DNA from: Hyphomicrobiales bacterium
GTDB taxonomy: Bacteria; Pseudomonadota; Alphaproteobacteria; Rhizobiales; Xanthobacteraceae
Reading direction: 5' to 3'
Assembly (NCBI GenBank): GCA_009377755.1
Contig: WHTM01000003.1
Location: forward strand, 1 to 64,000
DNA: 64,000 nt
Under the pieces are notes generated by a model that was given only the letters and a program-made list of their open reading frames with translations, was not told the DNA's origin and ran no database searches. Shown here in pieces: positions 1 to 64,000 of this stretch (position 1 is the first letter of the stretch; each line of letters starts with the position of its first letter). Made by a program: the position numbers and the translations under genes.

Positions 1-50
1 GCACTAGTTCAGCGTTTTCGAAATTCGAATCATATCCCGCCGCACAAGGT

Positions 51-127
51 CTGGATTGCTTCGGCGCTACGCGCCTCGCAATGACGAGCCCCGGCCGTCA
101 TTGCGAGCCGAAGGCGAAGCAATCCAG
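51..127. repeat. Dispersed palindrome (GGATTGCTTCG / CGCAATGACG type)
   Basis: Two inverted arms, CTGGATTGCTTCG...CGCAATGACG and its reverse complement, face each other across a short GC-rich loop. This arm sequence is widespread as an intergenic repeat in Bradyrhizobium-like genomes (recalled, not searched). No gene is visible in positions 1-295 apart from this and the next repeat. Confidence 0.75.
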
Positions 128-183
128 GGGCGGCGAAGGGCTGATCGGTTTCATGGAATCGGTCGTCTAGCAAGTCTATGATT

Positions 184-260
184 CTAGTGCCGCTTTCGAT
201 TTGAAGTTCCTGAATGAGATTGCCGCAAGTGGTGCAGGAACTTCAAATCGGCGGCACTTG
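184..260. repeat. GAAGTTC-core palindrome, copy 1
   Basis: Imperfect palindrome of about 77 bp. The left arm begins CTAGTGCCGC and reads into TTTGAAGTTCCTG; the right arm CAGGAACTTCAAATCG ends in GCGGCACTTG. The same design recurs at 14591-14632 (short variant), 14651-14720, 23953-24024, 48462-48532 and 48549-48624. Here it lies just beyond the 3' end of the Bug gene. Confidence 0.8.
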
Positions 261-295
261 CCTGCGATGCTCGGCCGGATGACAGTTGGTCAAGA

Positions 296-1285
296 TTAAT
301 GGAGCTTCAGTGGGCTGTCCTTGAACACCTTGGTCCAGAGTGCAGCCTCGCCACGATAGAACTGGTCGAATTCCGCGGGCGTGCTGCTCACCGCGCTGAT
401 GCCCACCTTCGCGAGCTTATCGGCGATCACCGGGTCCGCGTAAATGCGCGCCACCTCGGCGCGAATCTTCTCGACCACGGCCGGCGGCGTGCCGGCCGGG
501 GCGACGAGGCCGATCCACGACGACATCTCGCCGAGATGCGGCAGCCCGGCCGCCTGCGACAGCGGTTGCAGATCGGGCAGCGACGGCAGGGGCCGATTGT
601 TGAGCTTTGCGAGCGCCCGGAACTTGCCGCTCTGGATCAGCGGCAGGCTCGACGCCACGCCGTCGACGATGAAGTCGACGCTGCCCGAGAGCAGGCCGTG
701 CACCACTTCGGAGCTGCCCTTGTAGGGGATCAGCACAACCTCAAAGCCTGCCATCCTGGCGAACTGGTAGCCGGCAAGTCGGGTGATTGTGATGCCGGCG
801 CCGTAGCTCAGTTTCTTCTCGCTGGCCTTGCCGCGCGCGATCAGCTCCTTGACGGTCTTCGGGCCGTCGGCGGCGCGCACGGTGAGCAGAGACGTGTTCT
901 TCGCGAGCAACGTGACCGGCGCGAAGTCCTTGAACGGATCGTACGGCATGCTGGCGCCGCTCGCCGGATTCATCACCATGGTGGTGTCCATGGCGGAGAG
1001 CAGCGTGTAGCCGTCCGGCGCCGCACGGGCGACCATCTGCGCGCCGATGTTGGTATTGGCGCCCGGCCGGTTCTCGATCACGATCGGCTGGCCCCAGTCC
1101 TCGCTCATCCTCTGGGCGACGATGCGTGACAGGATGTCGGTCGGCCCGCCGGCCGGGAACGGCACGACGATGCGGATCGGGCGGTTGGGAAATGACGCGG
1201 CGTTGGAAGCGGTTTGTGCCGCCGCTAGCGTGCCGGACAGCAGCAACGCGAGAACGGCGCCGATCAGTCGTTTCATCCCACTCAT
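296..1285 (-). CDS. Bug-family (TctC-like) periplasmic solute receptor
   Basis: Extracytoplasmic receptor of a tripartite tricarboxylate transporter (TTT), binding carboxylates in the periplasm and delivering them to the TctA/TctB membrane unit. The N-terminus MSGMKRLIGAVLALLLSG...AAAQ is a signal peptide. The mature part has the family hallmarks FPNRPIRIVVPFPAGGPTD, NIGAQMVARAAPDGYT and PYKGSSE. About 329 aa, usual for the family. The ATG at 1285 was chosen because GGAG lies six bases upstream; an ATG at 1297 is also possible. It is last in a minus-strand set behind two TctA-like permease genes, 29 bp after the nearer one, and is the only receptor for two permeases. The ligand cannot be read from the sequence. 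Confidence 0.93.
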   Translation of the reverse strand: MSGMKRLIGAVLALLLSGTLAAAQTASNAASFPNRPIRIVVPFPAGGPTDILSRIVAQRMSEDWGQPIVIENRPGANTNIGAQMVARAAPDGYTLLSAMDTTMVMNPASGASMPYDPFKDFAPVTLLAKNTSLLTVRAADGPKTVKELIARGKASEKKLSYGAGITITRLAGYQFARMAGFEVVLIPYKGSSEVVHGLLSGSVDFIVDGVASSLPLIQSGKFRALAKLNNRPLPSLPDLQPLSQAAGLPHLGEMSSWIGLVAPAGTPPAVVEKIRAEVARIYADPVIADKLAKVGISAVSSTPAEFDQFYRGEAALWTKVFKDSPLKLH

Positions 1286-1314
1286 GGTGTTCTCCATCGC
1301 GTGCTGCTCCGGCC

Positions 1315-3375
1315 TCACACCGAGGGAATGACCTTCAGGGTCGGAACGAAGGTGCCCAGCAGTGTCTGCGGCCACGGGATCGTCAGCAACTGGTCGAATA
1401 CGATGTAGATGAACAGCGTGAGGCCGATCGCCTGCGGCAAAACGATGCGCCATGGTTCGCGCGCCTCGGAGCGCATATAGGCGACCACGAACAGCGGCAC
1501 GGTGGGGATCAGGCCGATGGTGGCCATCGACGCCATGAACGCGAGCAGCCAGCCGAAGAAAATTCCTCCGCGTTGCAGGATCACACGCACCGGCAGATGC
1601 TGCGTACCCGAATCCAGGTCCATGTGGATCTTCTGCTGGACCTCAGCCTTTGCCTCGCTGCCAATGCCGTCGGACGCGCCGACGGGCGCGCGGAAGACCT
1701 GGTTGAGCAGACTGATCGTGACGAAGGCCAGTGCCAGGCTGCCCACGGTCAACGGTACGACCTTGGCGCCAAAATTCCACTCCGACGCCTCGATCACCAT
1801 CGCTCCCAGCAGCAGGATCATGAACACGGCGAACAGGTCGGAGGGCTGGAACCTGGGTGCGCCAAAGCCGGTCAGCATCCTCTTGAGCCCGCCATGCAGG
1901 CGAACATCTTGGAGGAACGGCCGCATCAGGCCGACGAAGGCGAGGGCAAACAACACGACCACGACGGGCCGCGCCATCCATGCCAGCCCGTAGCGCTCGA
2001 CCGAGATGAACATGTAGCGTTCGATGATGTCGCCCAGGACGAAGCCGAGCACGAGCGGCGGGCGCGGCCATTTCATCTGCTTCATCGTCCAGCCGAGCAG
2101 GCCGAAGAACAAGAGCGAGAACAGATCGCCCCAGCTGCGGGACCCCTCGAACGCGCCGATGTAGATGATGCCGAGCACGCACGGCAGGATCAGCGTGTAG
2201 CGCAGCGTTGCAATTTTCGCGAATTGTCCGCTGAACAGGTAGCACAGCCCGGCGCCCAGGATGTTGGCCAGCGCGATGCTCCAGACCATCGCGTAGGTGA
2301 TGCTGAGATTCTTGCCCAGCATGTCCGGTCCGGGCACCAGCCCGTGAATGAGAAACGCGCCGAGCAGGATCGCCATGCCGGCACTGCCCGGAACGCCGAA
2401 GGCGAGCGTCGGCACCAGGGCGCCGCCCTCCTTGGCGTTGTTGGCGCTCTCCGACGCGATGACGCCGCGGACGTCGCCCCGCCCGAAGGTTTGCTGCGCG
2501 CCTTTCTCGGTGCGCATGGCATGGCCGTAGGCCAGCCAATCGATGATCGATGCGCCAATTCCCGGCACCGCGCCGAAGGCGGCGCCGATCCAGCTGCAGC
2601 GCAGCACCAGCCACCAGTTGTCGAAGCAATCCTTGGCGCCCCGCAGCATGCCGGCTTTGATGTCGTACTTGTTTTTCGCGGCGATCGCGGTGCGCGAGAT
2701 CGCGAGGTCGCAAAGCTCCGGCAGCGCGAACAGGCCGAGGATGACGGGCACCAGCGGCAGGCCGTCCCAGAGATATAGGCTGCCCAAGGTCCAGCGCAGC
2801 GTGCCGGTCTGCGGATCGGTGCCGATCATCGCGATCATGATGCCGAAGCAGGCGACGGTGAGGCCCCGCAGCGGCGTGTTGCCGGACAGCGTGGCGACCA
2901 TTGAAATCCCAAGCGCCGCGAAGGCGAGCAGCTCCGGTGATCCGAGATAGAGCATGATCGGTCGCAGCAGAGGCAGTGTCGCAGCCATCAGCAGCGCGCC
3001 GAATACGCCCCCCAGCATTGACGACATGTAGGCGGCGCTGAGCGCCCGCCCGGCCTCCCCCTTCTGCGCCATCGGCAGTCCGTCGAGCACGGTTGCCGCC
3101 GAACCGGCGCCTCCCGGCACTCCGAACAGGATCGCCGGAATCGGGTCGCCCGTCGCGGTGGTCGAAGCGAGGCCCAATAGCAGCGCAAAGGCCGTGTAGG
3201 GATCGAGGGCGAAGGTGAAGGGAAGCAGCAGCGCCGTGCCGGCAAGGCCGCCGATACCCGGCAGAATCCCAAGCACCAGACCCATGATGACGCCGGCGGA
3301 CAGCATCATCAGCCGGTACGGGTCGAGAATCGTCACCAACGCGACCCCTGCCGCGTCGAGCATACTCACGTCCAT
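1315..3375 (-). CDS. TctA-TctB fused TTT permease (copy 1)
   Basis: Membrane permease of a tripartite tricarboxylate transporter. Residues 1 to about 500 are TctA: hydrophobic helices with the motif MGLVLGILPGIGGLAG near residue 32 and a second glycine/proline motif, GAVPGIGASIIDW, near 270. Residues of about 515-686 carry roughly four more hydrophobic segments (LAFVTISLLNQVF, FFGWLLAFMASMATIGLIP, FIYIVFDQLLTIPWP) that look like a TctB (DUF1468) unit, so large and small permease subunits appear fused. A typical TctA is about 500 aa. It is about four-fifths identical by eye to the upstream neighbour at 3594-5657, so the pair arose by tandem duplication. It probably works with the Bug receptor downstream. 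Confidence 0.92.
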   Translation of the reverse strand: MDVSMLDAAGVALVTILDPYRLMMLSAGVIMGLVLGILPGIGGLAGTALLLPFTFALDPYTAFALLLGLASTTATGDPIPAILFGVPGGAGSAATVLDGLPMAQKGEAGRALSAAYMSSMLGGVFGALLMAATLPLLRPIMLYLGSPELLAFAALGISMVATLSGNTPLRGLTVACFGIMIAMIGTDPQTGTLRWTLGSLYLWDGLPLVPVILGLFALPELCDLAISRTAIAAKNKYDIKAGMLRGAKDCFDNWWLVLRCSWIGAAFGAVPGIGASIIDWLAYGHAMRTEKGAQQTFGRGDVRGVIASESANNAKEGGALVPTLAFGVPGSAGMAILLGAFLIHGLVPGPDMLGKNLSITYAMVWSIALANILGAGLCYLFSGQFAKIATLRYTLILPCVLGIIYIGAFEGSRSWGDLFSLLFFGLLGWTMKQMKWPRPPLVLGFVLGDIIERYMFISVERYGLAWMARPVVVVLFALAFVGLMRPFLQDVRLHGGLKRMLTGFGAPRFQPSDLFAVFMILLLGAMVIEASEWNFGAKVVPLTVGSLALAFVTISLLNQVFRAPVGASDGIGSEAKAEVQQKIHMDLDSGTQHLPVRVILQRGGIFFGWLLAFMASMATIGLIPTVPLFVVAYMRSEAREPWRIVLPQAIGLTLFIYIVFDQLLTIPWPQTLLGTFVPTLKVIPSV

Positions 3376-3575
3376 GACAACAACGCCCCCTGGTCGGCCG
3401 CTCTCGGCGCGTTCTTCTTGCGTTCTTGGCTTACCTCCGGCAATTGTAACGGCAGTTGCAGTCGTGGCCCAGCCTGTCGCCAGTGAAATAATCGAAATTG
3501 ATGGCTTGACGGCCTTTCAGCGCGTGCGTGTCCGGATGGACGGGACGTTCTGGCCCGGCAGACTGAGGCGGCGCT

Positions 3576-3599
3576 GGCGTCACACGAGCGGCGTCACAC
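3576..3599. repeat. 10-bp direct repeat at the end of permease copy 2
   Basis: GGCGTCACAC occurs twice, 14 bp apart, and the second copy contains the TGA stop codon of the 3594-5657 gene. It may be a small slip duplication. The rest of the 218-bp gap to the next permease gene shows no recognisable gene or clear promoter. Confidence 0.4.
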
Positions 3600-5657
3600 G
3601 GACGGTATGACTTTCAACGCCGGGATCAGATCGCCCAGGAGCGTCGGTGGCCATGGAATCGTCAGCAGCTGGTCGAAGACGATGTAGACGAAAAGGGTCA
3701 GCCCGATGGCCTGCGGTATGACCAGCGTCCACCGCTCGCGGTTTTCCAGCCGCATATAGCCGATCACGAACAACGGTATTGTCGGAATCAGGCCGATCAC
3801 GGCCATCGAGGCCATGAATGCGAGCAGCCAGCCGAAGAAGATGGCGGCGCGCTGCAAGATCACCCTGGTCGGCACCTCGGCGGTGTCCGCCACGATATCC
3901 ATGTGGATCTTCTGCTGAACCTTCGCCTTGGCGCCGTCGTCGGCGCTCTCGGACGATTCCTCAGTTGCACGGAAGATCTGATTCAGCAGACTGATGGTCG
4001 CAAAGCACAGCGCCATGATGCCGACCGTGAGCGGCACGATCTGCGCGCCGAAGCCCCACTCCGATGCCTGGATCAGCATCCCGGCAATGAGCACGATCAG
4101 GAAGGCGGGGAACAGGTCCGGCAAGCTGAACTTCGGTCGTCCGAAGCCGCTCAACATGGCTCTAAGTCCCCCGTGTATCCGGATGTCCTGCAGGAGCGGG
4201 CGTGCCACGCCGAGAATCGCGAGGATCAGCAGGATGATGACCACGGGACGGGTCAGCCAGGACAATCCGTAGCGCTCGACGGAAATGAACATGTAGCGCT
4301 CGATGATGTCGCCGAGCACCAATCCCAGGATCAGCGGCGGGCGCGGCCACTTGAGCTGCTTCATCGTCCAGCCGAGAAGCCCGAACAGCAGCAGCGCATA
4401 GAGATCGCCCCAGGCGCGCGTGCCCTGAAAGGCACCGATGTAGAGAATGGCCAGGATGCACGGCAGGATCAGGCTGTAGCGGAGCGTTGCGATCTTGGCG
4501 AACTGGCCGCTGAACAGGAAGCACAGGCCGGCGCCCAGGATGTTGGCGATCGCGACGCTCCACACCATCGCGTAGGTGATGTTCAGGTTCTTGCCGAGCA
4601 TGTCCGGGCCTGGGACGAGGCCGTGGATCAGGAACGCGCCCAGCAGGAGCGCCATGCTGGCACTGCCCGGAACGCCGAAGGCGATCGTCGGAACCAGCGC
4701 GCCGCCTTCCTTGGCGTTGTTGGCGCTTTCCGGTGCGATCACGCCGCGCACGTCGCCGCGGCCGAAGCTTTGCGATGCGCCCTTTTCGGTGCGGACGGCG
4801 TGGCCATAGGCGATCCAGTCGACCACCGATCCACCAATGCCGGGAATTGCGCCGAGGCCGGCGCCGATCCAGCTGCACCGCAGGACCAGCCACCAGTTCC
4901 GGAACGCATCCTTGGTGCCGAGCCACATGCCGGTCTTGACATTGAGCTTCGAGCCGGCGGATGCGATCGACGTCCGCTTGATGGCGAGGTCGCACAATTC
5001 GGGCAACGCAAACAGCCCAAGCGCCACCGGAACCAGCGGTAGGCCGTCCCACAGATACAGGCTGCCCAGGGTCCAGCGCAGCGTGCCGGTCTGCGGATCG
5101 GTCCCGATCATGGCAATCATGATGCCGAGGCAGGCCACGGCCAGCCCGCGCAACGGCGCGTTGCCGGAGAGCGCCGCGACCATCGATATGCCGAACGCGG
5201 CAAAGGCCAGCAGTTCCGGCGATCCGAGATAGAGGATGATCGGCCGCAGAACCGGGATCGAAATCGCCAGCAGCAGGGCGCCGAGCAGTCCGCCGATCAG
5301 CGACGCCATGTAGGCCGCGGCCAGCGCCCGCCCGGCTTCGCCCTTTTTCGCCATCGGGTAGCCGTCCAGGATCGTCGCCTGCGACGCGACCGTCCCGGGG
5401 ACGCCGAACAGGACCGCCGGAATGGTGTCGCCGGTTGCGGTCACGGAGGCGAGGCCCAGCAGCAAGGCGAAAGCCGCGTAGGGATCCATGCTGAACGTGA
5501 ATGGGAGCAGCAGTGCCAAACCGGCCAGGCCGCCGATCCCGGGCAATATCCCGATGATCAGGCCCATCACGACACCGGCCGACAGCATCAGCAGCCGGTA
5601 CGGATCGAGAATCGTCACGAACGCGGTCCCAGCCGCGTCGAGCATGCTGACATCCAT
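3594..5657 (-). CDS. TctA-TctB fused TTT permease (copy 2)
   Basis: Second TTT permease, 687 aa, with the same layout as its downstream paralogue: identical start MDVSMLDAAG, motif MGLIIGILPGIGGLAG, second motif GAIPGIGGSVVDW, and a C-terminal TctB-like hydrophobic part ending in the same KVIPSV. Differences are scattered along the whole protein, so this is a diverged duplicate and not an assembly copy. No Bug gene adjoins it directly; the receptor at 296-1285 may serve both permeases, or one of the orphan Bugs at 12.3 kb and 30.5 kb may pair with it. It is first in the minus-strand cluster and faces the ThDP enzyme gene across a 345-bp divergent gap. Confidence 0.92.
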   Translation of the reverse strand: MDVSMLDAAGTAFVTILDPYRLLMLSAGVVMGLIIGILPGIGGLAGLALLLPFTFSMDPYAAFALLLGLASVTATGDTIPAVLFGVPGTVASQATILDGYPMAKKGEAGRALAAAYMASLIGGLLGALLLAISIPVLRPIILYLGSPELLAFAAFGISMVAALSGNAPLRGLAVACLGIMIAMIGTDPQTGTLRWTLGSLYLWDGLPLVPVALGLFALPELCDLAIKRTSIASAGSKLNVKTGMWLGTKDAFRNWWLVLRCSWIGAGLGAIPGIGGSVVDWIAYGHAVRTEKGASQSFGRGDVRGVIAPESANNAKEGGALVPTIAFGVPGSASMALLLGAFLIHGLVPGPDMLGKNLNITYAMVWSVAIANILGAGLCFLFSGQFAKIATLRYSLILPCILAILYIGAFQGTRAWGDLYALLLFGLLGWTMKQLKWPRPPLILGLVLGDIIERYMFISVERYGLSWLTRPVVIILLILAILGVARPLLQDIRIHGGLRAMLSGFGRPKFSLPDLFPAFLIVLIAGMLIQASEWGFGAQIVPLTVGIMALCFATISLLNQIFRATEESSESADDGAKAKVQQKIHMDIVADTAEVPTRVILQRAAIFFGWLLAFMASMAVIGLIPTIPLFVIGYMRLENRERWTLVIPQAIGLTLFVYIVFDQLLTIPWPPTLLGDLIPALKVIPSV

Positions 5658-6002
5658 GGCGGCGCTGTCCCCCGTCCGACCGGTTCTCCGATCGGTTCTC
5701 AGATGTTTCTTTGGTTTCTCTGGTCGTCTCGCGACGGTCTACGCCGTGCTCTCGCTGGTGACGTCTTCTTGTTTCATTCTGAACGTCCGGGATCAATCCT
5801 GAAACGCGACGCACTGAAGCATGTCCGGCGCCGCCGGGACCGGCCACGTCCGAATCAGCCGGCCCCGGCAACCGCCTCTGGTTGTCCGGCCCCGACAGAT
5901 GCTAGGCCATTGTCTGGAATATCGTCCCGTTGTTTCAAGAACTTGCCGGCTAGCCCCGGCCTGTGGCGGCACAGGGTGGGGTCAGGCCGCCTGGAGAAGC
6001 AC
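5658..6002. other. Divergent intergenic region, no gene seen
   Basis: This 345-bp gap lies between the leftward permease gene and the rightward ThDP enzyme gene, so it should hold promoters for both. I see a short direct repeat, CGGTTCTC-CGAT-CGGTTCTC, near 5682-5699, but no convincing -35/-10 pair and no conserved small ORF. Confidence 0.5.
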
Positions 6003-7769
6003 ATGCAATTAGACCGTCCGGACGGAAAACCCGATGACCGCATTGCCTGGGGTAGCGACGTGGCGGCGCAGATGCTGCGCCGCTTCGGCATCCCCTATGT
6101 CAGCCTCAATTTCGGGGCGAGCTACCGCGGGCTGCACGACAGCGTCGTCAATCACCTCGGCAACGAGACGCCCGGTATGCTGCTCTGCCTGCACGAGGAT
6201 CACGCGGTGTCGATCGCGCACGGCTATGCCAAAGCGACCGGAGAGCCGATGGCCTGCTTCCTGCACAGCAATGTCGGGCTGATGCACGGCATGATGAGCC
6301 TCTACAACGCCTGGTGCGACCGGGTGCCGATGATCGTGCTGGGCGCTACCGGGCCGCTGGACTCCGCCAAGCGGCGGCCATGGATCGACTGGATCCACAC
6401 GACGCGGGACCAGGGCGGGCTGATCCGCTCCTTCGTCAAATGGGACGACCTGCCGGCCTCGCCGGACGCGCTGGTGGAATCCATGTGCCGGGCCAATATC
6501 GCAACACGCACGGCACCCAGTGCACCGGTCTACATCTGCCTCGACGCCGGGCTGCAGGAGGCGAAGCTCGACACCGTGCCGCAGTGGCCGGACCTCGCTC
6601 GCTTCACCCCTCCGGAGCCGGCGCGGCCGCCCGGCGCCGTGGTTGCGGCAGCTTCCGCCTTGCTTGACAAGGCCGAGCGGCCGGTGCTGCTGATCGGCCG
6701 CGGCCGACGCACGCAGGACGCCTGGCTCGCACGGGTCGAGCTAGCCGAGCGGCTCGGCGCCTGTGCGATGACCGACCTCAAGTCGGGCTCGACCTTTCCC
6801 ACCGACCACGCCGCGCATGTGGTCGCTCCGTTCAACAACGTCGGCAAGGCCGGCCGCGAGGTGCTGGCGGAGGCCGACGTGATCCTGGCGCTCGACTGGA
6901 TCGACCTCGGCGGCAGCGTGCGGCCATCCGCCGATGGTCCTGCGATCACCGCTAAAATCATCAGCGCGACGCTGGATCACACGCTGCACAACGGCTTCAA
7001 CATGGACCATCAGGCGCTGGCGCCGGTGGATCTGCCGATTGCGGCGGCCCCCGACGCGGTCGTCGCCGATCTGCTGGCGGCGCTCGGCCCCGGCACCCGC
7101 AAGCCGTGGCGCAGCAAGATCGTCGCCAAGCCGAAGGAGCGCGGCGACGGCGCGGTGACCATGGAACACGTTGCCACCTCGCTGCGCGCGGCGTTCAACG
7201 ACCCCGACACGGTGAGCTTCGTCTCGCTCGGGCGCGGCTGGCCGGTCGACCTGTGGCCGCTGACCGATCCACTCGCCTACCTGGGGAAAGACGGCGGCGG
7301 CGGCATCGGCTCCGGGCCGGGGCTGTCGGTCGGCGCGGCGCTGGCGCTGCACAACAAAGGGCGCTGGCCGGTGGCGATGTGCGGCGACGGCGACTTCATC
7401 ATGGGCAACACTGCGCTGTGGACCGCGGTGCGCCACCGCATCCCTCTGCTGGTGCTGATCAACAACAACCGTTCCTACTTCAACGACGAGCTGCACCAGG
7501 AGACCATGGCGCGGCGGCGCGACCGCAATCCGAAGAACCGTTGGATCGGTCAGCGCCTCGCCGACCCGGAGGTCAACATCGCCAAGCTCGCCGAGGCGCA
7601 GGGCGGCGTCGGCATCGGCCCGATCAAGAAGGCCGCCGACGTGCAGGCGGCGATCGAGCAGGGCGTGGGCGTGCTCAAGTCCGGCGGGTTGTGCGTGATC
7701 GACTTCCACATCGCGCCGAGCGAGGAGCGGCTTGCTGCCGCGGTGGAGGCAAGGGGCGTGGATGTGTGA
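6003..7769 (+). CDS. ThDP-dependent decarboxylase/lyase (acetolactate synthase superfamily)
   Basis: Cytoplasmic thiamine diphosphate enzyme, 588 aa, acting on 2-keto acids. The N-terminal PYR domain carries the catalytic glutamate in CLHEDHAVSIAHGYAKATGEP (Glu65). The C-terminal PP domain has the ThDP/Mg motif MCGDGDFIMGN (GDG at 461-463) ending in NNN at 487-489, the expected spacing. Benzoylformate decarboxylase or acetolactate-synthase-like activity fits, but the substrate is not readable. The ATG at 6003 was chosen because GGAG lies six bases upstream; the frame is open earlier but looks non-coding there. It is divergent from the TTT permeases, suggesting that it handles an imported acid. 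It ends at a palindrome facing the convergent flavin oxidoreductase gene. Confidence 0.9.
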   Translation: MQLDRPDGKPDDRIAWGSDVAAQMLRRFGIPYVSLNFGASYRGLHDSVVNHLGNETPGMLLCLHEDHAVSIAHGYAKATGEPMACFLHSNVGLMHGMMSLYNAWCDRVPMIVLGATGPLDSAKRRPWIDWIHTTRDQGGLIRSFVKWDDLPASPDALVESMCRANIATRTAPSAPVYICLDAGLQEAKLDTVPQWPDLARFTPPEPARPPGAVVAAASALLDKAERPVLLIGRGRRTQDAWLARVELAERLGACAMTDLKSGSTFPTDHAAHVVAPFNNVGKAGREVLAEADVILALDWIDLGGSVRPSADGPAITAKIISATLDHTLHNGFNMDHQALAPVDLPIAAAPDAVVADLLAALGPGTRKPWRSKIVAKPKERGDGAVTMEHVATSLRAAFNDPDTVSFVSLGRGWPVDLWPLTDPLAYLGKDGGGGIGSGPGLSVGAALALHNKGRWPVAMCGDGDFIMGNTALWTAVRHRIPLLVLINNNRSYFNDELHQETMARRRDRNPKNRWIGQRLADPEVNIAKLAEAQGGVGIGPIKKAADVQAAIEQGVGVLKSGGLCVIDFHIAPSEERLAAAVEARGVDV

Positions 7770-7796
7770 GTCTGCTGTCGCAGGCCTAGCGGCGTT

Positions 7797-7917
7797 TCCC
7801 GCACGCGGTGCATCACGAAGTGGTGCACCGCAGATGCGGGATCGTTCCAGGTGCGGAGAGTGGAACGGTCCCGGTTCTGCAGCGCACCGTTTCGCGCTGC
7901 GCTGCGCCCGGGACACG
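7797..7917. repeat. CGTGTCCCGG palindrome, copy 1
   Basis: Compound inverted repeat with inner hairpin GCGGTGCATCACGAAGTGGTGCACCGC and an outer end CCCGGGACACG. Related copies lie at 40412-40543, 43625-43698 and 55351-55473. It fills the gap between two convergent genes. On the minus strand it begins four bases after the TAG of the 7922-9103 gene, the same phase as in two other copies. Likely a bidirectional terminator-like element. Confidence 0.75.
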
Positions 7918-7921
7918 CATG

Positions 7922-9103
7922 CTACGCCACCGCGCTTTCCTTCGCCATCGGTGCATCCGCGCCCAACTCCCGCAGGAACGGCATCACCTCCGCGGCGAAC
8001 AGGTGCAGGTTCTTCTCGGTCAGGTCCGCCGGCAGCGTTGCCACCTGCAGCATGGCGATGAGCGTGCCGACGCCGAGGTCCTTCTGGATCGCGGCGAGGC
8101 GCTGGCGCACCGTTGCCGGGCTGCCGCAGACCACCATGCCGAAGTCCATCAACGTTTCCAGCGTCGTCGCGGCGGAGCGGATCTTGTAGCGCTGCTCGAT
8201 CAGCGACTTGATCGAGGCGACCGAGGAATAGCCGGGCGGCAGCCGCATCTCCACCGGCATACGCAGGAACTTGGTGAAGAACGCCTCGATGTGCGGCTTC
8301 GCCTCGCGCCGCGCGATCTCGTCGGTCTCGGCCACATACATCGGCACCGCCCAGCCGAGCTGTGACGGCTGCGCCGTGTAGCCGGACCGCTCGGCGACCT
8401 CGCGATAGTAGTCGAATGCCTTCTTGGCCATCGGCAGCGGGCTGAAGGTCTGCAGGTAGGTGTACTTGCGCTCGGGCGCCGCGCCCCATTCCACCGTCTC
8501 GCTTGAGCCCTGCGACGGCAGCCACACCGGCGGATGCGGCGTCTGCAACGGCTTTGGCCACAGGTTGACATACTCGAACTCGAAATGCCGTCCGCGATAG
8601 GGAAACGGTCCCGGCTCCTTCCAGGCGCGCAGGATCAGGTCGTGCGCCTCGTAGAAGCGCGTATGCGAATGGGTCGGGTTGATGGCGTTGGCGTAGTACT
8701 CGGAGCCGACGCCGCGCACGAAGCCGGCGATGATGCGCCCGCCGCTCATCTGGTCGAGCATCGCCAGCTCTTCGGCGATGGCGACCGGGCTGTGCACCAG
8801 CGGCAGCGCGCGACCGAGCACGGCGATCTTCGCCTGCTTGGTGGTGCGGGTCAGTGCGGCGGCGATCAGGTTCGGCGCCGGCATCAGGCCGTAGGCGGTC
8901 TGGTGATGCTCGTTGACGCAGATGCCGTCGAAGCCGAGCTCGTCGGCGAGCGTCAGTTCGCCGATGTAGCGCTCGTAGTAGCTGCGGCCGAGCTTGGCAT
9001 CGAAGTACGAATTCGGCAGCGTCGCCCAGGCCGAGTTGTATTTGTCGGCATAGGAGAGATCGAGCGCCCCATAAGGCATCAAGTGGAAAAAGAAGCTCTT
9101 CAT
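7922..9103 (-). CDS. LLM-class (bacterial luciferase-like) flavin-dependent oxidoreductase
   Basis: Predicted FMN/FAD-dependent monooxygenase or reductase with a TIM-barrel fold, 393 aa. Luciferase-family features include LADELGFDGICVNEHHQTAYGL, LAMLDQMSGGRIIAGFVRG and NLWPKPLQTPHPPVWLPSQGS. The start at 9103 has GGAG seven bases upstream. Its ATG overlaps the stop of the preceding alpha/beta hydrolase gene (ATGA), so translation is probably coupled. It is last in the putative aromatic operon running from 14.6 kb. The substrate is unknown; with ring-cleavage genes upstream, hydroxylation of an aromatic or its side chain is plausible. The stop codon abuts a palindromic repeat. Confidence 0.9.
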   Translation of the reverse strand: MKSFFFHLMPYGALDLSYADKYNSAWATLPNSYFDAKLGRSYYERYIGELTLADELGFDGICVNEHHQTAYGLMPAPNLIAAALTRTTKQAKIAVLGRALPLVHSPVAIAEELAMLDQMSGGRIIAGFVRGVGSEYYANAINPTHSHTRFYEAHDLILRAWKEPGPFPYRGRHFEFEYVNLWPKPLQTPHPPVWLPSQGSSETVEWGAAPERKYTYLQTFSPLPMAKKAFDYYREVAERSGYTAQPSQLGWAVPMYVAETDEIARREAKPHIEAFFTKFLRMPVEMRLPPGYSSVASIKSLIEQRYKIRSAATTLETLMDFGMVVCGSPATVRQRLAAIQKDLGVGTLIAMLQVATLPADLTEKNLHLFAAEVMPFLRELGADAPMAKESAVA

Positions 9104-9876
9104 CCGCGCGCTCCTGAGTGGAAGGCTTGCAGGCGGTCGGCGATTTCTCCGGCGCGCTCGACATGCAGCGCGTGCCCGGCCTTGGGCAACGCCATCAGCT
9201 CCGCGCCCGCGATCGTGTCTAGATACGGACGGTGGCAGGCGAACGGAATCACCTGGTCGTCCTCGCCCCAGACCACGAGCGTTGGAACGTCGATCCGGTG
9301 CAGCCAATAGGGAAGCTGTGGATTGTGCAGCCGCGGGCTCCAGCCGATGCGGGCGAGCGCCGCGCGGTTCTGCAGCACGTGGTCGATCGGCTTGGCAAGC
9401 TCGGCCTGAACCCACGCCGCGGTGGCGGGCGCGTCCGGGTCGTGCACCTGGCTCCGCACCAGGTCCTCGGTATTGGTTAGGAAGATGTCGGTGATCGAGA
9501 CGTCCAGCACCACCACGCCCGCGGGCGCCAGCAGGGCGGCGCTCGCAAGCCGCGCCGTGCTGCGGATCGCCACCTCGGCGGCGATCCAGCCGCCGACCGC
9601 GTGGCCGACGAGGTGAACGTCCGTGAGGTCCAGTGCGTCAAGCAGGTCGAGGTAGAAGAAGGCGAGGTCATCCGTCCCCATCATCCAGTCGGGGATGCTG
9701 GATGGCCCGAAGCCCGGGTGTTCGGGCGCCAGCACGCGATGGGTCTCGGCGAGGCGTTGCAGCAGGGCTGACTCGGTGAGGCCGCCGAACCCGTGAAGGT
9801 AGAGGACCGTGGGGCCGCTTCCCGCCTGCAAACACCGCAGCTTCTGCCCGCGGACCTCGATCGTTGATTCTTGCAT
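9100..9876 (-). CDS. Alpha/beta-hydrolase-fold protein with Ala at the nucleophile site
   Basis: 258 aa with the fold's landmarks: oxyanion strand VLYLHGFGG, nucleophile elbow HLVGHAVGGWIAAE, acid strand VVWGEDDQVIPF and histidine loop AGHALHVE (His235). The elbow should read G-x-S-x-G, but the codon is GCG, so the residue is Ala93; Asp206/207 and His235 remain. The family is related to meta-cleavage-product hydrolases, which fits the neighbouring LigAB-like dioxygenase. Without the serine it may be inactive, use another mechanism, or be a cofactor-free oxygenase or lyase relative. The ATG at 9876 is preferred (GAG upstream); a TTG at 9900 is in frame. It overlaps the next gene by four bases. 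Confidence 0.88.
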   Translation of the reverse strand: MQESTIEVRGQKLRCLQAGSGPTVLYLHGFGGLTESALLQRLAETHRVLAPEHPGFGPSSIPDWMMGTDDLAFFYLDLLDALDLTDVHLVGHAVGGWIAAEVAIRSTARLASAALLAPAGVVVLDVSITDIFLTNTEDLVRSQVHDPDAPATAAWVQAELAKPIDHVLQNRAALARIGWSPRLHNPQLPYWLHRIDVPTLVVWGEDDQVIPFACHRPYLDTIAGAELMALPKAGHALHVERAGEIADRLQAFHSGARG

Positions 9877-9901
9877 GGGCACTCGCGATGTTTTGGTCAA
9901 T

Positions 9902-9937
9902 TAACAGGTCAAGCTCTCGTAACAGGTCAAGCTCTCG
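9902..9937. repeat. Exact 18-bp tandem duplication (intergenic)
   Basis: The 18-bp unit TAACAGGTCAAGCTCTCG is present twice in direct succession (9902-9919 and 9920-9937) just upstream of the alpha/beta hydrolase gene. It resembles in kind the exact tandem duplications at 33232, 58054 and 60281. Confidence 0.9.
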
Positions 9938-9940
9938 GTT

Positions 9941-10068
9941 GTCATCCCGGCCAAGCGACGCGAAGCGTTGTGCGAGCCGGGATCCATGTATCCCTACGCT
10001 TGCGACAAACAGCGAACATAGGGATACGTGGGTCCCGGGTCTCGTGCTTCGCACTCGCCCGGGATGAC
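9941..10068. repeat. Dispersed palindrome (GTCATCCCGG / CCGGGATGAC type), copy 1
   Basis: The outer arms GTCATCCCGG and CCCGGGATGAC enclose an inner pair, GTATCCCTACG and TAGGGATACGTG. A related copy lies at 45831-45973, and a half copy (GTCCGGGATGACAGCC) near 31503. It fills most of the 214-bp gap between the LigA-like gene and the hydrolase gene. Confidence 0.7.
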
Positions 10069-10090
10069 AGCCTCGTATAGCTGCAACCGC

Positions 10091-10360
10091 TCACCGCGGG
10101 TCGTGCGCGGCGCGAATACGCTCGCTGTAGACCTCGGCAGTGAGGCCGCAGATTTCGTAGCGGGTGAGGAAGCTTAGGATGAATGGATGCACGCCCATTT
10201 CGTAGAGTCGTGCCACGTCGCCGGCGAGCAGCGCTGCGCGCTCCTCCGCGGTGAGCCGGTACGCCGCAATCGCGGCCGCGGGATTGCGCTGCATCGCCGT
10301 ACGGAAGTCGAGGTCGCCCAGCGTGCGGTGGCAGAGCTTGTTGAGGGCGTAGACGCTCAT
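10091..10360 (-). CDS. LigA-like small subunit of a class III extradiol dioxygenase
   Basis: 89-aa all-helical protein resembling the alpha subunit of protocatechuate 4,5-dioxygenase: ALNKLCHRTLGDLDFRTAM, then LTAEERAALLAGDVARLYEMGVHPF. In that family the small subunit caps the active site of the iron-bearing beta subunit. Its ATG overlaps the TGA of the LigB-like gene (ATGA), so the two subunits should be made in equal amounts. The family assignment is good; the exact catechol substrate (protocatechuate, gallate or another) is not determined. Confidence 0.87.
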   Translation of the reverse strand: MSVYALNKLCHRTLGDLDFRTAMQRNPAAAIAAYRLTAEERAALLAGDVARLYEMGVHPFILSFLTRYEICGLTAEVYSERIRAAHDPR

Positions 10361-11187
10361 CGCCCCGGCCCCTGCCAGACGGCGAAGCCGTCGCCTTCGC
10401 TGCGCTGCGACTCGACCCAACTTGCCTTGCGGTCGCCGACGGCGCCCAGCATGGCGATCCAGTTCAACAGCTCGCCGCCGATATTGCCGGCCTTTTGCAA
10501 ACGGGGAAATGTCGCTTCCGCGACCACCGCGTCGTTGCGCCCCTCGCGCAGCAGCGCCGTGACATGCTCGCCCCAGTCCGGATCGGGTACGCCCTGGCGG
10601 CGGCCGGGCGCGACCTTGGGACCGCCGATCTCGAGCGAGAACTGACCGCTCGCCATGATGCCGACGCGCAGCGGCTGCGGAAACGATTCGACCGCGCCGC
10701 GCACGGCTTGGCCGAGGGCGTGGCAACGCTGTGACGACGGCAGCGGCGGCACGAAGCCGTTGATGAAGATCGGGATGATTGGGATCGATTGCGCCGGCGG
10801 CATGAAGTGCAGCGGCACGAGAATCGAATGGTCGACCTCGAAGTCCTGCAACAACGTGAGATCGAATCCGGCTGTAACGCAGTGCCGATGGATATGTGCG
10901 GCCAGCGCCGCATGTCCCTTCAACTCGTAACGGGGCATCACCGTGCCGTCGTTCGGCCCGGCGATGCGGTCGGCGACGCCGATCGCGAAGATCGGCCAGT
11001 TATCGAGGAAGAACGTGCTGAAGTGATCGCAGTCGAAGACGATCAGAACGTCCGGCTTGACCGCCTCGACCGCTTCGGTCACGCGCCCATAGAGCCGCAA
11101 CAACGGATGGCTTGCGCCCGCCTTGCGTACCTGTTCGGGAGCGTGCGGCGAATGGGAAACGCCAAATCCGGCAACGATCTCGCCCAT
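10357..11187 (-). CDS. LigB-like catalytic subunit of a class III extradiol ring-cleavage dioxygenase
   Basis: 276 aa. The motif GFGVSHSPHAP near the N-terminus supplies the first Fe(II)-ligand histidine; FDCDHFSTFFLDN and the late GGELLNWIAML segment match the other parts of the LigB fold that hold the metal. It should cleave a catechol-type ring next to the hydroxyls, together with the LigA-like protein it overlaps. The ATG at 11187 has AGGGG five bases upstream; a GTG at 11193 is in frame. The LigJ-like hydratase at 63 kb would be a later step if the substrate is protocatechuate, but the two loci are 52 kb apart. Confidence 0.9.
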   Translation of the reverse strand: MGEIVAGFGVSHSPHAPEQVRKAGASHPLLRLYGRVTEAVEAVKPDVLIVFDCDHFSTFFLDNWPIFAIGVADRIAGPNDGTVMPRYELKGHAALAAHIHRHCVTAGFDLTLLQDFEVDHSILVPLHFMPPAQSIPIIPIFINGFVPPLPSSQRCHALGQAVRGAVESFPQPLRVGIMASGQFSLEIGGPKVAPGRRQGVPDPDWGEHVTALLREGRNDAVVAEATFPRLQKAGNIGGELLNWIAMLGAVGDRKASWVESQRSEGDGFAVWQGPGR

Positions 11188-11189
11188 GC

Positions 11190-11315
11190 TCACCCCTGCT
11201 GCCGCAGATAGTCGCGGAAGCGGGCCGTGCCGCGCACGTGCGGCAGAGCGACAAGCGCCGCCGCGCCGGCCAGAAGCGATCGCCGGAAGAGCATGGATGG
11301 ACCCGATTCATTCAT
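11190..11315 (-). CDS. Small ORF with twin-arginine-like leader, unknown
   Basis: 41 codons reading MNESGPSMLFRRSLLAG... and ending FRDYLRQQG. The LFRRSLLAGAAALVALP stretch looks like a secretion leader, but no mature protein follows. Its ATG overlaps the stop of the 24-codon remnant upstream, and its TGA overlaps the start region of the LigB-like gene, so it is locked between them in frame-overlap style. No good ribosome-binding site. It may be a decayed piece of an exported protein or a coupling peptide. Confidence 0.3.
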   Translation of the reverse strand: MNESGPSMLFRRSLLAGAAALVALPHVRGTARFRDYLRQQG

Positions 11316-11386
11316 TTTTGTGCAAACGTAGGCGGCGCGTCCACAATCGGCACGCTGCCGATGAGGTGAACGTTGCGTGCTGTCAT
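11312..11386 (-). pseudogene. 24-codon 5' remnant, possibly MetE-related
   Basis: A short ORF starting MTARNVHLIGSVPIVDAP, with an excellent GAGG site seven bases upstream, beginning right after the stop of the dehydrogenase gene. The NVHLIGSVP start resembles N-termini of uncharacterised proteins related to cobalamin-independent methionine synthase (from memory). It then hits TGA. I read it as the surviving 5' end of a deleted gene; a leader peptide is the alternative. Confidence 0.35.
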
Positions 11387-11395
11387 AGTTTGTCC

Positions 11396-12274
11396 TCAGT
11401 CGAACTTCTGGATCATGTGTTGACGGAAGAACAGGGGGATCACGGCGCAGTCTTCGTCATTGAGCCCCTGCGCCACCGCGGCCGACGCCGAGGCGAGCGC
11501 GCCGGCGGCGGCCGGCATCGGCACGCCTTTGACCGCGCCGGTGGCGACCGCCGACATCAGATCCTTGCGGATCGATTTGACGTCGAGGGTAACGTCGCCC
11601 TTCGCGCCCTTGAACTGCTCGGTCTTCGCCTTCAGCCAAGGACTCGCGAAGGCGCCTTCCATCAGCGCATCGAGCATCAGCGGGATCGACAGGCCGTAGC
11701 GGTCGCCGAGCGCCAGCGCCTCGGCGACGGCCTGCAGGTAGGTGCCCATGCCGAGATTGGCGGCGAGCTTCATCACCGAGCCCGAGCCGCTCGGTCCCAT
11801 GTGGATAACACGCCGTGTCAGCGGAGCGAGGATCTCCTTGGCACGCGCAACATCCTCATCGCGGCCGCCCATCAGCGCCACCAGCTTGCCGTCGCGGACT
11901 GAGGGAATGGTTCCCAGCACCGGCGAATCGACCAGGCGCGCGCCCTTGGCCTCCACCTGCGGCACCAACTCACGGATCGTCATCGGCTGCAGCGTGCTCA
12001 TCTCGATGAAGATCTTGCCGGCGACCGGCGCTTGCAGGAATCCATCCTTGCCGGTGAAGACACGGCGGATGCCGTTGTCCTCCGTGATGGTCGACAGCAC
12101 GGCGTCGGCCGCTTCCGCCACCGCTCGTGGGTGATCGGCCGGCTCGATGGTGTTTCCCAGCGCCTCGACGGCCTTGGCGCGCTGGTCCCATCCCACCACG
12201 CTGTGGCCCTGATCGACCAGCCGCCGCGCCATCGCGCCGCCCATGCGGCCGAGCCCTACCAATCCGATCTTCAT
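11396..12274 (-). CDS. 3-hydroxyisobutyrate dehydrogenase-like NAD(P)-dependent oxidoreductase
   Basis: 292-aa beta-hydroxyacid dehydrogenase. The N-terminal Rossmann motif is IGLVGLGRMGGAMARRL, the substrate region is LVDSPVLGTIPSVRDGKL, and the catalytic lysine lies in GSVMKLAANLGMG. The family oxidises or reduces short beta-hydroxy acids, including tartronate semialdehyde. It sits 30 bp behind the orphan Bug gene and ahead of the ring-cleavage genes on the same strand, suggesting a role in processing a cleavage product. A second member of the family is at 16110-17018. Confidence 0.88.
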   Translation of the reverse strand: MKIGLVGLGRMGGAMARRLVDQGHSVVGWDQRAKAVEALGNTIEPADHPRAVAEAADAVLSTITEDNGIRRVFTGKDGFLQAPVAGKIFIEMSTLQPMTIRELVPQVEAKGARLVDSPVLGTIPSVRDGKLVALMGGRDEDVARAKEILAPLTRRVIHMGPSGSGSVMKLAANLGMGTYLQAVAEALALGDRYGLSIPLMLDALMEGAFASPWLKAKTEQFKGAKGDVTLDVKSIRKDLMSAVATGAVKGVPMPAAAGALASASAAVAQGLNDEDCAVIPLFFRQHMIQKFD

Positions 12275-12304
12275 TGCTTCCCCCTGCTGCGCTGATGGCA
12301 GAAC

Positions 12305-13297
12305 TCATTTCTTCGCGGCTGCGCTTGCGGTCTTGAGGATCGGCGACCAGCGGGTGATTTCCTCGGCCACGAAGCTGGCGAATTTGGCCGGCGTCCGTTC
12401 CGCCTTGGTGGGAACCGATCCGCCGAGATCGGTCAGCCGCTTGGCGACTGCGGGATCGTCCAGCGCCTTGTCGAGCGCCGCCGCGAGCTTGTCGATCGCC
12501 TCCTTCGGTGTCCCCTTCGGCGCGAATATGCCGGCCCAGATGCTCATCTGGTAGTCGAGCCCCGCTTCCTTGGCGGTCGGCAGCTTCGGCAGCTTCGCCA
12601 GCCGTTCGCTGGACGCGATGGCGAACGCCTTGACTGCGCCTGAATCGACCTGGCCGGAAACGCTGACGGCCTGCTCGCAGAAATAATCGACGTGACCGCC
12701 GATCAGATCGTTCATCGCCGGGCCGGTGCCGCGGTAGGCTATGGCAGTGGGCTGAACGCCGGCTGCCGTGTTGAACAGAATGCAGGCCATGTGCGACGAG
12801 GCGCCGATGCCCCCGTGTGCTTGCTTCACGGCGCTGCCGTTCTTCTTCAGATAGGCGATGAACTCGCGAAGATTGTTGGCGGGGAAGTCCTTCTTCGCGA
12901 CGATCACCGCCGGCGCGTGGGCAGTGAAGCCGACCGGCTCGAAATCACGCTGCGAGTCGTACTTGATACCCGGCGTCAGCACCGGCGCGGCGACGTGCGA
13001 GCCCATGCTGCCGGCGAGCAACGTGTAGCCGTCAGGTTTCGCCGATGCGACACGAGCGCTGCCGAGCGTCCCGCCGGCGCCGCCGACGTTCTCGATCACC
13101 AGTTGTTGACCGAGCGTGCCGGACATGTGCTGCGCGACGATACGTGCGACGACGTCGCTCGGGCCGCCGGCCGGAAATGGCACGACGACGGTGATGGGCC
13201 GGGTCGGATAGTCCTGTGCATGAACCGCCGGTGCCGCGAGGCTCAAGCCGACAGCCGCCGCACAGGCCACACCCAAAGATGTCATCGAGATTCGCAT
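12305..13297 (-). CDS. Bug-family (TctC-like) periplasmic receptor, orphan
   Basis: 330 aa. Signal peptide MRISMTSLGVACAAAVGLSL...AVHAQ, then DYPTRPITVVVPFPAGGPSD, SARVASAKPDGYTLLAG and AIAYRGTGPAMNDLIGGHVD, all family hallmarks. Start chosen from a strong GGAGG eight bases upstream of 13297. No TctA/TctB gene adjoins it; the nearest are the fused permeases at 1.3-5.7 kb, which have only one receptor of their own. Position inside the ring-cleavage operon suggests that it captures the aromatic substrate, either for a distant permease or as a sensor. Confidence 0.93.
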   Translation of the reverse strand: MRISMTSLGVACAAAVGLSLAAPAVHAQDYPTRPITVVVPFPAGGPSDVVARIVAQHMSGTLGQQLVIENVGGAGGTLGSARVASAKPDGYTLLAGSMGSHVAAPVLTPGIKYDSQRDFEPVGFTAHAPAVIVAKKDFPANNLREFIAYLKKNGSAVKQAHGGIGASSHMACILFNTAAGVQPTAIAYRGTGPAMNDLIGGHVDYFCEQAVSVSGQVDSGAVKAFAIASSERLAKLPKLPTAKEAGLDYQMSIWAGIFAPKGTPKEAIDKLAAALDKALDDPAVAKRLTDLGGSVPTKAERTPAKFASFVAEEITRWSPILKTASAAAKK

Positions 13298-13320
13298 GAT
13301 AAATTCCTCCCATGTTCGCG

Positions 13321-13393
13321 ATCCGGTAACCCGAAGGACTCGTCGTATCCCCGACCGGTTCGGATTACCGGATGCCTGCTTTCGCGGGCATGA
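13321..13393. repeat. Dispersed palindrome between alcohol dehydrogenase and Bug genes
   Basis: ATCCGGTAACCCGAA and TTCGGATTACCGGAT form an inverted pair, followed by GCCTGCTTTCGCGGGCATGAC, a second small hairpin typical of rhizobial intergenic repeats. It separates two co-oriented genes and may weaken read-through. Confidence 0.6.
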
Positions 13394-13404
13394 CAGCAAG
13401 GTGA

Positions 13405-14574
13405 CTACTCCGCGGCCTCTTTCTGCACGGCCGGAACGCCGCGCGCCTTCACCACCACCTTGATGGCGTCCTCGACCCGGTCCTTGGCGTAGCGCAGCGC
13501 CGTCGGCAGGTCCTCGAGCGCGAACGTGTGCGTGTGGATCTTGGTCGCGTCGAAGCGCTTCTGCCGCATGAAGGCCTCGGCGCGGTGCGTTGCGCTTTTG
13601 CCCTCGCCGCGGATGCCGAGGAGGTAGATGTTGTTGCGCACGATGTGGGCGATGTCGACCAGGGCCGGATCGTGCGGGAAGGCGGCGAGGCAGACCTTGC
13701 CGCCGCGGTTGACCATGTAGAGCGCCTCGTTCACTGCGTTCGGCGCGGCCGAGCATTCGAGCACGTAATCGACGCCCTTGCCGCCGTTGCGCGTCTTCAC
13801 CGCCGCGACCACGTCGGGCTCCTTGCGGATGTTGATCACGTGGTCGGCGCCCAATTCGGTGCCGATCACGAGGCGGTTGTCGCGCGTTCCGGTGAGGATC
13901 ACCGGCTGCGCGCCCATCGCCTTGGCGACCGCGACGCCGAGCAGCCCGATCGGGCCGGGGCCGGTGACGACCACCGACTCGCCGGCAACCAGGCCGCCGA
14001 GCTCGGTGAGCCCGTACATCGCGGTGCCGGCGGTCACGACCAGCGTCGCCTCCTCGTCGGACATCTCGTCGGGAATCGCGACCAGCGTGTTGATGTTGTT
14101 GATCTGGTATTCGCAAAAGCCGCCGTCGGTGGTGAAGCCGTTGGCGCGGTGGCCCTTGTCGACGTCGCCGTAGTTGAGGCCGTAGTTGTGGCAGGAGGTG
14201 TACATGCCTTCGCGGCAGCGCTTGCACTGGCCGCAGCCGGCATGAATCTCGACGCTGATGCGCTGGCCGATCTTGTATTCGTCGACGCCGGGGCCGAGCG
14301 CGACGACCGTGCCCATGTATTCATGGCCGGGCGTCCAGTTCTTGTTGAATGGCGGGCCGCCTTGGATCAGGGCGGGCGGGCCGTGATAGATGTTGTCGAG
14401 GTCGGTGGCGCAGATCGCGACGGCATCGATGCGCACCAACACCTCGGCCTTCTTCGGCACCGGCACCGGCTTCTCGGTCAAGGTCAGCTCACCGGGGTTG
14501 CCGAGCACCCACGCCTTCATGCGGTCCGGGATCGGCCAGTTCGGGTCGGTCTTCACTCCGGCGGGCGCGTCCAT
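13405..14574 (-). CDS. Zinc-dependent alcohol dehydrogenase (MDR family)
   Basis: 389-aa medium-chain dehydrogenase. Catalytic-zinc elements are AICATDLDN and GHEYMGTVVALGPG; the structural-zinc loop CGQCKRCREGMYTSC has all four cysteines; the nucleotide-binding motif is VVVTGPGPIGLLGVAVAKAMGA. The start at 14574 was chosen from AGGAGG eight bases upstream. The family includes threonine/sorbitol-type dehydrogenases; the substrate is unknown. It is first in the minus-strand cluster running to 7.9 kb, so its upstream region probably holds the operon promoter. Confidence 0.9.
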   Translation of the reverse strand: MDAPAGVKTDPNWPIPDRMKAWVLGNPGELTLTEKPVPVPKKAEVLVRIDAVAICATDLDNIYHGPPALIQGGPPFNKNWTPGHEYMGTVVALGPGVDEYKIGQRISVEIHAGCGQCKRCREGMYTSCHNYGLNYGDVDKGHRANGFTTDGGFCEYQINNINTLVAIPDEMSDEEATLVVTAGTAMYGLTELGGLVAGESVVVTGPGPIGLLGVAVAKAMGAQPVILTGTRDNRLVIGTELGADHVINIRKEPDVVAAVKTRNGGKGVDYVLECSAAPNAVNEALYMVNRGGKVCLAAFPHDPALVDIAHIVRNNIYLLGIRGEGKSATHRAEAFMRQKRFDATKIHTHTFALEDLPTALRYAKDRVEDAIKVVVKARGVPAVQKEAAE

Positions 14575-14590
14575 GAAAGCTTCCTCCTCG

Positions 14591-14632
14591 CTAGTGTGGT
14601 GGTTCAAAGCGAAATTCTGAACCAAACCACAC
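14591..14632. repeat. GAAGTTC-family palindrome, short variant
   Basis: CTAGTGTGGTGGTTCA and TGAACCAAACCACAC face each other over a 12-base loop. The right arm of the 23953-24024 copy (CTGAACCACCACACTAG) is the same sequence, which links this short form to the longer family. Confidence 0.7.
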
Positions 14633-14650
14633 GAGACTCATAGGGTTGCT

Positions 14651-14720
14651 GGTGTCCTTTCGAATCCGAAGTTCGCCAAGAGCGTGATGCAAGGTCAGGC
14701 GAACTTCGGATTCGGGACAC
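14651..14720. repeat. GAAGTTC-core palindrome, copy 2
   Basis: The left arm GTGTCCTTTCGAATCCGAAGTTCGCC pairs with GGCGAACTTCGGATTCGGGACAC across about 22 bases (arms described in pieces; near-perfect). Same family as 184-260. Confidence 0.85.
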
Positions 14721-14930
14721 GAGGCCGTTGGGCAGCAGTATACCCCGCAAATCCGGGTTTCGGCGATGCCGCCGCCGCTGTGCCGCAGGGGCCACGAAAA
14801 ATCAATGATGTCAATCACTTATAGCAACATTCAGCGGGCTGTGGACCGGGGCGTGTTGAAGCGGCGCAGTCAGGGCACTGTGCTAGGATGGATGCGATTC
14901 TGAAGCATTTTCATTTGGATGGGAGCGCTC

Positions 14931-15953
14931 ATGCGCAACGGTCGTCGAATAGGCTCCGCCCAAGTCTTCGGACGGGTCAGGCTTGTGGTCGCTGCGGCGC
15001 TCGCCGCCGTGACGATGAGCTCCGCGGCAAAGGCCCAGGCCCCGATCGACGAGCTCTTGTCGGGTGTGGTGCAGATCAAGACTTTCATCAATCCGGATGC
15101 CCGTTCGGTGCAGAACCTCGGGCGCCAGCGCAGCGGCTCCGGTATCGTCATCGACAACGACGGTCTCGTTCTCACCATTGGCTATCTGATGCTCGAGGCG
15201 CATGCGGCTGAGGTCGTCACCAACGACGGGCGCACCCTGCCGGCGGCCGTCCTCGGTTACGACCACGAGACCGGATTCGGCCTGCTCAAGGCAACAACAC
15301 CGCTCAAGGTGAAGCCGTTCGTGTTCGGCAAGTCTGGCGATCTCAAGGAGCGCGACCCGGTCCTGGCGGCAAGCTTCGGCGGACGAACCGGGCTTGCGCC
15401 GGCCTATGTCGTATCCCGGCGCGAATTTGCCGGCAGCTGGGAATACCTGGTCGACGGGGCAATCTTTACCGCGCCAGCGCATTCGCATTGGAGCGGAGCG
15501 GCGCTGATCAGCCGCGACGGCAAGCTCGTCGGCGTCGGCTCGCTCATCCTGGCGGACGTCAGCGGTGCCGGTGCGGGGCTTCCCGGCAACATGTACGTTC
15601 CAACCGACCTCCTGCAGCCCATTCTCGCCGACCTCATCGCCGACAAGCGTGGTGCGGGGCCGGCGCGGCCCTGGCTTGGCGTCAATACCGAGGAGATTGC
15701 CGGGCGGCTGTTCGTCAGCCGCGTGACGCCGGACAGCCCGGCCGAGAAGGCCGGCTTGAAACGCGGCGATATCGTCGTCGGCGTCGATGGGGAACCGGTG
15801 AAGACGCTGGCCGACCTCTACCGTAAGGTCTGGGCCAAAGGCAGCGCCGGCGTCACGATCCCCGTCGACGTGGTGCAGGGCGACGAGAAACGGCGCGTCG
15901 ACATCAAGTCGATGAATCGGCTCGATCACCTGAAGCTGAAGTCGACGTATTGA
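14931..15953 (+). CDS. DegP/HtrA-like PDZ protein with degenerate protease triad
   Basis: 340 aa with a signal peptide (MRNGRRIGSA...SSAAKAQ), a trypsin-like domain at about 40-210 and a PDZ domain at about 245-335 (RVTPDSPAEKAGLKRGDIVVGV). The protease motifs are altered: the usual TNNHVV histidine segment reads LTIGYLMLEA (Tyr85), the usual SDIALI aspartate segment reads TGFGLLK, and only the serine segment survives, as HWSGAA (Ser188). It is therefore probably not a classical protease. It may bind misfolded or envelope proteins through its PDZ domain. GGAG lies five to six bases before ATG 14931. Confidence 0.85.
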   Translation: MRNGRRIGSAQVFGRVRLVVAAALAAVTMSSAAKAQAPIDELLSGVVQIKTFINPDARSVQNLGRQRSGSGIVIDNDGLVLTIGYLMLEAHAAEVVTNDGRTLPAAVLGYDHETGFGLLKATTPLKVKPFVFGKSGDLKERDPVLAASFGGRTGLAPAYVVSRREFAGSWEYLVDGAIFTAPAHSHWSGAALISRDGKLVGVGSLILADVSGAGAGLPGNMYVPTDLLQPILADLIADKRGAGPARPWLGVNTEEIAGRLFVSRVTPDSPAEKAGLKRGDIVVGVDGEPVKTLADLYRKVWAKGSAGVTIPVDVVQGDEKRRVDIKSMNRLDHLKLKSTY

Positions 15954-15960
15954 GCCACAA

Positions 15961-16086
15961 TCGTCATGGCCGGGCTCGTCCCGGCCGTCCACGTTCTTGT
16001 TCTAACTCGCGCTTGAAGACGTGGATGCCCGCGCAGGCAAATTTATGCAGCCTGCGCAAGCTCGGCTGCAAGCGCGGGCATGACGA
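15961..16086. repeat. Dispersed palindrome (TCGTCATGGCCGGG / GCGGGCATGACGA type)
   Basis: The outer arms TCGTCATG and CATGACGA enclose further inverted pieces (CCGGGCTCGTCCCGG, and CGTGGATGCCCGCGC opposite GCGCGGGCATG). It fills the gap between the convergent DegP-like and dehydrogenase genes. A related copy is at 56319-56410. Confidence 0.65.
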
Positions 16087-16109
16087 GTCAGAATTTTGAC
16101 GTCGTTGGT

Positions 16110-17018
16110 CTATTCCGCCGCCGGCCTGAGACCGTGCCGGTCCCACCAGGTCGCGGCGCGGCTGTGATCCTCGCTGCCGCCGACCCCGTCGCTTGCGTCG
16201 CGGAACAGATCGCGGATCAATTCACCGATCGGGGCGTGCACGTCGATCTGTTCCGCCAGATCGGCGGCGATGCCGACGTCCTTCGCCAGCAGGCCGAGCG
16301 CGAAGCCGGTTGCGAACTTCTCGTTCAGCACATGCTCTTTCATCACCACGTCGCTGGCGAAGCTGCGCCCGGTCGAGACATTGATGACGTCGATCATCAC
16401 CGCCGGATCGAGCCCGAACTTACGGCCGACGCGCACCGCTTCGCTGGCGGCGGCAAACGAAGCACCGGCAAGGAAATTGTTCAGGCACTTCATCGCGTGG
16501 CCGCAGCCGAGCCCGCCGACCTCGAACAGCCGGTTGCCCATTCGCTCCAGCACCGGCCGCGCCGTTGCGATCGTGTCCGGCTCGCCGCCGATCATGATGG
16601 CGAGCGTTCCCTTTTCGGCGCCGATGATGCCGCCGGAGACCGGCGCGTCGACCAGCCCGATGCCTCGTGCGGCCAAGACCTGGCCGAGCTCGCGTGTGCC
16701 GACCGGAGCAGCCGAGCTCATGTCGATGACGATGCTGCCCGGGCGCAGGTTTTGCGCGAGCGCGCCTCCCTGCATCTCCAGCACGGCCTCGCGCACCTCG
16801 CGTCCGCTCGGCAGCATGGTGACGACGGCATCGGCGCTGCTTGCAAGATCGGCGAGCCGATCGGTCGCGCGCGCCTGATGCTCCGACGCGAACAGGCGGG
16901 CCCGTTCGGCGGCGATATCGAACACCGTCACCGCATAGCCGGCGCGGACCAGGTGGGCCGCCATGCGCGAGCCCATGTTGCCGATGCCGATGAATCCGAC
17001 GTTGTTGATTGCACCCAC
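16110..17018 (-). CDS. 3-hydroxyisobutyrate dehydrogenase-like oxidoreductase
   Basis: 302-aa beta-hydroxyacid dehydrogenase: Rossmann motif VGFIGIGNMGSRMAAHL, substrate motif LVDAPVSGGIIGAEKGTL and catalytic lysine in GHAMKCLNNFL. A GTG start at 17018 is favoured because GGGAGG lies eight bases upstream; a GTG at 17048 is in frame but lacks a site. It follows the IclR-type regulator by 63 bp on the same strand and is probably co-transcribed with it. Related to the gene at 11396-12274 but clearly different in sequence. Confidence 0.88.
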   Translation of the reverse strand: MGAINNVGFIGIGNMGSRMAAHLVRAGYAVTVFDIAAERARLFASEHQARATDRLADLASSADAVVTMLPSGREVREAVLEMQGGALAQNLRPGSIVIDMSSAAPVGTRELGQVLAARGIGLVDAPVSGGIIGAEKGTLAIMIGGEPDTIATARPVLERMGNRLFEVGGLGCGHAMKCLNNFLAGASFAAASEAVRVGRKFGLDPAVMIDVINVSTGRSFASDVVMKEHVLNEKFATGFALGLLAKDVGIAADLAEQIDVHAPIGELIRDLFRDASDGVGGSEDHSRAATWWDRHGLRPAAE

Positions 17019-17081
17019 GGTCGCGACCTCCCGAACAGCATTTGGCACATCATTGCGCGAATGCCGTTCCGCCGGAAGAGC

Positions 17082-17852
17082 CTATCCGGTGTGGCCGAGG
17101 CGATGTGACAGCTCGCGCGCGGCTTCTTCGATCGCCTTCACCACGGGGCTGCTCGAATCGGTGCGCATCGCTTCCGTGCGTCCCACGGCGCAGATCACCG
17201 CGGCGAGCTTGCCGCGATAGTCGAACACCGGCGCTGCGACCGCATCCACGCCCGGCAGGAGGGGACTTTGGGCCCACGAGACTTTCCGCTGCCGGATATC
17301 CGCTATCAGTTCCGACAGTTCCTGCTTCTCCAGCAAGCCGGACGAACGCTTGCGCCGTTCGTCAGCGACCAGCGGCTGCGTCATGGCCTCCGGCATGAAT
17401 GCGAGGAACACGCGTCCGATCACCGACGAGAGCAAAGGCAGCACCGAGCCCATGCGCACGTTCATGGTGACGGGATGATCGCTCTCCTCCATGGCCACGA
17501 TGGTCGGGCCGTGATCGCCCCAGATCGCGGCCGTCACCGTCTCGCCGATCGAATCGCGCAGGCGCGGCAAGGCGTCCTGCACCTGCCGCACCGGGCTGGT
17601 GCGGCCCAGCCCGACCAGCCCGATGGTGACGGCGGCGGAGCCGATCCGATAGTGGCCGCTCTCGGCGTCCTGGTCGATCAGGCCGGCGGCGCGCAGGCTC
17701 GCGAGATAGCGATGCACCTTGGCGCGCGGCATCCCGGTCGCCGCCGTGAGCCCCTTGAGCGGCAATTCGCCGCCGCCTGCGGCCAGCGCCTTCAGGATCG
17801 CCGCTGCAATGGCCACGGATTGCACGCCGTTTCGATCTGCTGCGTCTGCCAT
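17082..17852 (-). CDS. IclR-family transcriptional regulator
   Basis: 256 aa. The N-terminal winged helix-turn-helix (AAAILKALAAGGGELPLKGL...AKVHRYLASLRAAGLI) is followed by an IclR effector domain (GETVTAAIWGDHGPTIVAMEE...AAPVFDYRGKLAAVICAVGR). Members usually control aromatic or organic-acid catabolism with a pathway intermediate as effector. It is divergent from the leaderless substrate-binding-fold gene at 17973, with the shared 120-bp gap containing a good promoter for that gene, so this regulator probably controls both directions. ATG 17852 has AGAGG upstream. Confidence 0.92.
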   Translation of the reverse strand: MADAADRNGVQSVAIAAAILKALAAGGGELPLKGLTAATGMPRAKVHRYLASLRAAGLIDQDAESGHYRIGSAAVTIGLVGLGRTSPVRQVQDALPRLRDSIGETVTAAIWGDHGPTIVAMEESDHPVTMNVRMGSVLPLLSSVIGRVFLAFMPEAMTQPLVADERRKRSSGLLEKQELSELIADIRQRKVSWAQSPLLPGVDAVAAPVFDYRGKLAAVICAVGRTEAMRTDSSSPVVKAIEEAARELSHRLGHTG

Positions 17853-17891
17853 GCGGCCTCTTGTTACCTTCGTGAATCTCGCGCGCATGCC

Positions 17892-17919
17892 TTGACCCGC
17901 GGCCGTCTCGCAATACAAT
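17892..17919 (+). promoter_or_regulatory. Sigma-70-type promoter for the 17973 gene
   Basis: TTGACC (17892-17897) and TACAAT (17914-17919) are separated by 16 bp. Transcription would start near 17926, about 47 bases before the ATG. It lies in the divergent gap with the IclR gene, the expected place for IclR control. The boxes are close to consensus for a GC-rich organism; not tested. Confidence 0.55.
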
Positions 17920-17972
17920 ACGCGTTACGGATTAAGCGACAACGGCAAACCGAAACGTCAGGAGGAAATAGC

Positions 17973-18872
17973 ATGGCCACGACCCTCACGCGCGTGAAGG
18001 GGGCCCCGAAAGGCATGGGGCTACATGAGTTCATCGCCCACCAGGAAGGTCTTTTTGCCGCTGAGGGGCTCGACGTCGAGATCGACTGGAAGACGTTCAA
18101 GGGCACCCAGTCGAGCTGGAAGGATTTCAAATATTTCGAGCGTCCGCAGGATCAGCCCTACACCCAGAGCAAGGAGGAGGTGATCCAGTGCGCCTGCATG
18201 TGGGGCACGATCAGCAACGCCAGCGCCGGCATGGGCAAAGTGGTGCCCGAGGCCTACGGCCTGTCGCCGTGGGCCATCTACGTGCGGCCGAACTCGAAGA
18301 TCCGCAAGCCCGAGGACCTGAAGGATGTCCCGGTATCGGTCGGCATGCGCGCCGGCAGCCACTTCAATGTGCCCTACCGGCTTGAGAAGCATCTGCCGCT
18401 CGAGAGCATCAAGGTTGTCAACACCGGGGGCTTCGGTGCGCGTCTGCGGGCGTTGCTTGACGGCGAGGTCGAGGCGGCGAGCCTGCTGCCGCCGCAGATC
18501 GCGATGGCGGACCAGCTCGGGCTCCGCTGCATCATCGCCGACACGTTCAAGACGCTGTGGTGGGTACCGGAGACCGCATCGCCCACGACCGTGCGGGCCT
18601 ATCTGAATGCGCTCGACCGCGCCGAGAAGGCATTCACCGCCGATCCGCAGAAATATCTGCCGCTGTGGAAGCTCGCTGTTCCGGAGGATTTCCAGAACGA
18701 GCACCCGTGGGACTACGGCAAGTTCGGACACGGCGAACACTTTGTCTACAAGCCGCTGGCACGCGCGGAGTTCGACGACATCATTGCGCAGGTCGAGCGC
18801 TGGGGCCTCGACGACCACCTCAAGGAGCGCACGATGGAGAAGGTCGTCTACGCCGGCGCGCCCGTCGAGTGA
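17973..18872 (+). CDS. Leaderless NMT1/THI5-like substrate-binding-fold protein
   Basis: 299 aa resembling ABC substrate-binding proteins of the NMT1/THI5 (SsuA/TauA-related) group: GMGLHEFIAHQEGLFAAEGLDVEIDW, then GSHFNVPYRLEKHLPLESIKVV and DGEVEAASLLPPQIAMADQLG. Unlike a transporter receptor it has no signal peptide, and no permease or ATPase gene is nearby. In this superfamily the cytoplasmic members 4,5-dihydroxyphthalate decarboxylase (Pht5) and yeast THI5 are enzymes, so an enzymatic role is likely. GGAGG lies seven bases before ATG 17973. It is divergent from an IclR regulator and ends at a hairpin terminator. Confidence 0.85.
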   Translation: MATTLTRVKGAPKGMGLHEFIAHQEGLFAAEGLDVEIDWKTFKGTQSSWKDFKYFERPQDQPYTQSKEEVIQCACMWGTISNASAGMGKVVPEAYGLSPWAIYVRPNSKIRKPEDLKDVPVSVGMRAGSHFNVPYRLEKHLPLESIKVVNTGGFGARLRALLDGEVEAASLLPPQIAMADQLGLRCIIADTFKTLWWVPETASPTTVRAYLNALDRAEKAFTADPQKYLPLWKLAVPEDFQNEHPWDYGKFGHGEHFVYKPLARAEFDDIIAQVERWGLDDHLKERTMEKVVYAGAPVE

Positions 18873-18905
18873 TAGCGTCCCACTGTATCCTGCCCACTCC
18901 ATAAC

Positions 18906-18933
18906 GGCCGCGGTCTGCTGGACCGCGGCCTTT
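18906..18933 (+). terminator. Hairpin terminator after the 17973 gene
   Basis: A perfect 10-bp stem, GGCCGCGGTC and GACCGCGGCC, with a TGCTG loop is followed by TTT. It stands 33 bp after the stop codon and 55 bp before the MetE-like gene, so that gene may have its own promoter or depend on read-through. Confidence 0.7.
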
Positions 18934-18987
18934 GCATTCGTCAATCTCCACCTCAGGGAGCAGCAATAAGAACGCGAGGAGGCCGCC

Positions 18988-20157
18988 ATGAAGCGCAGCA
19001 CGGATCGCATCCTGACGACGCATGTCGGCAGTCTGATCCGCCCGGACGCACTGATCGAGTTCATGCACGCCAAGGAGGCCGGCAAGCCGTTCGATCAGGC
19101 GGCTTACGAAGAATGCCTGACGGACTCCGTCGCGACCGTGGTTAAGCAGCAGGCCGACATCGGCGTCGACGTCATCAGCGACGGCGAGTTCGGCAAGACC
19201 ATCAGCTGGGCGCAGTATGCGCTGGAGCGCCTCGGCGGGTTCGAACGGCGAGTGTTCAATCGGGCCGCCGGCAATCCCTGGACGCGCGGTGCCGACCGCA
19301 CCCGGTTCGCCGAGTTTTACGCCGAGCTCGACGGACGCGATCCGATCGAGACTACGAAGGATTCAGTCATCGTCAGCCCCGTCAGCTACACCGGCCAGGC
19401 GATTCTGCAGCGCGACATCGACAACTTCAACGCCGGATTGAAGAACGCGAAGGTCGACGAAGCCTTCCTGCCCGTCGCGGCGCCGGCGAGCGCCATCCCC
19501 GACCGCAAGAACGAATACTACCAGACCGACGAGGAGAGCATTCGCGCCGTCGGCAAGGCGATGGCCGTCGAGTATCGCGCGATTGTCGACGCCGGCTTCA
19601 TCGTGCAGCTCGACGATGCGCGCGCCGCCGTCACCTACGACCGCATGGTGCCGCCGAAGACGTTGGCTGATTTCCGCGACTGGCTCGAACTGCACACCGA
19701 GGTGCTCAACGATGCCATTACCGGCATTCCGCCGGAGAAGATCCGCTGTCACGTCTGCTGGGGAAGCTGGCCCGGCCCGCATGTGAGCGACGTGCCGGTC
19801 CGCGACATCATCGACATCATCCTCAAGGTGAAGGCCGGCGCTTACTCACTGGAAATGGCCAACCCGCGCCATGAGCATGAGTGGCAGGTGTGGAAGGATG
19901 TGAAGCTGCCGGACGGCAAGATTTTGATCCCCGGCGTCATCAGCCACTCGACCAATGTGGTCGAGCACCCTGAGCTGGTCGCCGAGCGCATCGGGCGGCT
20001 CGCCAAGCTCGTCGGCCGCGAAAACGTGATCGCCGGTACCGACTGCGGCTTCGCGCAGGCGACCTTTCTGCGCCGCGTGCACCCGTCGATCCAGTGGGCG
20101 AAGCTCGAGGCGCTGGTGGAAGGCGGGAGGATTGCGACGAAGCAGTTGTGGGGTTGA
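18988..20157 (+). CDS. Core MetE-like zinc methyltransferase homologue (paralogue 1)
   Basis: 389 aa, about half the length of MetE; it corresponds to the C-terminal catalytic barrel of cobalamin-independent methionine synthase. The start ILTTHVGSLIRP is the family's barrel opening. The zinc site is complete: His255 and Cys257 (CHVCWGSWPGPH), Glu289 (YSLEMANPRHEHE) and Cys353 (GTDCGFA). Core-MetE proteins move methyl or alkyl groups onto thiols; the donor and acceptor here are unknown. GAGGAGG precedes the ATG. Closest to the 22700-23881 paralogue; the copies at 39251 and 45999 belong to another subgroup. Confidence 0.88.
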   Translation: MKRSTDRILTTHVGSLIRPDALIEFMHAKEAGKPFDQAAYEECLTDSVATVVKQQADIGVDVISDGEFGKTISWAQYALERLGGFERRVFNRAAGNPWTRGADRTRFAEFYAELDGRDPIETTKDSVIVSPVSYTGQAILQRDIDNFNAGLKNAKVDEAFLPVAAPASAIPDRKNEYYQTDEESIRAVGKAMAVEYRAIVDAGFIVQLDDARAAVTYDRMVPPKTLADFRDWLELHTEVLNDAITGIPPEKIRCHVCWGSWPGPHVSDVPVRDIIDIILKVKAGAYSLEMANPRHEHEWQVWKDVKLPDGKILIPGVISHSTNVVEHPELVAERIGRLAKLVGRENVIAGTDCGFAQATFLRRVHPSIQWAKLEALVEGGRIATKQLWG

Positions 20158-20172
20158 TTGAGCGAACCGTGA

Positions 20173-20278
20173 GGGGGCTCCTCAGGATGAAGTGTTGCTG
20201 AGTGTGTGGCCTTTAGAGATGCCACACACCGAAGCCTCATCCTGAGGAGCGCCCGTAAGGCGCGTCTCGAAGGATGGG
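20173..20278. repeat. Dispersed palindrome (CTCATCCTGAGGAGC type) between convergent genes
   Basis: GGGGGCTCCTCAGGATGA and TCATCCTGAGGAGCGCCC enclose an inner hairpin, GTGTGTGGC and GCCACACAC. A GGCGCGTCTCGAAGGATG tail follows. This is a familiar alphaproteobacterial intergenic repeat (recalled). It sits exactly between two convergent genes. Confidence 0.75.
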
Positions 20279-20287
20279 CCGCGCGCG

Positions 20288-21439
20288 CTACTGCACTTTC
20301 AATCCCATCAAATTCGCAATCAGGTTCCGCTGAATCTGCGACGTCCCCGCCGCGATCGTCGCCGAGCGCGCGTCGCGGTAGTGGCGTTGCATGTCGAATT
20401 CCATGCTGTAGCCGAAGCCGCCGAAAATCTGCATGCCCATGTTGGCGACCTTGACGTAGGTCTCCGAGGTCAACAGCTTCGCCATCGTGATCTCGCGCAG
20501 CGCGTCCTGACCGGTCGACACCATCCAGGCAGCGCGCCAGGTCAGCGTGCGCGCGGCCTCGACCTCGGTCTGCATGTCGGCCAGCATGTGGGCGATCGCC
20601 TGGAAGGCACCGATCGGCCGGCCGAACTGCTTGCGGTCCTTGGCGTATTGCGTGGCGAGGTCGACCGCGGCCTGCGCAGCGCCGCAATTGCCCGCCGCCG
20701 AGGTGACGCGCTCGACCTGCAACCCCGACAACAGCACGTTCCAGCCGTTGTTCTCGCCGCCGATGAGCCGGTCGGCCGGCACCCGCACGTCGTTGAAGGT
20801 GAGCTCGTAGGTGCCGGTGCAGCGGCGGCCAAGCATGTCGAGCTTGCGCAAGGTGAGGCCCGGCGTGTCGTTGTCGACCAGGAACAGCGACAGGCCCTGA
20901 CGGTAGTGTGCGGCGGGGTCGGTCTTTGCGTAGACGTTGATCACCGCGTTCTTCGCACCGGCGCCCGTGCTCCAGATCTTCTGCCCGTTGATCACGTACT
21001 GATCGCCGTCGCGCTTCGCGTTCGTGCGCATCGCGCCGACGTCCGAGCCGGCGTCGGGCTCGGAGATCGAGATCGCCATGCGCACGTCGCCGGTGAACAG
21101 CTTCGGCAGCCAGTGCTGCTTCTGCTCCTCGGAGGCCTTGCGCAGGATGTTGAGGCCGCAGAAGGTCGAGCCGGCGAACGCCATGAAGAAGTCGGCGCTC
21201 TTGCGCGACAGCTCCTCTGCCAGCACCACCATGTCGAGCACGCTGCCGCCGAGCCCGCCGTATTCCTCGGGATAGGGCAGACGCAGCAGGCCGGCATCGA
21301 CCCAGGCGCTGTAAAGCTCGTACGGATACGCCTGCTCGCGATCCAGGCGCCGCACATACTCGGGCGTCGCGATGCGATCCATCAGCTTGCGGATGCTGTC
21401 GCGCAGGATGGTCTGCTCTTCGGTAAAGCTGAAATCCAC
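20288..21439 (-). CDS. Acyl-CoA dehydrogenase family flavoprotein
   Basis: 383 aa with the family's order: N-terminal helices, FAD/substrate motif AISISEPDAGSDVGAMRTNAKR, and C-terminal FGGFGYSMEFDMQRHYRDARSATIAAGTSQIQRNLIANLMG. The position of the usual catalytic glutamate (E-G-T-S) is Ala here, but LQVERVTSAAG carries a Glu where isovaleryl-CoA-type enzymes keep theirs, so activity is plausible. The GTG at 21439 is favoured, with GGAG eight bases upstream. Its ribosome-binding site overlaps the end of the small aldolase-like gene upstream, so expression is likely coupled. Acyl substrate unknown. Confidence 0.88.
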   Translation of the reverse strand: MDFSFTEEQTILRDSIRKLMDRIATPEYVRRLDREQAYPYELYSAWVDAGLLRLPYPEEYGGLGGSVLDMVVLAEELSRKSADFFMAFAGSTFCGLNILRKASEEQKQHWLPKLFTGDVRMAISISEPDAGSDVGAMRTNAKRDGDQYVINGQKIWSTGAGAKNAVINVYAKTDPAAHYRQGLSLFLVDNDTPGLTLRKLDMLGRRCTGTYELTFNDVRVPADRLIGGENNGWNVLLSGLQVERVTSAAGNCGAAQAAVDLATQYAKDRKQFGRPIGAFQAIAHMLADMQTEVEAARTLTWRAAWMVSTGQDALREITMAKLLTSETYVKVANMGMQIFGGFGYSMEFDMQRHYRDARSATIAAGTSQIQRNLIANLMGLKVQ

Positions 21440-21444
21440 CTGCG

Positions 21445-21690
21445 TTACTCCTTCGTCACCAGCAGCACATCCAGCGCCTGCACGCCTCGCCCTCTCGGAT
21501 AGACCAGGAAGTGGTTCGGCGTTCCGGACACGCGGGCCGAGAGATGCCCCTGGGTCAGGTCGCCCCAGCCGTGCCGCTCGCACAGCCGGTACGCCGCCGC
21601 CAGGTCGACCCGCACGGCCCATTCCGCCTCGGTGATCTCCGCCGCGTCGATCCGGCGATTGCGATCGATCGAAAATTCCATGGTGGCCAT
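21445..21690 (-). CDS. Truncated class II aldolase/adducin-like protein
   Basis: 81 aa matching only the N-terminal third of class II aldolases: RVDLAAAYRLCERHGWGDLTQGHLSARVSG, NHFLVYPRGRG. Full members are about 210-260 aa, and the zinc-binding histidines lie beyond the point where this protein stops. The ORF nevertheless has AGGAG seven bases before ATG 21690 and is tightly coupled to the acyl-CoA dehydrogenase gene, so it may be made. Either a C-terminally truncated relic or a small accessory domain. Confidence 0.6.
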   Translation of the reverse strand: MATMEFSIDRNRRIDAAEITEAEWAVRVDLAAAYRLCERHGWGDLTQGHLSARVSGTPNHFLVYPRGRGVQALDVLLVTKE

Positions 21691-21877
21691 GACAGCGCTC
21701 CTCGCCGTGCGGGGTTGGCGGAACGGTAGTAGACAATGCGGCGGGCGTCCATCGCCGGTCGCCGCGTTGACAGCCTGCGCGGATGCCGGTGAAACTGCTC
21801 GGCTTTTCTCGTGCGGAGCGTGTTGCACCTCGGTCTGGCGCGCAGCGCGCAACGCAGAGGCACGAAGGAGCGGTTTC

Positions 21878-22675
21878 GTGAAGCAGGCCGACCTGTTCGA
21901 CATCAACGGCCATGTCGCGCTCGTCACCGGCGCCGCGAGCGGCCCCGGCCTCGCCTTTGCCGAGGTGATGGCGGAGAACGGCGCCAAGACCATATTGACG
22001 GACATCGATGCCGCCGGACTCGATCGGGAAACGTCCCGCTTGCGGGCGGCCGGCTGCGACGTCGAGCGGGTGGTGGTCGACATTCTTGACACCGCGGCGT
22101 TGCGCGCGGCCATCGATGGCGCAGTGGAACGGCACGGCCGGCTCGATGCGGTGTTCGCCAATGCGGGGATCAGTTCCGGTCCGGGCTATGGGCTGTCGCC
22201 GGACGGCGCGATCGACGCGCTCGACCTGGCGTTGTTTGAGCGCGCCATCCAGATCAATCTCCACGCCGCGTTCCACACCATCCGGCTCGCCGCCATTCAC
22301 ATGAAGCGCCAGAAGAGCGGCAGCATCGTCGTCACCAGTTCGATTGGCGGCACACGCTCCGAGCCGTTCGTCGGCTACGGCTATGCCGGGTCGAAGGCAG
22401 CGATCAACAACATCGTGCGCCATGCCGCGGCCGATCTCGCGCCCTCCAATGTGCGGGTCAATGCCATCGCGCCGGGCGCCTTCCTAACCAACATCGCCGG
22501 CGGACGGCTGAAGAGCGAGCCCGAGCGGGCGAAGAAATTCGCAGCCATGAGTCCGATGAACCGCATCGCCATGCCGGACGAGATCAAGGGTCTCGCGCTC
22601 TTGCTGGCCTCGCCCGCCGGGAGCTTCATCACCGGCGCGGTGATCCCGATCGACGGCGGCACCACGGCGAGATAG
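21878..22675 (+). CDS. Short-chain dehydrogenase/reductase (SDR)
   Basis: 265 aa classical SDR: cofactor motif LVTGAASGPGLAFAE, NAG in VFANAGISSG, catalytic Ser-Tyr-Lys in VVTSSIGG...YGYAGSKAAINN, and the C-terminal GAVIPIDGGTTAR. GTG start at 21878 with GGAG seven bases upstream. It is divergent from the aldolase-like/acyl-CoA dehydrogenase pair and 24 bp ahead of the second MetE-like gene, with which it probably forms an operon. Substrate unknown. Confidence 0.9.
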   Translation: MKQADLFDINGHVALVTGAASGPGLAFAEVMAENGAKTILTDIDAAGLDRETSRLRAAGCDVERVVVDILDTAALRAAIDGAVERHGRLDAVFANAGISSGPGYGLSPDGAIDALDLALFERAIQINLHAAFHTIRLAAIHMKRQKSGSIVVTSSIGGTRSEPFVGYGYAGSKAAINNIVRHAAADLAPSNVRVNAIAPGAFLTNIAGGRLKSEPERAKKFAAMSPMNRIAMPDEIKGLALLLASPAGSFITGAVIPIDGGTTAR

Positions 22676-22699
22676 CTTGCGATTCTGGGAGGCAATAAA

Positions 22700-23881
22700 A
22701 TGAAGCGAAGCACCGACAAGATCCGCACCACGCACGCCGGCCAGCTGCCGGTGCCGCCGAGCTGCCAGGATCTGGCCTTCCGGCTTTACGCCGGCGAGAC
22801 GGTCGCGCCCGAGGTGATCGAGGCCGGCGTCGCCGACGTCGTGCGCAAGCAACTCGACACCGGCATCGACTGCATCGGCGACGGCGAGTTCTGGAAGACC
22901 CGCACCATCGCCTATTACGGCAGCCACTTCTCTGGCATCGAGACCCGGCCGCTCAAGCCCGGCGAGACCGGTTCGACACGCACCTTCACGCGCGAGCGCG
23001 ACGAGTTTGCACAGTTCTACAAGGACAGCGACAATGCCGGCTCGATGTTCTTCGTGCCGGGCGAGAAGCCGATTCCGCCCGAGCGCGAGCGGACGATCGC
23101 AACCGGCCCGGTGAAGGCGAAAGGAACGGAGGCGATCGATCGCGAGATCGAGACATTCAAGGCCGCGATCGCCCGCACCGGAAAGACGGTGGACGAGCCG
23201 TTTTTTTGCGTGATCGCGCCGGGCTGGCTCGATCACTTCTTGTACAACGAATACTACAAGACCGACGAGGAGTTCCTGTTCGCCCTGGCCGAAGCGCTGC
23301 GCGACGAATACCGCGCCGTCGTGGACGCGGGTTTCATCCTGCAGGTGGATGATCCAGGCCTGGTCGATTGGTGGGACATGCTCAAGCCGGCGCTGAGCGT
23401 CGAAGACTACGTCAGCAAGTTTGCCAAGGTTCGCGTCGAGGCCATCAATCACGCGCTGGCTGGCATTCCGGAAGACAAGGTGCGCTATCACCTGTGCTGG
23501 GGAAGCTGGCACGGACCGCACACCCACGATCTGCCGCTCAAGCACATCACCGACCTGCTGATGCAGGTCAAGGCACAGACCTACTCGTTCGAGGCGGCTA
23601 ATGTGCGCCACGAGCACGAATGGCGGGTGTGGAACGACGTGAAGCTCCCCGACGGCAAGATGCTGCTGCCGGGCGTCGTCAGCCACGCCACCAATCTGGT
23701 CGAGCACCCGGAACTGGTGGCGGAACGGATCCTGCGGTTTACCAATATCGTCGGGCGTGAAAACGTCATGGCCGGAACCGATTGCGGCCTCGGCAGGCGC
23801 GTTCACGCGGACATCGCCTGGGCGAAGCTCCGCGCGCTGGTCGACGGCGCGCAAATGGCGTCGAAGGTGCTGTGGGGCTAG
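22700..23881 (+). CDS. Core MetE-like zinc methyltransferase homologue (paralogue 2)
   Basis: 393 aa, of the same subgroup as the 18988-20157 gene (shared HEHEW...VKLPDGK block). Zinc ligands are complete: His264 and Cys266 (YHLCWGSWHGPH), Glu298 (YSFEAANVRHEHE) and Cys362 (GTDCGLGRR). It lacks the MetE N-terminal half. GGGAGG precedes the ATG at 22700. Coupling with an SDR gene 24 bp upstream suggests a two-step conversion in which the MetE-like protein transfers or removes a methyl or alkyl group; the substrate is not inferable. Confidence 0.88.
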   Translation: MKRSTDKIRTTHAGQLPVPPSCQDLAFRLYAGETVAPEVIEAGVADVVRKQLDTGIDCIGDGEFWKTRTIAYYGSHFSGIETRPLKPGETGSTRTFTRERDEFAQFYKDSDNAGSMFFVPGEKPIPPERERTIATGPVKAKGTEAIDREIETFKAAIARTGKTVDEPFFCVIAPGWLDHFLYNEYYKTDEEFLFALAEALRDEYRAVVDAGFILQVDDPGLVDWWDMLKPALSVEDYVSKFAKVRVEAINHALAGIPEDKVRYHLCWGSWHGPHTHDLPLKHITDLLMQVKAQTYSFEAANVRHEHEWRVWNDVKLPDGKMLLPGVVSHATNLVEHPELVAERILRFTNIVGRENVMAGTDCGLGRRVHADIAWAKLRALVDGAQMASKVLWG

Positions 23882-23952
23882 CCGAGAAATCCGGCTGACC
23901 GCACGGTCGGCTCGCGCTTCACTCCCCCGAAAGGGAGGGAGCGGAGAGGCCG

Positions 23953-24024
23953 CTAGCGTCCCGAATCCGAAGTTCGCGCCACCTCGCAGCGTCTTCTTAG
24001 TGGACTTCTGAACCACCACACTAG
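23953..24024. repeat. GAAGTTC-core palindrome, mosaic copy
   Basis: The left arm (CTAGCGTCCCGAATCCGAAG, then TTCGC) matches the long-type copies, while the right arm (GGACTTCTGAACCACCACACTAG, in pieces) matches the short variant at 14591-14632. Its terminal CTAG contains the TAG stop codon of the 24021-24650 gene. A small CTCCC/GGGAG hairpin precedes it at about 23932-23950. Confidence 0.75.
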
Positions 24025-24650
24025 CGATCCAGGTCGCCGCCGCGGCTGGTGCCGAGTCCCTTCATGAAGCTCTGCCGGATCAGCGCCGGATCGCGCACCG
24101 TTTTTCCGACGCCCGGCTCATCGTCGATGCGGGCGGCATAGAGCACCGGCCCGCCGTGCTCGAAACTCCGGTCGATCAGCACGTCGAAATGCGTCTCGTC
24201 GGCGATCCAGGAGGCCTCGAGCCCGGCGCCGCGCGCGATCGCGACGATGTCGCTGACGCCATGGGTCGCGGTCGTCTGCTTGCCGGTGATCTGGTAGAGG
24301 CCGTTGTCCATGATGACGATGGTGAGGTTGCGCGGCCGTACATTGGCGATCGTGGTCAGGCAACCCAGCGCCATCAGGATCGAGCCGTCGCCTTCGAGCG
24401 CGATCACGCCGCGCTTCGGCTGCGCCAGCGCGACGCCGAGCGCGATCGGGCAGGCGAGCCCCATGCTGCCGAGCATGTAGAAATTCTGCTTGCGGTGGCC
24501 CGCCGCCCACAGATCGAAATTGGTGTTACCGATTCCGGCGACCACGGCCTCGTCGTGCTTGAGGATCTCGACCAGGCGGCGCGTCAGCGCAGCGCGGTTC
24601 AGCACCCTGGCGGATGCCTTCTCGACGGTTACCGGTGCGGACTGGTTCAC
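24021..24650 (-). CDS. ThDP-binding (PP-domain) subunit of a split 2-ketoacid decarboxylase
   Basis: 209 aa containing only the ThDP/Mg-binding half of the fold: GIGNTNFDLWAAGHRKQNFYMLGSMG, then LEGDGSILMALGCLTTIANVRPRN and IVIMDNGLYQITGKQ (GDG...N motif). It resembles the beta subunit of sulfopyruvate decarboxylase and phosphonopyruvate decarboxylase C-termini. The complementary PYR-domain subunit is at 29837-30364, about 5 kb away on the same strand with unrelated genes between. GTG 24650 is favoured (AAGGG upstream). The stop codon is supplied by a palindromic repeat. Confidence 0.82.
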   Translation of the reverse strand: MNQSAPVTVEKASARVLNRAALTRRLVEILKHDEAVVAGIGNTNFDLWAAGHRKQNFYMLGSMGLACPIALGVALAQPKRGVIALEGDGSILMALGCLTTIANVRPRNLTIVIMDNGLYQITGKQTTATHGVSDIVAIARGAGLEASWIADETHFDVLIDRSFEHGGPVLYAARIDDEPGVGKTVRDPALIRQSFMKGLGTSRGGDLDR

Positions 24651-24757
24651 GGCACGCCCTTGAACAGTGTCACTGCGTTCAGCCAATCCGGCCATCATGG
24701 CCGGCATGTCTCGATACAGCTTGTCATGTCCCGCGAAAGCGGGGCATCCACTCATTG

Positions 24758-25978
24758 ATGAATTTCCAGGGAAAGTCACGCGTCAAGCCGGCGCCAGGCC
24801 CGCTGTTTGCGCTGGCGCTCGCCTCGATCGCGCTGATCGGGCCACTGGCGGTGCATCTGTTCATGCCCGTCATCCCCGCGGTCAAGGCGGCGTTCGCCGT
24901 CTCGGATGCGGTGGCGCAGCTCACCTTCAGCATTGCACTGTTCGCCATGGCCTTCGCGACCTTGGCCTATGGGTCGCTCGCGGATCGCTACGGGCGGCGG
25001 CCGGTCCTGCTGTCGGGCCTCTGCCTGTTCCTGGTCGGCAGCGTCATCTCGGCGATTGCCGACACGGCATGGGCCCTGGTGCTCGGCCGGCTGGTGCAGG
25101 CGATCGGCGCCGGCTGTGGCATGACCCTGGTGCGAACCATCGCCCGCGACGCCTACGGCCCGGATCGCCTCGTCAAGGTGCTCGCTTACCTGACGATGTT
25201 CTATACCATCGGCCCGATGATCTCGCCGGCGATCGGCGGCATCCTGGTCGATACGTTCGGCTGGCGCAGCGTGTTCGGTTTTGCCTTGCTGCTGGGGTCC
25301 GTCATCGCGCTGGCGGCCTATCTCGCCGTCTACGAGACGCGCCCGCGCGCGGAGACCGCGCAAGCCGGTCCGGGTGTTCTCGGCGGCTATGTCGCCTTGT
25401 TTGCCCACCCCCGCTTCACGGCGTTCGTGCTGCAGAGCGGGTTCTGCTCGGCATCGTTCATGACGGCGGCCTCGGCGTCGGCAACGCTGATGCCCGAGTA
25501 TCTGCATCGGCCGCCGACCGAGTTCGGGCTGTACTTCCTGGCGTTCCCGCTGGGCTATTTCGGCGGAAACCTGATCGCGAGCCGCGTCGGCAATCGCGTC
25601 TCCGTCGAGACCATGGTTCTCGCCGGATCGCTCGTGAATCTGGCGGCTGCTGCGGGTCAATGCGGATGGCTTCTGTCGGGCAGCATGATGCCGCTGGCGC
25701 TTTTTCTCCCGGGCTTCTTCATGACGATGGGCCAGGGGATCGCGATGCCGTATGGCCAGGCGGGAGCCATGGCGACGATGCCGCAGCTTGCCGGTACGGC
25801 CGCAGGCGTCGGCGTCTTCATGCAGTTCTTCCTCGGCGCGGCTTTCGCCCAGCTTTACGGTGTTTTCGCCGACGGGACGCCGGGACCGATGATGGTGATC
25901 GTCGCATTGGCCGCCGCCCTCGCCTTGATCACGGGCGTGGTGCCGGCATTGCTGGCGCGGCGGAATCGGTCGCCGTGA
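24758..25978 (+). CDS. MFS transporter, Bcr/CflA-like drug exporter
   Basis: 406 aa with about twelve hydrophobic helices. The Bcr/CflA group is indicated by LAVHLFMPVIPAVKAAF in helix 1 and the loop GSLADRYGRRPVLLSGL, with LGRLVQAIGAGCGMTLVRTIARD in helix 4. Proton-driven efflux of drugs or metabolites is the family role. The start MNFQGKSR at 24758 lacks a clear ribosome-binding site. It is divergent from the ThDP subunit; the 107-bp gap contains a small GCGAAAGC-type hairpin. Confidence 0.88.
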   Translation: MNFQGKSRVKPAPGPLFALALASIALIGPLAVHLFMPVIPAVKAAFAVSDAVAQLTFSIALFAMAFATLAYGSLADRYGRRPVLLSGLCLFLVGSVISAIADTAWALVLGRLVQAIGAGCGMTLVRTIARDAYGPDRLVKVLAYLTMFYTIGPMISPAIGGILVDTFGWRSVFGFALLLGSVIALAAYLAVYETRPRAETAQAGPGVLGGYVALFAHPRFTAFVLQSGFCSASFMTAASASATLMPEYLHRPPTEFGLYFLAFPLGYFGGNLIASRVGNRVSVETMVLAGSLVNLAAAAGQCGWLLSGSMMPLALFLPGFFMTMGQGIAMPYGQAGAMATMPQLAGTAAGVGVFMQFFLGAAFAQLYGVFADGTPGPMMVIVALAAALALITGVVPALLARRNRSP

Positions 25979-26004
25979 GGCGATGAGGCTTCGCAGACTC
26001 ACGG

Positions 26005-26925
26005 TCATTTCAGGTGTGCGCCGAAGAACGCGATCGAATCCTTGACCGCCCGCACTTGCACCGCATCGGGAGCGTAGACGCCATCCCGGTTGCGTTGGAC
26101 ATAGACGAAGCCGTGCACGTCATGCTCGTAGGTTGCCCACCGGGCGTCCTTACCGAGTTCGATCAGCAAATCGTAGCAGACCCGGAAGATGCCCTGCAGC
26201 TCGTCGCTGTTGCGGCCCTGCACGAAGATCGGCGTCGTGATCGGGGCCATGCGCTCCCTCGCAACATCCTCGGAGATCCGGGCGCGGACCTTTTCGGCCT
26301 CGCGCATCAGCATGCTCTCGACGTCGAGCAGGCCGGTGGCGGGATTGACGTGGGCGGTGGCGTCGGGCTTCAGCCGCAGGAATTCGTGCGCCGCCGGCTC
26401 ACTGGCGATCATCGCCTGCACCCCGTGATATTCCGACGCGATCTTGAATGCCATCTCGCCGCCGTGGCTCATGCCCATGTAGCCGATCCTGTCCGCGGCG
26501 ACGCCGGGCAGCGTCCTCACATGGTCGATGATCGAGATGACGTCCTCGTATTCCAGCGGCCCGCGGTTGAGGAGCTGGCGGCCTTGCCGCCGGTCCTCGA
26601 TCAGCGAGCCGATCCTGTCGTAGGCGTAGTCGACCTCGGCGCGATAGCGCAGCCACGCCACCGCGTAGCCGGCGTCGAGGAATTGCTCCTGCGTCCAGCT
26701 GCGGTTCTGCGTGAGGTCGCGCACCATCGCCATGCCGCCGCCGCCATTGCCGGACGCAAACAGCACCAGCGGGAACGGTCCGTTGCCGTGCGGCATCCGC
26801 AGCCCGACCGGCGCATAGACGCCGTCGATCAGCTCCATGTACATCAACTGCACCGGGATGTCGGATCCGCGCACCGGCTCGGCGACGACGACGCGGTCGG
26901 GATCGACGGTCGTGGACGGCGGCAT
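26005..26925 (-). CDS. Dienelactone-hydrolase/peptidase-like alpha/beta hydrolase
   Basis: 306 aa. The nucleophile elbow YMGMSHGGEMA has an intact G-x-S-x-G; FVQGRNSDEL and YEHDVHGFVYV supply the probable acid and histidine. The N-terminal half has FPLVLFASGNGGGG as oxyanion region. It has no signal peptide, so it is cytoplasmic. Likely an ester, lactone or amide hydrolase; substrate unknown. ATG 26925 has AGAGG seven bases upstream. It is divergent from the pyridoxamine-oxidase-like gene. Confidence 0.85.
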   Translation of the reverse strand: MPPSTTVDPDRVVVAEPVRGSDIPVQLMYMELIDGVYAPVGLRMPHGNGPFPLVLFASGNGGGGMAMVRDLTQNRSWTQEQFLDAGYAVAWLRYRAEVDYAYDRIGSLIEDRRQGRQLLNRGPLEYEDVISIIDHVRTLPGVAADRIGYMGMSHGGEMAFKIASEYHGVQAMIASEPAAHEFLRLKPDATAHVNPATGLLDVESMLMREAEKVRARISEDVARERMAPITTPIFVQGRNSDELQGIFRVCYDLLIELGKDARWATYEHDVHGFVYVQRNRDGVYAPDAVQVRAVKDSIAFFGAHLK

Positions 26926-26983
26926 CGGATCGCCTCTCGCCGAGATGGATATCGTTCCCCCTGGCTACGCCAGTGCGGCCGAT

Positions 26984-27012
26984 TTGTCGACGGAGGCGGG
27001 ATGCCGTATGTA
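26984..27012 (+). promoter_or_regulatory. Possible promoter for the 27048 gene
   Basis: TTGTCG (26984-26989) and TATGTA (27007-27012) are separated by 17 bp, with the ribosome-binding site about 25 bases downstream. The -35 box is weak; a plausible candidate only. Confidence 0.3.
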
Positions 27013-27047
27013 TGCTGCGAGAGACGAACAGCATGGGAGGAGCAAGC

Positions 27048-27482
27048 GTGGCCGTCATTCCGAAGGTTCTGCACGAGCACATCAATACCGCCTATCCGGC
27101 GCATGTCTGCCTGATCGGCACCGTGCTGCCGAACGGCTATGCGCAAATGACGCCGCGCGGCAGCACCGCGGTGTTCGACGACGAGCATTTCTCGCTGTGG
27201 GAGCGGGGCAGGGGTTCGACCAACGCCAACCTCGCCGACGGCAGCAAGGTGACGATCTTCTTCCGCAAGCCGCCGCTGCGCGACGCCGGCCTCCTGCCGC
27301 GCGGCGGCATCGCCCGGTTCTACGGCGTCGCCACGCTCTACAAGTCAGGCCCGATCTACGAGGAAATCTGGAACCGCTTGATCGAGCCCGAGAAGAAGAG
27401 CGATGCGGAGAAGAAGGGCTTCGGCGTGCTGATCAAGATCGAGCGGGCCGAGGACCTCGCGGGCAATCCGCTGGCGCTATGA
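27048..27482 (+). CDS. Pyridoxamine 5'-phosphate oxidase-family protein
   Basis: 144 aa split-barrel flavin-binding type protein: VCLIGTVLPNGYAQMTPRGSTAVFDDEHFSLWERGRGSTNANL, then KVTIFFRKPPLR and GIARFYGVATLYKSGP. Members bind FMN or F420 and carry out small redox reactions. The GTG at 27048 has GGAGG seven bases upstream. Its partner is unknown; it is divergent from a hydrolase gene. Confidence 0.82.
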   Translation: MAVIPKVLHEHINTAYPAHVCLIGTVLPNGYAQMTPRGSTAVFDDEHFSLWERGRGSTNANLADGSKVTIFFRKPPLRDAGLLPRGGIARFYGVATLYKSGPIYEEIWNRLIEPEKKSDAEKKGFGVLIKIERAEDLAGNPLAL

Positions 27483-27630
27483 CGCGCGCGTTCCGCCGCC
27501 ACATTTTGTTGGAATTCCAGTCGCCTTGCCGGCGGCTGGACGGTAAAGTCGCGGGTGCGTCCAATTGAGTCCGCGCGGCGGGCGCGCTGGATGCCGCGTG
27601 CCTATCCGAGTCAAATAACGGGGCGTGAAC

Positions 27631-27885
27631 ATGGCCATTGAAACAATCGTCATCTGGCTGCTCGTCGGCGGTATTGCCGGCTGGTTGGCTGGCCTTGTCA
27701 TAAAGGGCGGCGGATACGGTCTCCTCGGCAACATCGTCATCGGCATCATCGGTGCGGTCGTCGCCGGGTGGCTGCTGCCACAGCTTGGGATTCTGATCGG
27801 CGGCGGCATTGTCGGCGCCATCATCAACGCCTTCATCGGCGCGGTGATCGTGCTGTTCGTGATCGGCCTGGTGAAGCGCGCCTAG
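27631..27885 (+). CDS. GlsB/YeaQ/YmgE-family small membrane protein
   Basis: 84 aa, almost wholly hydrophobic with three glycine-rich membrane segments: IVIWLLVGGIAGWLAGLVIKGGGYGLLGNIVIGIIGAVVAGWLLP. This is the transglycosylase-associated/YmgE family, often stress-induced; molecular role unknown. ATG 27631 has GGGG seven bases upstream; a GTG two codons earlier is possible. It is followed by a long palindrome. Confidence 0.9.
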   Translation: MAIETIVIWLLVGGIAGWLAGLVIKGGGYGLLGNIVIGIIGAVVAGWLLPQLGILIGGGIVGAIINAFIGAVIVLFVIGLVKRA

Positions 27886-27913
27886 CTGCGGCGGTGGCTT
27901 TGGGCTGGCGAAT

Positions 27914-27963
27914 TTGCGCCGGCGGCATGCATCGTGCGAGGCGCGAGCATGCGGCTGGCGCAA
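27914..27963. repeat. Fifty-base palindrome downstream of the YmgE-like gene
   Basis: TTGCGCC-GGC-GGCATGC faces GCATGC-GGC-TGGCGCAA with an 18-base loop. No T-run follows, so it may act as a Rho-dependent or transcript-stabilising hairpin, or be part of a repeat family not otherwise seen here. Confidence 0.55.
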
Positions 27964-28077
27964 AGCGATTGACTCATGCATCTTTAGGCTTGCGGTGGGC
28001 ACGTCGCACGATTAAGTGCGGATTCGCCGGGTATTCACCCAAACTCCCCATCCCGCATCGAGGCGACAACGTCGCGC

Positions 28078-29004
28078 ATGCAGTCGATCATTTCCGTCGC
28101 CAATCTCTCCAAGACCTATGCCTCCGGCTTCCAGGCGCTCAAGCGCATCGATCTGGAGATTCGGCGTGGTGAGATTTTCGCCCTTCTGGGCCCGAACGGC
28201 GCCGGCAAGACGACGCTGATCGGCATCATTTGCGGGATCGTGACCCCGTCCGAAGGACGCGTATTGGTCGACGGTCACGACATCGTCACCGACTATCGTG
28301 CCGCGCGCTCCATGATTGGACTGGTGCCGCAGGAGCTCACGACGGATGCCTTCGAGACCGTCTGGGCGACCGTCACCTTCAGCCGTGGCCTGTTCGGCAA
28401 GCCGGCTGATCCCACGCACATCACCAAGATTCTCAAGGAGCTGTCCCTGTGGGACAAGAAGGACTCAAAGATCATGACGCTGTCCGGCGGCATGAAGCGC
28501 CGCGTGCTTATCGCCAAGGCGCTGTCGCACCAGCCGCAGATTCTTTTTCTTGACGAGCCAACAGCCGGGGTCGACGTCGAACTGCGCAAGGATATGTGGC
28601 AGGTCGTGCGGTCGCTGCGCGACTCAGGCGTGACTATCATCCTGACTACCCACTACATCGCGGAAGCCGAGGACATGGCTGACCGGATCGGCGTGATCAA
28701 CAACGGCGATATCATCCTGGTCGAGGACAAGGTCGAGCTGATGCGCAAGCTCGGCACCAAGCAGTTGACGATCGAGCTGCAGAAGCAGCTCGACGCCGTG
28801 CCGGATGCGCTGGCGGCACACCGCCTGACACTGTCGGCCGACGGCGGCAATCTGGTCTACACCTATGACACGCAGAGCGAGCGCACCGGCATCACGGCGC
28901 TGCTCGCGGAACTCAATCACGCGGGAATCCGGTTCCGCGACCTTCATACCACGCAGAGTTCGCTGGAGGACATCTTCGTCGACCTGGTGAGACAAGACAG
29001 ATGA
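28078..29004 (+). CDS. ABC-2-type exporter ATP-binding protein
   Basis: 308 aa. Walker [19 protein letters not shown], signature [15 protein letters not shown] and Walker [13 protein letters not shown] are all intact; a C-terminal extension of about 80 aa ([19 protein letters not shown]...) is usual in the DrrA/NodI-like group. It powers the permease encoded by the next gene, overlapping it by four bases (ATGA). Drug, polysaccharide or lipid export is the family range; the substrate is unknown. Confidence 0.93.
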
Positions 29005-29768
29005 CCCTGAATCTCCGGGCGATACGTGCCATCTATCTGTTCGAAATGGCGCGGACGTGGCGCACGCCGCTGCAAAGCATCCTGTCTCCGGTGATCTCGA
29101 CGTCGCTGTATTTCGTGGTGTTCGGCTCCGCGATCGGTTCGCGCATCACCGAGATCGATGGGGTCAGCTACGGCGCCTTCATCGTGCCGGGGCTGATCAT
29201 GCTGTTGCTGCTGACGCAGAGCGTCTCCAATGCGTCGTTCGGCATCTACTTCCCGAAATTCCTCGGCACGATCTACGAACTGCTGTCGGCGCCGATCTCG
29301 TTCATCGAGATCGTGCTCGGCTATGTCGGCGCCGCCGCGACCAAGTCGATCATCCTGGGACTGTTGATCCTGGCCACCGCATGGCTGTTCGTGCCGCTGC
29401 GGATCGAGCATCCGGTCTGGATGCTGGCGTTCCTCGTGCTCACGGCGGTGACGTTCAGCCTGTTCGGCTTCATCATCGGCATCTGGGCGGATGGCATCGA
29501 AAAGCTGCAGACCGTGCCGCTGCTGATCATCACGCCGCTGACCTTCCTCGGCGGCACGTTCTATTCCATCGGCGTGCTGCCGCCGATCTGGCAGACGCTC
29601 ACGCTGTTCAACCCGGTGGTCTACCTGGTCAGCGGCTTTCGCTGGAGCTTCTACGGCATTGCCGACGTGGATGTCGGCATCAGCCTGGCGGTGACGCTCC
29701 TGTTCCTCGCCCTGTGCCTGGTGGCGGTGTGGTGGATCTTCAAGACCGGGTATCGGCTGAAGAATTAG
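29001..29768 (+). CDS. ABC-2-type exporter permease
   Basis: 255 aa, six predicted membrane segments, with the ABC-2 features [30 protein letters not shown] and [34 protein letters not shown]. This NodJ/DrrB-like permease forms the membrane pore for the overlapping ATPase gene. The pair is self-contained, since no receptor is needed for export. It ends at a short inverted repeat facing the ThDP alpha-like gene. Confidence 0.93.
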
Positions 29769-29781
29769 GCCGTTGCCTCTT

Positions 29782-29807
29782 CTCCCTATCCCGATGGGGA
29801 GAGGGAG
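29782..29807. terminator. Inverted repeat between convergent genes
   Basis: CTCCCTATCCC and GGGGAGAGGGAG form a stem with a three-base loop 13 bp after the permease stop and 29 bp from the stop of the convergent ThDP subunit gene. Probably a bidirectional terminator; the T-tract is absent. Confidence 0.45.
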
Positions 29808-29836
29808 CGCACCGCGGCAAGCGGCGAGCGCGTCAC

Positions 29837-30364
29837 TCATCCCTTCAATTTAGCCTCGGCCACCGGGTTTCCCCCCGTCAGCAGCGGCGACAGGATCAGC
29901 GCCACCGGCGCCTGGGTCGACACCGCCTGCTTGATCGACTTGTCGACCATGAAGCGCAGCGTCTTCTCGTCGGTCAGGGTGTGATGCGTCACCGCGACCG
30001 AGTCGAGCACCGGCCGCATGGTGCGCGCCACCAGCGCCTGGCCGCTGTTGAACTCGCCGAGCGTGCCGCGCTCGGAGATGATCATGATCGCCGGAATCTG
30101 GAACGGCACGATCAACGACGCGAGCGTGTTCGGCGCGACCGCGAAGCCGCTCGTCTGCATCATCACGCAGCCCTTGATGCCGCCCATCCAGGCGCCGGCG
30201 GCGATGCCGAGAGCCTCGTCCTCGCGCGTGGCGCCGACCGCCATGAAATAATTGTCGGCGGTCACACCCCGGAGCAGCGGCGTGAGCACGTTGTCGGGCA
30301 CGTAGGTGACCAGCCGGACGTCGTTGTCCTTCAGGGTCTGCAGGATCGTCTCGGACCAGGTCAT
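29837..30364 (-). CDS. PYR-domain subunit of a split ThDP 2-ketoacid decarboxylase
   Basis: 175 aa comprising only the PYR half of a ThDP enzyme: VRLVTYVPDNVLTPLLRG, then ATREDEALGIAAGAWMGG carrying the cofactor-activating glutamate, and MMQTSGFAVAPNTLASLIVPFQIPAIMIISERG. It resembles the sulfopyruvate/phosphonopyruvate decarboxylase alpha part. ThDP needs a PP-domain partner; the only unpaired one in the window is 24021-24650. Sulfopyruvate decarboxylase genes are normally adjacent, so the separation is unusual. Confidence 0.82.
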   Translation of the reverse strand: MTWSETILQTLKDNDVRLVTYVPDNVLTPLLRGVTADNYFMAVGATREDEALGIAAGAWMGGIKGCVMMQTSGFAVAPNTLASLIVPFQIPAIMIISERGTLGEFNSGQALVARTMRPVLDSVAVTHHTLTDEKTLRFMVDKSIKQAVSTQAPVALILSPLLTGGNPVAEAKLKG

Positions 30365-30499
30365 CCGCGTCGGCGCTCCGTTGTGGTCAAAGATCGGGCC
30401 ACGTGCCAAGATGCTGCACCAATAGCGCATGATCCGGGAAAGTGGAACGATCAAGCTCGGGCGTGCGGCGGAAGATCGTGGCCGGGAGGGAGCGACAAG

Positions 30500-31480
30500 A
30501 TGCCGAGGTGGAACACCTGCGTTGCCGCGGCCGTTGCGGCATGCGCCGTGGCCGGGCTCATGGATTCGGCGCAAGCGCAAGACTATCCGAACCGGCCGAT
30601 CACGCTGGTCGTTCCGTACGCCGCCGGCGGCGGCAACGACGTCATGGCGCGCATGGTCGGCGAGCGGATGAGCAAGACGCTCGGTCAGCAGGTGGTGATC
30701 GAGAATCGTGGCGGTGCGGGTGGGACCATCGCGACCCGCCACGTCGCCAAGGCCGCGCCCGACGGCTATACCCTCGTGCTCGGTGGCACCGGAACGCTGG
30801 CGATCAATCCGACGCTCTATCCCAACGTTGGCTACGATCCGCGCAAGGATTTCGCCCCGGTCGGTCTGATCGGCACCAGCGCCCTGGTGGTGCTGGTGCA
30901 CCCGGTGCTGCCGGTGCGTTCGGTTGGCGAGCTGATCGCGCTCGCCCAGCGGGAGCCCGGCAAGCTTAGCTTCGCCTCCGCCGGAGTCGGCAGTGGTACG
31001 CATCTCGGTGCCGAACTGTTCGCCTCCATGGCGGGCATCAAGCTTACCCACGTTCCCTACCGCGGCACCGCGCCGGCGATCGCTGATCTGCTCGGCGGGC
31101 ACGTGTCGATCTATTTCTCATCGCTGCCGCCGGCGCTCGGGCTTGCCAAGGAGGGCAAGGTGCGGGCGCTCGCGGTGACCGGCGCCAAGCGCTCGGACGT
31201 GCTGCCCGAGTTGCCGACGGTCGCGGAGACCGGGCTGCCCGGCTACGAGGCGGTGCTGCATTACGGGATCGTCGCACCGGCTGGAACGCCGCAGCCGGTG
31301 ATCGCCAAGCTCAACGCGGCGCTGCGCGAGGCGGTGATGGCGCCGGAGACCAAGGCGCGCATGGCGACCGACGGCACCGAGCCGCTGGCGAGCACGCCGC
31401 AGGAATACGCGACCGACATCGACCTTGAGGAGAAGAAATGGTCGGCGGTTGTGGGTAAGGCGGGGGTGAAGGCGAAGTAG
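30500..31480 (+). CDS. Bug-family (TctC-like) periplasmic receptor, orphan
   Basis: 326 aa. Signal peptide MPRWNTCVAAAVAACAVAGL...SAQAQ, then DYPNRPITLVVPYAAGGGND, TRHVAKAAPDGYTLVLGG, VPYRGTAPAIADLLGGHV. GGAG lies seven bases before ATG 30500. No TctA/TctB gene adjoins it. It is divergent from the ThDP PYR-domain subunit, which suggests that the receptor's ligand may be a 2-keto acid or its precursor. Third Bug in the window. Confidence 0.93.
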   Translation: MPRWNTCVAAAVAACAVAGLMDSAQAQDYPNRPITLVVPYAAGGGNDVMARMVGERMSKTLGQQVVIENRGGAGGTIATRHVAKAAPDGYTLVLGGTGTLAINPTLYPNVGYDPRKDFAPVGLIGTSALVVLVHPVLPVRSVGELIALAQREPGKLSFASAGVGSGTHLGAELFASMAGIKLTHVPYRGTAPAIADLLGGHVSIYFSSLPPALGLAKEGKVRALAVTGAKRSDVLPELPTVAETGLPGYEAVLHYGIVAPAGTPQPVIAKLNAALREAVMAPETKARMATDGTEPLASTPQEYATDIDLEEKKWSAVVGKAGVKAK

Positions 31481-31528
31481 GTATCCTCGGCGTCGAGGTT
31501 GCCGTCCGGGATGACAGCCTCGACAACC

Positions 31529-32299
31529 TCACCTATCCGCCTTCCAGGGGATCACCTTGCGCTCGATCTCCTGCATCAGCACGGAGGTGATTAGGCCGAG
31601 GATGCCGACGGCGACGATCCCGACGAACATGATGTCGACCTGCAACAGCTCCCACGAGTTCCAGATCAGGTAGCCGATGCCGTTCTTGGAGGCGACGAAC
31701 TCGGCCGCCACCAGCACGATGAACGACACCGCGAGCGCGATCCGAAGGCCCGCAAAGATCATCGGCAGCGCGCCGAAGAACACCACGCGGGTGAACATGA
31801 CGCTCTGGCTGGCGCCGTAGTTTTTTGCCACGTCCCAGTAGATCTTCTCGATGTTGGCGGCCCCGACGTAGGTGTTGATGATCACGGGAAAGAATACCGC
31901 GATGGCGACCAACGCCACCTTCGAGGCGTCGCCGAAGCCGAACGCGAGCAGCAACAGCGGCATCAGCGCGATCTTCGGGATCGGGAACAGGGCCGCGATC
32001 AGCGGATCGAAGAAGATGCGCACCGGCTTGAACATCGCCATCAGCAGGCCCATCACGATTGCTGGAACGGTGCCGACGAAGAATCCGGCGAACACGCGGT
32101 AGAGCGTCACCCCGACGTGCTCGGCCAGTTCGCCGCTGACGACCAGCGCCCAGAACCGCACGGCGATATCGGTCGGGGCCGGAATGAAGCGGCGGTCGCC
32201 GAAGCCGAGCATCAGCAGGATCTGCCAGATCAGCAGCAGGCCGATCGGCGAGATCAGATACAGAAGCCGCTCGCGGGTCTTGGCGGAAAGACCGCTCAT
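31529..32299 (-). CDS. NitT/TauT-type ABC importer permease
   Basis: 256 aa with about six membrane segments and the EAA-type loop DVAKNYGASQSVMFTRVVFFGALPMIFAGLRIALAVSFIVLVAAEFVASKNGIGYLI, typical of SsuC/TauC-like permeases. It overlaps the ATPase gene by four bases and follows it. With the ATPase (32296-33129) and receptor (33162-34228) it makes a complete importer for sulfonate-, nitrate- or aromatic-acid-like compounds; the neighbouring UbiD gene favours an aromatic or unsaturated acid. Confidence 0.92.
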   Translation of the reverse strand: MSGLSAKTRERLLYLISPIGLLLIWQILLMLGFGDRRFIPAPTDIAVRFWALVVSGELAEHVGVTLYRVFAGFFVGTVPAIVMGLLMAMFKPVRIFFDPLIAALFPIPKIALMPLLLLAFGFGDASKVALVAIAVFFPVIINTYVGAANIEKIYWDVAKNYGASQSVMFTRVVFFGALPMIFAGLRIALAVSFIVLVAAEFVASKNGIGYLIWNSWELLQVDIMFVGIVAVGILGLITSVLMQEIERKVIPWKADR

Positions 32300-33129
32300 G
32301 TTTCCATCTCCGCGCGGGCGCGCTGCACCTCGTCCTCGAGCACCCGCCAGATGTCGAGTTTGAGCTTGCCGAACTCCGCCGACGCCGACAGCGTGATGAG
32401 GTCGCGCGGGTGCGGGAACGGCACGTCGATGATCTGCTTGATGCGGCCGGGCTGCGCCGTCATCACCACGGTGCGGTCGCCAAGCAGCAGCGCCTCCTCG
32501 ATCGAATGGGTGACATAGACCACGGTCTTGCCGGTCCGCTCCCAGATGCGCACCAGCTCGGCCTGCAGGATCACCCGGTTCTGCGCGTCGAGCGAGGCAA
32601 ACGGCTCATCCATCAGCAGCATGCCGGGATCGGTGACGAAGGCGCGCGCGATGGCGCTGCGCTGGCGCATGCCGCCGGAGAGCTGGTGCGGGTAATGCCT
32701 GCGGAACTTGGTGAGGCCGACCAGCTTCAACGCTGTTTCGACCCGGTCCGCGGCCTCGAATTCCGGCACCCCGCGGGTCATCAGGCCGAAGCGGACATTG
32801 GCCTCGACGCTCATCCAGGGAAACAGCCCGCTCTCCTGGAACACCATGGCGTTCTCGACCGCCCATCCGGCGGCCTCGACCGAGAACGAGCCGCCGGTCT
32901 GGTGGTCGAGTCCGGCGAGAATCCGCAGCAGGGTCGACTTGCCGCAGCCGCTGGGTCCGACGATGCAGACGAATTCACCGGCCGCGATGCGCAGGTCGAT
33001 GTCGTCGAGCGCCACGATCGGAACCGGCCCGGTGCCGTAGACCTTGCGCAGGGCGACGATATCGACCGCTGCCCCGCGCCGCTGTGCGGCGGGCGTGGAG
33101 GCGCGGCTCTCGGCTTCAACAACAGCCAC
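32296..33129 (-). CDS. NitT/TauT-type ABC importer ATPase
   Basis: 277 aa. Walker A IVGPSGCGKSTLLRILAG, signature LSGGMRQRSAIARAF and Walker B MLLMDEPFASLD, with VYVTHSIEEALLLGDR as the switch region. It energises the permease at 31529-32299. A GTG at 33129 is the best start available. The frame-shifted receptor gene upstream now reads into this start; with the 29-bp duplication removed, the receptor would stop 33 bp before it. Confidence 0.93.
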   Translation of the reverse strand: MAVVEAESRASTPAAQRRGAAVDIVALRKVYGTGPVPIVALDDIDLRIAAGEFVCIVGPSGCGKSTLLRILAGLDHQTGGSFSVEAAGWAVENAMVFQESGLFPWMSVEANVRFGLMTRGVPEFEAADRVETALKLVGLTKFRRHYPHQLSGGMRQRSAIARAFVTDPGMLLMDEPFASLDAQNRVILQAELVRIWERTGKTVVYVTHSIEEALLLGDRTVVMTAQPGRIKQIIDVPFPHPRDLITLSASAEFGKLKLDIWRVLEDEVQRARAEMET

Positions 33130-33161
33130 GGAATGATCCGTCCTGGTTCGCCGGCCTGGCT

Positions 33162-34228
33162 TCAGCGGCAGCCGGGCTCCTTGCTGGCCTTGTTCTCCAA
33201 AGTGAACGGACCGAGCTTTTGGTTCGCGTAGTCAACGTAGCTGTAGTCGACCAGGCGCGCTCAACGTAGCTGTAGTCGACCAGGCGCGCGATCGGCAGCT
33301 GCGCGGTGGTGAACTTGTTCTTCGCGTACCAGGCCTGGATGTCGAGCAGGCTCTCGGGGTTCACCCGGCCGGTCAGGTTGCGGGCCGGCCAGGGAAACGT
33401 GTGCAGCAGTTCCGGCCGACGCTCCGCGCCGGTCTTGATCAGCGCGTCGATCAAATCCTTGCGGATCGCGCCGCCATGATACGCCTGGCAATAGTCGCGC
33501 ACGCCGCGCATGAGCGCCACGTAGAATTTGCGCAGGATCTCCTGGTTCTGCTTCGCCCAGTCGGTATTGATCAGATTCACGGCGATGCTCAGCGGCTGGG
33601 GCTGGACCAGATCGTCCGGCGCGGCGAACGGCACCGCAAGCTTCTTGTCGATCAACTGGTAGGTGAAGGGCGGAATCACCAGGGCTCCGTCGATCGCCTT
33701 GTTCTCGAAGGCCACGGCGAATTGCGGGAACGGGATGACCTTGATCTCGACATCCCGGATGGTCAGGCCGACCCGCTCGAGCATCTTACCGACCTCGTAA
33801 GTCGTGATCGAGCCTGCGCCATTGCTGGCGATGATCTTGCCCTTGAGGTCCTTGAGGTCCTTGATCTTGTCCTTGAGGTCGGGCCGGATCATCAGGTTGT
33901 GGCGGATCGGCGTCGTCACGCGATCGAGCGTGATGATGATCGGGATATCCTTCTCCAGTGCGTTGAAATAACCGGCGGAAATGCCGCCGGCGATGATCTG
34001 CAGCCTGCCCTGGCCCAGCAGCGCCATGGCGTTCGCCGAGGAGGCGATGAAGTCCTGCTCGATCTTGATGCCGGCTTCCTTGAAATAGCCCCGCTCCTCC
34101 CCCATCGCGAGGGCGCCATTGGCGATTGATCGCACCAGACCGATGCGGATGGTCGTCTCCTGGGCGACGGCACCGCCTGTCACGCCCGCGATCGCAGCCG
34201 ACGCCAGAAGAATGCGAGCACGTGTCAT
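33162..34228 (-). pseudogene. NitT/TauT-type ABC substrate-binding protein, frameshifted near its end
   Basis: Signal peptide MTRARILLASAAIAGVTGG...AVAQ, then IRIGLVRSIANGALAMGEERGYFKEAGIKIE, the TauA/SsuA-like receptor pattern; GGGAGG precedes ATG 34228. An exact 29-bp tandem duplication (33232-33260, 33261-33289) shifts the frame after RLVDYSYV. Removing one copy gives ...YVDYANQKLGPFTLENK and a TGA at 33162, 345 aa in all. As written, the frame runs on to 33116 with an unrelated tail into the ATPase gene. Most of the domain is intact, so the protein may still work if the duplication is real. Confidence 0.85.
33232..33289. repeat. Exact 29-bp tandem duplication in the receptor gene
   Basis: Two identical 29-bp units beginning TCAACGTAGCTGTAGTCGAC stand head to tail. 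The length is not a multiple of three, so the reading frame is broken. One unit alone gives a normal C-terminus. Confidence 0.95.
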
Positions 34229-34306
34229 GTTGGTTCCTCCCGTTTCGCTGACGCTCCACGCGGGCGCCGCCTTGTCCAAGCTCATGATCGCTGCAACGAC
34301 AATGCG

Positions 34307-35884
34307 TCAATCGGTCTTCCTCGGCGTTTGGGCGATGAAATAACGCCCCTCGGCATCGCGGTCGATACCTCTGGATTGGCGTAGCGCATCGAGGGCAACG
34401 ACAACCTCGCGGCCGTCGCGGCTGCCCACCGCGCTCATCAGCTCCTCGAAGAATTTCGGCCCGTCGGCGAGCGCGGCTTCGAGCGACGGGAAGCGGTTCC
34501 CTGTGAAGGTCGGCGGCGCCGGCACGCGCGCCTCCAGCCGTCCGCCCGTGCCGAACGGCCAGGTCAGGTCGTATCCGGCCTTGGCGCCGACCCGGACGCC
34601 GCCGGTCAGGGAGGGGTCGAGCGGCAGCGTCCGCAGCCTGTCGACGACGATCAGGTCGCGATCCGGCTGGAACCGCGTGGCCAGCGCCCAGTCCATCTGC
34701 TCGTCGTTGAAGATGTCGATGTCGGGATCGACCACGAACACGTTCTTGCAGTTGGCGAGCGCGCCGAAGCAGGCCGTGATCGCATTGCGCGCCTCGCCGG
34801 GAACACGCTGGCGCAGCGCAATGCGCACGTTGAACGAGCCGCCGCTCGATGTCGTCACATAGACCGCGACCGGCTCGCGCACGGCGATCTCCAGCGCGCG
34901 CATGATCAGGATTTCGCTGCGTAGGCTGCCGAGCTGCGCGGTGTCGGTCCTGCCGAGCGAGCGGCCGCCGATCGTCGAGGTCTGGAACAACGCGTCGCGG
35001 CGGCGCGTGATCGCCGTGAGGTGAAATACCGGGTTGCGCTTGACCGCACCGTAGTAGCCAAGGAACTCGCCGTAGGGGCCTTCGGCCTCGACATGGCCGC
35101 GGGCGTCGAGATAACCTTCCAGCACCCATTCCGCGTCGGCCGGCACGCGAATGTCGTTGGTGACGCATTTCACCACCGGCAGCGGCGCATCGCGCAGCAC
35201 AGCGAGCAGCCCGAGCTCGTCGACGGGAAGCCGCATCACCGCCGCGATGTGGTCGATCGGGTGCATGCCGACGACGAAGCTCACCGGCAACGGCTGACCG
35301 GTCGCGGCGGTCGCCTCATAGATCGCCTTCAGGTCACTCGGCGCGACCAGATCGATGCCGGTCTCGCGGCGTCCGCGCAGCATCAACCGGCGCATGCCGA
35401 CATTGGTCCAGCCGGTCTTCGGATCGATGACGAAGTCGGTCGAGGCTGAGATGAACGGCGCGCCGTCGGCACCGTGCTGCAGATGCACCGGCAGGGTGGT
35501 GAGATCGGCGTCGTCGCCCGTGAGCACGACCTGCTGCACCGGCGCCTCGGCGCGTGAAACCTCGAGGACCTCGGGCTTGCTGCGCAGCCGCCGCTGCACT
35601 TCCGCCCGTAGGGCATCGGGTGCGACGCCGAAGGCGAGCGCGAGGCGCGAGCGCGAGCCGCAGACGTTGCCGACCAGTTCCTGCCGTTCCGGGCCGACCG
35701 CATGGAAGCGCACCGCCTTGGCGTTGCCTTCGAACGCCTGGGCGACGTCGGCGAGATCGGTTGGATCGCGACGCACCTCCAGTTCCTCCGCCGGCAGGCT
35801 GTCGATGAAGCGTCGCAGCCGGAATTGATCGAAGTCCGCAACCTCTTGCGACGACGGCACTTTTGGCTTTTCGACGACGTTCAT
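34307..35884 (-). CDS. UbiD-family prenylated-FMN decarboxylase
   Basis: 525 aa. The family reversibly decarboxylates aromatic or alpha,beta-unsaturated acids with prenylated FMN. The catalytic Glu pair is in VEAEGPYGEFLGYYG (Glu268, Glu273, the spacing of 277/282 in fungal Fdc1), with an upstream arginine in GMRRLML; FQTSTIGGR and FGALANCKNVFVVDPDIDIFND are further UbiD features. ATG 35884 was chosen over a TTG 13 codons earlier. It is first in an operon with the ABC importer, which probably brings in its substrate. No UbiX-like prenyltransferase lies in the window. Confidence 0.92.
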   Translation of the reverse strand: MNVVEKPKVPSSQEVADFDQFRLRRFIDSLPAEELEVRRDPTDLADVAQAFEGNAKAVRFHAVGPERQELVGNVCGSRSRLALAFGVAPDALRAEVQRRLRSKPEVLEVSRAEAPVQQVVLTGDDADLTTLPVHLQHGADGAPFISASTDFVIDPKTGWTNVGMRRLMLRGRRETGIDLVAPSDLKAIYEATAATGQPLPVSFVVGMHPIDHIAAVMRLPVDELGLLAVLRDAPLPVVKCVTNDIRVPADAEWVLEGYLDARGHVEAEGPYGEFLGYYGAVKRNPVFHLTAITRRRDALFQTSTIGGRSLGRTDTAQLGSLRSEILIMRALEIAVREPVAVYVTTSSGGSFNVRIALRQRVPGEARNAITACFGALANCKNVFVVDPDIDIFNDEQMDWALATRFQPDRDLIVVDRLRTLPLDPSLTGGVRVGAKAGYDLTWPFGTGGRLEARVPAPPTFTGNRFPSLEAALADGPKFFEELMSAVGSRDGREVVVALDALRQSRGIDRDAEGRYFIAQTPRKTD

Positions 35885-36030
35885 GACGGCGGCCCTGGTG
35901 AGACGGATGGTGAACGGCTGCAAGGCGGCATCAAACGATGATTGCCGCCGGTTGGCAATGACGGATCAGCTTGGTTAGGCTCAGGAATCCAGCCCACACC
36001 TGCCCAACAATCCGGATCGTAGCACCACCG

Positions 36031-38409
36031 ATGAACGCCGACGCGCCGATAGGACCCACCGACCGCGGCCCGTACATCGGCCGCCCGCTGCCGCGCTTCG
36101 AGGACCTGCGTCTCGTGCGTGGTCAGGGTCTGTTCACGGACGATAAATCGCTACTCGGGCAGGTGTTCGCGGCATTCGTGCGATCCTCGCATGCGCATGC
36201 GCAGATCGTGAGAATCGATGCGGCGAATGTTCGCCGTCAGCCCGGCGTGCTCGCTGTCCTGACCGGGGAGGACTACCGCGCCGACGGCGGCGCCGGTATC
36301 GCGCAGATGCCGGTGCCGGCCGATGCCCATGACATCACCAAGCCGGCGTTCGCGCCATCGCCGGAGCGCGGCATTCTCAACGAGCCGCATTGGCCGCTGG
36401 CCACTGACCGCGTGCGCTATCCCGGCGAGCCGGTGGCCGTGGTGATCGCCGAGACGGCGGCGCAGGCACGCGACGCCGCCGAGCGGATACGCGTCGACTA
36501 TGAGGTCTTGCCGGCGGTGACCGATGCGCTCGCGGCGCTGGAGCCGGGCGCGCCGCTGATCTGGGACGGCGCCCACGGCAACATCGCCATGGAGGCGACC
36601 TTCGGCGACCGCGCGCAGACGCTGGCCGCAATCGCGGACGCGCATCTCGTCATCGATCAGGATTTCCACAACCAGCGCATCGCCACCGCGCAGATGGAGC
36701 CGCGCGCAGCCATCGCCGCCTACGATGCCGTCACCGACAGCCTCACGCTCATGGCCGGCTGCCAGGGCGCGCATCGCTTTCGCTCGGCGCTGGCTGGCTG
36801 CCTCGACATGCCGCCGGAGCGCGTGCGCGTCATCTGCCCGGATACAGGCGGCGGCTTCGGCTCGCGCAACAATCCGCACCCGGAGCACATCGTGGCCGCC
36901 TGGGCGGCGCGCCGCCTGCAACGGCCGGTGAAGTGGACCAGCGACCGCAGCGAGGCCTTCCTCACCGACTACCAGGGGCGCGACCTGATCACCAGGGCGC
37001 GCATGGCGCTGTCGCGCGACGGGCGCATCCGCGCGCTGGCGCTGGAGCTAATCGGCAATGTCGGCGCGCAGACCGTCTCCTACGTGTGGCTCAGCAATGC
37101 CTACCGCGTCGCGCCGACGGTCTACGACGTGCCCAGCGCCTTCGTGCAGGTGCGCGGCGTGATGACCAACACGGTGCCGACCGCGCCGTTCCGCGGCGCC
37201 GGCCGCCCGGAGGCGACACTGGTGATCGAGCGGCTGCTCGATATCGCGGCAAGCAAGCTCCGTATCGACCGCGTCGAGATCAGGCGGCGCAATCTGATCG
37301 GCCGCGCGCAACTGCCGTATCGCTCCGCGACCGGGCTCACCTACGACAGCGGCGATTTTTCCGGCAACATGCAGCGCGTGCTCGCCGCCGCCGACTGGAA
37401 CGGAGCGCGCGCGCGCGCGAAGGACGCGAAGCGCCGAGGAAAGCTGTTCGGCCATGCCGTCTGCAACTACGTGGAGTCGCCGGTCGGCGCACCGCACGAG
37501 CGCGTCAAGGCGCGCGTCGACGCCGATGGCACGGTGGAGCTAGCGGTCGGCACGCAGTCCACCGGCCAGGGGCACGAGACGAGCTTCGCCCAGGTGATGG
37601 CCGACAAGCTCGGCGTCACGCCCGAGGATATCCGCTTTGTCAGCGGCGATACCGCGGCGCTGGCTTCCGGCGGCGGCACGCATTCCGACCGTTCGATGCG
37701 CATGGCCGGCGCGCTGATGGTCGAGACGTCCGGCCGGATCGTCGCGCAGGCCAAGCGCGTCGCCGCGGCGCTGCTCGGTGCGAAGGAAGACGCCGTTGGC
37801 TTCGACGACGGTTTGTTGTCGAGCCCCGCCAGCAACCGCCGGCTCTCGGTCTTTGACATCGCCCGCGCCATCAAGGACGATCCGTCCTTGCCCGACGACC
37901 TGCGTGCGCCGCTCGCGGCCGAGGCAGCGTACACCGGCCGCATTCCCGCCTATCCGACCGGTGCCGCCGTGTGCGAGGTGGAGATCGATCCCGACACCGG
38001 CGCCATCCAGCTCACCCGCTATGTCTCGATCGACGACGCCGGACAGGTGATCAATCCCATGATCCTGCACGGACAGGTGCACGGCGGCATCGCGCAAGGT
38101 ATCGGCCAAGCGCTCATGGAGGGGGTCGCCTTTGCGCCGGACTCAGGTCAGGTGCTTACCGGCAGCTTCATGGACTACGGCATTCCACGTGCGCATCTGT
38201 TGCCGTTCTTCGATGTCGACCTCACCGAGGACCCGACGAGCGGCAACGCGCTGCGCGTCAAGGGCGGCGGCGAGAGCGGCATCACGCCGGCGCTGGCCGT
38301 CGTCATGAACGCTGTGATGGACGCGCTGGCGCCTTACGGCGTCACCCACCTCGACATGCCGGCGACGGCGGAGCGCGTGTGGCGGGCGATGCGGGAGAGG
38401 CGGCGGTAG
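36031..38409 (+). CDS. Molybdopterin-binding large subunit, xanthine dehydrogenase/CoxL family
   Basis: 792 aa. The N-terminal IGRPLPRFEDLRLVRGQGLFTDD and the cofactor motifs CQGAHRF, GGGFGSRNN, APFRGAGRPEAT, VGTQSTGQGHETSFAQV and KGGGESGITPA mark an aldehyde-oxidase/CoxL-type hydroxylase. The APFRGAGR loop is not the cysteine form of true CO dehydrogenase (form I). FAD and 2Fe-2S subunits normally accompany it, but none is present here, so electrons must leave by another route or the partners are elsewhere. It is divergent from UbiD and may hydroxylate an aromatic substrate. The start is supported by alignment sense only. Confidence 0.9.
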   Translation: MNADAPIGPTDRGPYIGRPLPRFEDLRLVRGQGLFTDDKSLLGQVFAAFVRSSHAHAQIVRIDAANVRRQPGVLAVLTGEDYRADGGAGIAQMPVPADAHDITKPAFAPSPERGILNEPHWPLATDRVRYPGEPVAVVIAETAAQARDAAERIRVDYEVLPAVTDALAALEPGAPLIWDGAHGNIAMEATFGDRAQTLAAIADAHLVIDQDFHNQRIATAQMEPRAAIAAYDAVTDSLTLMAGCQGAHRFRSALAGCLDMPPERVRVICPDTGGGFGSRNNPHPEHIVAAWAARRLQRPVKWTSDRSEAFLTDYQGRDLITRARMALSRDGRIRALALELIGNVGAQTVSYVWLSNAYRVAPTVYDVPSAFVQVRGVMTNTVPTAPFRGAGRPEATLVIERLLDIAASKLRIDRVEIRRRNLIGRAQLPYRSATGLTYDSGDFSGNMQRVLAAADWNGARARAKDAKRRGKLFGHAVCNYVESPVGAPHERVKARVDADGTVELAVGTQSTGQGHETSFAQVMADKLGVTPEDIRFVSGDTAALASGGGTHSDRSMRMAGALMVETSGRIVAQAKRVAAALLGAKEDAVGFDDGLLSSPASNRRLSVFDIARAIKDDPSLPDDLRAPLAAEAAYTGRIPAYPTGAAVCEVEIDPDTGAIQLTRYVSIDDAGQVINPMILHGQVHGGIAQGIGQALMEGVAFAPDSGQVLTGSFMDYGIPRAHLLPFFDVDLTEDPTSGNALRVKGGGESGITPALAVVMNAVMDALAPYGVTHLDMPATAERVWRAMRERRR

Positions 38410-38423
38410 ACCCGATGACATGA

Positions 38424-38972
38424 TTAGACTCGCAACATTCGGATCAAAGGCAAGTAGCCGTATTGCTTGAGCATCGGCCCACGCTCGCGATACATCGCGT
38501 CGTTGCCGTGGACGCCATGAGCGTCCAGCAATCGGTTCATGAAGTTGAAGCAACACACCACCATCACAGCGTCGTGCAGCGCCTTCTCGTCCCAACCGGC
38601 ATCGTAGACCGCCCGGGCATCCGCATCGGTGATGCTCGATGGCGTCTCGGTCAGCTTGCGGGCAAATCGCAGGATCGGCTTGATCTTGTCATCGAAGCCC
38701 GCGGTCTCAAGATTGTCCATCATCTTGTCGACCGCGGCACTGGGAATATCGTCGTAGGCCTTCGCGGTCTGCGAATGCACGCCGTAACAATATTGGCACT
38801 TGTTGAGGCCCGAGACATAGGCCGAGATCAACTCGCGCTCGCCCGGCGTCAGCGCTGAGGGCGCGCGCATGATCGCCTCGTGCATCTCCAGGAGAGCCTT
38901 GCCGGCATGGGGGCTCATTTTCAGGATGTCCGGAACGGTTGCCTTATCGCCGAGCGAGGGAAATGTTGCCAC
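38424..38972 (-). CDS. AhpD/carboxymuconolactone decarboxylase-like protein
   Basis: 182 aa. The redox motif KCQYCYGVHSQTAKAY (C-x-x-C...H) and the helical frame LTPGERELISAYVSGLNKC belong to the AhpD/peroxidase-related group. These proteins reduce peroxides or act in gamma-carboxymuconolactone metabolism. A GTG at 38972 has AAGGA seven bases upstream. It is convergent with the molybdenum hydroxylase gene, only 14 bp away. Confidence 0.87.
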   Translation of the reverse strand: MATFPSLGDKATVPDILKMSPHAGKALLEMHEAIMRAPSALTPGERELISAYVSGLNKCQYCYGVHSQTAKAYDDIPSAAVDKMMDNLETAGFDDKIKPILRFARKLTETPSSITDADARAVYDAGWDEKALHDAVMVVCCFNFMNRLLDAHGVHGNDAMYRERGPMLKQYGYLPLIRMLRV

Positions 38973-39250
38973 GTCGTCATCCTTTCATTGCGGTCCGCCA
39001 GCTATGCTGACGCATACGTCTAGGAGGGCGTGGCCTGCGGCAGCAAGTCAACAAAGTGTGTTACGCGCGGCATTCTTGCGATACGCGCTTTTTGCCGGAA
39101 TTCATGTCGGCGTGGTGTCTGATCCGGACGACGTGGAGTGTCACGGACCCGCTTGGCGGTGGCTGCTTTGCGCGACTGACGAGTGGGGCTGGCGCTGGAG
39201 CTGAAACCGGGCCAGAATCACCTGTCGAGCACCTGGCCCGAGACCGTCCC

Positions 39251-40399
39251 ATGTCCTCACCCCCCTTCCGCGCCGAGCATGTCGGCAGCCTGCTGCGCCC
39301 GGAAAAGCTGCGCGCGGCGCGCGCCGCCGCCGAAGGCGACATCTACCGCACCGCCACCGCGCCGTTGCGCGATGCAGGGCTTGAGGCGATCGAGGACGAG
39401 GCGGTGCGCGAGGCGGTACGGCTCCAGGAGGACGTGGGCCTGCAAGTGATCACCGACGGCGAATACCGGCGCCGCTCGTGGTTTCAGGATTTCCTGCTCT
39501 CGCTCTCCGGCACGCAGATCACCTGGGTCGATGCCGAGCGCACCGTTTCGGCGGCGATGCCGTTCCAGGACGATACCTCGGTCGACAGGCTGCCTGGCCA
39601 CATCATCGAGGTGAAGAGCCGGCTCAAGCGCGACGGCGGCATCTTTACCGAGCACTACAAGTTTCTGCACGGCGCCACCACGCGCACGCCGAAGGTCAGC
39701 ATCCCGTCGCCGACCCAGTTGCACTTCTGGGGCGGGCGCGACTGCATCGACAAAGGCGTCTATCCCGACATCGAGCAATTCTGGGACGACGCGATCACCG
39801 CCTGGGTGACGGAGATCGCCGCGCTGCATGCGCTCGGCTGCCGCTATGTGCAGATCGACGACGTGACGTTCCCGATCCTGTGCGACCCGCGCGCGCAGGA
39901 GGCGATCCGCGCCCGCGGCGACGATCCCGGCGTGATCCTGAAAACCTATGCGGGCGTGCTCAACCGCATCGCCGCCGCCGTGCCGAAGGATATCACGCTC
40001 GGCATGCACATGTGCCGCGGCAACAATCGCGGCAAATGGATGGGGCAGGGCGGCTACGAATACGTCAGCGAGGTAGTGTTTCAGGCGCTCGATATGCCGA
40101 ACTATTTCATGGAATACGACACCGACCGCGCCGGCGATTTCCGCCCGCTGCGGCATCTGCCGAAGGGCAAGAAGGTGATTCTCGGCCTGGTCTCCACCAA
40201 GACGCCGGTGCTGGAATCCAAGGACGCGCTCAAGCGCCGCATCGGCGAGGCGGCAAAGTTCGCGCCGCTCGATCAGTTATGCCTCAGCCCGCAATGCGGC
40301 TTCGCCTCGAACTTCATGGGCAATCCGGTGACCATCGACGACGAGCGGCGGAAGCTCGCGCTGGTAGTGGAAACGGCGCGGGATGTGTGGGGTGAATGA
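39251..40399 (+). CDS. Core MetE-like zinc methyltransferase homologue (paralogue 3)
   Basis: 382 aa. The barrel opening FRAEHVGSLLRP and a complete zinc site, His253 and Cys255 (GMHMCRGNNRG), Glu288 (MEYDTDR) and Cys349 (SPQCGFAS), place it with MetE C-terminal-like proteins. It shares TQLHFWGGRDC and LPKGKKVILGLVSTK with the 45999 paralogue, forming a second subgroup distinct from the 18988/22700 pair. The ribosome-binding site is weak. It precedes a DctQMP transporter on the same strand but is separated by a 212-bp repeat-bearing gap. The 278 bp upstream (38973-39250) hold nothing recognisable. Confidence 0.88.
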   Translation: MSSPPFRAEHVGSLLRPEKLRAARAAAEGDIYRTATAPLRDAGLEAIEDEAVREAVRLQEDVGLQVITDGEYRRRSWFQDFLLSLSGTQITWVDAERTVSAAMPFQDDTSVDRLPGHIIEVKSRLKRDGGIFTEHYKFLHGATTRTPKVSIPSPTQLHFWGGRDCIDKGVYPDIEQFWDDAITAWVTEIAALHALGCRYVQIDDVTFPILCDPRAQEAIRARGDDPGVILKTYAGVLNRIAAAVPKDITLGMHMCRGNNRGKWMGQGGYEYVSEVVFQALDMPNYFMEYDTDRAGDFRPLRHLPKGKKVILGLVSTKTPVLESKDALKRRIGEAAKFAPLDQLCLSPQCGFASNFMGNPVTIDDERRKLALVVETARDVWGE

Positions 40400-40411
40400 A
40401 TGTGCCGAGCG

Positions 40412-40543
40412 CGTGTCCCGGGCGCGGCGCAGCATGCAATGATGCGCTGCAGACCCGGGACCCGATAGTTTTTCGAGGCCGGGACCCCGGATCGGCGGTG
40501 CAACACTCCGCTTCGCTGCGCGTTGCACCGCATCCGGGGAACG
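40412..40543. repeat. CGTGTCCCGG palindrome, copy 2
   Basis: CGTGTCCCGGG with GCGGCGCAGCATGCAATGATGCGCTGC as inner hairpin and CCCGGGAC as closing arm, then a second unit, CGGTGCAACACTCCG opposite GCGTTGCACCG. This is the only copy lying between co-oriented genes. Confidence 0.7.
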
Positions 40544-40611
40544 CAACGGACCCTGTTCACAACCGCCGCCGATCACATAAGCTGCCGCATCGGCGGGAGG
40601 CGGGTCAATCC

Positions 40612-41127
40612 ATGCAACGGTTCGCGCGCGCGCTCGATGCGCTGACCCATATCCTCGTCGTCGTCAGCGGCATCGCCATCGCGCTGATGGCGGTCCACAT
40701 CGTGGTCGACATTGCCGGGCGCTATCTGTTTCGCGCGCCGCTGCCGGGCACGGTGGAGTTCGTGTCGCGCTACTACATGGTGGTGCTGGTGTTCCTGCCG
40801 CTGGCGCTGGTGCAGCGGCGCGACGGGCATTTCGTCGCAGGCCTGTTCACCGACAACCTGCCGCCGCGCATCAAGCGGAAGCTGATCGGCGTCACGCAAC
40901 TGACCATGGCGGGGGTCGCCCTGCTGCTGGCATGGCGCGGGGTCGCGGCGGCCGAGCACGCGACGCGCACCGGCGAGCAGGTACAGGCCGCGGAGTTCGT
41001 CATCATGTCCTGGCCCGGGCGCTGGCTGGTGCCGCTCGGGCTGACACTGATGGCGCTGCAGGCCCTCGTCAACGCCGTCCGGCTGTTCACCGGGCGGCCT
41101 CCCGACGCGTTCGAGCCGATCCACTGA
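40612..41127 (+). CDS. TRAP transporter small permease (DctQ-like)
   Basis: 171 aa with four membrane segments; the DctQ pattern VSRYYMVVLVFLPLALVQRRDGHFVAGLFTDNLPPRIKR is clear. It forms the membrane complex with the DctM-like protein that starts 13 bp downstream. ATG 40612 was chosen because the hydrophobic protein begins there; GGGAGG is a little far upstream. Cytoplasmic membrane, sodium- or proton-coupled uptake. Confidence 0.9.
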   Translation: MQRFARALDALTHILVVVSGIAIALMAVHIVVDIAGRYLFRAPLPGTVEFVSRYYMVVLVFLPLALVQRRDGHFVAGLFTDNLPPRIKRKLIGVTQLTMAGVALLLAWRGVAAAEHATRTGEQVQAAEFVIMSWPGRWLVPLGLTLMALQALVNAVRLFTGRPPDAFEPIH

Positions 41128-41140
41128 GCTCGGCCACCGC

Positions 41141-42472
41141 ATGCTCGATCTTGCCCCTACCACCATCGGCCTGATCGGCCTCGGCGTGCTGCTACTGCTG
41201 ATTTTCGCGCGCTTTCCGATCGCGCTGGCGCTGGCGCTGGTGTCGATCGTCGGGCTGATCTGGCTGGTCGGGCTCAGCAGCACGCTGAGCCTCCTGGAGG
41301 CGATGCCCTACGACTTCGCCTCCAACTGGGAGCTCTCGGCGATTCCGATGTTCCTGCTGATGGGCGCGATCGCCTTCCATTCCGGCATGACCGCCGATCT
41401 CTATGCCGCGGCGCGGGTCTGGCTGCGCGGCCTGCCTGGCGGGCTCGCGGTCGCCAGCAACTTCGCCTGCGCGGGCTTTGCCGCCGCCTCCGGATCGAGC
41501 GTCGCCACCACGGTCGCCATGGGCCGCATCGCCGTGCCGGAAATGCTGCGCGCCGGCTACGACAAGAGCCTCGCCACCGGCACCGTCGCCTGCGCCGGCA
41601 CGCTGGGCTCGCTGATTCCGCCGAGCGTGCTGATGATCATCTACGCCATCTTCACCCAGCAATCGATCGGCGACCTGTTCCTTGCCGGCTTCGTTCCCGG
41701 ACTCCTGACGGCGACGGTCTATGCCGGGATGATCGTGATTCGCTGCAAGCTCAATCCGAGCCTCGCGCCGATGGTCGACGCGCACACCACCACGCGCGAG
41801 AAGCTCGCGGTGCTATGGCGCATCTGGCCGCTGCCGGCGCTGATCGTCGGCGTCATCGGCAGCATCTATGGCGGCGTGGCGACGCCGACCGAGGCGGCGG
41901 CGCTCGGCGTCGTGCTGGCGACGCTGATCGGCATCAGCCGCGGGCAGATGTCGTGGCGGATCCTGCGCGACAGTATCATGGAATCGCTGGAGGCGACGGC
42001 CGCGATCTTCTTCGTGTCGGTCGGCGCGGTGATGCTGACGCGGTTCATGCTGTTTTCCGGCGTGCCCGACGTGCTTGCCGACCTGGTGCGCGACTATTCC
42101 ATCAACCTGATCATGCTCCTGCTGATCATTTCGGTCATCTACCTGGTGCTTGGCTGCTTCCTCGATCCGATCGGGCTGATCCTGATCACCTTGCCGGTGG
42201 TGCTGCCGGCGCTGGAACCGTTCAAGGTGAACCTGATCTGGTTCGGCATCCTGCTGGTGAAATACGTCGAGGTCGGATTGATGACGCCGCCGGTCGGGAT
42301 GAACATCTACGCGATGAAGACGGTCATCGGCGACCAGGTGCCGATCGAGACCATCTTCCGCGGCGTCATCTGGTTCTTGGTCTGCGAGGCCGTGGTGGTT
42401 GCGCTGCTGATCGCCTTCCCGGCGATCGCGCTGTGGTTGCCCGGGCTGAGCTGGACGCCGAAGCTGTTCTGA
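41141..42472 (+). CDS. TRAP transporter large permease (DctM-like)
   Basis: 443 aa with about twelve hydrophobic segments: LLLIFARFPIALALALVSIVGLIW, FACAGFAAASGSSVATTVAMG, LGSLIPPSVLMIIYAIF, GGVATPTEAAALGVVLATLIG and MTPPVGMNIYAMK are DctM hallmarks. It is the translocation subunit between the DctQ-like and receptor genes in an intact three-gene operon. The substrate is a carboxylate or similar; unknown. Confidence 0.93.
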   Translation: MLDLAPTTIGLIGLGVLLLLIFARFPIALALALVSIVGLIWLVGLSSTLSLLEAMPYDFASNWELSAIPMFLLMGAIAFHSGMTADLYAAARVWLRGLPGGLAVASNFACAGFAAASGSSVATTVAMGRIAVPEMLRAGYDKSLATGTVACAGTLGSLIPPSVLMIIYAIFTQQSIGDLFLAGFVPGLLTATVYAGMIVIRCKLNPSLAPMVDAHTTTREKLAVLWRIWPLPALIVGVIGSIYGGVATPTEAAALGVVLATLIGISRGQMSWRILRDSIMESLEATAAIFFVSVGAVMLTRFMLFSGVPDVLADLVRDYSINLIMLLLIISVIYLVLGCFLDPIGLILITLPVVLPALEPFKVNLIWFGILLVKYVEVGLMTPPVGMNIYAMKTVIGDQVPIETIFRGVIWFLVCEAVVVALLIAFPAIALWLPGLSWTPKLF

Positions 42473-42501
42473 GCAACTATCGCGTGAGGGAGGATGCATC
42501 G

Positions 42502-43611
42502 ATGACTCACAATGGCGGCCTTGCGTTTCTTACCGCTGCGTGCGTGCTGATCGGGTCAAGCGCACAGGCAAAGGAGCTACGCTACAATCTGTTCGACGTG
42601 CCGCGCAGCGCCACCGCACAGGTGATCACCAAATTCTTCGATGACCTGAGGAAGGAGACCAACGGCGACCTGACCACCCGCATCTTTACGGGCGGGCAGT
42701 TGCTGAACGCTCCCGCGACGCTGAAAGGCGTCGGCGACCGCGTGGTCGACGGCGGGTTCGTCGTGCCGAGCCTCAACCAGGGCCAGCTCAAGCACACCAA
42801 CGTCATCCCCGACCTGTTGCCGTTCGTGACCGACTCGCTGGTCGCGGCGGCCGCCGGCGTCGATACGGCCGTGGTCGGCTGCGAAGGGTGCAAGGACGAG
42901 TTCAAGGCCGCCAAGGTGGTTTGGCTCGGCGGCTTCGGGCCCGACCCCTGGCATCTGATGTGCCGCGAGCCGATCACCAAGGCGGACGACCTGAAAGGCC
43001 GCAAAGTGCGCGTCACCGGCGCCTCGCCGACGCGGCTGATCCGGCAGCTCGGCGGTGTGCCGGTGCAACTGCCGCCGACCGAAATCGCCACCGCCTTCCA
43101 AGGCGGACAGATCGACTGCGCCTGCGGTCCGCTGGTGTGGCTAAGGGACTACGCGCTATGGGACGTCGCCAAGTCGGTGGTGGATGCGCCGTTCGGCGTC
43201 TACGGCGGGCTCGGCACGTTCACGTTCAACGCCGACACCTTCGCCTCCTTCACGGCGCCGCAGCGCGCCGCGATGCTGAAGCTGATGCCGGACTCGGTGA
43301 TCAACGGCACGCGCCTGCATCTGCGCTCGGGCGACGAGGCGCGCAAGGGAGCCGCGGCGAAGGGGATTAGTTTCTGGAAGCCGGACGACGAGTTCAAGAA
43401 GCGCGTGACGGAGTTCCGTAAGTCGGAGATCGGCAATTTGACCGCCGACATGAGCAAGCGCGGCGTTGCCAACGCCGAAGCGGTGATCAGGCTGCACCTC
43501 GCCAATATCGACAAGTGGGAAAAGAAGCTCGCCACGATCGGCAACGACCCCGGCCGCCTGATCGAGGAGCTGCGCAAGGAGGTGTATGCCAAGTCGCCGG
43601 TGGGGAAGTAG
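42502..43611 (+). CDS. TRAP transporter periplasmic receptor (DctP-like)
   Basis: 369 aa. Signal peptide MTHNGGLAFLTAACVLIGSSAQA, then LRYNLFDVPRSATAQVITKFFDDLRKETNGDL, and the ligand-binding stretch LKGRKVRVTGASPTRLIRQLGGVPVQLPPTEIATAFQGGQIDCACG. It includes the R-x-x-x-G pocket motif expected of DctP proteins that bind carboxylates. GAGG lies eight bases before ATG 42502. Together with DctQ and DctM it forms a complete TRAP system next to a MetE-like gene. Confidence 0.9.
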   Translation: MTHNGGLAFLTAACVLIGSSAQAKELRYNLFDVPRSATAQVITKFFDDLRKETNGDLTTRIFTGGQLLNAPATLKGVGDRVVDGGFVVPSLNQGQLKHTNVIPDLLPFVTDSLVAAAAGVDTAVVGCEGCKDEFKAAKVVWLGGFGPDPWHLMCREPITKADDLKGRKVRVTGASPTRLIRQLGGVPVQLPPTEIATAFQGGQIDCACGPLVWLRDYALWDVAKSVVDAPFGVYGGLGTFTFNADTFASFTAPQRAAMLKLMPDSVINGTRLHLRSGDEARKGAAAKGISFWKPDDEFKKRVTEFRKSEIGNLTADMSKRGVANAEAVIRLHLANIDKWEKKLATIGNDPGRLIEELRKEVYAKSPVGK

Positions 43612-43624
43612 CGCAGGCCAACCT

Positions 43625-43698
43625 GTGTCCCGGACGCGGTGCAGCATGTAATGCTGCACCGCTGATCCGGGACCCTTCTTCGACGTAACCGGGACACG
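43625..43698. repeat. CGTGTCCCGG palindrome, copy 3
   Basis: GTGTCCCGGACGCGGTGCAGC pairs with GCTGCACCGCTGATCCGGGAC (in pieces), then CCGGGACACG. It fills the gap between convergent genes. On the minus strand it begins four bases after the TAG of the 43703-44671 gene. Confidence 0.75.
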
Positions 43699-43702
43699 AG
43701 CG

Positions 43703-44671
43703 CTACATCAGCAGCACGATCTTGCCGAAGTGCGCGTTCGACCGCATGTGCGCGTGCGCGGCGTGCGCGTCGTCGAGCGGGAAGGTCCGGTCGATCGGCA
43801 GGCGCAGCGCGCCGGCATTGACCGCGTCCCAGATGTCGGCCTGCATGCGCCGCGAAATCTCGCGCACCTCCTCGACGGTGCGGGTGCGGAAGGTGACGCC
43901 GATATAGTCGATGCGCTTGAGCGCGTGCAGGTCGAAGTCGAACTCCGCCTTGGCGCCGCCGAGCCGCCCGACATTGACGATGCGGCCGAGCAGGTCGCAT
44001 GCCTGCATGTTGGCGTTGGCGAGGCTGCCCGAGACCATGTCGACGATCAGGTTGACTCCCGTGCCGCCGGCCGCGGCGCGTACCTGCTCGGGCCAGGTCG
44101 CGTCGCGCGTGTCGATGGCGAGATCGGCGCCGAATTCGGCGAGCCGGGCGCGGCGCCCCTCGTTGGTCGATGAGCCGATCACCAGGCGCGCGCCCTTGAG
44201 CCTGGCGATCTGCAAGCCCATCAGGCCGACGCCGGTGCTGGCGCCCTGGATCAGTACCGCCTCGCCGGATTGCAGCCGGCCGTTGGTGATCAGCGCATCG
44301 TGCATGGTCATCAGCGCGACCGGCAGCGCCGCCGCCTGCCCGAAGCTCATGCCGGCCGGCATCGGCAAGGTGCGGCCCCAATCGGACACCGCATACTCCG
44401 CATAGCCGCCGATGCCCGAGCCCATCACGGACTCCCCAGGACGCACGTGGGCCACATCGGGACCAACCTCGACGACCTCCCCAGACCACTCGAGACCAAT
44501 CGGAAGACCAGGGGTGCCGTGGCCCGGATGGAACGCGCCGCGCGCCGCGGAGAGGTCGGCGCGGTTGAGTCCGGCGGCCCGCACCCGCACCAGCACCTCG
44601 GTGGGTTTCGGCCGCGGCGGCGGCACGTCGCGGACGACAAGGCCCTGTTCGGAGGCAACGGCAGCTTTCAT
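43703..44671 (-). CDS. Zinc-independent quinone-oxidoreductase-like MDR protein
   Basis: 322-aa medium-chain reductase: GLNRADLSAARGAFHP at the N-terminus, GLEWSGEVVEVGPDVAHV, and the nucleotide motif VLIQGASTGVGLMGLQIARLKGARLV. It lacks the structural-zinc cysteines, so it belongs to the NADPH:quinone reductase-like group. It starts 5 bp after the stop of the extradiol dioxygenase gene and is co-transcribed with it, suggesting reduction of a ring-cleavage or quinone intermediate. Stop codon adjoins a palindromic repeat. Confidence 0.9.
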   Translation of the reverse strand: MKAAVASEQGLVVRDVPPPRPKPTEVLVRVRAAGLNRADLSAARGAFHPGHGTPGLPIGLEWSGEVVEVGPDVAHVRPGESVMGSGIGGYAEYAVSDWGRTLPMPAGMSFGQAAALPVALMTMHDALITNGRLQSGEAVLIQGASTGVGLMGLQIARLKGARLVIGSSTNEGRRARLAEFGADLAIDTRDATWPEQVRAAAGGTGVNLIVDMVSGSLANANMQACDLLGRIVNVGRLGGAKAEFDFDLHALKRIDYIGVTFRTRTVEEVREISRRMQADIWDAVNAGALRLPIDRTFPLDDAHAAHAHMRSNAHFGKIVLLM

Positions 44672-44676
44672 CGGGG

Positions 44677-45699
44677 TCAGCCGACCGCCGCCGCCTCGCT
44701 TCCGGCCTGCCTGAGGCTGTCCCACCACGGACAGACGCCGGGCGCGAGCTGATAGTTGCCTTCGATCACCTGCACCGGCTTGCGATATCCCTGTTGCGCC
44801 AAGCCCATGCGCAGTTTGCGGGCATTGTCCTGCGCCTCCTGCGGGAGCCAGGTGCGGTCGTGGCCCCACATGCTCGGGCCTTCCGGGCGTTCCTTGGCGG
44901 CCCAGGAGTCCGGGTCGATCGACCGCGCGCCCCAGCCGTACTCCACCATGAAGGCCGACGGCGTCCAGGTGTAGAACGAGGTCAGGTAGTCGCTGGTGTG
45001 CCGCCCGAGCGTGGTGGCGATACGGCCCTCCTCGGACTGGGCGATGTCGTAGCCCTGTCCCACATCGTCCAGATTGAACAGCTCCATCATCAGGTGATGC
45101 ACGGCGTTCTTGCCGGAACGCACGAAAGCAATACTGTGGTGACGTGGGTTGACGTGGAGGAAATACGCCTCGAACGGATGCGTGTAGTAGTCGCTAAGGT
45201 GGAAGCCGAGGACGTCCTGGTAGAACGCCATCATTTCCTCGACGCGCTCCACGTGCAGCACCACGTGGCCCAAGCCCAGCGGACCGGTGCGGAAGCCCGA
45301 GATCGAGCGGCCGGGGATGAACGGCTCTGTCGTCGTCTCGGCGCCGTGGAACACTTCGACGCGGTTACCGAGCGGATCGTTGAGCACGATCAGGTCCGTG
45401 ACGCGGCGCTCGTAGGCCAGCGCCCGCGAGCCGCGCGCGAACGTGATGCCACGGGCCTCGAGCTTCGCTGCGAGCGCATCGAGCGCGGCGGCATCCGCCA
45501 CCTCCCAGCCGAAATAGGAAATGCCTTCGCCTCCGTCCGCGTCGACGATCAGGCGCTGCTTGCGGTCGTCCATGCGGAACGCCAGCGTCGAGCGGCTCTT
45601 GTCGGTACGTTGCAGCCCGAGCAGGCCGGTTCCGTAGGAGGCCCAGTCGCCCAGGTCCTTGGCGCGAATTCCGAGATATCCCAATGCCTGCACGCCCAT
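44677..45699 (-). CDS. Type I (VOC-fold) extradiol dioxygenase
   Basis: 340 aa, two vicinal-oxygen-chelate domains as in BphC-type 2,3-dihydroxybiphenyl dioxygenases. The Fe(II) ligands fall in the C-terminal domain: His145 (GLGHVVLHV), His202 (AVHHLMMEL) and Glu253 (FMVEYGWG). It should cleave a catechol ring outside the hydroxyls. It is unrelated in fold to the LigAB-like enzyme at 10.1-11.2 kb, so the window encodes two different extradiol cleavage systems. GAGG precedes ATG 45699. Operon with the reductase gene downstream. Confidence 0.92.
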   Translation of the reverse strand: MGVQALGYLGIRAKDLGDWASYGTGLLGLQRTDKSRSTLAFRMDDRKQRLIVDADGGEGISYFGWEVADAAALDALAAKLEARGITFARGSRALAYERRVTDLIVLNDPLGNRVEVFHGAETTTEPFIPGRSISGFRTGPLGLGHVVLHVERVEEMMAFYQDVLGFHLSDYYTHPFEAYFLHVNPRHHSIAFVRSGKNAVHHLMMELFNLDDVGQGYDIAQSEEGRIATTLGRHTSDYLTSFYTWTPSAFMVEYGWGARSIDPDSWAAKERPEGPSMWGHDRTWLPQEAQDNARKLRMGLAQQGYRKPVQVIEGNYQLAPGVCPWWDSLRQAGSEAAAVG

Positions 45700-45830
45700 G
45701 GTGCACCTCTTGCTCTGCCGCCGCGACAGCCACGGTAGGACGAAGCTACCGGAAGCCCGGACGTCCGAATGACCCTTCACATATAGGGCGATCCGCGACG
45801 CCAGTCGATCTCTCCACTGTCGTGTATGGA

Positions 45831-45973
45831 CGGCCCCGGGCCTTGAGCCGGGGAGAGCTGGGACCCAGGCAACACCGGCGACCGTTGTTCTGCTGTGGGC
45901 ACGCCTCGTTTCGAGCAGCGAGTGCAGGGGTGCATGGGTCCCGGCGCTCGTGCTACGCACTCGGCCGGGATGA
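45831..45973. repeat. Dispersed palindrome (CCGGGATGAC type), copy 2
   Basis: A compound repeat ending CGGCCGGGATGAC, related to 9941-10068 (GGGACCCAGGC opposite GCATGGGTCCCGG; CTCGTTTCGAGCAGCGAG as an inner hairpin). It occupies most of the 299-bp divergent gap between the dioxygenase gene and the fourth MetE-like gene. Confidence 0.6.
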
Positions 45974-45998
45974 CAGCCGAGTTTTTTCAAGGACGACC

Positions 45999-47120
45999 AT
46001 GCCCGAGCGCACCATACCGCCCTTTCACGCCGACCACGTCGGCAGCCTGATCCGCCCTGACGCGCTGGTCGCGGCGCGCGCGGCGGCCGAGCGCAAGGAG
46101 ATTGGCGAATCCGAACTGCGGCGCATCCAGCAGGACGCCATCCGCGACGTGGTTCGGATGCAGGAATCGCTCGGATTGAAGCTCGCCACCGACGGCGAAT
46201 ACAACCGCGGCGGCTGGCAGCGGGATTTCCTGCTGCGCTTCGCCAACGTGGCCATGATGCCGTCGAAGCTAACGGTCAAGTTCCATTCGCAGGCCGGTAC
46301 GCGCGAGCACAGCCCGCCGTCGATGCAGGTGGTTGGCAAGCTTGCGCGGCCCAAGCCGATCTTCGTCGACGATTTCAAGTTCCTGGTGTCGGTCGCCCAG
46401 GCGACGCCGAAGATCACAATCCCGTCGCCGACCATCCTGCATTTCCGCGGTGGCCGCGAGGCGATCGACGCCAAGGCCTACCCCGACATGGGTGCGTTCT
46501 ACGACGATCTCGCCCGCGTCTATCGCGAGGAGATCGCCGACCTCGCGGCGGCAGGCTGCCGCTACCTGCAGATTGATGAGGTCAATCTCGCCTATCTGTG
46601 CGACCCCGAGCTGCGCCGGCAGGTCTCGAATATCGGCGAGGATCCGGAATCGCTACCGCGGACCTATGCCAAGCTGCTCAACGACACCATATCCGGCTGC
46701 CCCGACGGCATGACCGTGTGCATGCATCTCTGCCGCGGCAATTTCGCCGGCGCCTGGGTGGCGGAAGGCGGCTACGACGCGATCGCCGACCTGCTGTTCA
46801 ATGCGATCGACGTCGACGGGTATTTCCTGGAATACGACAGCGTGCGCGCCGGCGGCTTCGAGCCGCTGCGGTTCCTGCCGAAGGGCAAGACCGCCGTGCT
46901 CGGACTGGTCACCACCAAGAGCGACGCGCTGGAACGCAAGGACGAAATTAAGCGCCGCATCGAGGAGGCGAGCCGCTATGCGCCGATCGAACAGCTTGCG
47001 CTGAGCCCGCAATGCGGTTTCGAGAGCGGCATCGGCGGCAAGGCGATGACGCTCGAACGCGAGATCGACAAGCTGCGGCTGGTGGTCGAGACGGCGCGGG
47101 AGGTGTGGGGATCGCCATGA
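45999..47120 (+). CDS. Core MetE-like zinc methyltransferase homologue (paralogue 4)
   Basis: 373 aa. It opens with FHADHVGSLIRPDALVAARAAAE; the zinc site is His243 and Cys245 (CMHLCRGNFAG), Glu278 (LEYDSVRAG) and Cys339 (SPQCGFESG). Same subgroup as the 39251 paralogue, sharing ITIPSPT and LPKGKTAVLGLVTTKSD. AAGGA lies upstream of the ATG at 45999. It is divergent from a ring-cleaving dioxygenase. Its recurrence beside aromatic genes suggests a role in handling methyl groups from methoxylated or methylated substrates; inference only. Confidence 0.88.
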   Translation: MPERTIPPFHADHVGSLIRPDALVAARAAAERKEIGESELRRIQQDAIRDVVRMQESLGLKLATDGEYNRGGWQRDFLLRFANVAMMPSKLTVKFHSQAGTREHSPPSMQVVGKLARPKPIFVDDFKFLVSVAQATPKITIPSPTILHFRGGREAIDAKAYPDMGAFYDDLARVYREEIADLAAAGCRYLQIDEVNLAYLCDPELRRQVSNIGEDPESLPRTYAKLLNDTISGCPDGMTVCMHLCRGNFAGAWVAEGGYDAIADLLFNAIDVDGYFLEYDSVRAGGFEPLRFLPKGKTAVLGLVTTKSDALERKDEIKRRIEEASRYAPIEQLALSPQCGFESGIGGKAMTLEREIDKLRLVVETAREVWGSP

Positions 47121-47198
47121 CGCTGGGTCGATTGCGCCGCGGCAAAGCCTGGCATCCTCACGTCGGCTTGTTGGGTAAACTCACGGGTAGCGGTTGAG

Positions 47199-47330
47199 TT
47201 GCGGTCCGGGGGGCCAAGGCGTGACATTGCCGAGACTCGTTACGCGAGAAGTGGCGATATTCGGATCGCGTATCAGGTCCTGGGACATGGCCCGATGGAC
47301 CTGGTCTTCGTTCCGGGCTTCATCCCGATT
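47199..47330 (+). pseudogene. N-terminal remnant of an alpha/beta hydrolase (cyclase-fused type)
   Basis: One frame reads [29 protein letters not shown], the first strands of the alpha/beta hydrolase domain found in proteins that also carry an adenylate-cyclase domain (the family's usual start is close to T-RYA-SGD-IAYQV). Nothing of the nucleophile elbow or cyclase domain follows, and the frame becomes unrelated after about 47330. The 418-bp gap 47121-47538 holds only this relic. Confidence 0.55.
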
Positions 47331-47538
47331 CGGGACGGCGCTCGGCAAGATCGATGCGCGTCAGACATGGGAACTCGAACCGCATGTCGTCTCCGGTTCG
47401 TCTCAATGGGAGGTTACGGGTCCTCTGACCGGCAGGCGCGACGAGGGCCGCGAGCCGGTGGTCAGCCGACATGAAAGCGGGGTATGGGTAGGCTGAGCGC
47501 GGGAGGCGTGAGGATCGGCGTGATGCCGAGGCGGTAGC

Positions 47539-48465
47539 ATGCCGGACACAACGAAGCAGCCGATCATCGCGCTCACCGGCGCCACGGGCTTCATCGGCCA
47601 GCACCTGCTGCGCGAACTGCCGAAGCGCGGCTATCGGCTGCGCGTGCTGCTGCGCCGGCCCAGCGCGGTCCCGCTCGACTGTGCGAGCGCGGTGGTCGGC
47701 GATCTCGCCCGTCCGCAGAACATGTCGGAGGCGCTCGCCGACGCCGATGCCGTCATCCATTCGGCCGGTATCGCGCATGCCATGTCGGGCGTACCGGAGG
47801 ATGATTACCGGGCGTTCAACACCGAGAGCACGATTGCCTTGGCGCGGGCGGCGCAGCGCGCCGGTGTCCGGCGGCTCGTGTTCCTGTCGTCGATCCGCGC
47901 ACAGTGCGGCCCAACCGCGGACCGCATCCAGACCGAAGACTTGGAGCCGCAACCGACCGATCCCTATGGCCGCTCGAAGCTGGCGGCAGAACAGGGACTC
48001 GCCGAACTCGGGCTCGACTGGGTCGCGCTGCGGCCGGTGGTCGTCTACGGGCCGGGCGTGAAAGGCAACATCGCCAGCCTGCTGCGGCTTGCACGGCTGC
48101 CTTACCCATTGCCGCTCGGGGGCCTGAAGGCGCGGCGGTCGCTGCTGTCGGTCGATAACCTGGCTGCGGCGATCGATTGCGTGCTGGCGGCATCGGGACC
48201 GTTGCGCCGCCCGCTGATCGTGGCCGATCCCGAGCCGCTGGCCCTCGCCGAGATGATTGTTGCGATGCGCAATGGGCTCGGTCGGCGGCCCGGTCTGTTT
48301 CCCATGCCCGAGGCGTTGTTGCAGGCCATATGCGGCGCGGCCGGACACGCGGATCTTTACCGCCGGGTCGCAGGTCCGCTGGTGGCCGATGCGTCAGCCT
48401 TGCGCGGTCTCGGCTGGGTCCCGACCGTTGCGACGCAAGCAGGGCTGGCCGCGCTGATGCGCTAG
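47539..48465 (+). CDS. NAD-dependent epimerase/dehydratase family protein (extended SDR)
   Basis: 308 aa. Cofactor motif IALTGATGFIGQHLLRELPKRGYRLRVLLRRP, DADAVIHSAGIAHAM and catalytic YGRSKLAAEQ (Y-x-x-x-K). UDP-glucose-4-epimerase or complex-I NDUFA9-like proteins are relatives; the substrate is unknown. GAGG lies seven bases before the ATG. Its TAG stop is the CTAG end of a palindromic repeat, suggesting that the repeat arrived at, or trimmed, the 3' end. Confidence 0.88.
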   Translation: MPDTTKQPIIALTGATGFIGQHLLRELPKRGYRLRVLLRRPSAVPLDCASAVVGDLARPQNMSEALADADAVIHSAGIAHAMSGVPEDDYRAFNTESTIALARAAQRAGVRRLVFLSSIRAQCGPTADRIQTEDLEPQPTDPYGRSKLAAEQGLAELGLDWVALRPVVVYGPGVKGNIASLLRLARLPYPLPLGGLKARRSLLSVDNLAAAIDCVLAASGPLRRPLIVADPEPLALAEMIVAMRNGLGRRPGLFPMPEALLQAICGAAGHADLYRRVAGPLVADASALRGLGWVPTVATQAGLAALMR

Positions 48466-48532
48466 TGTCCCGAATTCGAAGTTCGTCCCATCCTGCGGCA
48501 CTCTCTGAGCGAACTTCGAATTCGAAGGACAC
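48462..48532. repeat. GAAGTTC-core palindrome, copy 4
   Basis: CTAGTGTCCCGAATTCGAAG (then TTCG) faces CGAACTTCGAATTCGAAGGACAC (in pieces) over about 27 bases. The CTAG contains the stop codon of the epimerase-like gene. Another copy follows 17 bases later. Confidence 0.85.
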
Positions 48533-48548
48533 CGGCAACGTATTGATT

Positions 48549-48624
48549 CTAGTGTCGCTTTGATTCGGAAGTTCGCTTCGGAGCAAGCCTTGCACTCAAG
48601 CGAACTTCCGAATCGCGACACTGG
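48549..48624. repeat. GAAGTTC-core palindrome, copy 5
   Basis: CTAGTGTCGCTTTGATTCGG (then AAGTTCGCTT) pairs with AAGCGAACTTCCGAATCGCG (then ACACTGG). Two family members in tandem occupy the 294-bp gap before the heme/beta-propeller gene. Confidence 0.85.
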
Positions 48625-48759
48625 TTGGCGCTAGAAGGGAATGGACTGCGGATTGGAGTCGGTCCAAAATCAGCCTGAACGCGTTCGGCTCCGCCCTACC
48701 GCTCTTGCCCAAGTCAACTGGGGCGCCGGTCATCCGAGACGCGACGGGAGGAGGATGTC

Positions 48760-50913
48760 ATGACTGCGACACGTCAACTGTATGCCGGCGTTGCGGCGAT
48801 TGCCGTTGCGCTATGTCTGCCCGGCGCTCCGGCGCCGGTCCTGGCGCAACAAAGCGGCGCGGCCGCGGTGCAGATCGACGGCAACGACATCGGCGGCGTC
48901 GTGCGCGGACCGAACGGGCCGGAGGCCGGCGTCTGGGTGATCGCAGAGACCACCGATCTTCCGACGCGCTACATCAAGAGCGTCGTCACCGACGACCAGG
49001 GCCGTTACGTCATCCCCGATCTGCCAACGGCAAACTATCAGGTCTGGGTGCGCGGCTACGGGCTTGTCGATTCGCCCAGGATGCGCGCGACGCCGGGCAA
49101 GACCATCAATCACACCGCGGTACCGGCGCCGAACGAGGCGGCGGCGGCGCATTACTATCCGGCGATCTACTGGTACACGATGATGAAGCTCCCGCCGGAG
49201 AAGGACTTCGGCGGCTCGACCGACATCCCGAAGAACATCACGCGCGACATCTGGCGCCAGCGCATGAGCAATGTCGACTGCGTCGGCTGCCATCAACTCG
49301 GCCAGGCATCGACACGGACGATCCCGGCGCAACTGGGCGAGTTCAAGTCGGGCGAGGAGGCGTGGATCCGCCGCGTCGCCTCCGGGCAATGGGGCGAGGC
49401 GATGACGAATCGACTCGCCGGCCAGCTCGGCGGCGTGCCGTACAAGTATTTCGGCGATTGGACCGACCGCGTCGCCAAGGGCGAGTTGCCGAAGCACAAG
49501 CCGCCGCGCCCGCAGGGCATCGAGCGCAATATCGTCGTCACCGCGTGGGAATGGTCCACGCCGGACAAGTATCTCCACGACCTGATCTCGTCGGATCGGC
49601 GCAACCCTACGGTCAATGCCTACGGCCCGCTCTACGGCGCGCCGGAGTATTCGACCGACAACATGCCGATCCTCGACCCGAAGACGCACACGGTGTCGCA
49701 CTTCAAGATGCCGGTGGCCGATCCCAACATGCCGCTGTCGCTTGGGCCCGGCCACGCCGCCACGGTCAAGCCGACCGCACCGTCGCCCTACTGGGGTGAC
49801 GTGCAGCTCTGGGACACCAGGGCCAACCAGCACAACGCCATGTTCGACAAGAAGGGCCGGGTGTGGCTCGCGGCGTCCGTGCGGGGTCGCCCGAATCCGG
49901 CGTTCTGCAAGAAGGGCTCGGACCATCCCTCGGCCAAGGTGTTCCCGCTCGACATGAGCAGCCGGCAGGTCGCAGTGTTCGATCCGAAGACCCAGAAGTA
50001 CGACTTCGTCGACACCTGCTTTGGCACCCATCACCCGCAGTTCGGCTACGACGCCGACGATACGCTGTGGCTCTCCGGCACCGGCCAGGTCGCCGGCTGG
50101 GTCAACACGAAGGTATGGGACGAAACCCATGATGCGCAGAAGGCGCAGGGCTGGGCGCCGTTTGTGCTCGACAGTAACGGCAACGACAAGCTCGATGAGT
50201 TCGCCCAGCCGGGCAAGCCGGAGGCGGGCAAGGACATGCGCTTCAACCCGGGTTCCGGCCCGTACGCGGTGATGCCGCATCCGACCGACGGCTCGATCTG
50301 GTACACCTCCGGCGTGTTTGGGGGCAGGCCGGGTTTCCTGCGCTTCGACCCGAAGACGAAGCTCAGCGAATTCTACGCCGTGCCGAAGGAAGCCATCGGC
50401 CTGCGTGGCGGCGATATCGGCAAGGACGGCGTGGTCTATGGCTCCGGTTCGGCCGGCCACCTGATCGCCTTCGATCGGCGCAAGTGCAAGGCTCCGCTCA
50501 GCGGGCCGAACGCGACCGGCAACCACTGTCCGGAGGGCTTCACGCTCCACAAGTATCCGGGGCCCGGCTTTGAGGGCACCGGCAATAGCAGCGCCGAGGC
50601 GAGCTACTACACCTGGGTCGACCATCACAACACGGTGGGGCTCGGCGAGAACGTTCCGATCTCGACCGCCAACCTCCAGGACGGCTTCGTCGGCTTTAAG
50701 GACGGGCAGATGATCCTGATGCGTGTGCCGTACCCGATGGGCTTCTACGCCAAGGGTCTCGACGGGCGCATCGACGATCCGAACGCCGGCTGGAAGGGCC
50801 GCGGCCTGTGGAGCGCCAGCGGCGACCGCACACCCTGGCTCAACGAGTTCGGCAAGGGTGCGCGCCCGCTGGCCGTGCACATCCAGGTGCGGCCGGATCC
50901 GCTGGCGAGGTAA
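48760..50913 (+). CDS. Secreted one-heme beta-propeller protein with N-terminal regulatory-like domain
   Basis: 717 aa. Signal peptide MTATRQLYAGVAAIAVALCL...VLAQ; a carboxypeptidase-regulatory-like (Ig/transthyretin-type) domain at about 42-118 (GVVRGPNGPEAGVWVIAETTDL...YVIPDLPTANYQVWVRGYG); one c-type heme site CVGCH (Cys174, Cys177, His178); then a region of about 450 aa with repeated propeller-like blades (AVFDPKTQKYDFVDT, LWLSGTGQVAGW, SIWYTSGVFGGRPGFLRFDPKTKLSEFY) as in Vgb lyases or quinoproteins. Probably a periplasmic redox enzyme; substrate unknown. GGGAGGAGG precedes the ATG. It leads an operon with two membrane proteins and a small relative of its own N-terminal domain. Confidence 0.85.
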   Translation: MTATRQLYAGVAAIAVALCLPGAPAPVLAQQSGAAAVQIDGNDIGGVVRGPNGPEAGVWVIAETTDLPTRYIKSVVTDDQGRYVIPDLPTANYQVWVRGYGLVDSPRMRATPGKTINHTAVPAPNEAAAAHYYPAIYWYTMMKLPPEKDFGGSTDIPKNITRDIWRQRMSNVDCVGCHQLGQASTRTIPAQLGEFKSGEEAWIRRVASGQWGEAMTNRLAGQLGGVPYKYFGDWTDRVAKGELPKHKPPRPQGIERNIVVTAWEWSTPDKYLHDLISSDRRNPTVNAYGPLYGAPEYSTDNMPILDPKTHTVSHFKMPVADPNMPLSLGPGHAATVKPTAPSPYWGDVQLWDTRANQHNAMFDKKGRVWLAASVRGRPNPAFCKKGSDHPSAKVFPLDMSSRQVAVFDPKTQKYDFVDTCFGTHHPQFGYDADDTLWLSGTGQVAGWVNTKVWDETHDAQKAQGWAPFVLDSNGNDKLDEFAQPGKPEAGKDMRFNPGSGPYAVMPHPTDGSIWYTSGVFGGRPGFLRFDPKTKLSEFYAVPKEAIGLRGGDIGKDGVVYGSGSAGHLIAFDRRKCKAPLSGPNATGNHCPEGFTLHKYPGPGFEGTGNSSAEASYYTWVDHHNTVGLGENVPISTANLQDGFVGFKDGQMILMRVPYPMGFYAKGLDGRIDDPNAGWKGRGLWSASGDRTPWLNEFGKGARPLAVHIQVRPDPLAR

Positions 50914-50942
50914 GCGGATCGGCCGCAACCGACTTGCGAAAA

Positions 50943-50962
50943 GGGGCGGCGCACGCCGCCCC
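50943..50962. terminator. GC-rich hairpin after the beta-propeller gene
   Basis: GGGGCGGCG and CGCCGCCCC form a strong stem with a very short loop 29 bp after the stop codon. There is no T-tract; it may attenuate transcription into the membrane-protein genes. Confidence 0.45.
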
Positions 50963-51057
50963 CGCATCATGCGAAGACACAGTGGTGCCAGCCAAAAGAC
51001 GCGAAGTGACAGATCGCGCCTGAGCCAACCTTGCCACGGCTTGACCGGGAGAAGCCG

Positions 51058-51565
51058 ATGGACTTCCTATTCGATTACATGTCGGTCAACACGTTCTGGA
51101 CCATCCTATTCATCATTCATGCTTTGCTCGCGGTCGCGCTGCTGGGCGCCCTCACGCATCAAGCGCTGTCCGTCCTGATGCCGGTGCGGCAGGTGGCAGG
51201 CGCCGGCGGCTTTGTGACGTGCTTCCGCGCGGTGCAGGGCGCCGGCTATGCCCACGGCGGTCTGCGTGCTGTGGATCGCGACCCTCATTTTCGGCGCCTG
51301 GATTTACACCAAGTATCGCGTCTACGTTCGGATTCCGATTGAGCAGGAGGGATACTTCAAGACGCTTGGCGTCTTCGAACTGAAGGAGCACCTCGCCACC
51401 ATCGGCGTCGGTCTGCTGCCGATCTACTGGTACTTCTGGAAGAGCGTGAAAGATCCGGAACACGACAGTTCGCGCAAGTGGGTGACGGTGACGCTGGCTG
51501 CGATGTGCTGGTACATGTTCCTGGTTGGCCATATCCTCAACAATGTCCGGGGATTCGGATCATGA
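51058..51565 (+). pseudogene. Four-helix membrane protein with histidines, 1-bp frameshift
   Basis: The first frame reads MDFLFDYMSVNTFWTILFII...RAVQGAGYA, and a second frame continues TAVCVLWIATLIFGAWIYTK...GHILNNVRGFGS. An extra C in the CCC run at 51251-51253 separates them; deleting one C gives 168 aa with four membrane helices. His21, His111 and His158 lie in or beside helices 1, 3 and 4, a pattern that could hold heme b. GGAG precedes ATG 51058. The TGA overlaps the next gene's ATG. With the heme-c protein upstream, a quinone- or cytochrome-b-type electron partner is a reasonable guess. The insertion may be a sequencing error. Confidence 0.7.
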
Positions 51566-51942
51566 GCACGGCTGCAGAAGCATCTTCGACCGCCACGGTG
51601 TCGTCCCTTGCATCCTCGGCAGCGTTTCGGACCTTTGCGGTCGTGTTCGCCGTCGCGACGCCGGTAATCTACGTCATCTGTGAAATGCAGAACTGGCCCT
51701 TGTTCACCTATCATCCGGCGACCGACCGGATCGATCTCGGCTTTGCGGCGGCGCGCAGGGACGAGGGGCCGGCCATGTATTGGTACGGGTGGACGGCAAA
51801 CACGCTCATCGGTGCGGGCATCCTGGGGCTGCTCGCCACGATGCTGCCGGAAAGCATGGTCAGAAAAATTCCGCTGTCACTGGTGTGGATCATGCCGCTC
51901 GCCGCCGTGCCGATCCTGATCTATGCGCTACGTTTTTTCTGA
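51562..51942 (+). CDS. Small membrane protein of the beta-propeller operon, unknown
   Basis: 126 aa with three predicted membrane segments: FRTFAVVFAVATPVIYVICEM, WTANTLIGAGILGLLATML and LVWIMPLAAVPILIYALRFF. A 40-residue loop between the first two carries PLFTYHPATDRIDLGF. I do not recognise the family. Its ATG overlaps the stop of the frameshifted membrane-protein gene, so the two are meant to be made together. Probably a subunit of the same membrane complex. Confidence 0.75.
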   Translation: MSTAAEASSTATVSSLASSAAFRTFAVVFAVATPVIYVICEMQNWPLFTYHPATDRIDLGFAAARRDEGPAMYWYGWTANTLIGAGILGLLATMLPESMVRKIPLSLVWIMPLAAVPILIYALRFF

Positions 51943-51985
51943 TGGTGATAGCGGCGTTTATGCGTCCTGTGAAGCGGAGGCAGAC

Positions 51986-52372
51986 ATGGCAGTCTTGATC
52001 CGGACTTTTGCGATCGTGGCCGGCCTGACGCTTTCGGTTGCATCCGGAGGGCCGGCTCTTGCCGGCGGGGATGACTACGACGCCATGGCCGACAAGGAGG
52101 GCTAGGGCCCGGCTTATTTCGGCTTCGTGCGCGACATGCGCGGCTCGGCGGTCTCAAACGCGCGCGTCGTCCTTCGCCCGAAGGTGGGCGAGCCCGTGAT
52201 TCTCAAGTCCAACGCGATCGGCCTCTATCGCAGCCACATCAGCAAGGACGTGCGTCCCGACGAGCTCGAAGTCTCCTGCGAGAAGGACGGCTACAAACAG
52301 GCGCGCATCGTGCGCCGCTCGACCCAGGGCGCGGCCAACGTCGAGACGAACTGCATGATGCAACGGCTGTAG
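51986..52372 (+). pseudogene. Small exported regulatory-domain protein interrupted by in-frame TAG
   Basis: ATG 51986 (GGAGG upstream) begins MAVLIRTFAIVAGLTLSVASGGPALAG, a signal peptide, and continues DDYDAMADKEG to TAG at 52103-52105. The same frame carries on to 52372 as GPAYFGFVRDMRGSAVSNARVVLRPKVGEPVILKSNAIGLY..., a carboxypeptidase-regulatory-like domain similar in kind to residues 42-118 of the 48760-50913 protein. One C-to-T change (CAG to TAG) would explain it. Without the stop the protein is 128 aa. Recent nonsense mutation, sequencing error or amber read-through. Confidence 0.7.
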
Positions 52373-52381
52373 TGGTGATCC

Positions 52382-54070
52382 GTGCGCCGGCGCCGCGCGT
52401 GGATCATCGGTCTGCTGACTGCGCTCGCCGCTGTGCCGGTGGCACGTGTGCAGGCGCAGGCGCCTGGCACCATCCTCATCAACGGCAAGATCGTGCGCTA
52501 CGACGCACCGCCCGCAGAGGTGCTGGCGGTGCGCGATGGAAAAATCTCCGCCATCGGACGCACGCACGACGTCCGTGCCCTGTCCGGCAGCGGCACGCGC
52601 GTCATCGATTTAGCCGGCCGGACCGTGATCCCAGGGCTGATCGATTCGCATATCCATGCCATCCGCGCCGGCCTGACGTTCACAACCGAGGTACACTGGA
52701 TCGGCGTCCGTTCGCTTGCCGAGGCGCTTGACCGCATCCGTGCCAAGGCCGAGGTCGCGCCGAGGGGTTCGTGGCTCGTGGTCGCCGGCGGCTGGACCGA
52801 ACGGCAATTCGCCGAGGGTCGCCGGCCGACCCAGGCCGAGATCGCAGCCGTGGCGCCCGATCATCATGTCTACGTGCAGATCTTGTACAGCCGGGTGCTG
52901 CTCAGCTCCGGAGCCTTTGAAGCGCTCGGGATTGTGCGACATGAAGAGCTCGCCGCAAGCCTGACGATCGAGCGCGACAGCGAAAACCGTCCGACCGGCT
53001 GGGTCACCGGCGATGCCCGCACCATCAGCAACCTGTTCAACCTGCTCCCGCCGCCGACGTTCGCGCAAAAGGTCAAGGGCACGCGCGCCTTCTTCCGCGT
53101 CCTCAACAGCGTCGGCCTCACCGGCGTCATCGATCCCGGCGGCTACAATCTCTCGATCCCGGATTACCAGCCGCTGTTTCGGGTCTGGCGCGACCGCGCG
53201 CTGACACTGCGCGTCCGCTACAGCCTGTGCGCCCCGCGGCGCGGGCATGAGCTGGAGGACCTTCAGGCGCTCACGCAGGTCTTACCCATGGGCTTCGGCG
53301 ACGAGTGGCTGCGCTTCAACGGCATCGGCGAGAACGTCACTTGGGGCATGTACAACAACGAAACGCCGTCGGAGGCGCAGAAGGAGGCGCTGTATCAGGC
53401 GCTGCGCTGGGCGGCTGCGCGCGGCCTGACCGCGACCTTTCACTGGATCAACAACCGCTCGGTCCATCACCTGCTCGGCGTGCTGGAGCGCGTCCATGCC
53501 GAGACGCCGATCGCGCACTTACGCTGGTCGATCGCGCACCTCCACGATGCCACGCTGGAGAGCCTCAAGCGCATGAAGGCCATGGGCGTCGGCTGGCTGA
53601 CGCAGAATTCGTTCTACTTCCGCGGCGAGGCATTCCTCGGCCAGCGCGGGCTGGAGGCGGCGCGGATATCGCCGCCGATCGTGAGCGCGCTGCGCATGGG
53701 TCTGGCCGTCGGCGGCGGCACCGATGCGCACCGGGTGATGTGGTACAACCCGTTCGTGTCGCTGCAATGGATGGTGGACGGCAAGACCATCAGTGGCGTC
53801 TCCACGCGTGCGGCGGAGGAATTGCCGACCCGCATGCAGGCTCTGCGGCTCTATACGCAAGGCAGCGCCTGGTTCGTCGTCGAAGAGGACCAGCGAGGGT
53901 TGCTTGGCGTCGGCAAGCTCGCCGATCTCGTGGTCTTGAGCAAGGATTACCTCACGGTCCCGGTTGACGAAATCGGAACGACCGTCTCGCTGCTCACCAT
54001 GGTGGGGGGCCACATTGTCTATGCGGCTGGACCCTATGCGGCGCTGGAGGATAGGCTGCTGGCGCGTTGA
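52382..54070 (+). CDS. Exported amidohydrolase (YtcJ-like)
   Basis: 562 aa. A GTG start leads into an arginine-rich signal peptide (RRRRAWIIGLLTALAAVPVARVQAQ), so the enzyme is probably periplasmic. The amidohydrolase frame includes ILINGKIVRYD, VIDLAGRTVIPGLIDSHIHAIRAG (metal HxH), RWSIAHLHDATLESLKRMKAMGVG and GLAVGGGTDAHRV, then the C-terminal GKLADLVVLSKDYL. YtcJ-type proteins hydrolyse amides or related bonds; substrate unknown. It begins 10 bp after the small regulatory-domain gene and belongs to the beta-propeller operon. Confidence 0.88.
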   Translation: MRRRRAWIIGLLTALAAVPVARVQAQAPGTILINGKIVRYDAPPAEVLAVRDGKISAIGRTHDVRALSGSGTRVIDLAGRTVIPGLIDSHIHAIRAGLTFTTEVHWIGVRSLAEALDRIRAKAEVAPRGSWLVVAGGWTERQFAEGRRPTQAEIAAVAPDHHVYVQILYSRVLLSSGAFEALGIVRHEELAASLTIERDSENRPTGWVTGDARTISNLFNLLPPPTFAQKVKGTRAFFRVLNSVGLTGVIDPGGYNLSIPDYQPLFRVWRDRALTLRVRYSLCAPRRGHELEDLQALTQVLPMGFGDEWLRFNGIGENVTWGMYNNETPSEAQKEALYQALRWAAARGLTATFHWINNRSVHHLLGVLERVHAETPIAHLRWSIAHLHDATLESLKRMKAMGVGWLTQNSFYFRGEAFLGQRGLEAARISPPIVSALRMGLAVGGGTDAHRVMWYNPFVSLQWMVDGKTISGVSTRAAEELPTRMQALRLYTQGSAWFVVEEDQRGLLGVGKLADLVVLSKDYLTVPVDEIGTTVSLLTMVGGHIVYAAGPYAALEDRLLAR

Positions 54071-54089
54071 TCGACCGAGGAGCGTCTCA

Positions 54090-55343
54090 ATGAATCGTCC
54101 CCTACAGCCTATCCTGGACAAACGCGGTGAGCCGCACGTGCGCCGCTTCAGCGAGCAGCGCTGGCTGCTCGACAACACCATCCGCGCCAACGGCATCGAC
54201 TGGGATCAGCCGCGCTCGCTGTATCTGAGCGGCCCATGCGGCATGGAGTCGAACGCGGACTTCGCCGGCATCCGCACGCGGGTGCAGAAGATGGCCGACA
54301 TCGGCCCGGCCTTCGAGGCGGTCGCGCGCCGGCGCGAAGCCAAGGCGAAAGCCGCCGAAGAGGCCGGCAGCACCGTCACGGCGCGCGACAACTACTTCAT
54401 GGCGGCGATCCACTGGGGCGCCGCGCAATGGCCCTACGACCAGAACGACGAAACCAACATCGCCTACAACAACAAGAAGCGCGAGTGCTACATGAAGTAC
54501 GCGGCGCTTGCCGACCATCATGTCGAGGCGGCTTGGATTCCGTTCAAGGACAAGGCGATCGCGGCATGGCTCCATCTGCCGCCCGGCTATACCGGCGGCC
54601 GTATTCCGGTGGTGATCGCGATTCCCGGAATGGACAGCTTCAAAGAAGGGCAAGTTGCGCTTTACGGCGACCGCTTTCTCAACCGCGGCATGGCGGTGCT
54701 GGCGATCGACGGCCCCGGCCAATACGAAGCACCGATGCTCGGGGTCTACTTCTCGATGGAGAGCTGGGTCGCCGCCGGTAAGCCGATCGTCGATTGGCTG
54801 GTTGCGCGTGCCGAGATCGACCCGGAGCGCATCGGATGCTCCGGCACGAGCTTCGGCACCTTTTTCGGCACCATCCTTACGGCGCACGAGCCGCGCATCC
54901 GCGCGTTCGCTGCCATGTCGGTGTGCCACGAGCCGGGATGCCACACCATCTTCCAGGAGGCCTCGCCGACCTTCAAGAAGCGCTTTATGTACATGTCGGG
55001 CATCGTCGACGAGGACGCGTTCGACAAATTCCGCAAGGGCATGACCTGGGAGGGCCATGCCGACCGGATCGGCGTGCCGTATTTGTGCGTCGCCGGCGAA
55101 GCAGAGGAACTGAGCCCGGTGGAGCATTCCGAGCGGCTGCTGCGCGCCGTCAAGGGGCCGAAGCGGCTGGTCATCTATCAGGACTCGCGCCACTCGGTCG
55201 GCAACGTCCCGGCCGCCAATCTCGGTCCGTTTCCGCCGATACTGGTGGCCGACTGGATGGCCGACCGCCTCGCCAGGAAGCCGTTCGCCAGCGAGCGCTG
55301 GTACGTCACCGCGAGCGGCCAGATCGAGAAGACGCCGCTGTGA
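54090..55343 (+). CDS. FrsA/DHPON-hydrolase-like alpha/beta hydrolase
   Basis: 417 aa. A helical N-terminal cap of about 170 residues precedes the hydrolase core with IPVVIAIPGMDSFKEG, the nucleophile elbow IGCSGTSFGTFFG, an acid in VAGEAEELSP and the histidine in YQDSRHSVGN. This layout is that of 2,6-dihydroxypseudooxynicotine hydrolase and FrsA-like C-C bond hydrolases. GGAG lies seven bases before ATG 54090. It follows the exported amidohydrolase by 20 bp, closing the operon; a C-C or ester hydrolysis step in the same pathway is likely. Confidence 0.87.
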   Translation: MNRPLQPILDKRGEPHVRRFSEQRWLLDNTIRANGIDWDQPRSLYLSGPCGMESNADFAGIRTRVQKMADIGPAFEAVARRREAKAKAAEEAGSTVTARDNYFMAAIHWGAAQWPYDQNDETNIAYNNKKRECYMKYAALADHHVEAAWIPFKDKAIAAWLHLPPGYTGGRIPVVIAIPGMDSFKEGQVALYGDRFLNRGMAVLAIDGPGQYEAPMLGVYFSMESWVAAGKPIVDWLVARAEIDPERIGCSGTSFGTFFGTILTAHEPRIRAFAAMSVCHEPGCHTIFQEASPTFKKRFMYMSGIVDEDAFDKFRKGMTWEGHADRIGVPYLCVAGEAEELSPVEHSERLLRAVKGPKRLVIYQDSRHSVGNVPAANLGPFPPILVADWMADRLARKPFASERWYVTASGQIEKTPL

Positions 55344-55350
55344 AGGTACG

Positions 55351-55473
55351 TTCCCCGCACGCGGTGCAGCACGAAGTGATGCACCGCAGATGCGGGTCCC
55401 GGTTCCTCTGCAAGAAAACCGGGGTCCCGGGTCTGCTGCGCACCGCTTCGCGCTGCGCAGCGCCCGGGACACG
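55351..55473. repeat. CGTGTCCCGG palindrome, copy 4
   Basis: GCGGTGCAGCACGAAGTGATGCACCGC hairpin, then ACCGGGGTCCCGGGT, and the end CGCCCGGGACACG. It separates two convergent genes and begins four bases after the TAG of the 55478-56305 gene on the minus strand. Very close to copy 1 at 7797. Confidence 0.75.
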
Positions 55474-55477
55474 TGCG

Positions 55478-56305
55478 CTACGACTGCCCACCGCTGCAGT
55501 TGATCACCTGCCCGGTGATGAAGCTCGCATCGTCGGATGCAAGGAACACGATCGCGGCGGCCTGCTCCTCGGGCAGGCCACGCCGCCGCAGCGCCTGCTG
55601 ATTGCTGATGTCCTCGGCCATTTCCCGGCGATAAACCTCCGCCAAGGGGACGTCGTCCGCCATCCGGCCTGGCCCGATCGACAGGCGCGGCGTGACGCGA
55701 TCGGAAATCTCGGTGCCACCCGGCGCCATCGTGTTGACGCGGATGCCGTAGCGTCCGTACTCCATCGCCAGCACCTTGGTGAGCGCCAGGACGCCGCCCT
55801 TGCTGGTCGCGTACGGGAGGCGATAGAGCCCGCGCGTCGACTGCGAGCCAACGTTGACGATCGAGCCGGCCTTCTGTTCCATCATGATCGGCAGCGCCGC
55901 CAGGCAGCACCACAGCGTCGGATAGAGCGAGCGCTCCAGCTCGAGCTTCACCTCCTCCTCGCTGTAGAGGTGGTACGGCTTGATCCAGATGGTGCCGCCG
56001 ACATTGTTCACCAGCACGTCGATCCGGCCATAGGCCTCGCGCGCTTGGGCCATCAGCGATTGCGCGCTGGCGAAAGTGCCGAGATCAACCAGCACCTTCA
56101 TCGCCTCGACGCCGTGCTGGCGCAGCTCGGCTACCGCCTCGGTCGCCGTAGCCTCGACGCGATCGGCGACGACGATGGTGCCGCCTTCCTGGCCGAGCCG
56201 TCGCGCCGCGGCGCGTCCGATGCCTTGGCCGGCGCCAGTGATGACGCACACCTTGTCCGTCAGCCGGCGGGCGCCGGCCGCGCGGGCATCCAGCTCGTCA
56301 GTCAC
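55478..56305 (-). CDS. Short-chain dehydrogenase/reductase
   Basis: 275 aa classical SDR: CVITGAGQGIGRAAARRLG, VLVNNVGGTIW, catalytic VNVGSQSTRG...LPYATSKGG and the C-terminal GQVINCSGGQS. A GTG at 56305 with GGAG six bases upstream is preferred over an ATG at 56323 that lies inside a palindromic repeat. Diol dehydrogenases that re-aromatise Rieske dioxygenase products belong to this family, and a Rieske oxygenase gene lies immediately upstream on the same strand, so that role fits. Confidence 0.88.
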   Translation of the reverse strand: MTDELDARAAGARRLTDKVCVITGAGQGIGRAAARRLGQEGGTIVVADRVEATATEAVAELRQHGVEAMKVLVDLGTFASAQSLMAQAREAYGRIDVLVNNVGGTIWIKPYHLYSEEEVKLELERSLYPTLWCCLAALPIMMEQKAGSIVNVGSQSTRGLYRLPYATSKGGVLALTKVLAMEYGRYGIRVNTMAPGGTEISDRVTPRLSIGPGRMADDVPLAEVYRREMAEDISNQQALRRRGLPEEQAAAIVFLASDDASFITGQVINCSGGQS

Positions 56306-56318
56306 TACCCTCTCCGTT

Positions 56319-56410
56319 GTCATGCGCGGGCTTGTCCCGCGCATCCCGCTTAGGGTCGCACGGCATTGCCATCCTAAGCGAGATGGCCGGGAGAAGCCCG
56401 GCCATGACGG
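56319..56410. repeat. Dispersed palindrome (GTCATGCGCGGG / CCGGCCATGAC type)
   Basis: Several nested hairpins: GCGCGGGCTTGTCCCGCGC, CCGCTTAGG opposite CCTAAGCG, and GGCCGGGAGAAGCCCGGCC, closed by GTCATG/CATGAC. It lies between the Rieske oxygenase and SDR genes; related to 15961-16086. Confidence 0.65.
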
Positions 56411-56419
56411 AGAAAAAAA

Positions 56420-57700
56420 TCAGATCGAGGTATGCGGCACGCCCTCACGCACAGTGAGGTCCTCGTGCTTCGCCTGCTCGAACGGCACATCGACCGGCAA
56501 CACGAACGTCGCGGATCGAACACGGTGGCCCTCCTGGGTGAGGCCGGGCGGCGCGACGCCCTTCTGCAGCGCGAGCGCGGCGCGGCTCAGGCGATGCCGC
56601 GCCATGATGATCGCGTTGTCGGTCGACACCAGGTTTTCCTTGGTGCGGTCGGCGACCGGCCCCATGCTCTCCTGCACGGATGCATCCTGCATGGCGATGC
56701 CCTTGACACCGCTGTAAGTACGACCGGCCTTCTGTGCCGCGCGGTCGATCATGTAGTCGTTGTCCATGTTGATCACCGGGCGGAATGTGCCCGGACTCAG
56801 CTCGACATGGATGCCGCCGCCCTTGCGCATGGTGTCGAGTTCCATCTCGCTCAGCGGCCGGGTCGGATGATAGGTGAAGGTCCACGTATAGCAGTTCTCG
56901 TCGTCGATCGGCACCCAGGCATGCGCATTGAGCGCGTTGTCGCCGTAGGGCGGCACCATCGTGTACCAGGGCATGATCCACTGGGTGATGCGCCAGTAGT
57001 AATGCCCCTCCTCGGCGTTGCGGCGCGCGCCGATGTAGAGCCCGCCGGACGACTCCACGATCTCGAACTTCGGCTTGCGGTCGCGCTGGTACTGGGCGCC
57101 CTTGGTGCCCTTGTGCAGCGGGTCGGTATGCAGCTCGCCGCTGTGCAGGAACGAGACGTGGCTGGAGTCGATCCCCCCTTCCATCGCCTGCAGGTAATTG
57201 CATTGCTGCCGCCGCTTCGAGTGGTGGCAATGCGACGCCGGCAGCGCCGCCCATTCGAACGCCGGCTCCGGCGGCTGCAGTTCGGCCGGGCCCATGTACG
57301 TCCAGAGGATGCCGCCGCGCTCGATCAGCGGATAGGATTTGAGCTTGATCTTGCCGCAGAAGCCGCTTTCCGCCGGCTCTGACGGCACCTCGATGCACTG
57401 GCCGGTGTGGTCGTACTTCCAGCCGTGATAGGGGCAGCGCAACCCGTTCTCCTCGTTGCGGCCGAACCACAGCGATACGCCGCGATGGGCGCAGAACTCA
57501 TCGGTCAGTGCATAGCGGCCTTGCGTGTCGCGCCAGGCCAGTACGCGCTCGGACAGCAGCTTGACGCGCACCGGCGGACATTCGTTCTTCGGCACTTCGG
57601 AAGCAAGCAAGGCCGGAATCCAGTAACGGCGGAACAGATCCCCCACCGGGGTCCCCGGCCGGGTGCGGGTCACGAATTCGTTTTGTTCTTGCCTCAACAT
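56420..57700 (-). CDS. Rieske non-heme iron oxygenase, alpha subunit
   Basis: 426 aa. The Rieske 2Fe-2S motif is CAHRG...CPYHGW (Cys70, His72, Cys89, His92). The mononuclear iron site lies in MEGGIDSSHVSFLHSG (Asp178 region, His181, His186). The C-terminal part matches phthalate-/vanillate-demethylase-type oxygenases (the single-subunit group). It hydroxylates or O-demethylates an aromatic acid, needing a separate reductase that is not seen nearby. ATG 57700 has AAGGA upstream. The AT-rich stretch at about 57740-57752 may hold its promoter. It may be co-transcribed with the SDR gene despite the repeat between. Confidence 0.92.
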   Translation of the reverse strand: MLRQEQNEFVTRTRPGTPVGDLFRRYWIPALLASEVPKNECPPVRVKLLSERVLAWRDTQGRYALTDEFCAHRGVSLWFGRNEENGLRCPYHGWKYDHTGQCIEVPSEPAESGFCGKIKLKSYPLIERGGILWTYMGPAELQPPEPAFEWAALPASHCHHSKRRQQCNYLQAMEGGIDSSHVSFLHSGELHTDPLHKGTKGAQYQRDRKPKFEIVESSGGLYIGARRNAEEGHYYWRITQWIMPWYTMVPPYGDNALNAHAWVPIDDENCYTWTFTYHPTRPLSEMELDTMRKGGGIHVELSPGTFRPVINMDNDYMIDRAAQKAGRTYSGVKGIAMQDASVQESMGPVADRTKENLVSTDNAIIMARHRLSRAALALQKGVAPPGLTQEGHRVRSATFVLPVDVPFEQAKHEDLTVREGVPHTSI

Positions 57701-57822
57701 GGCGTCGGTTCCTTGCAACACTCAAGCCAGGGGCGTCTACCATAAAATAGCGCTTGCAGCGTGCGCAACCAGTCAACTGGCGAAATGCAATCAGAGGGCG
57801 GCTCCAAAAAATCTTAGGAGCT

Positions 57823-57860
57823 GTCGGATCGCGACTTGCCCGTTCGTCCTGGGAGCAACC
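57823..57860 (+). repeat. Shared leader sequence, copy 1
   Basis: GTCGGATCGCGACTTGCCCG, then TTCGTCCTGGGAGCAACC, lies 17-54 bases before the SRPBCC gene start. A near copy with about six differences lies at 58422-58459, before the next gene. Confidence 0.65.
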
Positions 57861-57876
57861 CAAGAGGAGAAGAGAC

Positions 57877-58399
57877 ATGACTGCCACCGCCAAAGCTGCT
57901 GCCCCGACATCGGATCGCGATCTCGTGCTGACCCGCATCATCGATGCGCCGTGCGAAAAGGTGTTCAGAGCATGGACCGCCCCCGAACTGCTCAAGCAGT
58001 GGTTCGCGCCACGCCCCTACACCACGCCGGTCGCGGAGCTCGACCTCCGGCTCGGCGGCGCCAATCGGATCGTCATGCGCAGTCCTGATGGGCGGCGCCA
58101 ATCGGATCGTCATGCGCAGTCCTGATGGCAACGATATTCCCTGCGGCGGCGTTTATCTCGAAATCGTCAAGAACGAGCGGCTGGTGTTCACCGACGCCTA
58201 CACCAAGGCGTGGGAGCCTTCCGAAAAGCCGTTCATGACGGTGATCCTGACCTTCGAGGACCGAGGCGGCAAGACCCAGTACACCGCCCGCGTGCGTCAC
58301 TGGACGGTCGCCGACCGCGAGACCCACGAAAAGATGGGCTTCCATGAAGGTTGGGGCCAGTGCGCCGACCAGCTTGCGGAGGTGGTGGCGACGCTCTGA
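57877..58399 (+). pseudogene. SRPBCC/AHSA1-family protein broken by a 37-bp tandem duplication
   Basis: ATG 57877 (GAGGAG upstream) starts MTATAKAAAPTSDRDLVLTR IIDAPCEKVFRAWTAPELLKQW (split here), the usual opening of AHSA1-type START-like proteins. An exact 37-bp duplication (58054-58090, 58091-58127) then shifts the frame to a stop at 58125. The second frame resumes NRIVMRSPDGNDIPCGGVYLEIV and runs to 58399 (...WGQCADQLAEVVATL). With one copy removed the protein is 161 aa, normal for the family. Such proteins bind hydrophobic ligands and often sit beside VOC/PhnB genes, as here. Confidence 0.88.
58054..58127. repeat. Exact 37-bp tandem duplication in the SRPBCC gene
   Basis: Two identical 37-bp units beginning GGCGGCGCCAATCGGATCG, head to tail, causing the frameshift described for the surrounding gene. 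Confidence 0.95.
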
Positions 58400-58421
58400 C
58401 GCCGGAGAATTTGACGGCGCC

Positions 58422-58459
58422 GTCGGATCGCGCCTGGCCCGTTCGTCCTATGAGCAGCC
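58422..58459 (+). repeat. Shared leader sequence, copy 2
   Basis: GTCGGATCGCGCCTGGCCCG, then TTCGTCCTATGAGCAGCC, stands in front of the PhnB-like gene and resembles copy 1 at 57823. The pair may be a co-regulated leader or a repeat carried along when these small genes were recombined. Confidence 0.6.
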
Positions 58460-58502
58460 CACGCCCGGGAGTCACGTAGCCAAAGGCAAAGGAAGCAACA
58501 CC

Positions 58503-58973
58503 ATGCGAAAGATCACTCCGTTCCTGTGGTTCGACAACCAGGCCGAAGAGGCAGCGAACTTCTATGTCTCCATCTTTAAGAATTCGAAGATCGGAGCCGT
58601 CTCGCGCTATGGTGATGCCGGGCCGGGCCCGAAGGGTAGCGTGATGGTCGCTGCGTTCGAGCTAGACGGCCAGCATTTCACGGCCTTGAACGGCGGACCG
58701 AATTTCAAGTTCACCGAGGCGATCTCGTTTATCGTCGACTGCAAGTCGCAGGAGGAGGTGGATGAGTTCTGGGACAAGCTTTCCGCCGGCGGCAAGACAC
58801 AGCAGTGCGGCTGGCTCAAGGACAAGTACGGCCTGTCATGGCAGATCATCCCGACCGCCCTGATGGAGCTGATGAGCGATCCCGATCCCGTGAAGTCCAA
58901 CCGGGTTATGCAGGCCATGCTGCAGATGACCAAGATCGACATCGCGAAGCTGCGGCAGGCCCACGCGGGCTAG
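58503..58973 (+). CDS. PhnB/VOC-family protein
   Basis: 156 aa: ITPFLWFDNQAEEAANFYVSIFKNSKIGAVSRYGD, FELDGQHFTALNGGP and QQCGWLKDKYGLSWQIIP are typical of the PhnB-like glyoxalase-fold proteins sometimes annotated as 3-demethylubiquinone methyltransferase. True function is generally unknown. It follows the broken SRPBCC gene and precedes a RibD_C-like relic, a common grouping of small genes of unclear function. Confidence 0.88.
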   Translation: MRKITPFLWFDNQAEEAANFYVSIFKNSKIGAVSRYGDAGPGPKGSVMVAAFELDGQHFTALNGGPNFKFTEAISFIVDCKSQEEVDEFWDKLSAGGKTQQCGWLKDKYGLSWQIIPTALMELMSDPDPVKSNRVMQAMLQMTKIDIAKLRQAHAG

Positions 58974-58989
58974 CGTTGAGGAAGCACCG

Positions 58990-59281
58990 ATGCGCAGGCT
59001 CATTCTGACAATGCAGGTGACGCTGGACGGATTCGTCGGCGGCCCGAACGGCGAGGTCGACTGGGCCTTTCCGGGCTTCGATGCCGAATTCGTGGAATGG
59101 CAGGTCGCCAAGCGGCCTGCGGCTTTTCCCGGAGCTTGCCAAGCCGATCCGCTTTAAGCTCGCGGAAGCGAAGATTCTCGAGACCGGCATGGTCGCCAAC
59201 GTTTTCCAGCCGGCGTTATCGAAGGATTGGGCAAGGCCACAACAGACTCGCCGTGCTGCTGACGTCGACGTAGACTATTGA
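58990..59281 (+). pseudogene. RibD_C/dihydrofolate-reductase-like gene with internal deletion
   Basis: The 5' frame (58990-59157) reads MRRLILTMQVTLDGFVGGPNGEVDWAFPGFD, the standard start of this family. The 3' part, in another frame, reads LFPELAKPIRFKLAEAKILETGMVANVFQP, the family's usual end. Full proteins are about 180-200 aa, so roughly the middle 100 residues are gone. The deletion joins the two parts out of frame. Clearly a relic. Confidence 0.7.
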
Positions 59282-59305
59282 GACGCACAACGAGGCTTCA
59301 CAATC

Positions 59306-59665
59306 ATGACAGGCGTGCAAACACTAGCCGGTGGCTGCCATTGCGGCGCGGTGCGGTATGAAGCGGAGGCCGATCTCGGACAGACGATGGCCTGCAACTG
59401 CTCGCATTGCGAGAAGAAAGGCTTTATCCTGACGTTCACGCCGGTCGAAAAATTCCGCCTGTTGGCGGGCGAGGAGAAGCTGGCCGAGTATCGCTTCAAC
59501 AAGCACGCGATTACCCATCGATTTTGCACCGCATGCGGCGTTCAGGCCTTCGCTATCGGCGTGGCTCCTGACGGCAAGCCGATGGCGGCGATCAATGTGC
59601 GGTGCGTCGACGGCGTCGATCTCGCCGCGCTCAAGCCGCAGAAATTCGACGGCCGAAGCCTTTAG
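59306..59665 (+). CDS. GFA-family (formaldehyde-activating-like) zinc protein
   Basis: 119 aa with the conserved cysteines GGCHCGAVRYEAEA, CNCSHCEKKG and HRFCTACGVQAF, which form two zinc sites in the Gfa fold. Most members have no proven formaldehyde role; a thiol-adduct function is usual speculation. Its stop overlaps that of the convergent TRAP permease gene by four bases. Confidence 0.88.
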   Translation: MTGVQTLAGGCHCGAVRYEAEADLGQTMACNCSHCEKKGFILTFTPVEKFRLLAGEEKLAEYRFNKHAITHRFCTACGVQAFAIGVAPDGKPMAAINVRCVDGVDLAALKPQKFDGRSL

Positions 59666-61657
59666 CCGGCTAGCTTGCGCCGCACGCGCAGCACGCTTCC
59701 CCAGGGCATGACGCCGATGACGGCGAGCGCGATGCCGATCAGCGGCGGATAGATTCCTGGCCCGATCAGCAGCAATCCGCCCGCTCCGGCGGCAATGCGC
59801 TGCAGCGAGCCGAGGGGCGTCAGGGCATATCCGCGGATGCCGCAAGCGATCAGAATCGCACCGACCAACGCGGTGCCGATCGCCCAGGCGACCTGTGCGG
59901 CGGAGCCTTGCAGCAGCAGGCCGGGGCTGAGAACGAAGGCGAACGGGATGATGAAGGCGGCGATGCCGAGCTTCACCGCTTCCCAGCCGGTCTCCCAAAG
60001 CTTGCTGCCGGAAATCGACATGGCAACGAACACCGCGATGCAGAGCGGCGGCGTGAAGAACGACGCCAGGCCCCAATAGACGACAAACAGGTGCGCCGCC
60101 ATCTCGGACACGCCGAGCTGGATCAGCGCCGGTGCCATCAGAGTCGCCAGCGTGACGTAGACCGGGATCGAATCCAGCCCCATGCCGAGCACGAAGCTCG
60201 CGAGCCCGACCAGGACCAGCGTCATGATCAGATTGCCGCCCGACAGATCGAGGATGAAGGTCGAAATCTTGATACCGACGCCGCTCAGTTCCACCGCGCC
60301 GATCATGATGCCGACGAATCCGGTGATCGCCGCGACGGCCGCTCAGTTCCACCGCGCCGATCATGATGCCGACGAATCCGGTGATCGCCGCGACGGTGAT
60401 CCAGCTGCGGACGGCACGGTCGCAGGCGAGGGCGAAATTGCTCGGCATCAGCCAGTCGCTGCGGTCACGCGACAGGAAGCTCGCGCCGATCGCGAACGGC
60501 AGCGTGAGCACGCCGGCCATCCCCGGCGGGTAGGCCTTGACGATCAGGAAGTAGATCAGCGCCGCGATCGGGATAAAATAGAACCAGCCCTCGCGGAATA
60601 CCGGCCCGAGCTTCGGCAGCTCCGATCGCGCGAGCGGCTCGACGCCGTCGCGGTGCGCCTGCAGGTGAACCGAGACGAACACGATCAGGAAATACAGCGC
60701 CGCCGGGATGAACGCTGCGACGGCAATCTGCGCGTAAGGGACCTGGATCCATTCGGCCATGACGAAGGCGATCGCGCCCATCACCGGCGGCAAAATCTGG
60801 CCGCCGGTGGAAGCGACCGCCTCGACAGCGCCGGCGAAGGCCGGGCGATAGCCGATCTGCTTCATCAGCGGAATCGTGAATACGCCGGAGGTCGCGACGT
60901 TGGCTGACGGCGAGCCCGAGATCGAACCAAACATGGCGCTCGACACGACCGCCGCCTTGGCCGGGCCGCCGCGCGACCAGCCGGTCAGCGCCAGTGCGAT
61001 TCGGATGAACCACTTGCCCGCGCCGCTCGCCTCCATCACTGCGCCGAACAGCACGAAGATGATGACGATGTTGGTCGCGACATTGAGTGGCAGGCCGAAG
61101 ATGCCGGACTCGCCGACATAGGCGGCATAGAGCAACCGGTCGGGCTCGTAACCGCGGCCATAGAGAACGCCCGGCAGCACGTTCTGAAACACCGTTCCCA
61201 GGACAAGGGCCGTCACCAGGATCGGCAGGGTGATCCCGGTCGTGCGCCGAACGGCCTCGATCAGCGGCAGGCAGATCAACAGAGCGAGCACCAGCCCCCG
61301 CGTGTCGAGAAAGCCGAACATACTGTAGTCGAGCACGTTCTGGTGAAATACGACGACATAGCCAAGGCTGATCCAGGTGCACGCGATGAGCGCTCCGTCG
61401 AAGATCGTGGGGCGCCGGAAGGATCTATTGAGATCGCGAGAGACCCCATGCGTGCCGTAGGCCGGCACCAGGACGAAGATCACAGTGAGGGCGCAGGCCA
61501 GACTGATCGCGCCATGCACCTGTTCGGGCATGAAGAAGCCCGCCATGGCGGCGAGATTGCCGACGATGATGATGTGATAGATGATGATGGCAGCGGCGGT
61601 CCAGCCGAATACCGATGCTCGCCGCGCGGGCCGATCCGTCGTCGCCGCCATGGTCAT
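59662..61657 (-). pseudogene. TAXI-type TRAP fused permease broken by a 58-bp tandem duplication
   Basis: A fused small-plus-large TRAP permease (4TM/12TM type). The N-terminal frame from ATG 61657 covers VFGWTAAAIIIYHIIIVGNLAAM, GFLDTRGLVLALLICLPLIEA, SGSPSANVATSGVFTIPLMK and ASTGGQILPPVMGAIAFVMAE. At FVGIMIGAVELSG an exact 58-bp duplication (60281-60338, 60339-60396) shifts the frame; the remaining helices (VGIKISTFILDLSGG...LVGLASFVLGMGLDSIPVYV) read correctly from 60306 to 59662. Removing one copy gives 645 aa, normal for the family. It follows its receptor gene (61827-62825) on the same strand. Confidence 0.9.
60281..60396. repeat. Exact 58-bp tandem duplication in the TRAP permease gene
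   Basis: Two identical 58-bp units beginning CCGCTCAGTTCCACCGCGCC, head to tail. 58 is not a multiple of three, so the permease frame is broken. Confidence 0.95.
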
Positions 61658-61699
61658 TGATCGCTCAACGCGCAATGCTGCCGCCTGATGAAACGAATC

Positions 61700-61771
61700 C
61701 ATAACCCCGGATTTTCCGTATTCCGACAGCCGGGGTTATGGATTCCGGACAGCCGCTTCGCGGCTTCCGGA
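61700..61771. repeat. Double hairpin between TRAP permease and receptor genes
   Basis: CATAACCCCGG opposite CCGGGGTTATG, then CCGGACAGCCGCTTCGCGGCTTCCGG as a second stem. A typical dispersed intergenic palindrome. It separates the TAXI receptor from its permease and could lower permease expression relative to the receptor. Confidence 0.65.
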
Positions 61772-61826
61772 ATGACTGCGGTGGGCTTTTCCGCAGATCA
61801 TGGGACGGCAGCACCGTTTAATCTGC

Positions 61827-62825
61827 CTAGCTCTTCAGCCCCGCTTGCTCCTTCTCCATCTCCGGAGTCCACAACTTCTTTTCCTTGAAGTAGCGGACGG
61901 CGCCCGGATGGAAGGGAATCTTCGGATCGTTCAGCGTCTCCTTCAGCGTCCATTGCTTGGCGACGCCGTGAAAGTTGTGAAACTCGCCGATGTTGTCGAA
62001 CAGTGTCTTGGTCACCTTGTAACCGGTGTCCTCGGACAGCCGCGAGGCCGCGACCATGTAGCTCGGCAGCGAGAACACGTTCACGGCATTGTCCTGCCCG
62101 GGATAGGTCTTGGCCGGCAGCTTGCTGAGCGCCAGCGACTTCGGCAGCAACGCCAGCATCTCCTTCATCTTGTCGTCGGGGATTTCGAGGAACTTGATTT
62201 TTCCGTCCCGGCCCAGCGACTGCAGATAGCTCGCGCCGGCGCTGCCCGGGATGACGACCGCATCAACGGTGTCGCCCTTGATCGCGTTCACCGCTTCGCC
62301 GGTGTTGGTGGTGGAGACGACCTTCACCTTGCTGGGATCGATTTTGTAGACCTTGAACAGCGCCTCGGTGATCAGCCCTACCTCCGGCAGCGCCGGGCGC
62401 CTGCCGATGATGGTCCTGCCGACCAGGTCCTCCGGCTTCTCGATGCCTGAGCCGACACGCACGATGATCTGGCGGAAGCTCGGCGCGCCCTGCGCGAACA
62501 GCGTGACGCCAATCTTCTGCTTGAAGGGCGCGACGCCGCGATACGCGTCATAGGCGGAGTAGGCGTTGCTGATCGCAAGGTCGACCTTGTCGGCGCCGAT
62601 GGCGAACATGTTGGCCGCCGAGCCGCCGACCGGCTCCGCCGTCGCGGCGATGCCGGCGTGCTTGGTTAGCAAGGTACTCAGGCCAACCGCGAGCGTATAG
62701 AAGATGCTGCCGGAGCTCGACGTTCCGACGCGCAAGGCGGTTTGCGCGGATGCGGAGCCACTGACAACGACGGCAGTCAGACAGGCAGCGGCGAGCATTG
62801 CGCTTAGGCGGGTCGCGCGGTTCAC
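61827..62825 (-). CDS. TAXI-family TRAP solute receptor
   Basis: 332 aa. Signal peptide NRATRLSAMLAAACLTAVVV...SASAQ, then LRVGTSSSGSIFYTLAVGLSTLLTKHAG, VGGSAANMFAIGADKVDLAISNAYSAYDAYRG and IIVRVGSGIEKPEDLVGRTIIGRRPALPEVGLITEALF, the TAXI pattern. GTG 62825 has GGAGG seven bases upstream. It should deliver its ligand to the fused TRAP permease downstream (now frameshifted). Ligands of TAXI receptors are mostly unknown; glutamate-like and aromatic acids are reported for some. Confidence 0.9.
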   Translation of the reverse strand: MNRATRLSAMLAAACLTAVVVSGSASAQTALRVGTSSSGSIFYTLAVGLSTLLTKHAGIAATAEPVGGSAANMFAIGADKVDLAISNAYSAYDAYRGVAPFKQKIGVTLFAQGAPSFRQIIVRVGSGIEKPEDLVGRTIIGRRPALPEVGLITEALFKVYKIDPSKVKVVSTTNTGEAVNAIKGDTVDAVVIPGSAGASYLQSLGRDGKIKFLEIPDDKMKEMLALLPKSLALSKLPAKTYPGQDNAVNVFSLPSYMVAASRLSEDTGYKVTKTLFDNIGEFHNFHGVAKQWTLKETLNDPKIPFHPGAVRYFKEKKLWTPEMEKEQAGLKS

Positions 62826-62950
62826 GATTGTTCCTCCCGGTCTTGCTTTCAATGCGAACATAGCCCTCTCGGTGGGGCAAGTCTTGCAGCAAACCAGCAC
62901 CGATTTCATAGGGGAACGCGGCCGCGCTTGTAGCCAATTGTCGCAGCTTG

Positions 62951-63026
62951 TAGGGCGGATTAAGCGAAGCCGCAATCCGCCATCCTCTCGACGAGCGGCG
63001 GGTTATGCCTTCGGCTAACCCGCCCC
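62951..63026. repeat. Dispersed double palindrome (GGCGGATTA / AATCCGCC type)
   Basis: GGCGGATT-AAGCGAAGCCGC-AATCCGCC is followed by GCGGGTTA-TGCCTTCGGC-TAACCCGC. This is a common intergenic repeat form in many proteobacteria. It lies between the LigJ-like gene and the TAXI receptor gene. Confidence 0.7.
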
Positions 63027-63041
63027 ACGAACTGCGTGCGC

Positions 63042-64000
63042 CTACGCCGCCTGTTTGGTAATCTGCTGCTTCAGCCGCCGATACACCTTGAACGCGTTGC
63101 CCTCAAAAATCTTCGCCTTTTCGGCGTCGGAGAGTGACGTCTTGTCGACGTAGCGCTTGGTGTCGTCGAAGCCGAAGCCGGTCCTGGGGTCGTTGCCCTT
63201 CACCGCGCCGACCATTTCGGAAGCGAACAGGATGTTGTCGACCGGCACCACTTTGGTCAGCAGGTCGATGCCCGGCTGATGGTAGACGCAGGTGTCGAAA
63301 AAGATGTTGTTAGCCATGATCTGGTCGAGCTCGGGCCGGTTGTTGTTGAGCGCGATCCCGCGGAAGCGGCCCCAGTGGAATGGCACCGCGCCGCCGCCAT
63401 GCGGGATGATGAATTTCAACGCCGGGAAATCCTTGAACAGGTCCGACAGGATGACCTGCATGAACACCATGGTGTCGGCGTTGAGATAGTAGGAGCCGGT
63501 GGTGTGTTGCGCGGGATTGCAGCAGCCCGAGACATGGATCATCGCCGGCACGTCGAGTTCGACCATCTTCTCGTAGAGGGGATACCACGACTTGTCGGTC
63601 ATCGGCGGGGAGTTGTAGTAGCCGCCGGACGGATCGGGATTCAGGTTGCAGCCGACGAAGCCCATCCTCACGCAGCGCTCGAGCTCGGCGGCCGAGTTCT
63701 TCGGCGGCACGCCTTGCGACTGCGGAAGCTGGCAGACGCCAATGAAGTTCTTCGGATAGAGCGAGACCACGCGGGCGATCAGGTCGTTGCAGATCTGCGA
63801 CCATTCCACGCTCACGCTCTCGTCGCCGACGTGGTGCCCCATACCGGAGGCCCGCGGCGAGAAGATCGTGAGGTCGGTGCCGCGCTCGCGCTGCAGCTTG
63901 AGTTGGTTCTGCTCGATGCTCTCCCTGATCTCGTCGTCGCTCATCGTCAGCGCGGCTCGCGGCGGCATCGCCGACTTGTCCTTGGCGTTGGCGGCGGCGG
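63042..64000 (-). CDS. LigJ-like 4-oxalomesaconate hydratase / amidohydrolase-2 family, 5' end beyond the window
   Basis: At least 308 aa and open to the window edge, so the true start lies outside. The amidohydrolase-2 barrel shows LTIFSPRASGMGHHVGD, VGCNLNPDPSGGYYNSPPMTDKSWYPLYEKMVELDVPAMIHVSG, and FIIPHGGGAVPFHWGRFRG, a stretch I associate with 4-oxalomesaconate hydratase (LigJ) of the protocatechuate 4,5-cleavage path. The related gamma-resorcylate/ACMSD-type decarboxylases are an alternative. It would act three steps after a LigAB-type dioxygenase such as that at 10.1-11.2 kb. It heads toward the TAXI-TRAP genes on the same strand. Confidence 0.82.
   Translation of the reverse strand, partial: AAANAKDKSAMPPRAALTMSDDEIRESIEQNQLKLQRERGTDLTIFSPRASGMGHHVGDESVSVEWSQICNDLIARVVSLYPKNFIGVCQLPQSQGVPPKNSAAELERCVRMGFVGCNLNPDPSGGYYNSPPMTDKSWYPLYEKMVELDVPAMIHVSGCCNPAQHTTGSYYLNADTMVFMQVILSDLFKDFPALKFIIPHGGGAVPFHWGRFRGIALNNNRPELDQIMANNIFFDTCVYHQPGIDLLTKVVPVDNILFASEMVGAVKGNDPRTGFGFDDTKRYVDKTSLSDAEKAKIFEGNAFKVYRRLKQQITKQAA

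Follow-up and report, generated by a model that had tools for sequence, protein, structure and literature searches.

A conserved gene set around a putative heme c propeller protein of the streptogramin lyase type in Hyphomicrobiales

Introduction

Quinohemoprotein dehydrogenases, for example polyvinyl alcohol dehydrogenase, combine an eight-bladed PQQ propeller with heme c. For the propeller fold of the streptogramin lyase type we know of no redox chemistry. That fold, with seven blades, is typified by streptogramin (virginiamycin) B lyase, Vgb (PDB 2qc5 and 2z2n; Pfam PF24684). Thiocyanate dehydrogenase carries out a periplasmic oxidation and its electrons pass to the single-heme cytochrome c552, which is a separate protein (PMC9456337).

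Here we analyse DNA of a Hyphomicrobiales bacterium (GCA_009377755.1, contig WHTM01000003.1, positions 1–64,000, forward strand; this whole stretch of 64,000 nucleotides is referred to as the window) in which a propeller of this type accompanies a candidate heme c site. A preliminary description of the sequence had proposed a periplasmic redox module of six adjoining genes. The set of genes around the propeller protein, PROP, is real and conserved; its parts in the window, with the labels used below, are as follows.

48760..50913, + strand: PROP, 717 aa, a single uninterrupted frame
51058..51565, + strand: TM1, four-helix membrane protein gene, frameshifted (frame 1, 51058 to ~51255; frame 2, ~51236 to 51565)
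51562..51942, + strand: TM2, 126 aa, three hydrophobic helices, open frame
51986..52372, + strand: sCPD, small exported CpD-like protein gene, with an in-frame TAG at 52103–52105
52382..54070, + strand: AMID, 562 aa exported amidohydrolase (PF07969, E 3.6e-78)
54084..55343, + strand: alpha/beta (C-C-hydrolase-like) hydrolase, outside the conserved set, best solved relative 2jbw (E 1.3e-10)

Results

PROP comprises a signal-like N-terminus, a CpD-like domain (residues ~44–117), the motif CVGCH (174–178) and a seven-bladed propeller of the streptogramin lyase type (~252–711). Residues 44–117 match PF13620 (carboxypeptidase-regulatory-like) with an E-value of 3.1e-6 and 27.9 bits, below the Pfam gathering cutoff of 32.3, and beyond this no named family in Pfam or NCBIfam was matched; NCBIfam likewise gave zero matches for PROP, the TM1 pieces, TM2 and the part of sCPD after its TAG. 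Pfam and NCBIfam revealed no signature of an oxygenase or reductase in PROP, and no PQQ family match was found in these databases or among the fold matches listed by Foldseek and VIA-align. CVGCH is the sole heme site of the protein, and the CXXCH motif does not vary among 39 close relatives and 15 of the broader family. Heme proteins of the c type are recognised by a CXXCH motif in an exported protein, a combination present in PROP, which is predicted from its sequence to carry one covalent heme c. No second propeller protein of the PROP family was found in the source genome, and a search of open-licence PMC papers returned no relevant paper on the gene set.

The AlphaFold2 model of PROP, built with 40 sequences, has a pLDDT of 91.6 and a pTM of 0.92. 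Virginiamycin B lyase was the top Foldseek match to this model (E 3.6e-9), and VIA-align placed four Vgb entries at Z 23.2–23.4 (rmsd 2.5–2.6, 286–291 residues aligned), followed by the best non-Vgb fold at Z 19.9, with other propellers at 19.9 or less. At the level of sequence, a search with PROP alone against solved structures returned nothing significant, a PROP profile matched 2qc5 with E 1.6e-6, and PF24684 gave no match in PROP itself at E 0.1. The structure prediction that the preliminary description had called for thus confirms a propeller and assigns it to the Vgb type; the secreted protein proposed there, with a regulatory-like domain, a single CVGCH and a propeller-like region, is borne out by both sequence and model.

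Residues R250, H273-D274, Y502, R549, D572 and Y616, together with the heme cysteines and histidine, are largely retained in the close family of PROP and in the broader family described below, and the close family additionally conserves H358, H424-H425 and four cysteines. Judged by the strand order of the model, several conserved residues begin inner strands on different blades and would therefore probably surround the propeller axis. By model strand order alone, the conserved histidines H273, H358 and H425 fall on the first three blades; the catalytic H228 and H270 of Staphylococcus aureus Vgb are on the last two, a comparison with PROP made by strand order only.

The broader family consists of proteins of ~520–620 aa with the same three parts: a CpD-like domain, CXXCH and a Vgb-type propeller. 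Here the matches to PF24684 are clear, up to E 6.7e-26 (L118 and L149 are among the matching members), and PF13620 scores 51.6 and 60.0 bits, above the gathering cutoff of 32.3. Profiles of the broader and close families match each other over most of their length (E 3.9e-26), and one relative, G021, has ~25 matches to the broader family. A monoheme cytochrome c gene lies directly upstream of three broader-family members, which supports a role in electron transfer.

At the broader-family loci L118 and L137–L156 (genomes G021, G004 and G031), several members adjoin monoheme cytochrome c genes, and one member adjoins an exported amidohydrolase gene. Another recurrent neighbour of heme-propeller genes encodes an exported protein of ~280–310 aa that carries a 'DFSG-W' motif in its N-terminal part; Pfam gave no match for the two examined (L144, L079). 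Its genes are at the following positions.

L138:7420-8253, 'DFSG-W' protein gene
L144:8015-8860, 'DFSG-W' protein gene
L155:7746-8591, 'DFSG-W' protein gene
L079:16838-17764, 'DFSG-W' protein gene

TM1 of the window measures 508 bases, no multiple of three, and is matched by two profile hits in different frames, with the change between ~51236 and 51255. The gene is intact in relatives, and no second copy was found in the source genome. TM2, by comparison with most relatives, lacks the final three residues; its reading frame is open and its start overlaps the TM1 stop by ATGA, as reported in the preliminary description of a three-helix partner. The HP of a YHP motif in TM2 is invariant, and the motif probably lies in a periplasmic loop.

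When TM1 of an intact relative was modelled, a four-helix bundle resulted (pLDDT 83). H22 and H159 are invariant in 18 of 18 sequences, which is compatible with heme b and no proof of it; H35 and H112 are nearly invariant, one intact TM1 lacking H112 and another H35. Loop charges suggest an N-out topology, which would put H22, H112 and H159 towards the periplasm; histidines and topology together would suit a heme b close to that side of the membrane. TM1 has no Pfam match. Foldseek gave STEAP1 and cytochrome b561 among the first matches to the model, at E 0.24 or worse, and the VIA-align Z-scores against b cytochromes are typical of any helical bundle. The idea of a four-helix protein with histidines placed to hold heme b gains from the invariant histidines of the relatives, but the copy in the window that had inspired it is frameshifted.

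The small exported protein said to repeat the regulatory-like domain is encoded by a real gene, sCPD, intact in relatives but interrupted in the window by its TAG codon; it matches PF13620 at 20.6 bits (gathering cutoff 32.3).

A search through the genomes of 84,980 species located 62 PROP loci; they lie in Bradyrhizobium, Xanthobacteraceae, other Hyphomicrobiales, Betaproteobacteria, Deltaproteobacteria and Rokubacteria MAGs. PROP or the gene set also occurs in records titled as Klebsiella pneumoniae and Bordetella parapertussis MAGs (L076, L093), titles that look wrong because the close relatives belong to other groups. A copy on a Microvirga plasmid, found in a plasmid collection, stands alone among uninformative neighbours.

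Linkage was counted at 55 distinct PROP loci, those flanked on both sides by 3 kb or more of sequence. The TM1-TM2 pair is present at 13 of these; sCPD accompanies the pair at all 13 and is found at none of the 42 loci without it, and AMID is present at 9 of the 13 and again at none of the 42. The preliminary description had named two findings that would speak against a module. In the neighbourhood comparison, homologues of PROP, both membrane genes and sCPD stay together, contrary to the one; and no match of PROP to a characterised enzyme with known partners, the other, was found. The two hydrolytic enzymes included in the original proposal fare differently. The exported amidohydrolase is there as a PF07969 gene but belongs to only part of the cassettes. 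The C-C-hydrolase-like gene at 54084–55343, whose solved relative 2jbw is 2,6-dihydroxy-pseudo-oxynicotine hydrolase, is also present, but it does not recur at PROP loci and was therefore rejected as a partner and dropped from the set.

Among 101 genomes related to the source, PROP is encoded in 13 and TM1 and TM2 in 11. All 11 TM1 genomes fall within the 13 with PROP (hypergeometric probability 4.9e-13, a value that ignores kinship and includes the source among the 11). Elsewhere TM1 is rare: in a phylum sample (n=398) it was found only in the window, and in an order sample (n=297) the one further copy was truncated and lay in G671, which encodes no PROP. A class sample (n=385) added TM1 in three more genomes, which belong to two other families; the cassette is not adjoined by a propeller gene in any of these, yet each encodes PROP elsewhere. 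Intact TM1 thus goes with PROP, PROP needs no TM1, and, since PROP often occurs without the cassette, the membrane pair is not obligatory. Loci L161, L162 and L163 have TM1-TM2 with no propeller gene adjoining, and two of them include sCPD; genomes G1004 and G931, in which they lie, encode several PROP proteins elsewhere.

The arrangement varies between loci. A second PROP copy, absent in the window, stands between PROP and TM1 at L048, L049, L065, L075 and L089; an NMT1-like substrate-binding protein gene can replace AMID after the cassette (L032, L034, L080); and in G004 and G021 TM1-TM2-sCPD are followed by a broader-family member in place of close PROP. Mapped onto a tree of 59 PROP proteins, cassette presence requires a minimum of seven changes, compared with 15.8 for shuffled labels, which argues for repeated gain or loss and not a single shared event.

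Aromatic-degradation genes flank the set at 43200–47120 and 55478–57721, encoding an extradiol dioxygenase, a BenD-like dehydrogenase, a LigXa-like Rieske oxygenase and a MetE-like protein. Short frames at 47199–47496 resemble the beginning of an alpha/beta hydrolase before they break off, possibly a remnant. Neighbourhoods in Bradyrhizobium gave no substrate hint, as the neighbours vary between strains, and PROP neighbours generally are catabolic but varied (luciferase-like monooxygenase, class II aldolase, FAA hydrolase), with no convergence on one substrate. The window also contains three short tandem duplications.

33232-33289: 29 bases, 100% alike
58054-58128: 37 bases, 100% alike, shifting the frame of an AHSA1/SRPBCC-like gene
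60276-60396: 58 bases, 98% alike, shifting the frame of a TRAP-permease-like gene

Along with the frameshift in TM1, these duplications suggest assembly error or recent slippage.

Discussion

The reading we favour, and hold at about even confidence, is that PROP is a periplasmic heme c redox enzyme built on a streptogramin lyase propeller; a dedicated membrane pair resembling a cytochrome b would serve it as an optional electron partner. Exported PROP would hold one covalent heme c beside its seven-bladed propeller, and a pocket at the propeller axis would take in its substrate, a small organic compound. The heme c would hand electrons to a periplasmic cytochrome or, in genomes with the cassette, to the small membrane pair TM1-TM2, which probably holds a heme b towards the periplasm and would deliver them to the quinone pool. 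sCPD, repeating the CpD-like domain, may dock PROP to TM1-TM2, and AMID would hydrolyse a related compound outside the cytoplasm. For the module as a whole we infer the redox role, heme b, catalysis, direction of electron flow, docking and substrate class. The invariant CXXCH, along with the cytochrome c genes that precede three broader-family members, supports the redox reading of PROP.

Four observations weigh against this reading: many PROP proteins have no cassette, the fold of TM1 matches b cytochromes no better than it matches helical bundles in general, the neighbouring genes do not converge on one substrate, and two cassette genes are interrupted in the window. The first two would also suit a lyase or binding protein in which the heme has a structural or redox-sensing role and TM1-TM2-sCPD, instead of carrying electrons, anchor, assemble or protect PROP. 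The nearest fold to PROP is indeed a non-redox lyase, and H112 and H35 are each absent from one intact TM1; but the invariance of H22 and H159 in all 18 TM1 sequences and the cytochrome c genes directly preceding three broader-family members make this explanation, in our view, rather unlikely. With the components unchanged, a candidate b-type membrane protein opposite a heme c protein, electrons could also flow in reverse: TM1-TM2 would take them from quinol, and PROP would use them in a reductive or oxygen-dependent periplasmic reaction. The oxygenase genes of the window (Rieske protein, extradiol dioxygenase) would suit such a scheme. In Pfam and NCBIfam PROP has no oxygenase or reductase signature, however, and wherever the cassette is missing another donor would be needed, so that we regard reverse flow as improbable.

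A further explanation concerns the source strain and is compatible with the outward electron flow favoured here: its cassette could be a decaying remnant, with TM1 and sCPD as true pseudogenes and PROP acting by itself. The frameshift in the one, the nonsense codon in the other and the lack of a second TM1 in the genome all point this way, and the closest PROP on the tree (L099) is without the cassette, which fits loss. The TM1 pieces, however, have pN/pS values of 0.17–0.35, similar to PROP and to comparisons of intact copies, so the lesions in TM1 and sCPD are recent or artefacts and any decay must be recent; the tandem duplications breaking other frames of the window leave room for assembly error. 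True decay is a real possibility that we place a little short of even. In either case the membrane part in this strain is recently broken or misassembled. With TM1 and sCPD interrupted, the electron chain drawn in the preliminary description may fail here and PROP may work alone, as it must in Bradyrhizobium.

We tentatively suggest that these proteins represent a new class of periplasmic oxidoreductase, in which a Vgb-type propeller has been turned into a heme c enzyme, with many paralogues in some genomes, and is served by a purpose-built TM1-TM2 cytochrome b and a docking sCPD that belong to no described family. If so, a fold not previously known to us in redox chemistry would join the periplasmic respiratory enzymes. 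Together with its membrane cassette the heme-propeller protein is found in many bacteria of soils and lakes. The family is spread widely, its broader branch occupying ~25 places in one genome, with no function named, and the two conserved membrane families, nearly confined to genomes with PROP, offer a concrete handle on function.

Of the described systems, the small membrane cytochromes b (cytochrome b561, STEAP1) share with TM1 a helical bundle and histidines near the membrane faces; there is no sequence similarity, and the Z-scores are no better than for designed helical bundles. The module can be likened to thiocyanate dehydrogenase by its proposed electron route, from a periplasmic oxidation to a single heme c (PMC9456337). 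With the quinohemoprotein dehydrogenases, PROP has in common an exported propeller, one heme c, as predicted from its motif, and a likely periplasmic oxidation, but it has seven blades and no PQQ family match in Pfam or NCBIfam. Vgb has the same seven-bladed propeller as PROP (best VIA-align Z 23.4, rmsd 2.5, 291 residues), and the sequence-profile match between them is weak but real. PROP differs from Vgb in its added CpD-like domain, its heme c site and its long insertions, and its surroundings are catabolic, with no antibiotic resistance genes adjoining, unlike those of Vgb.
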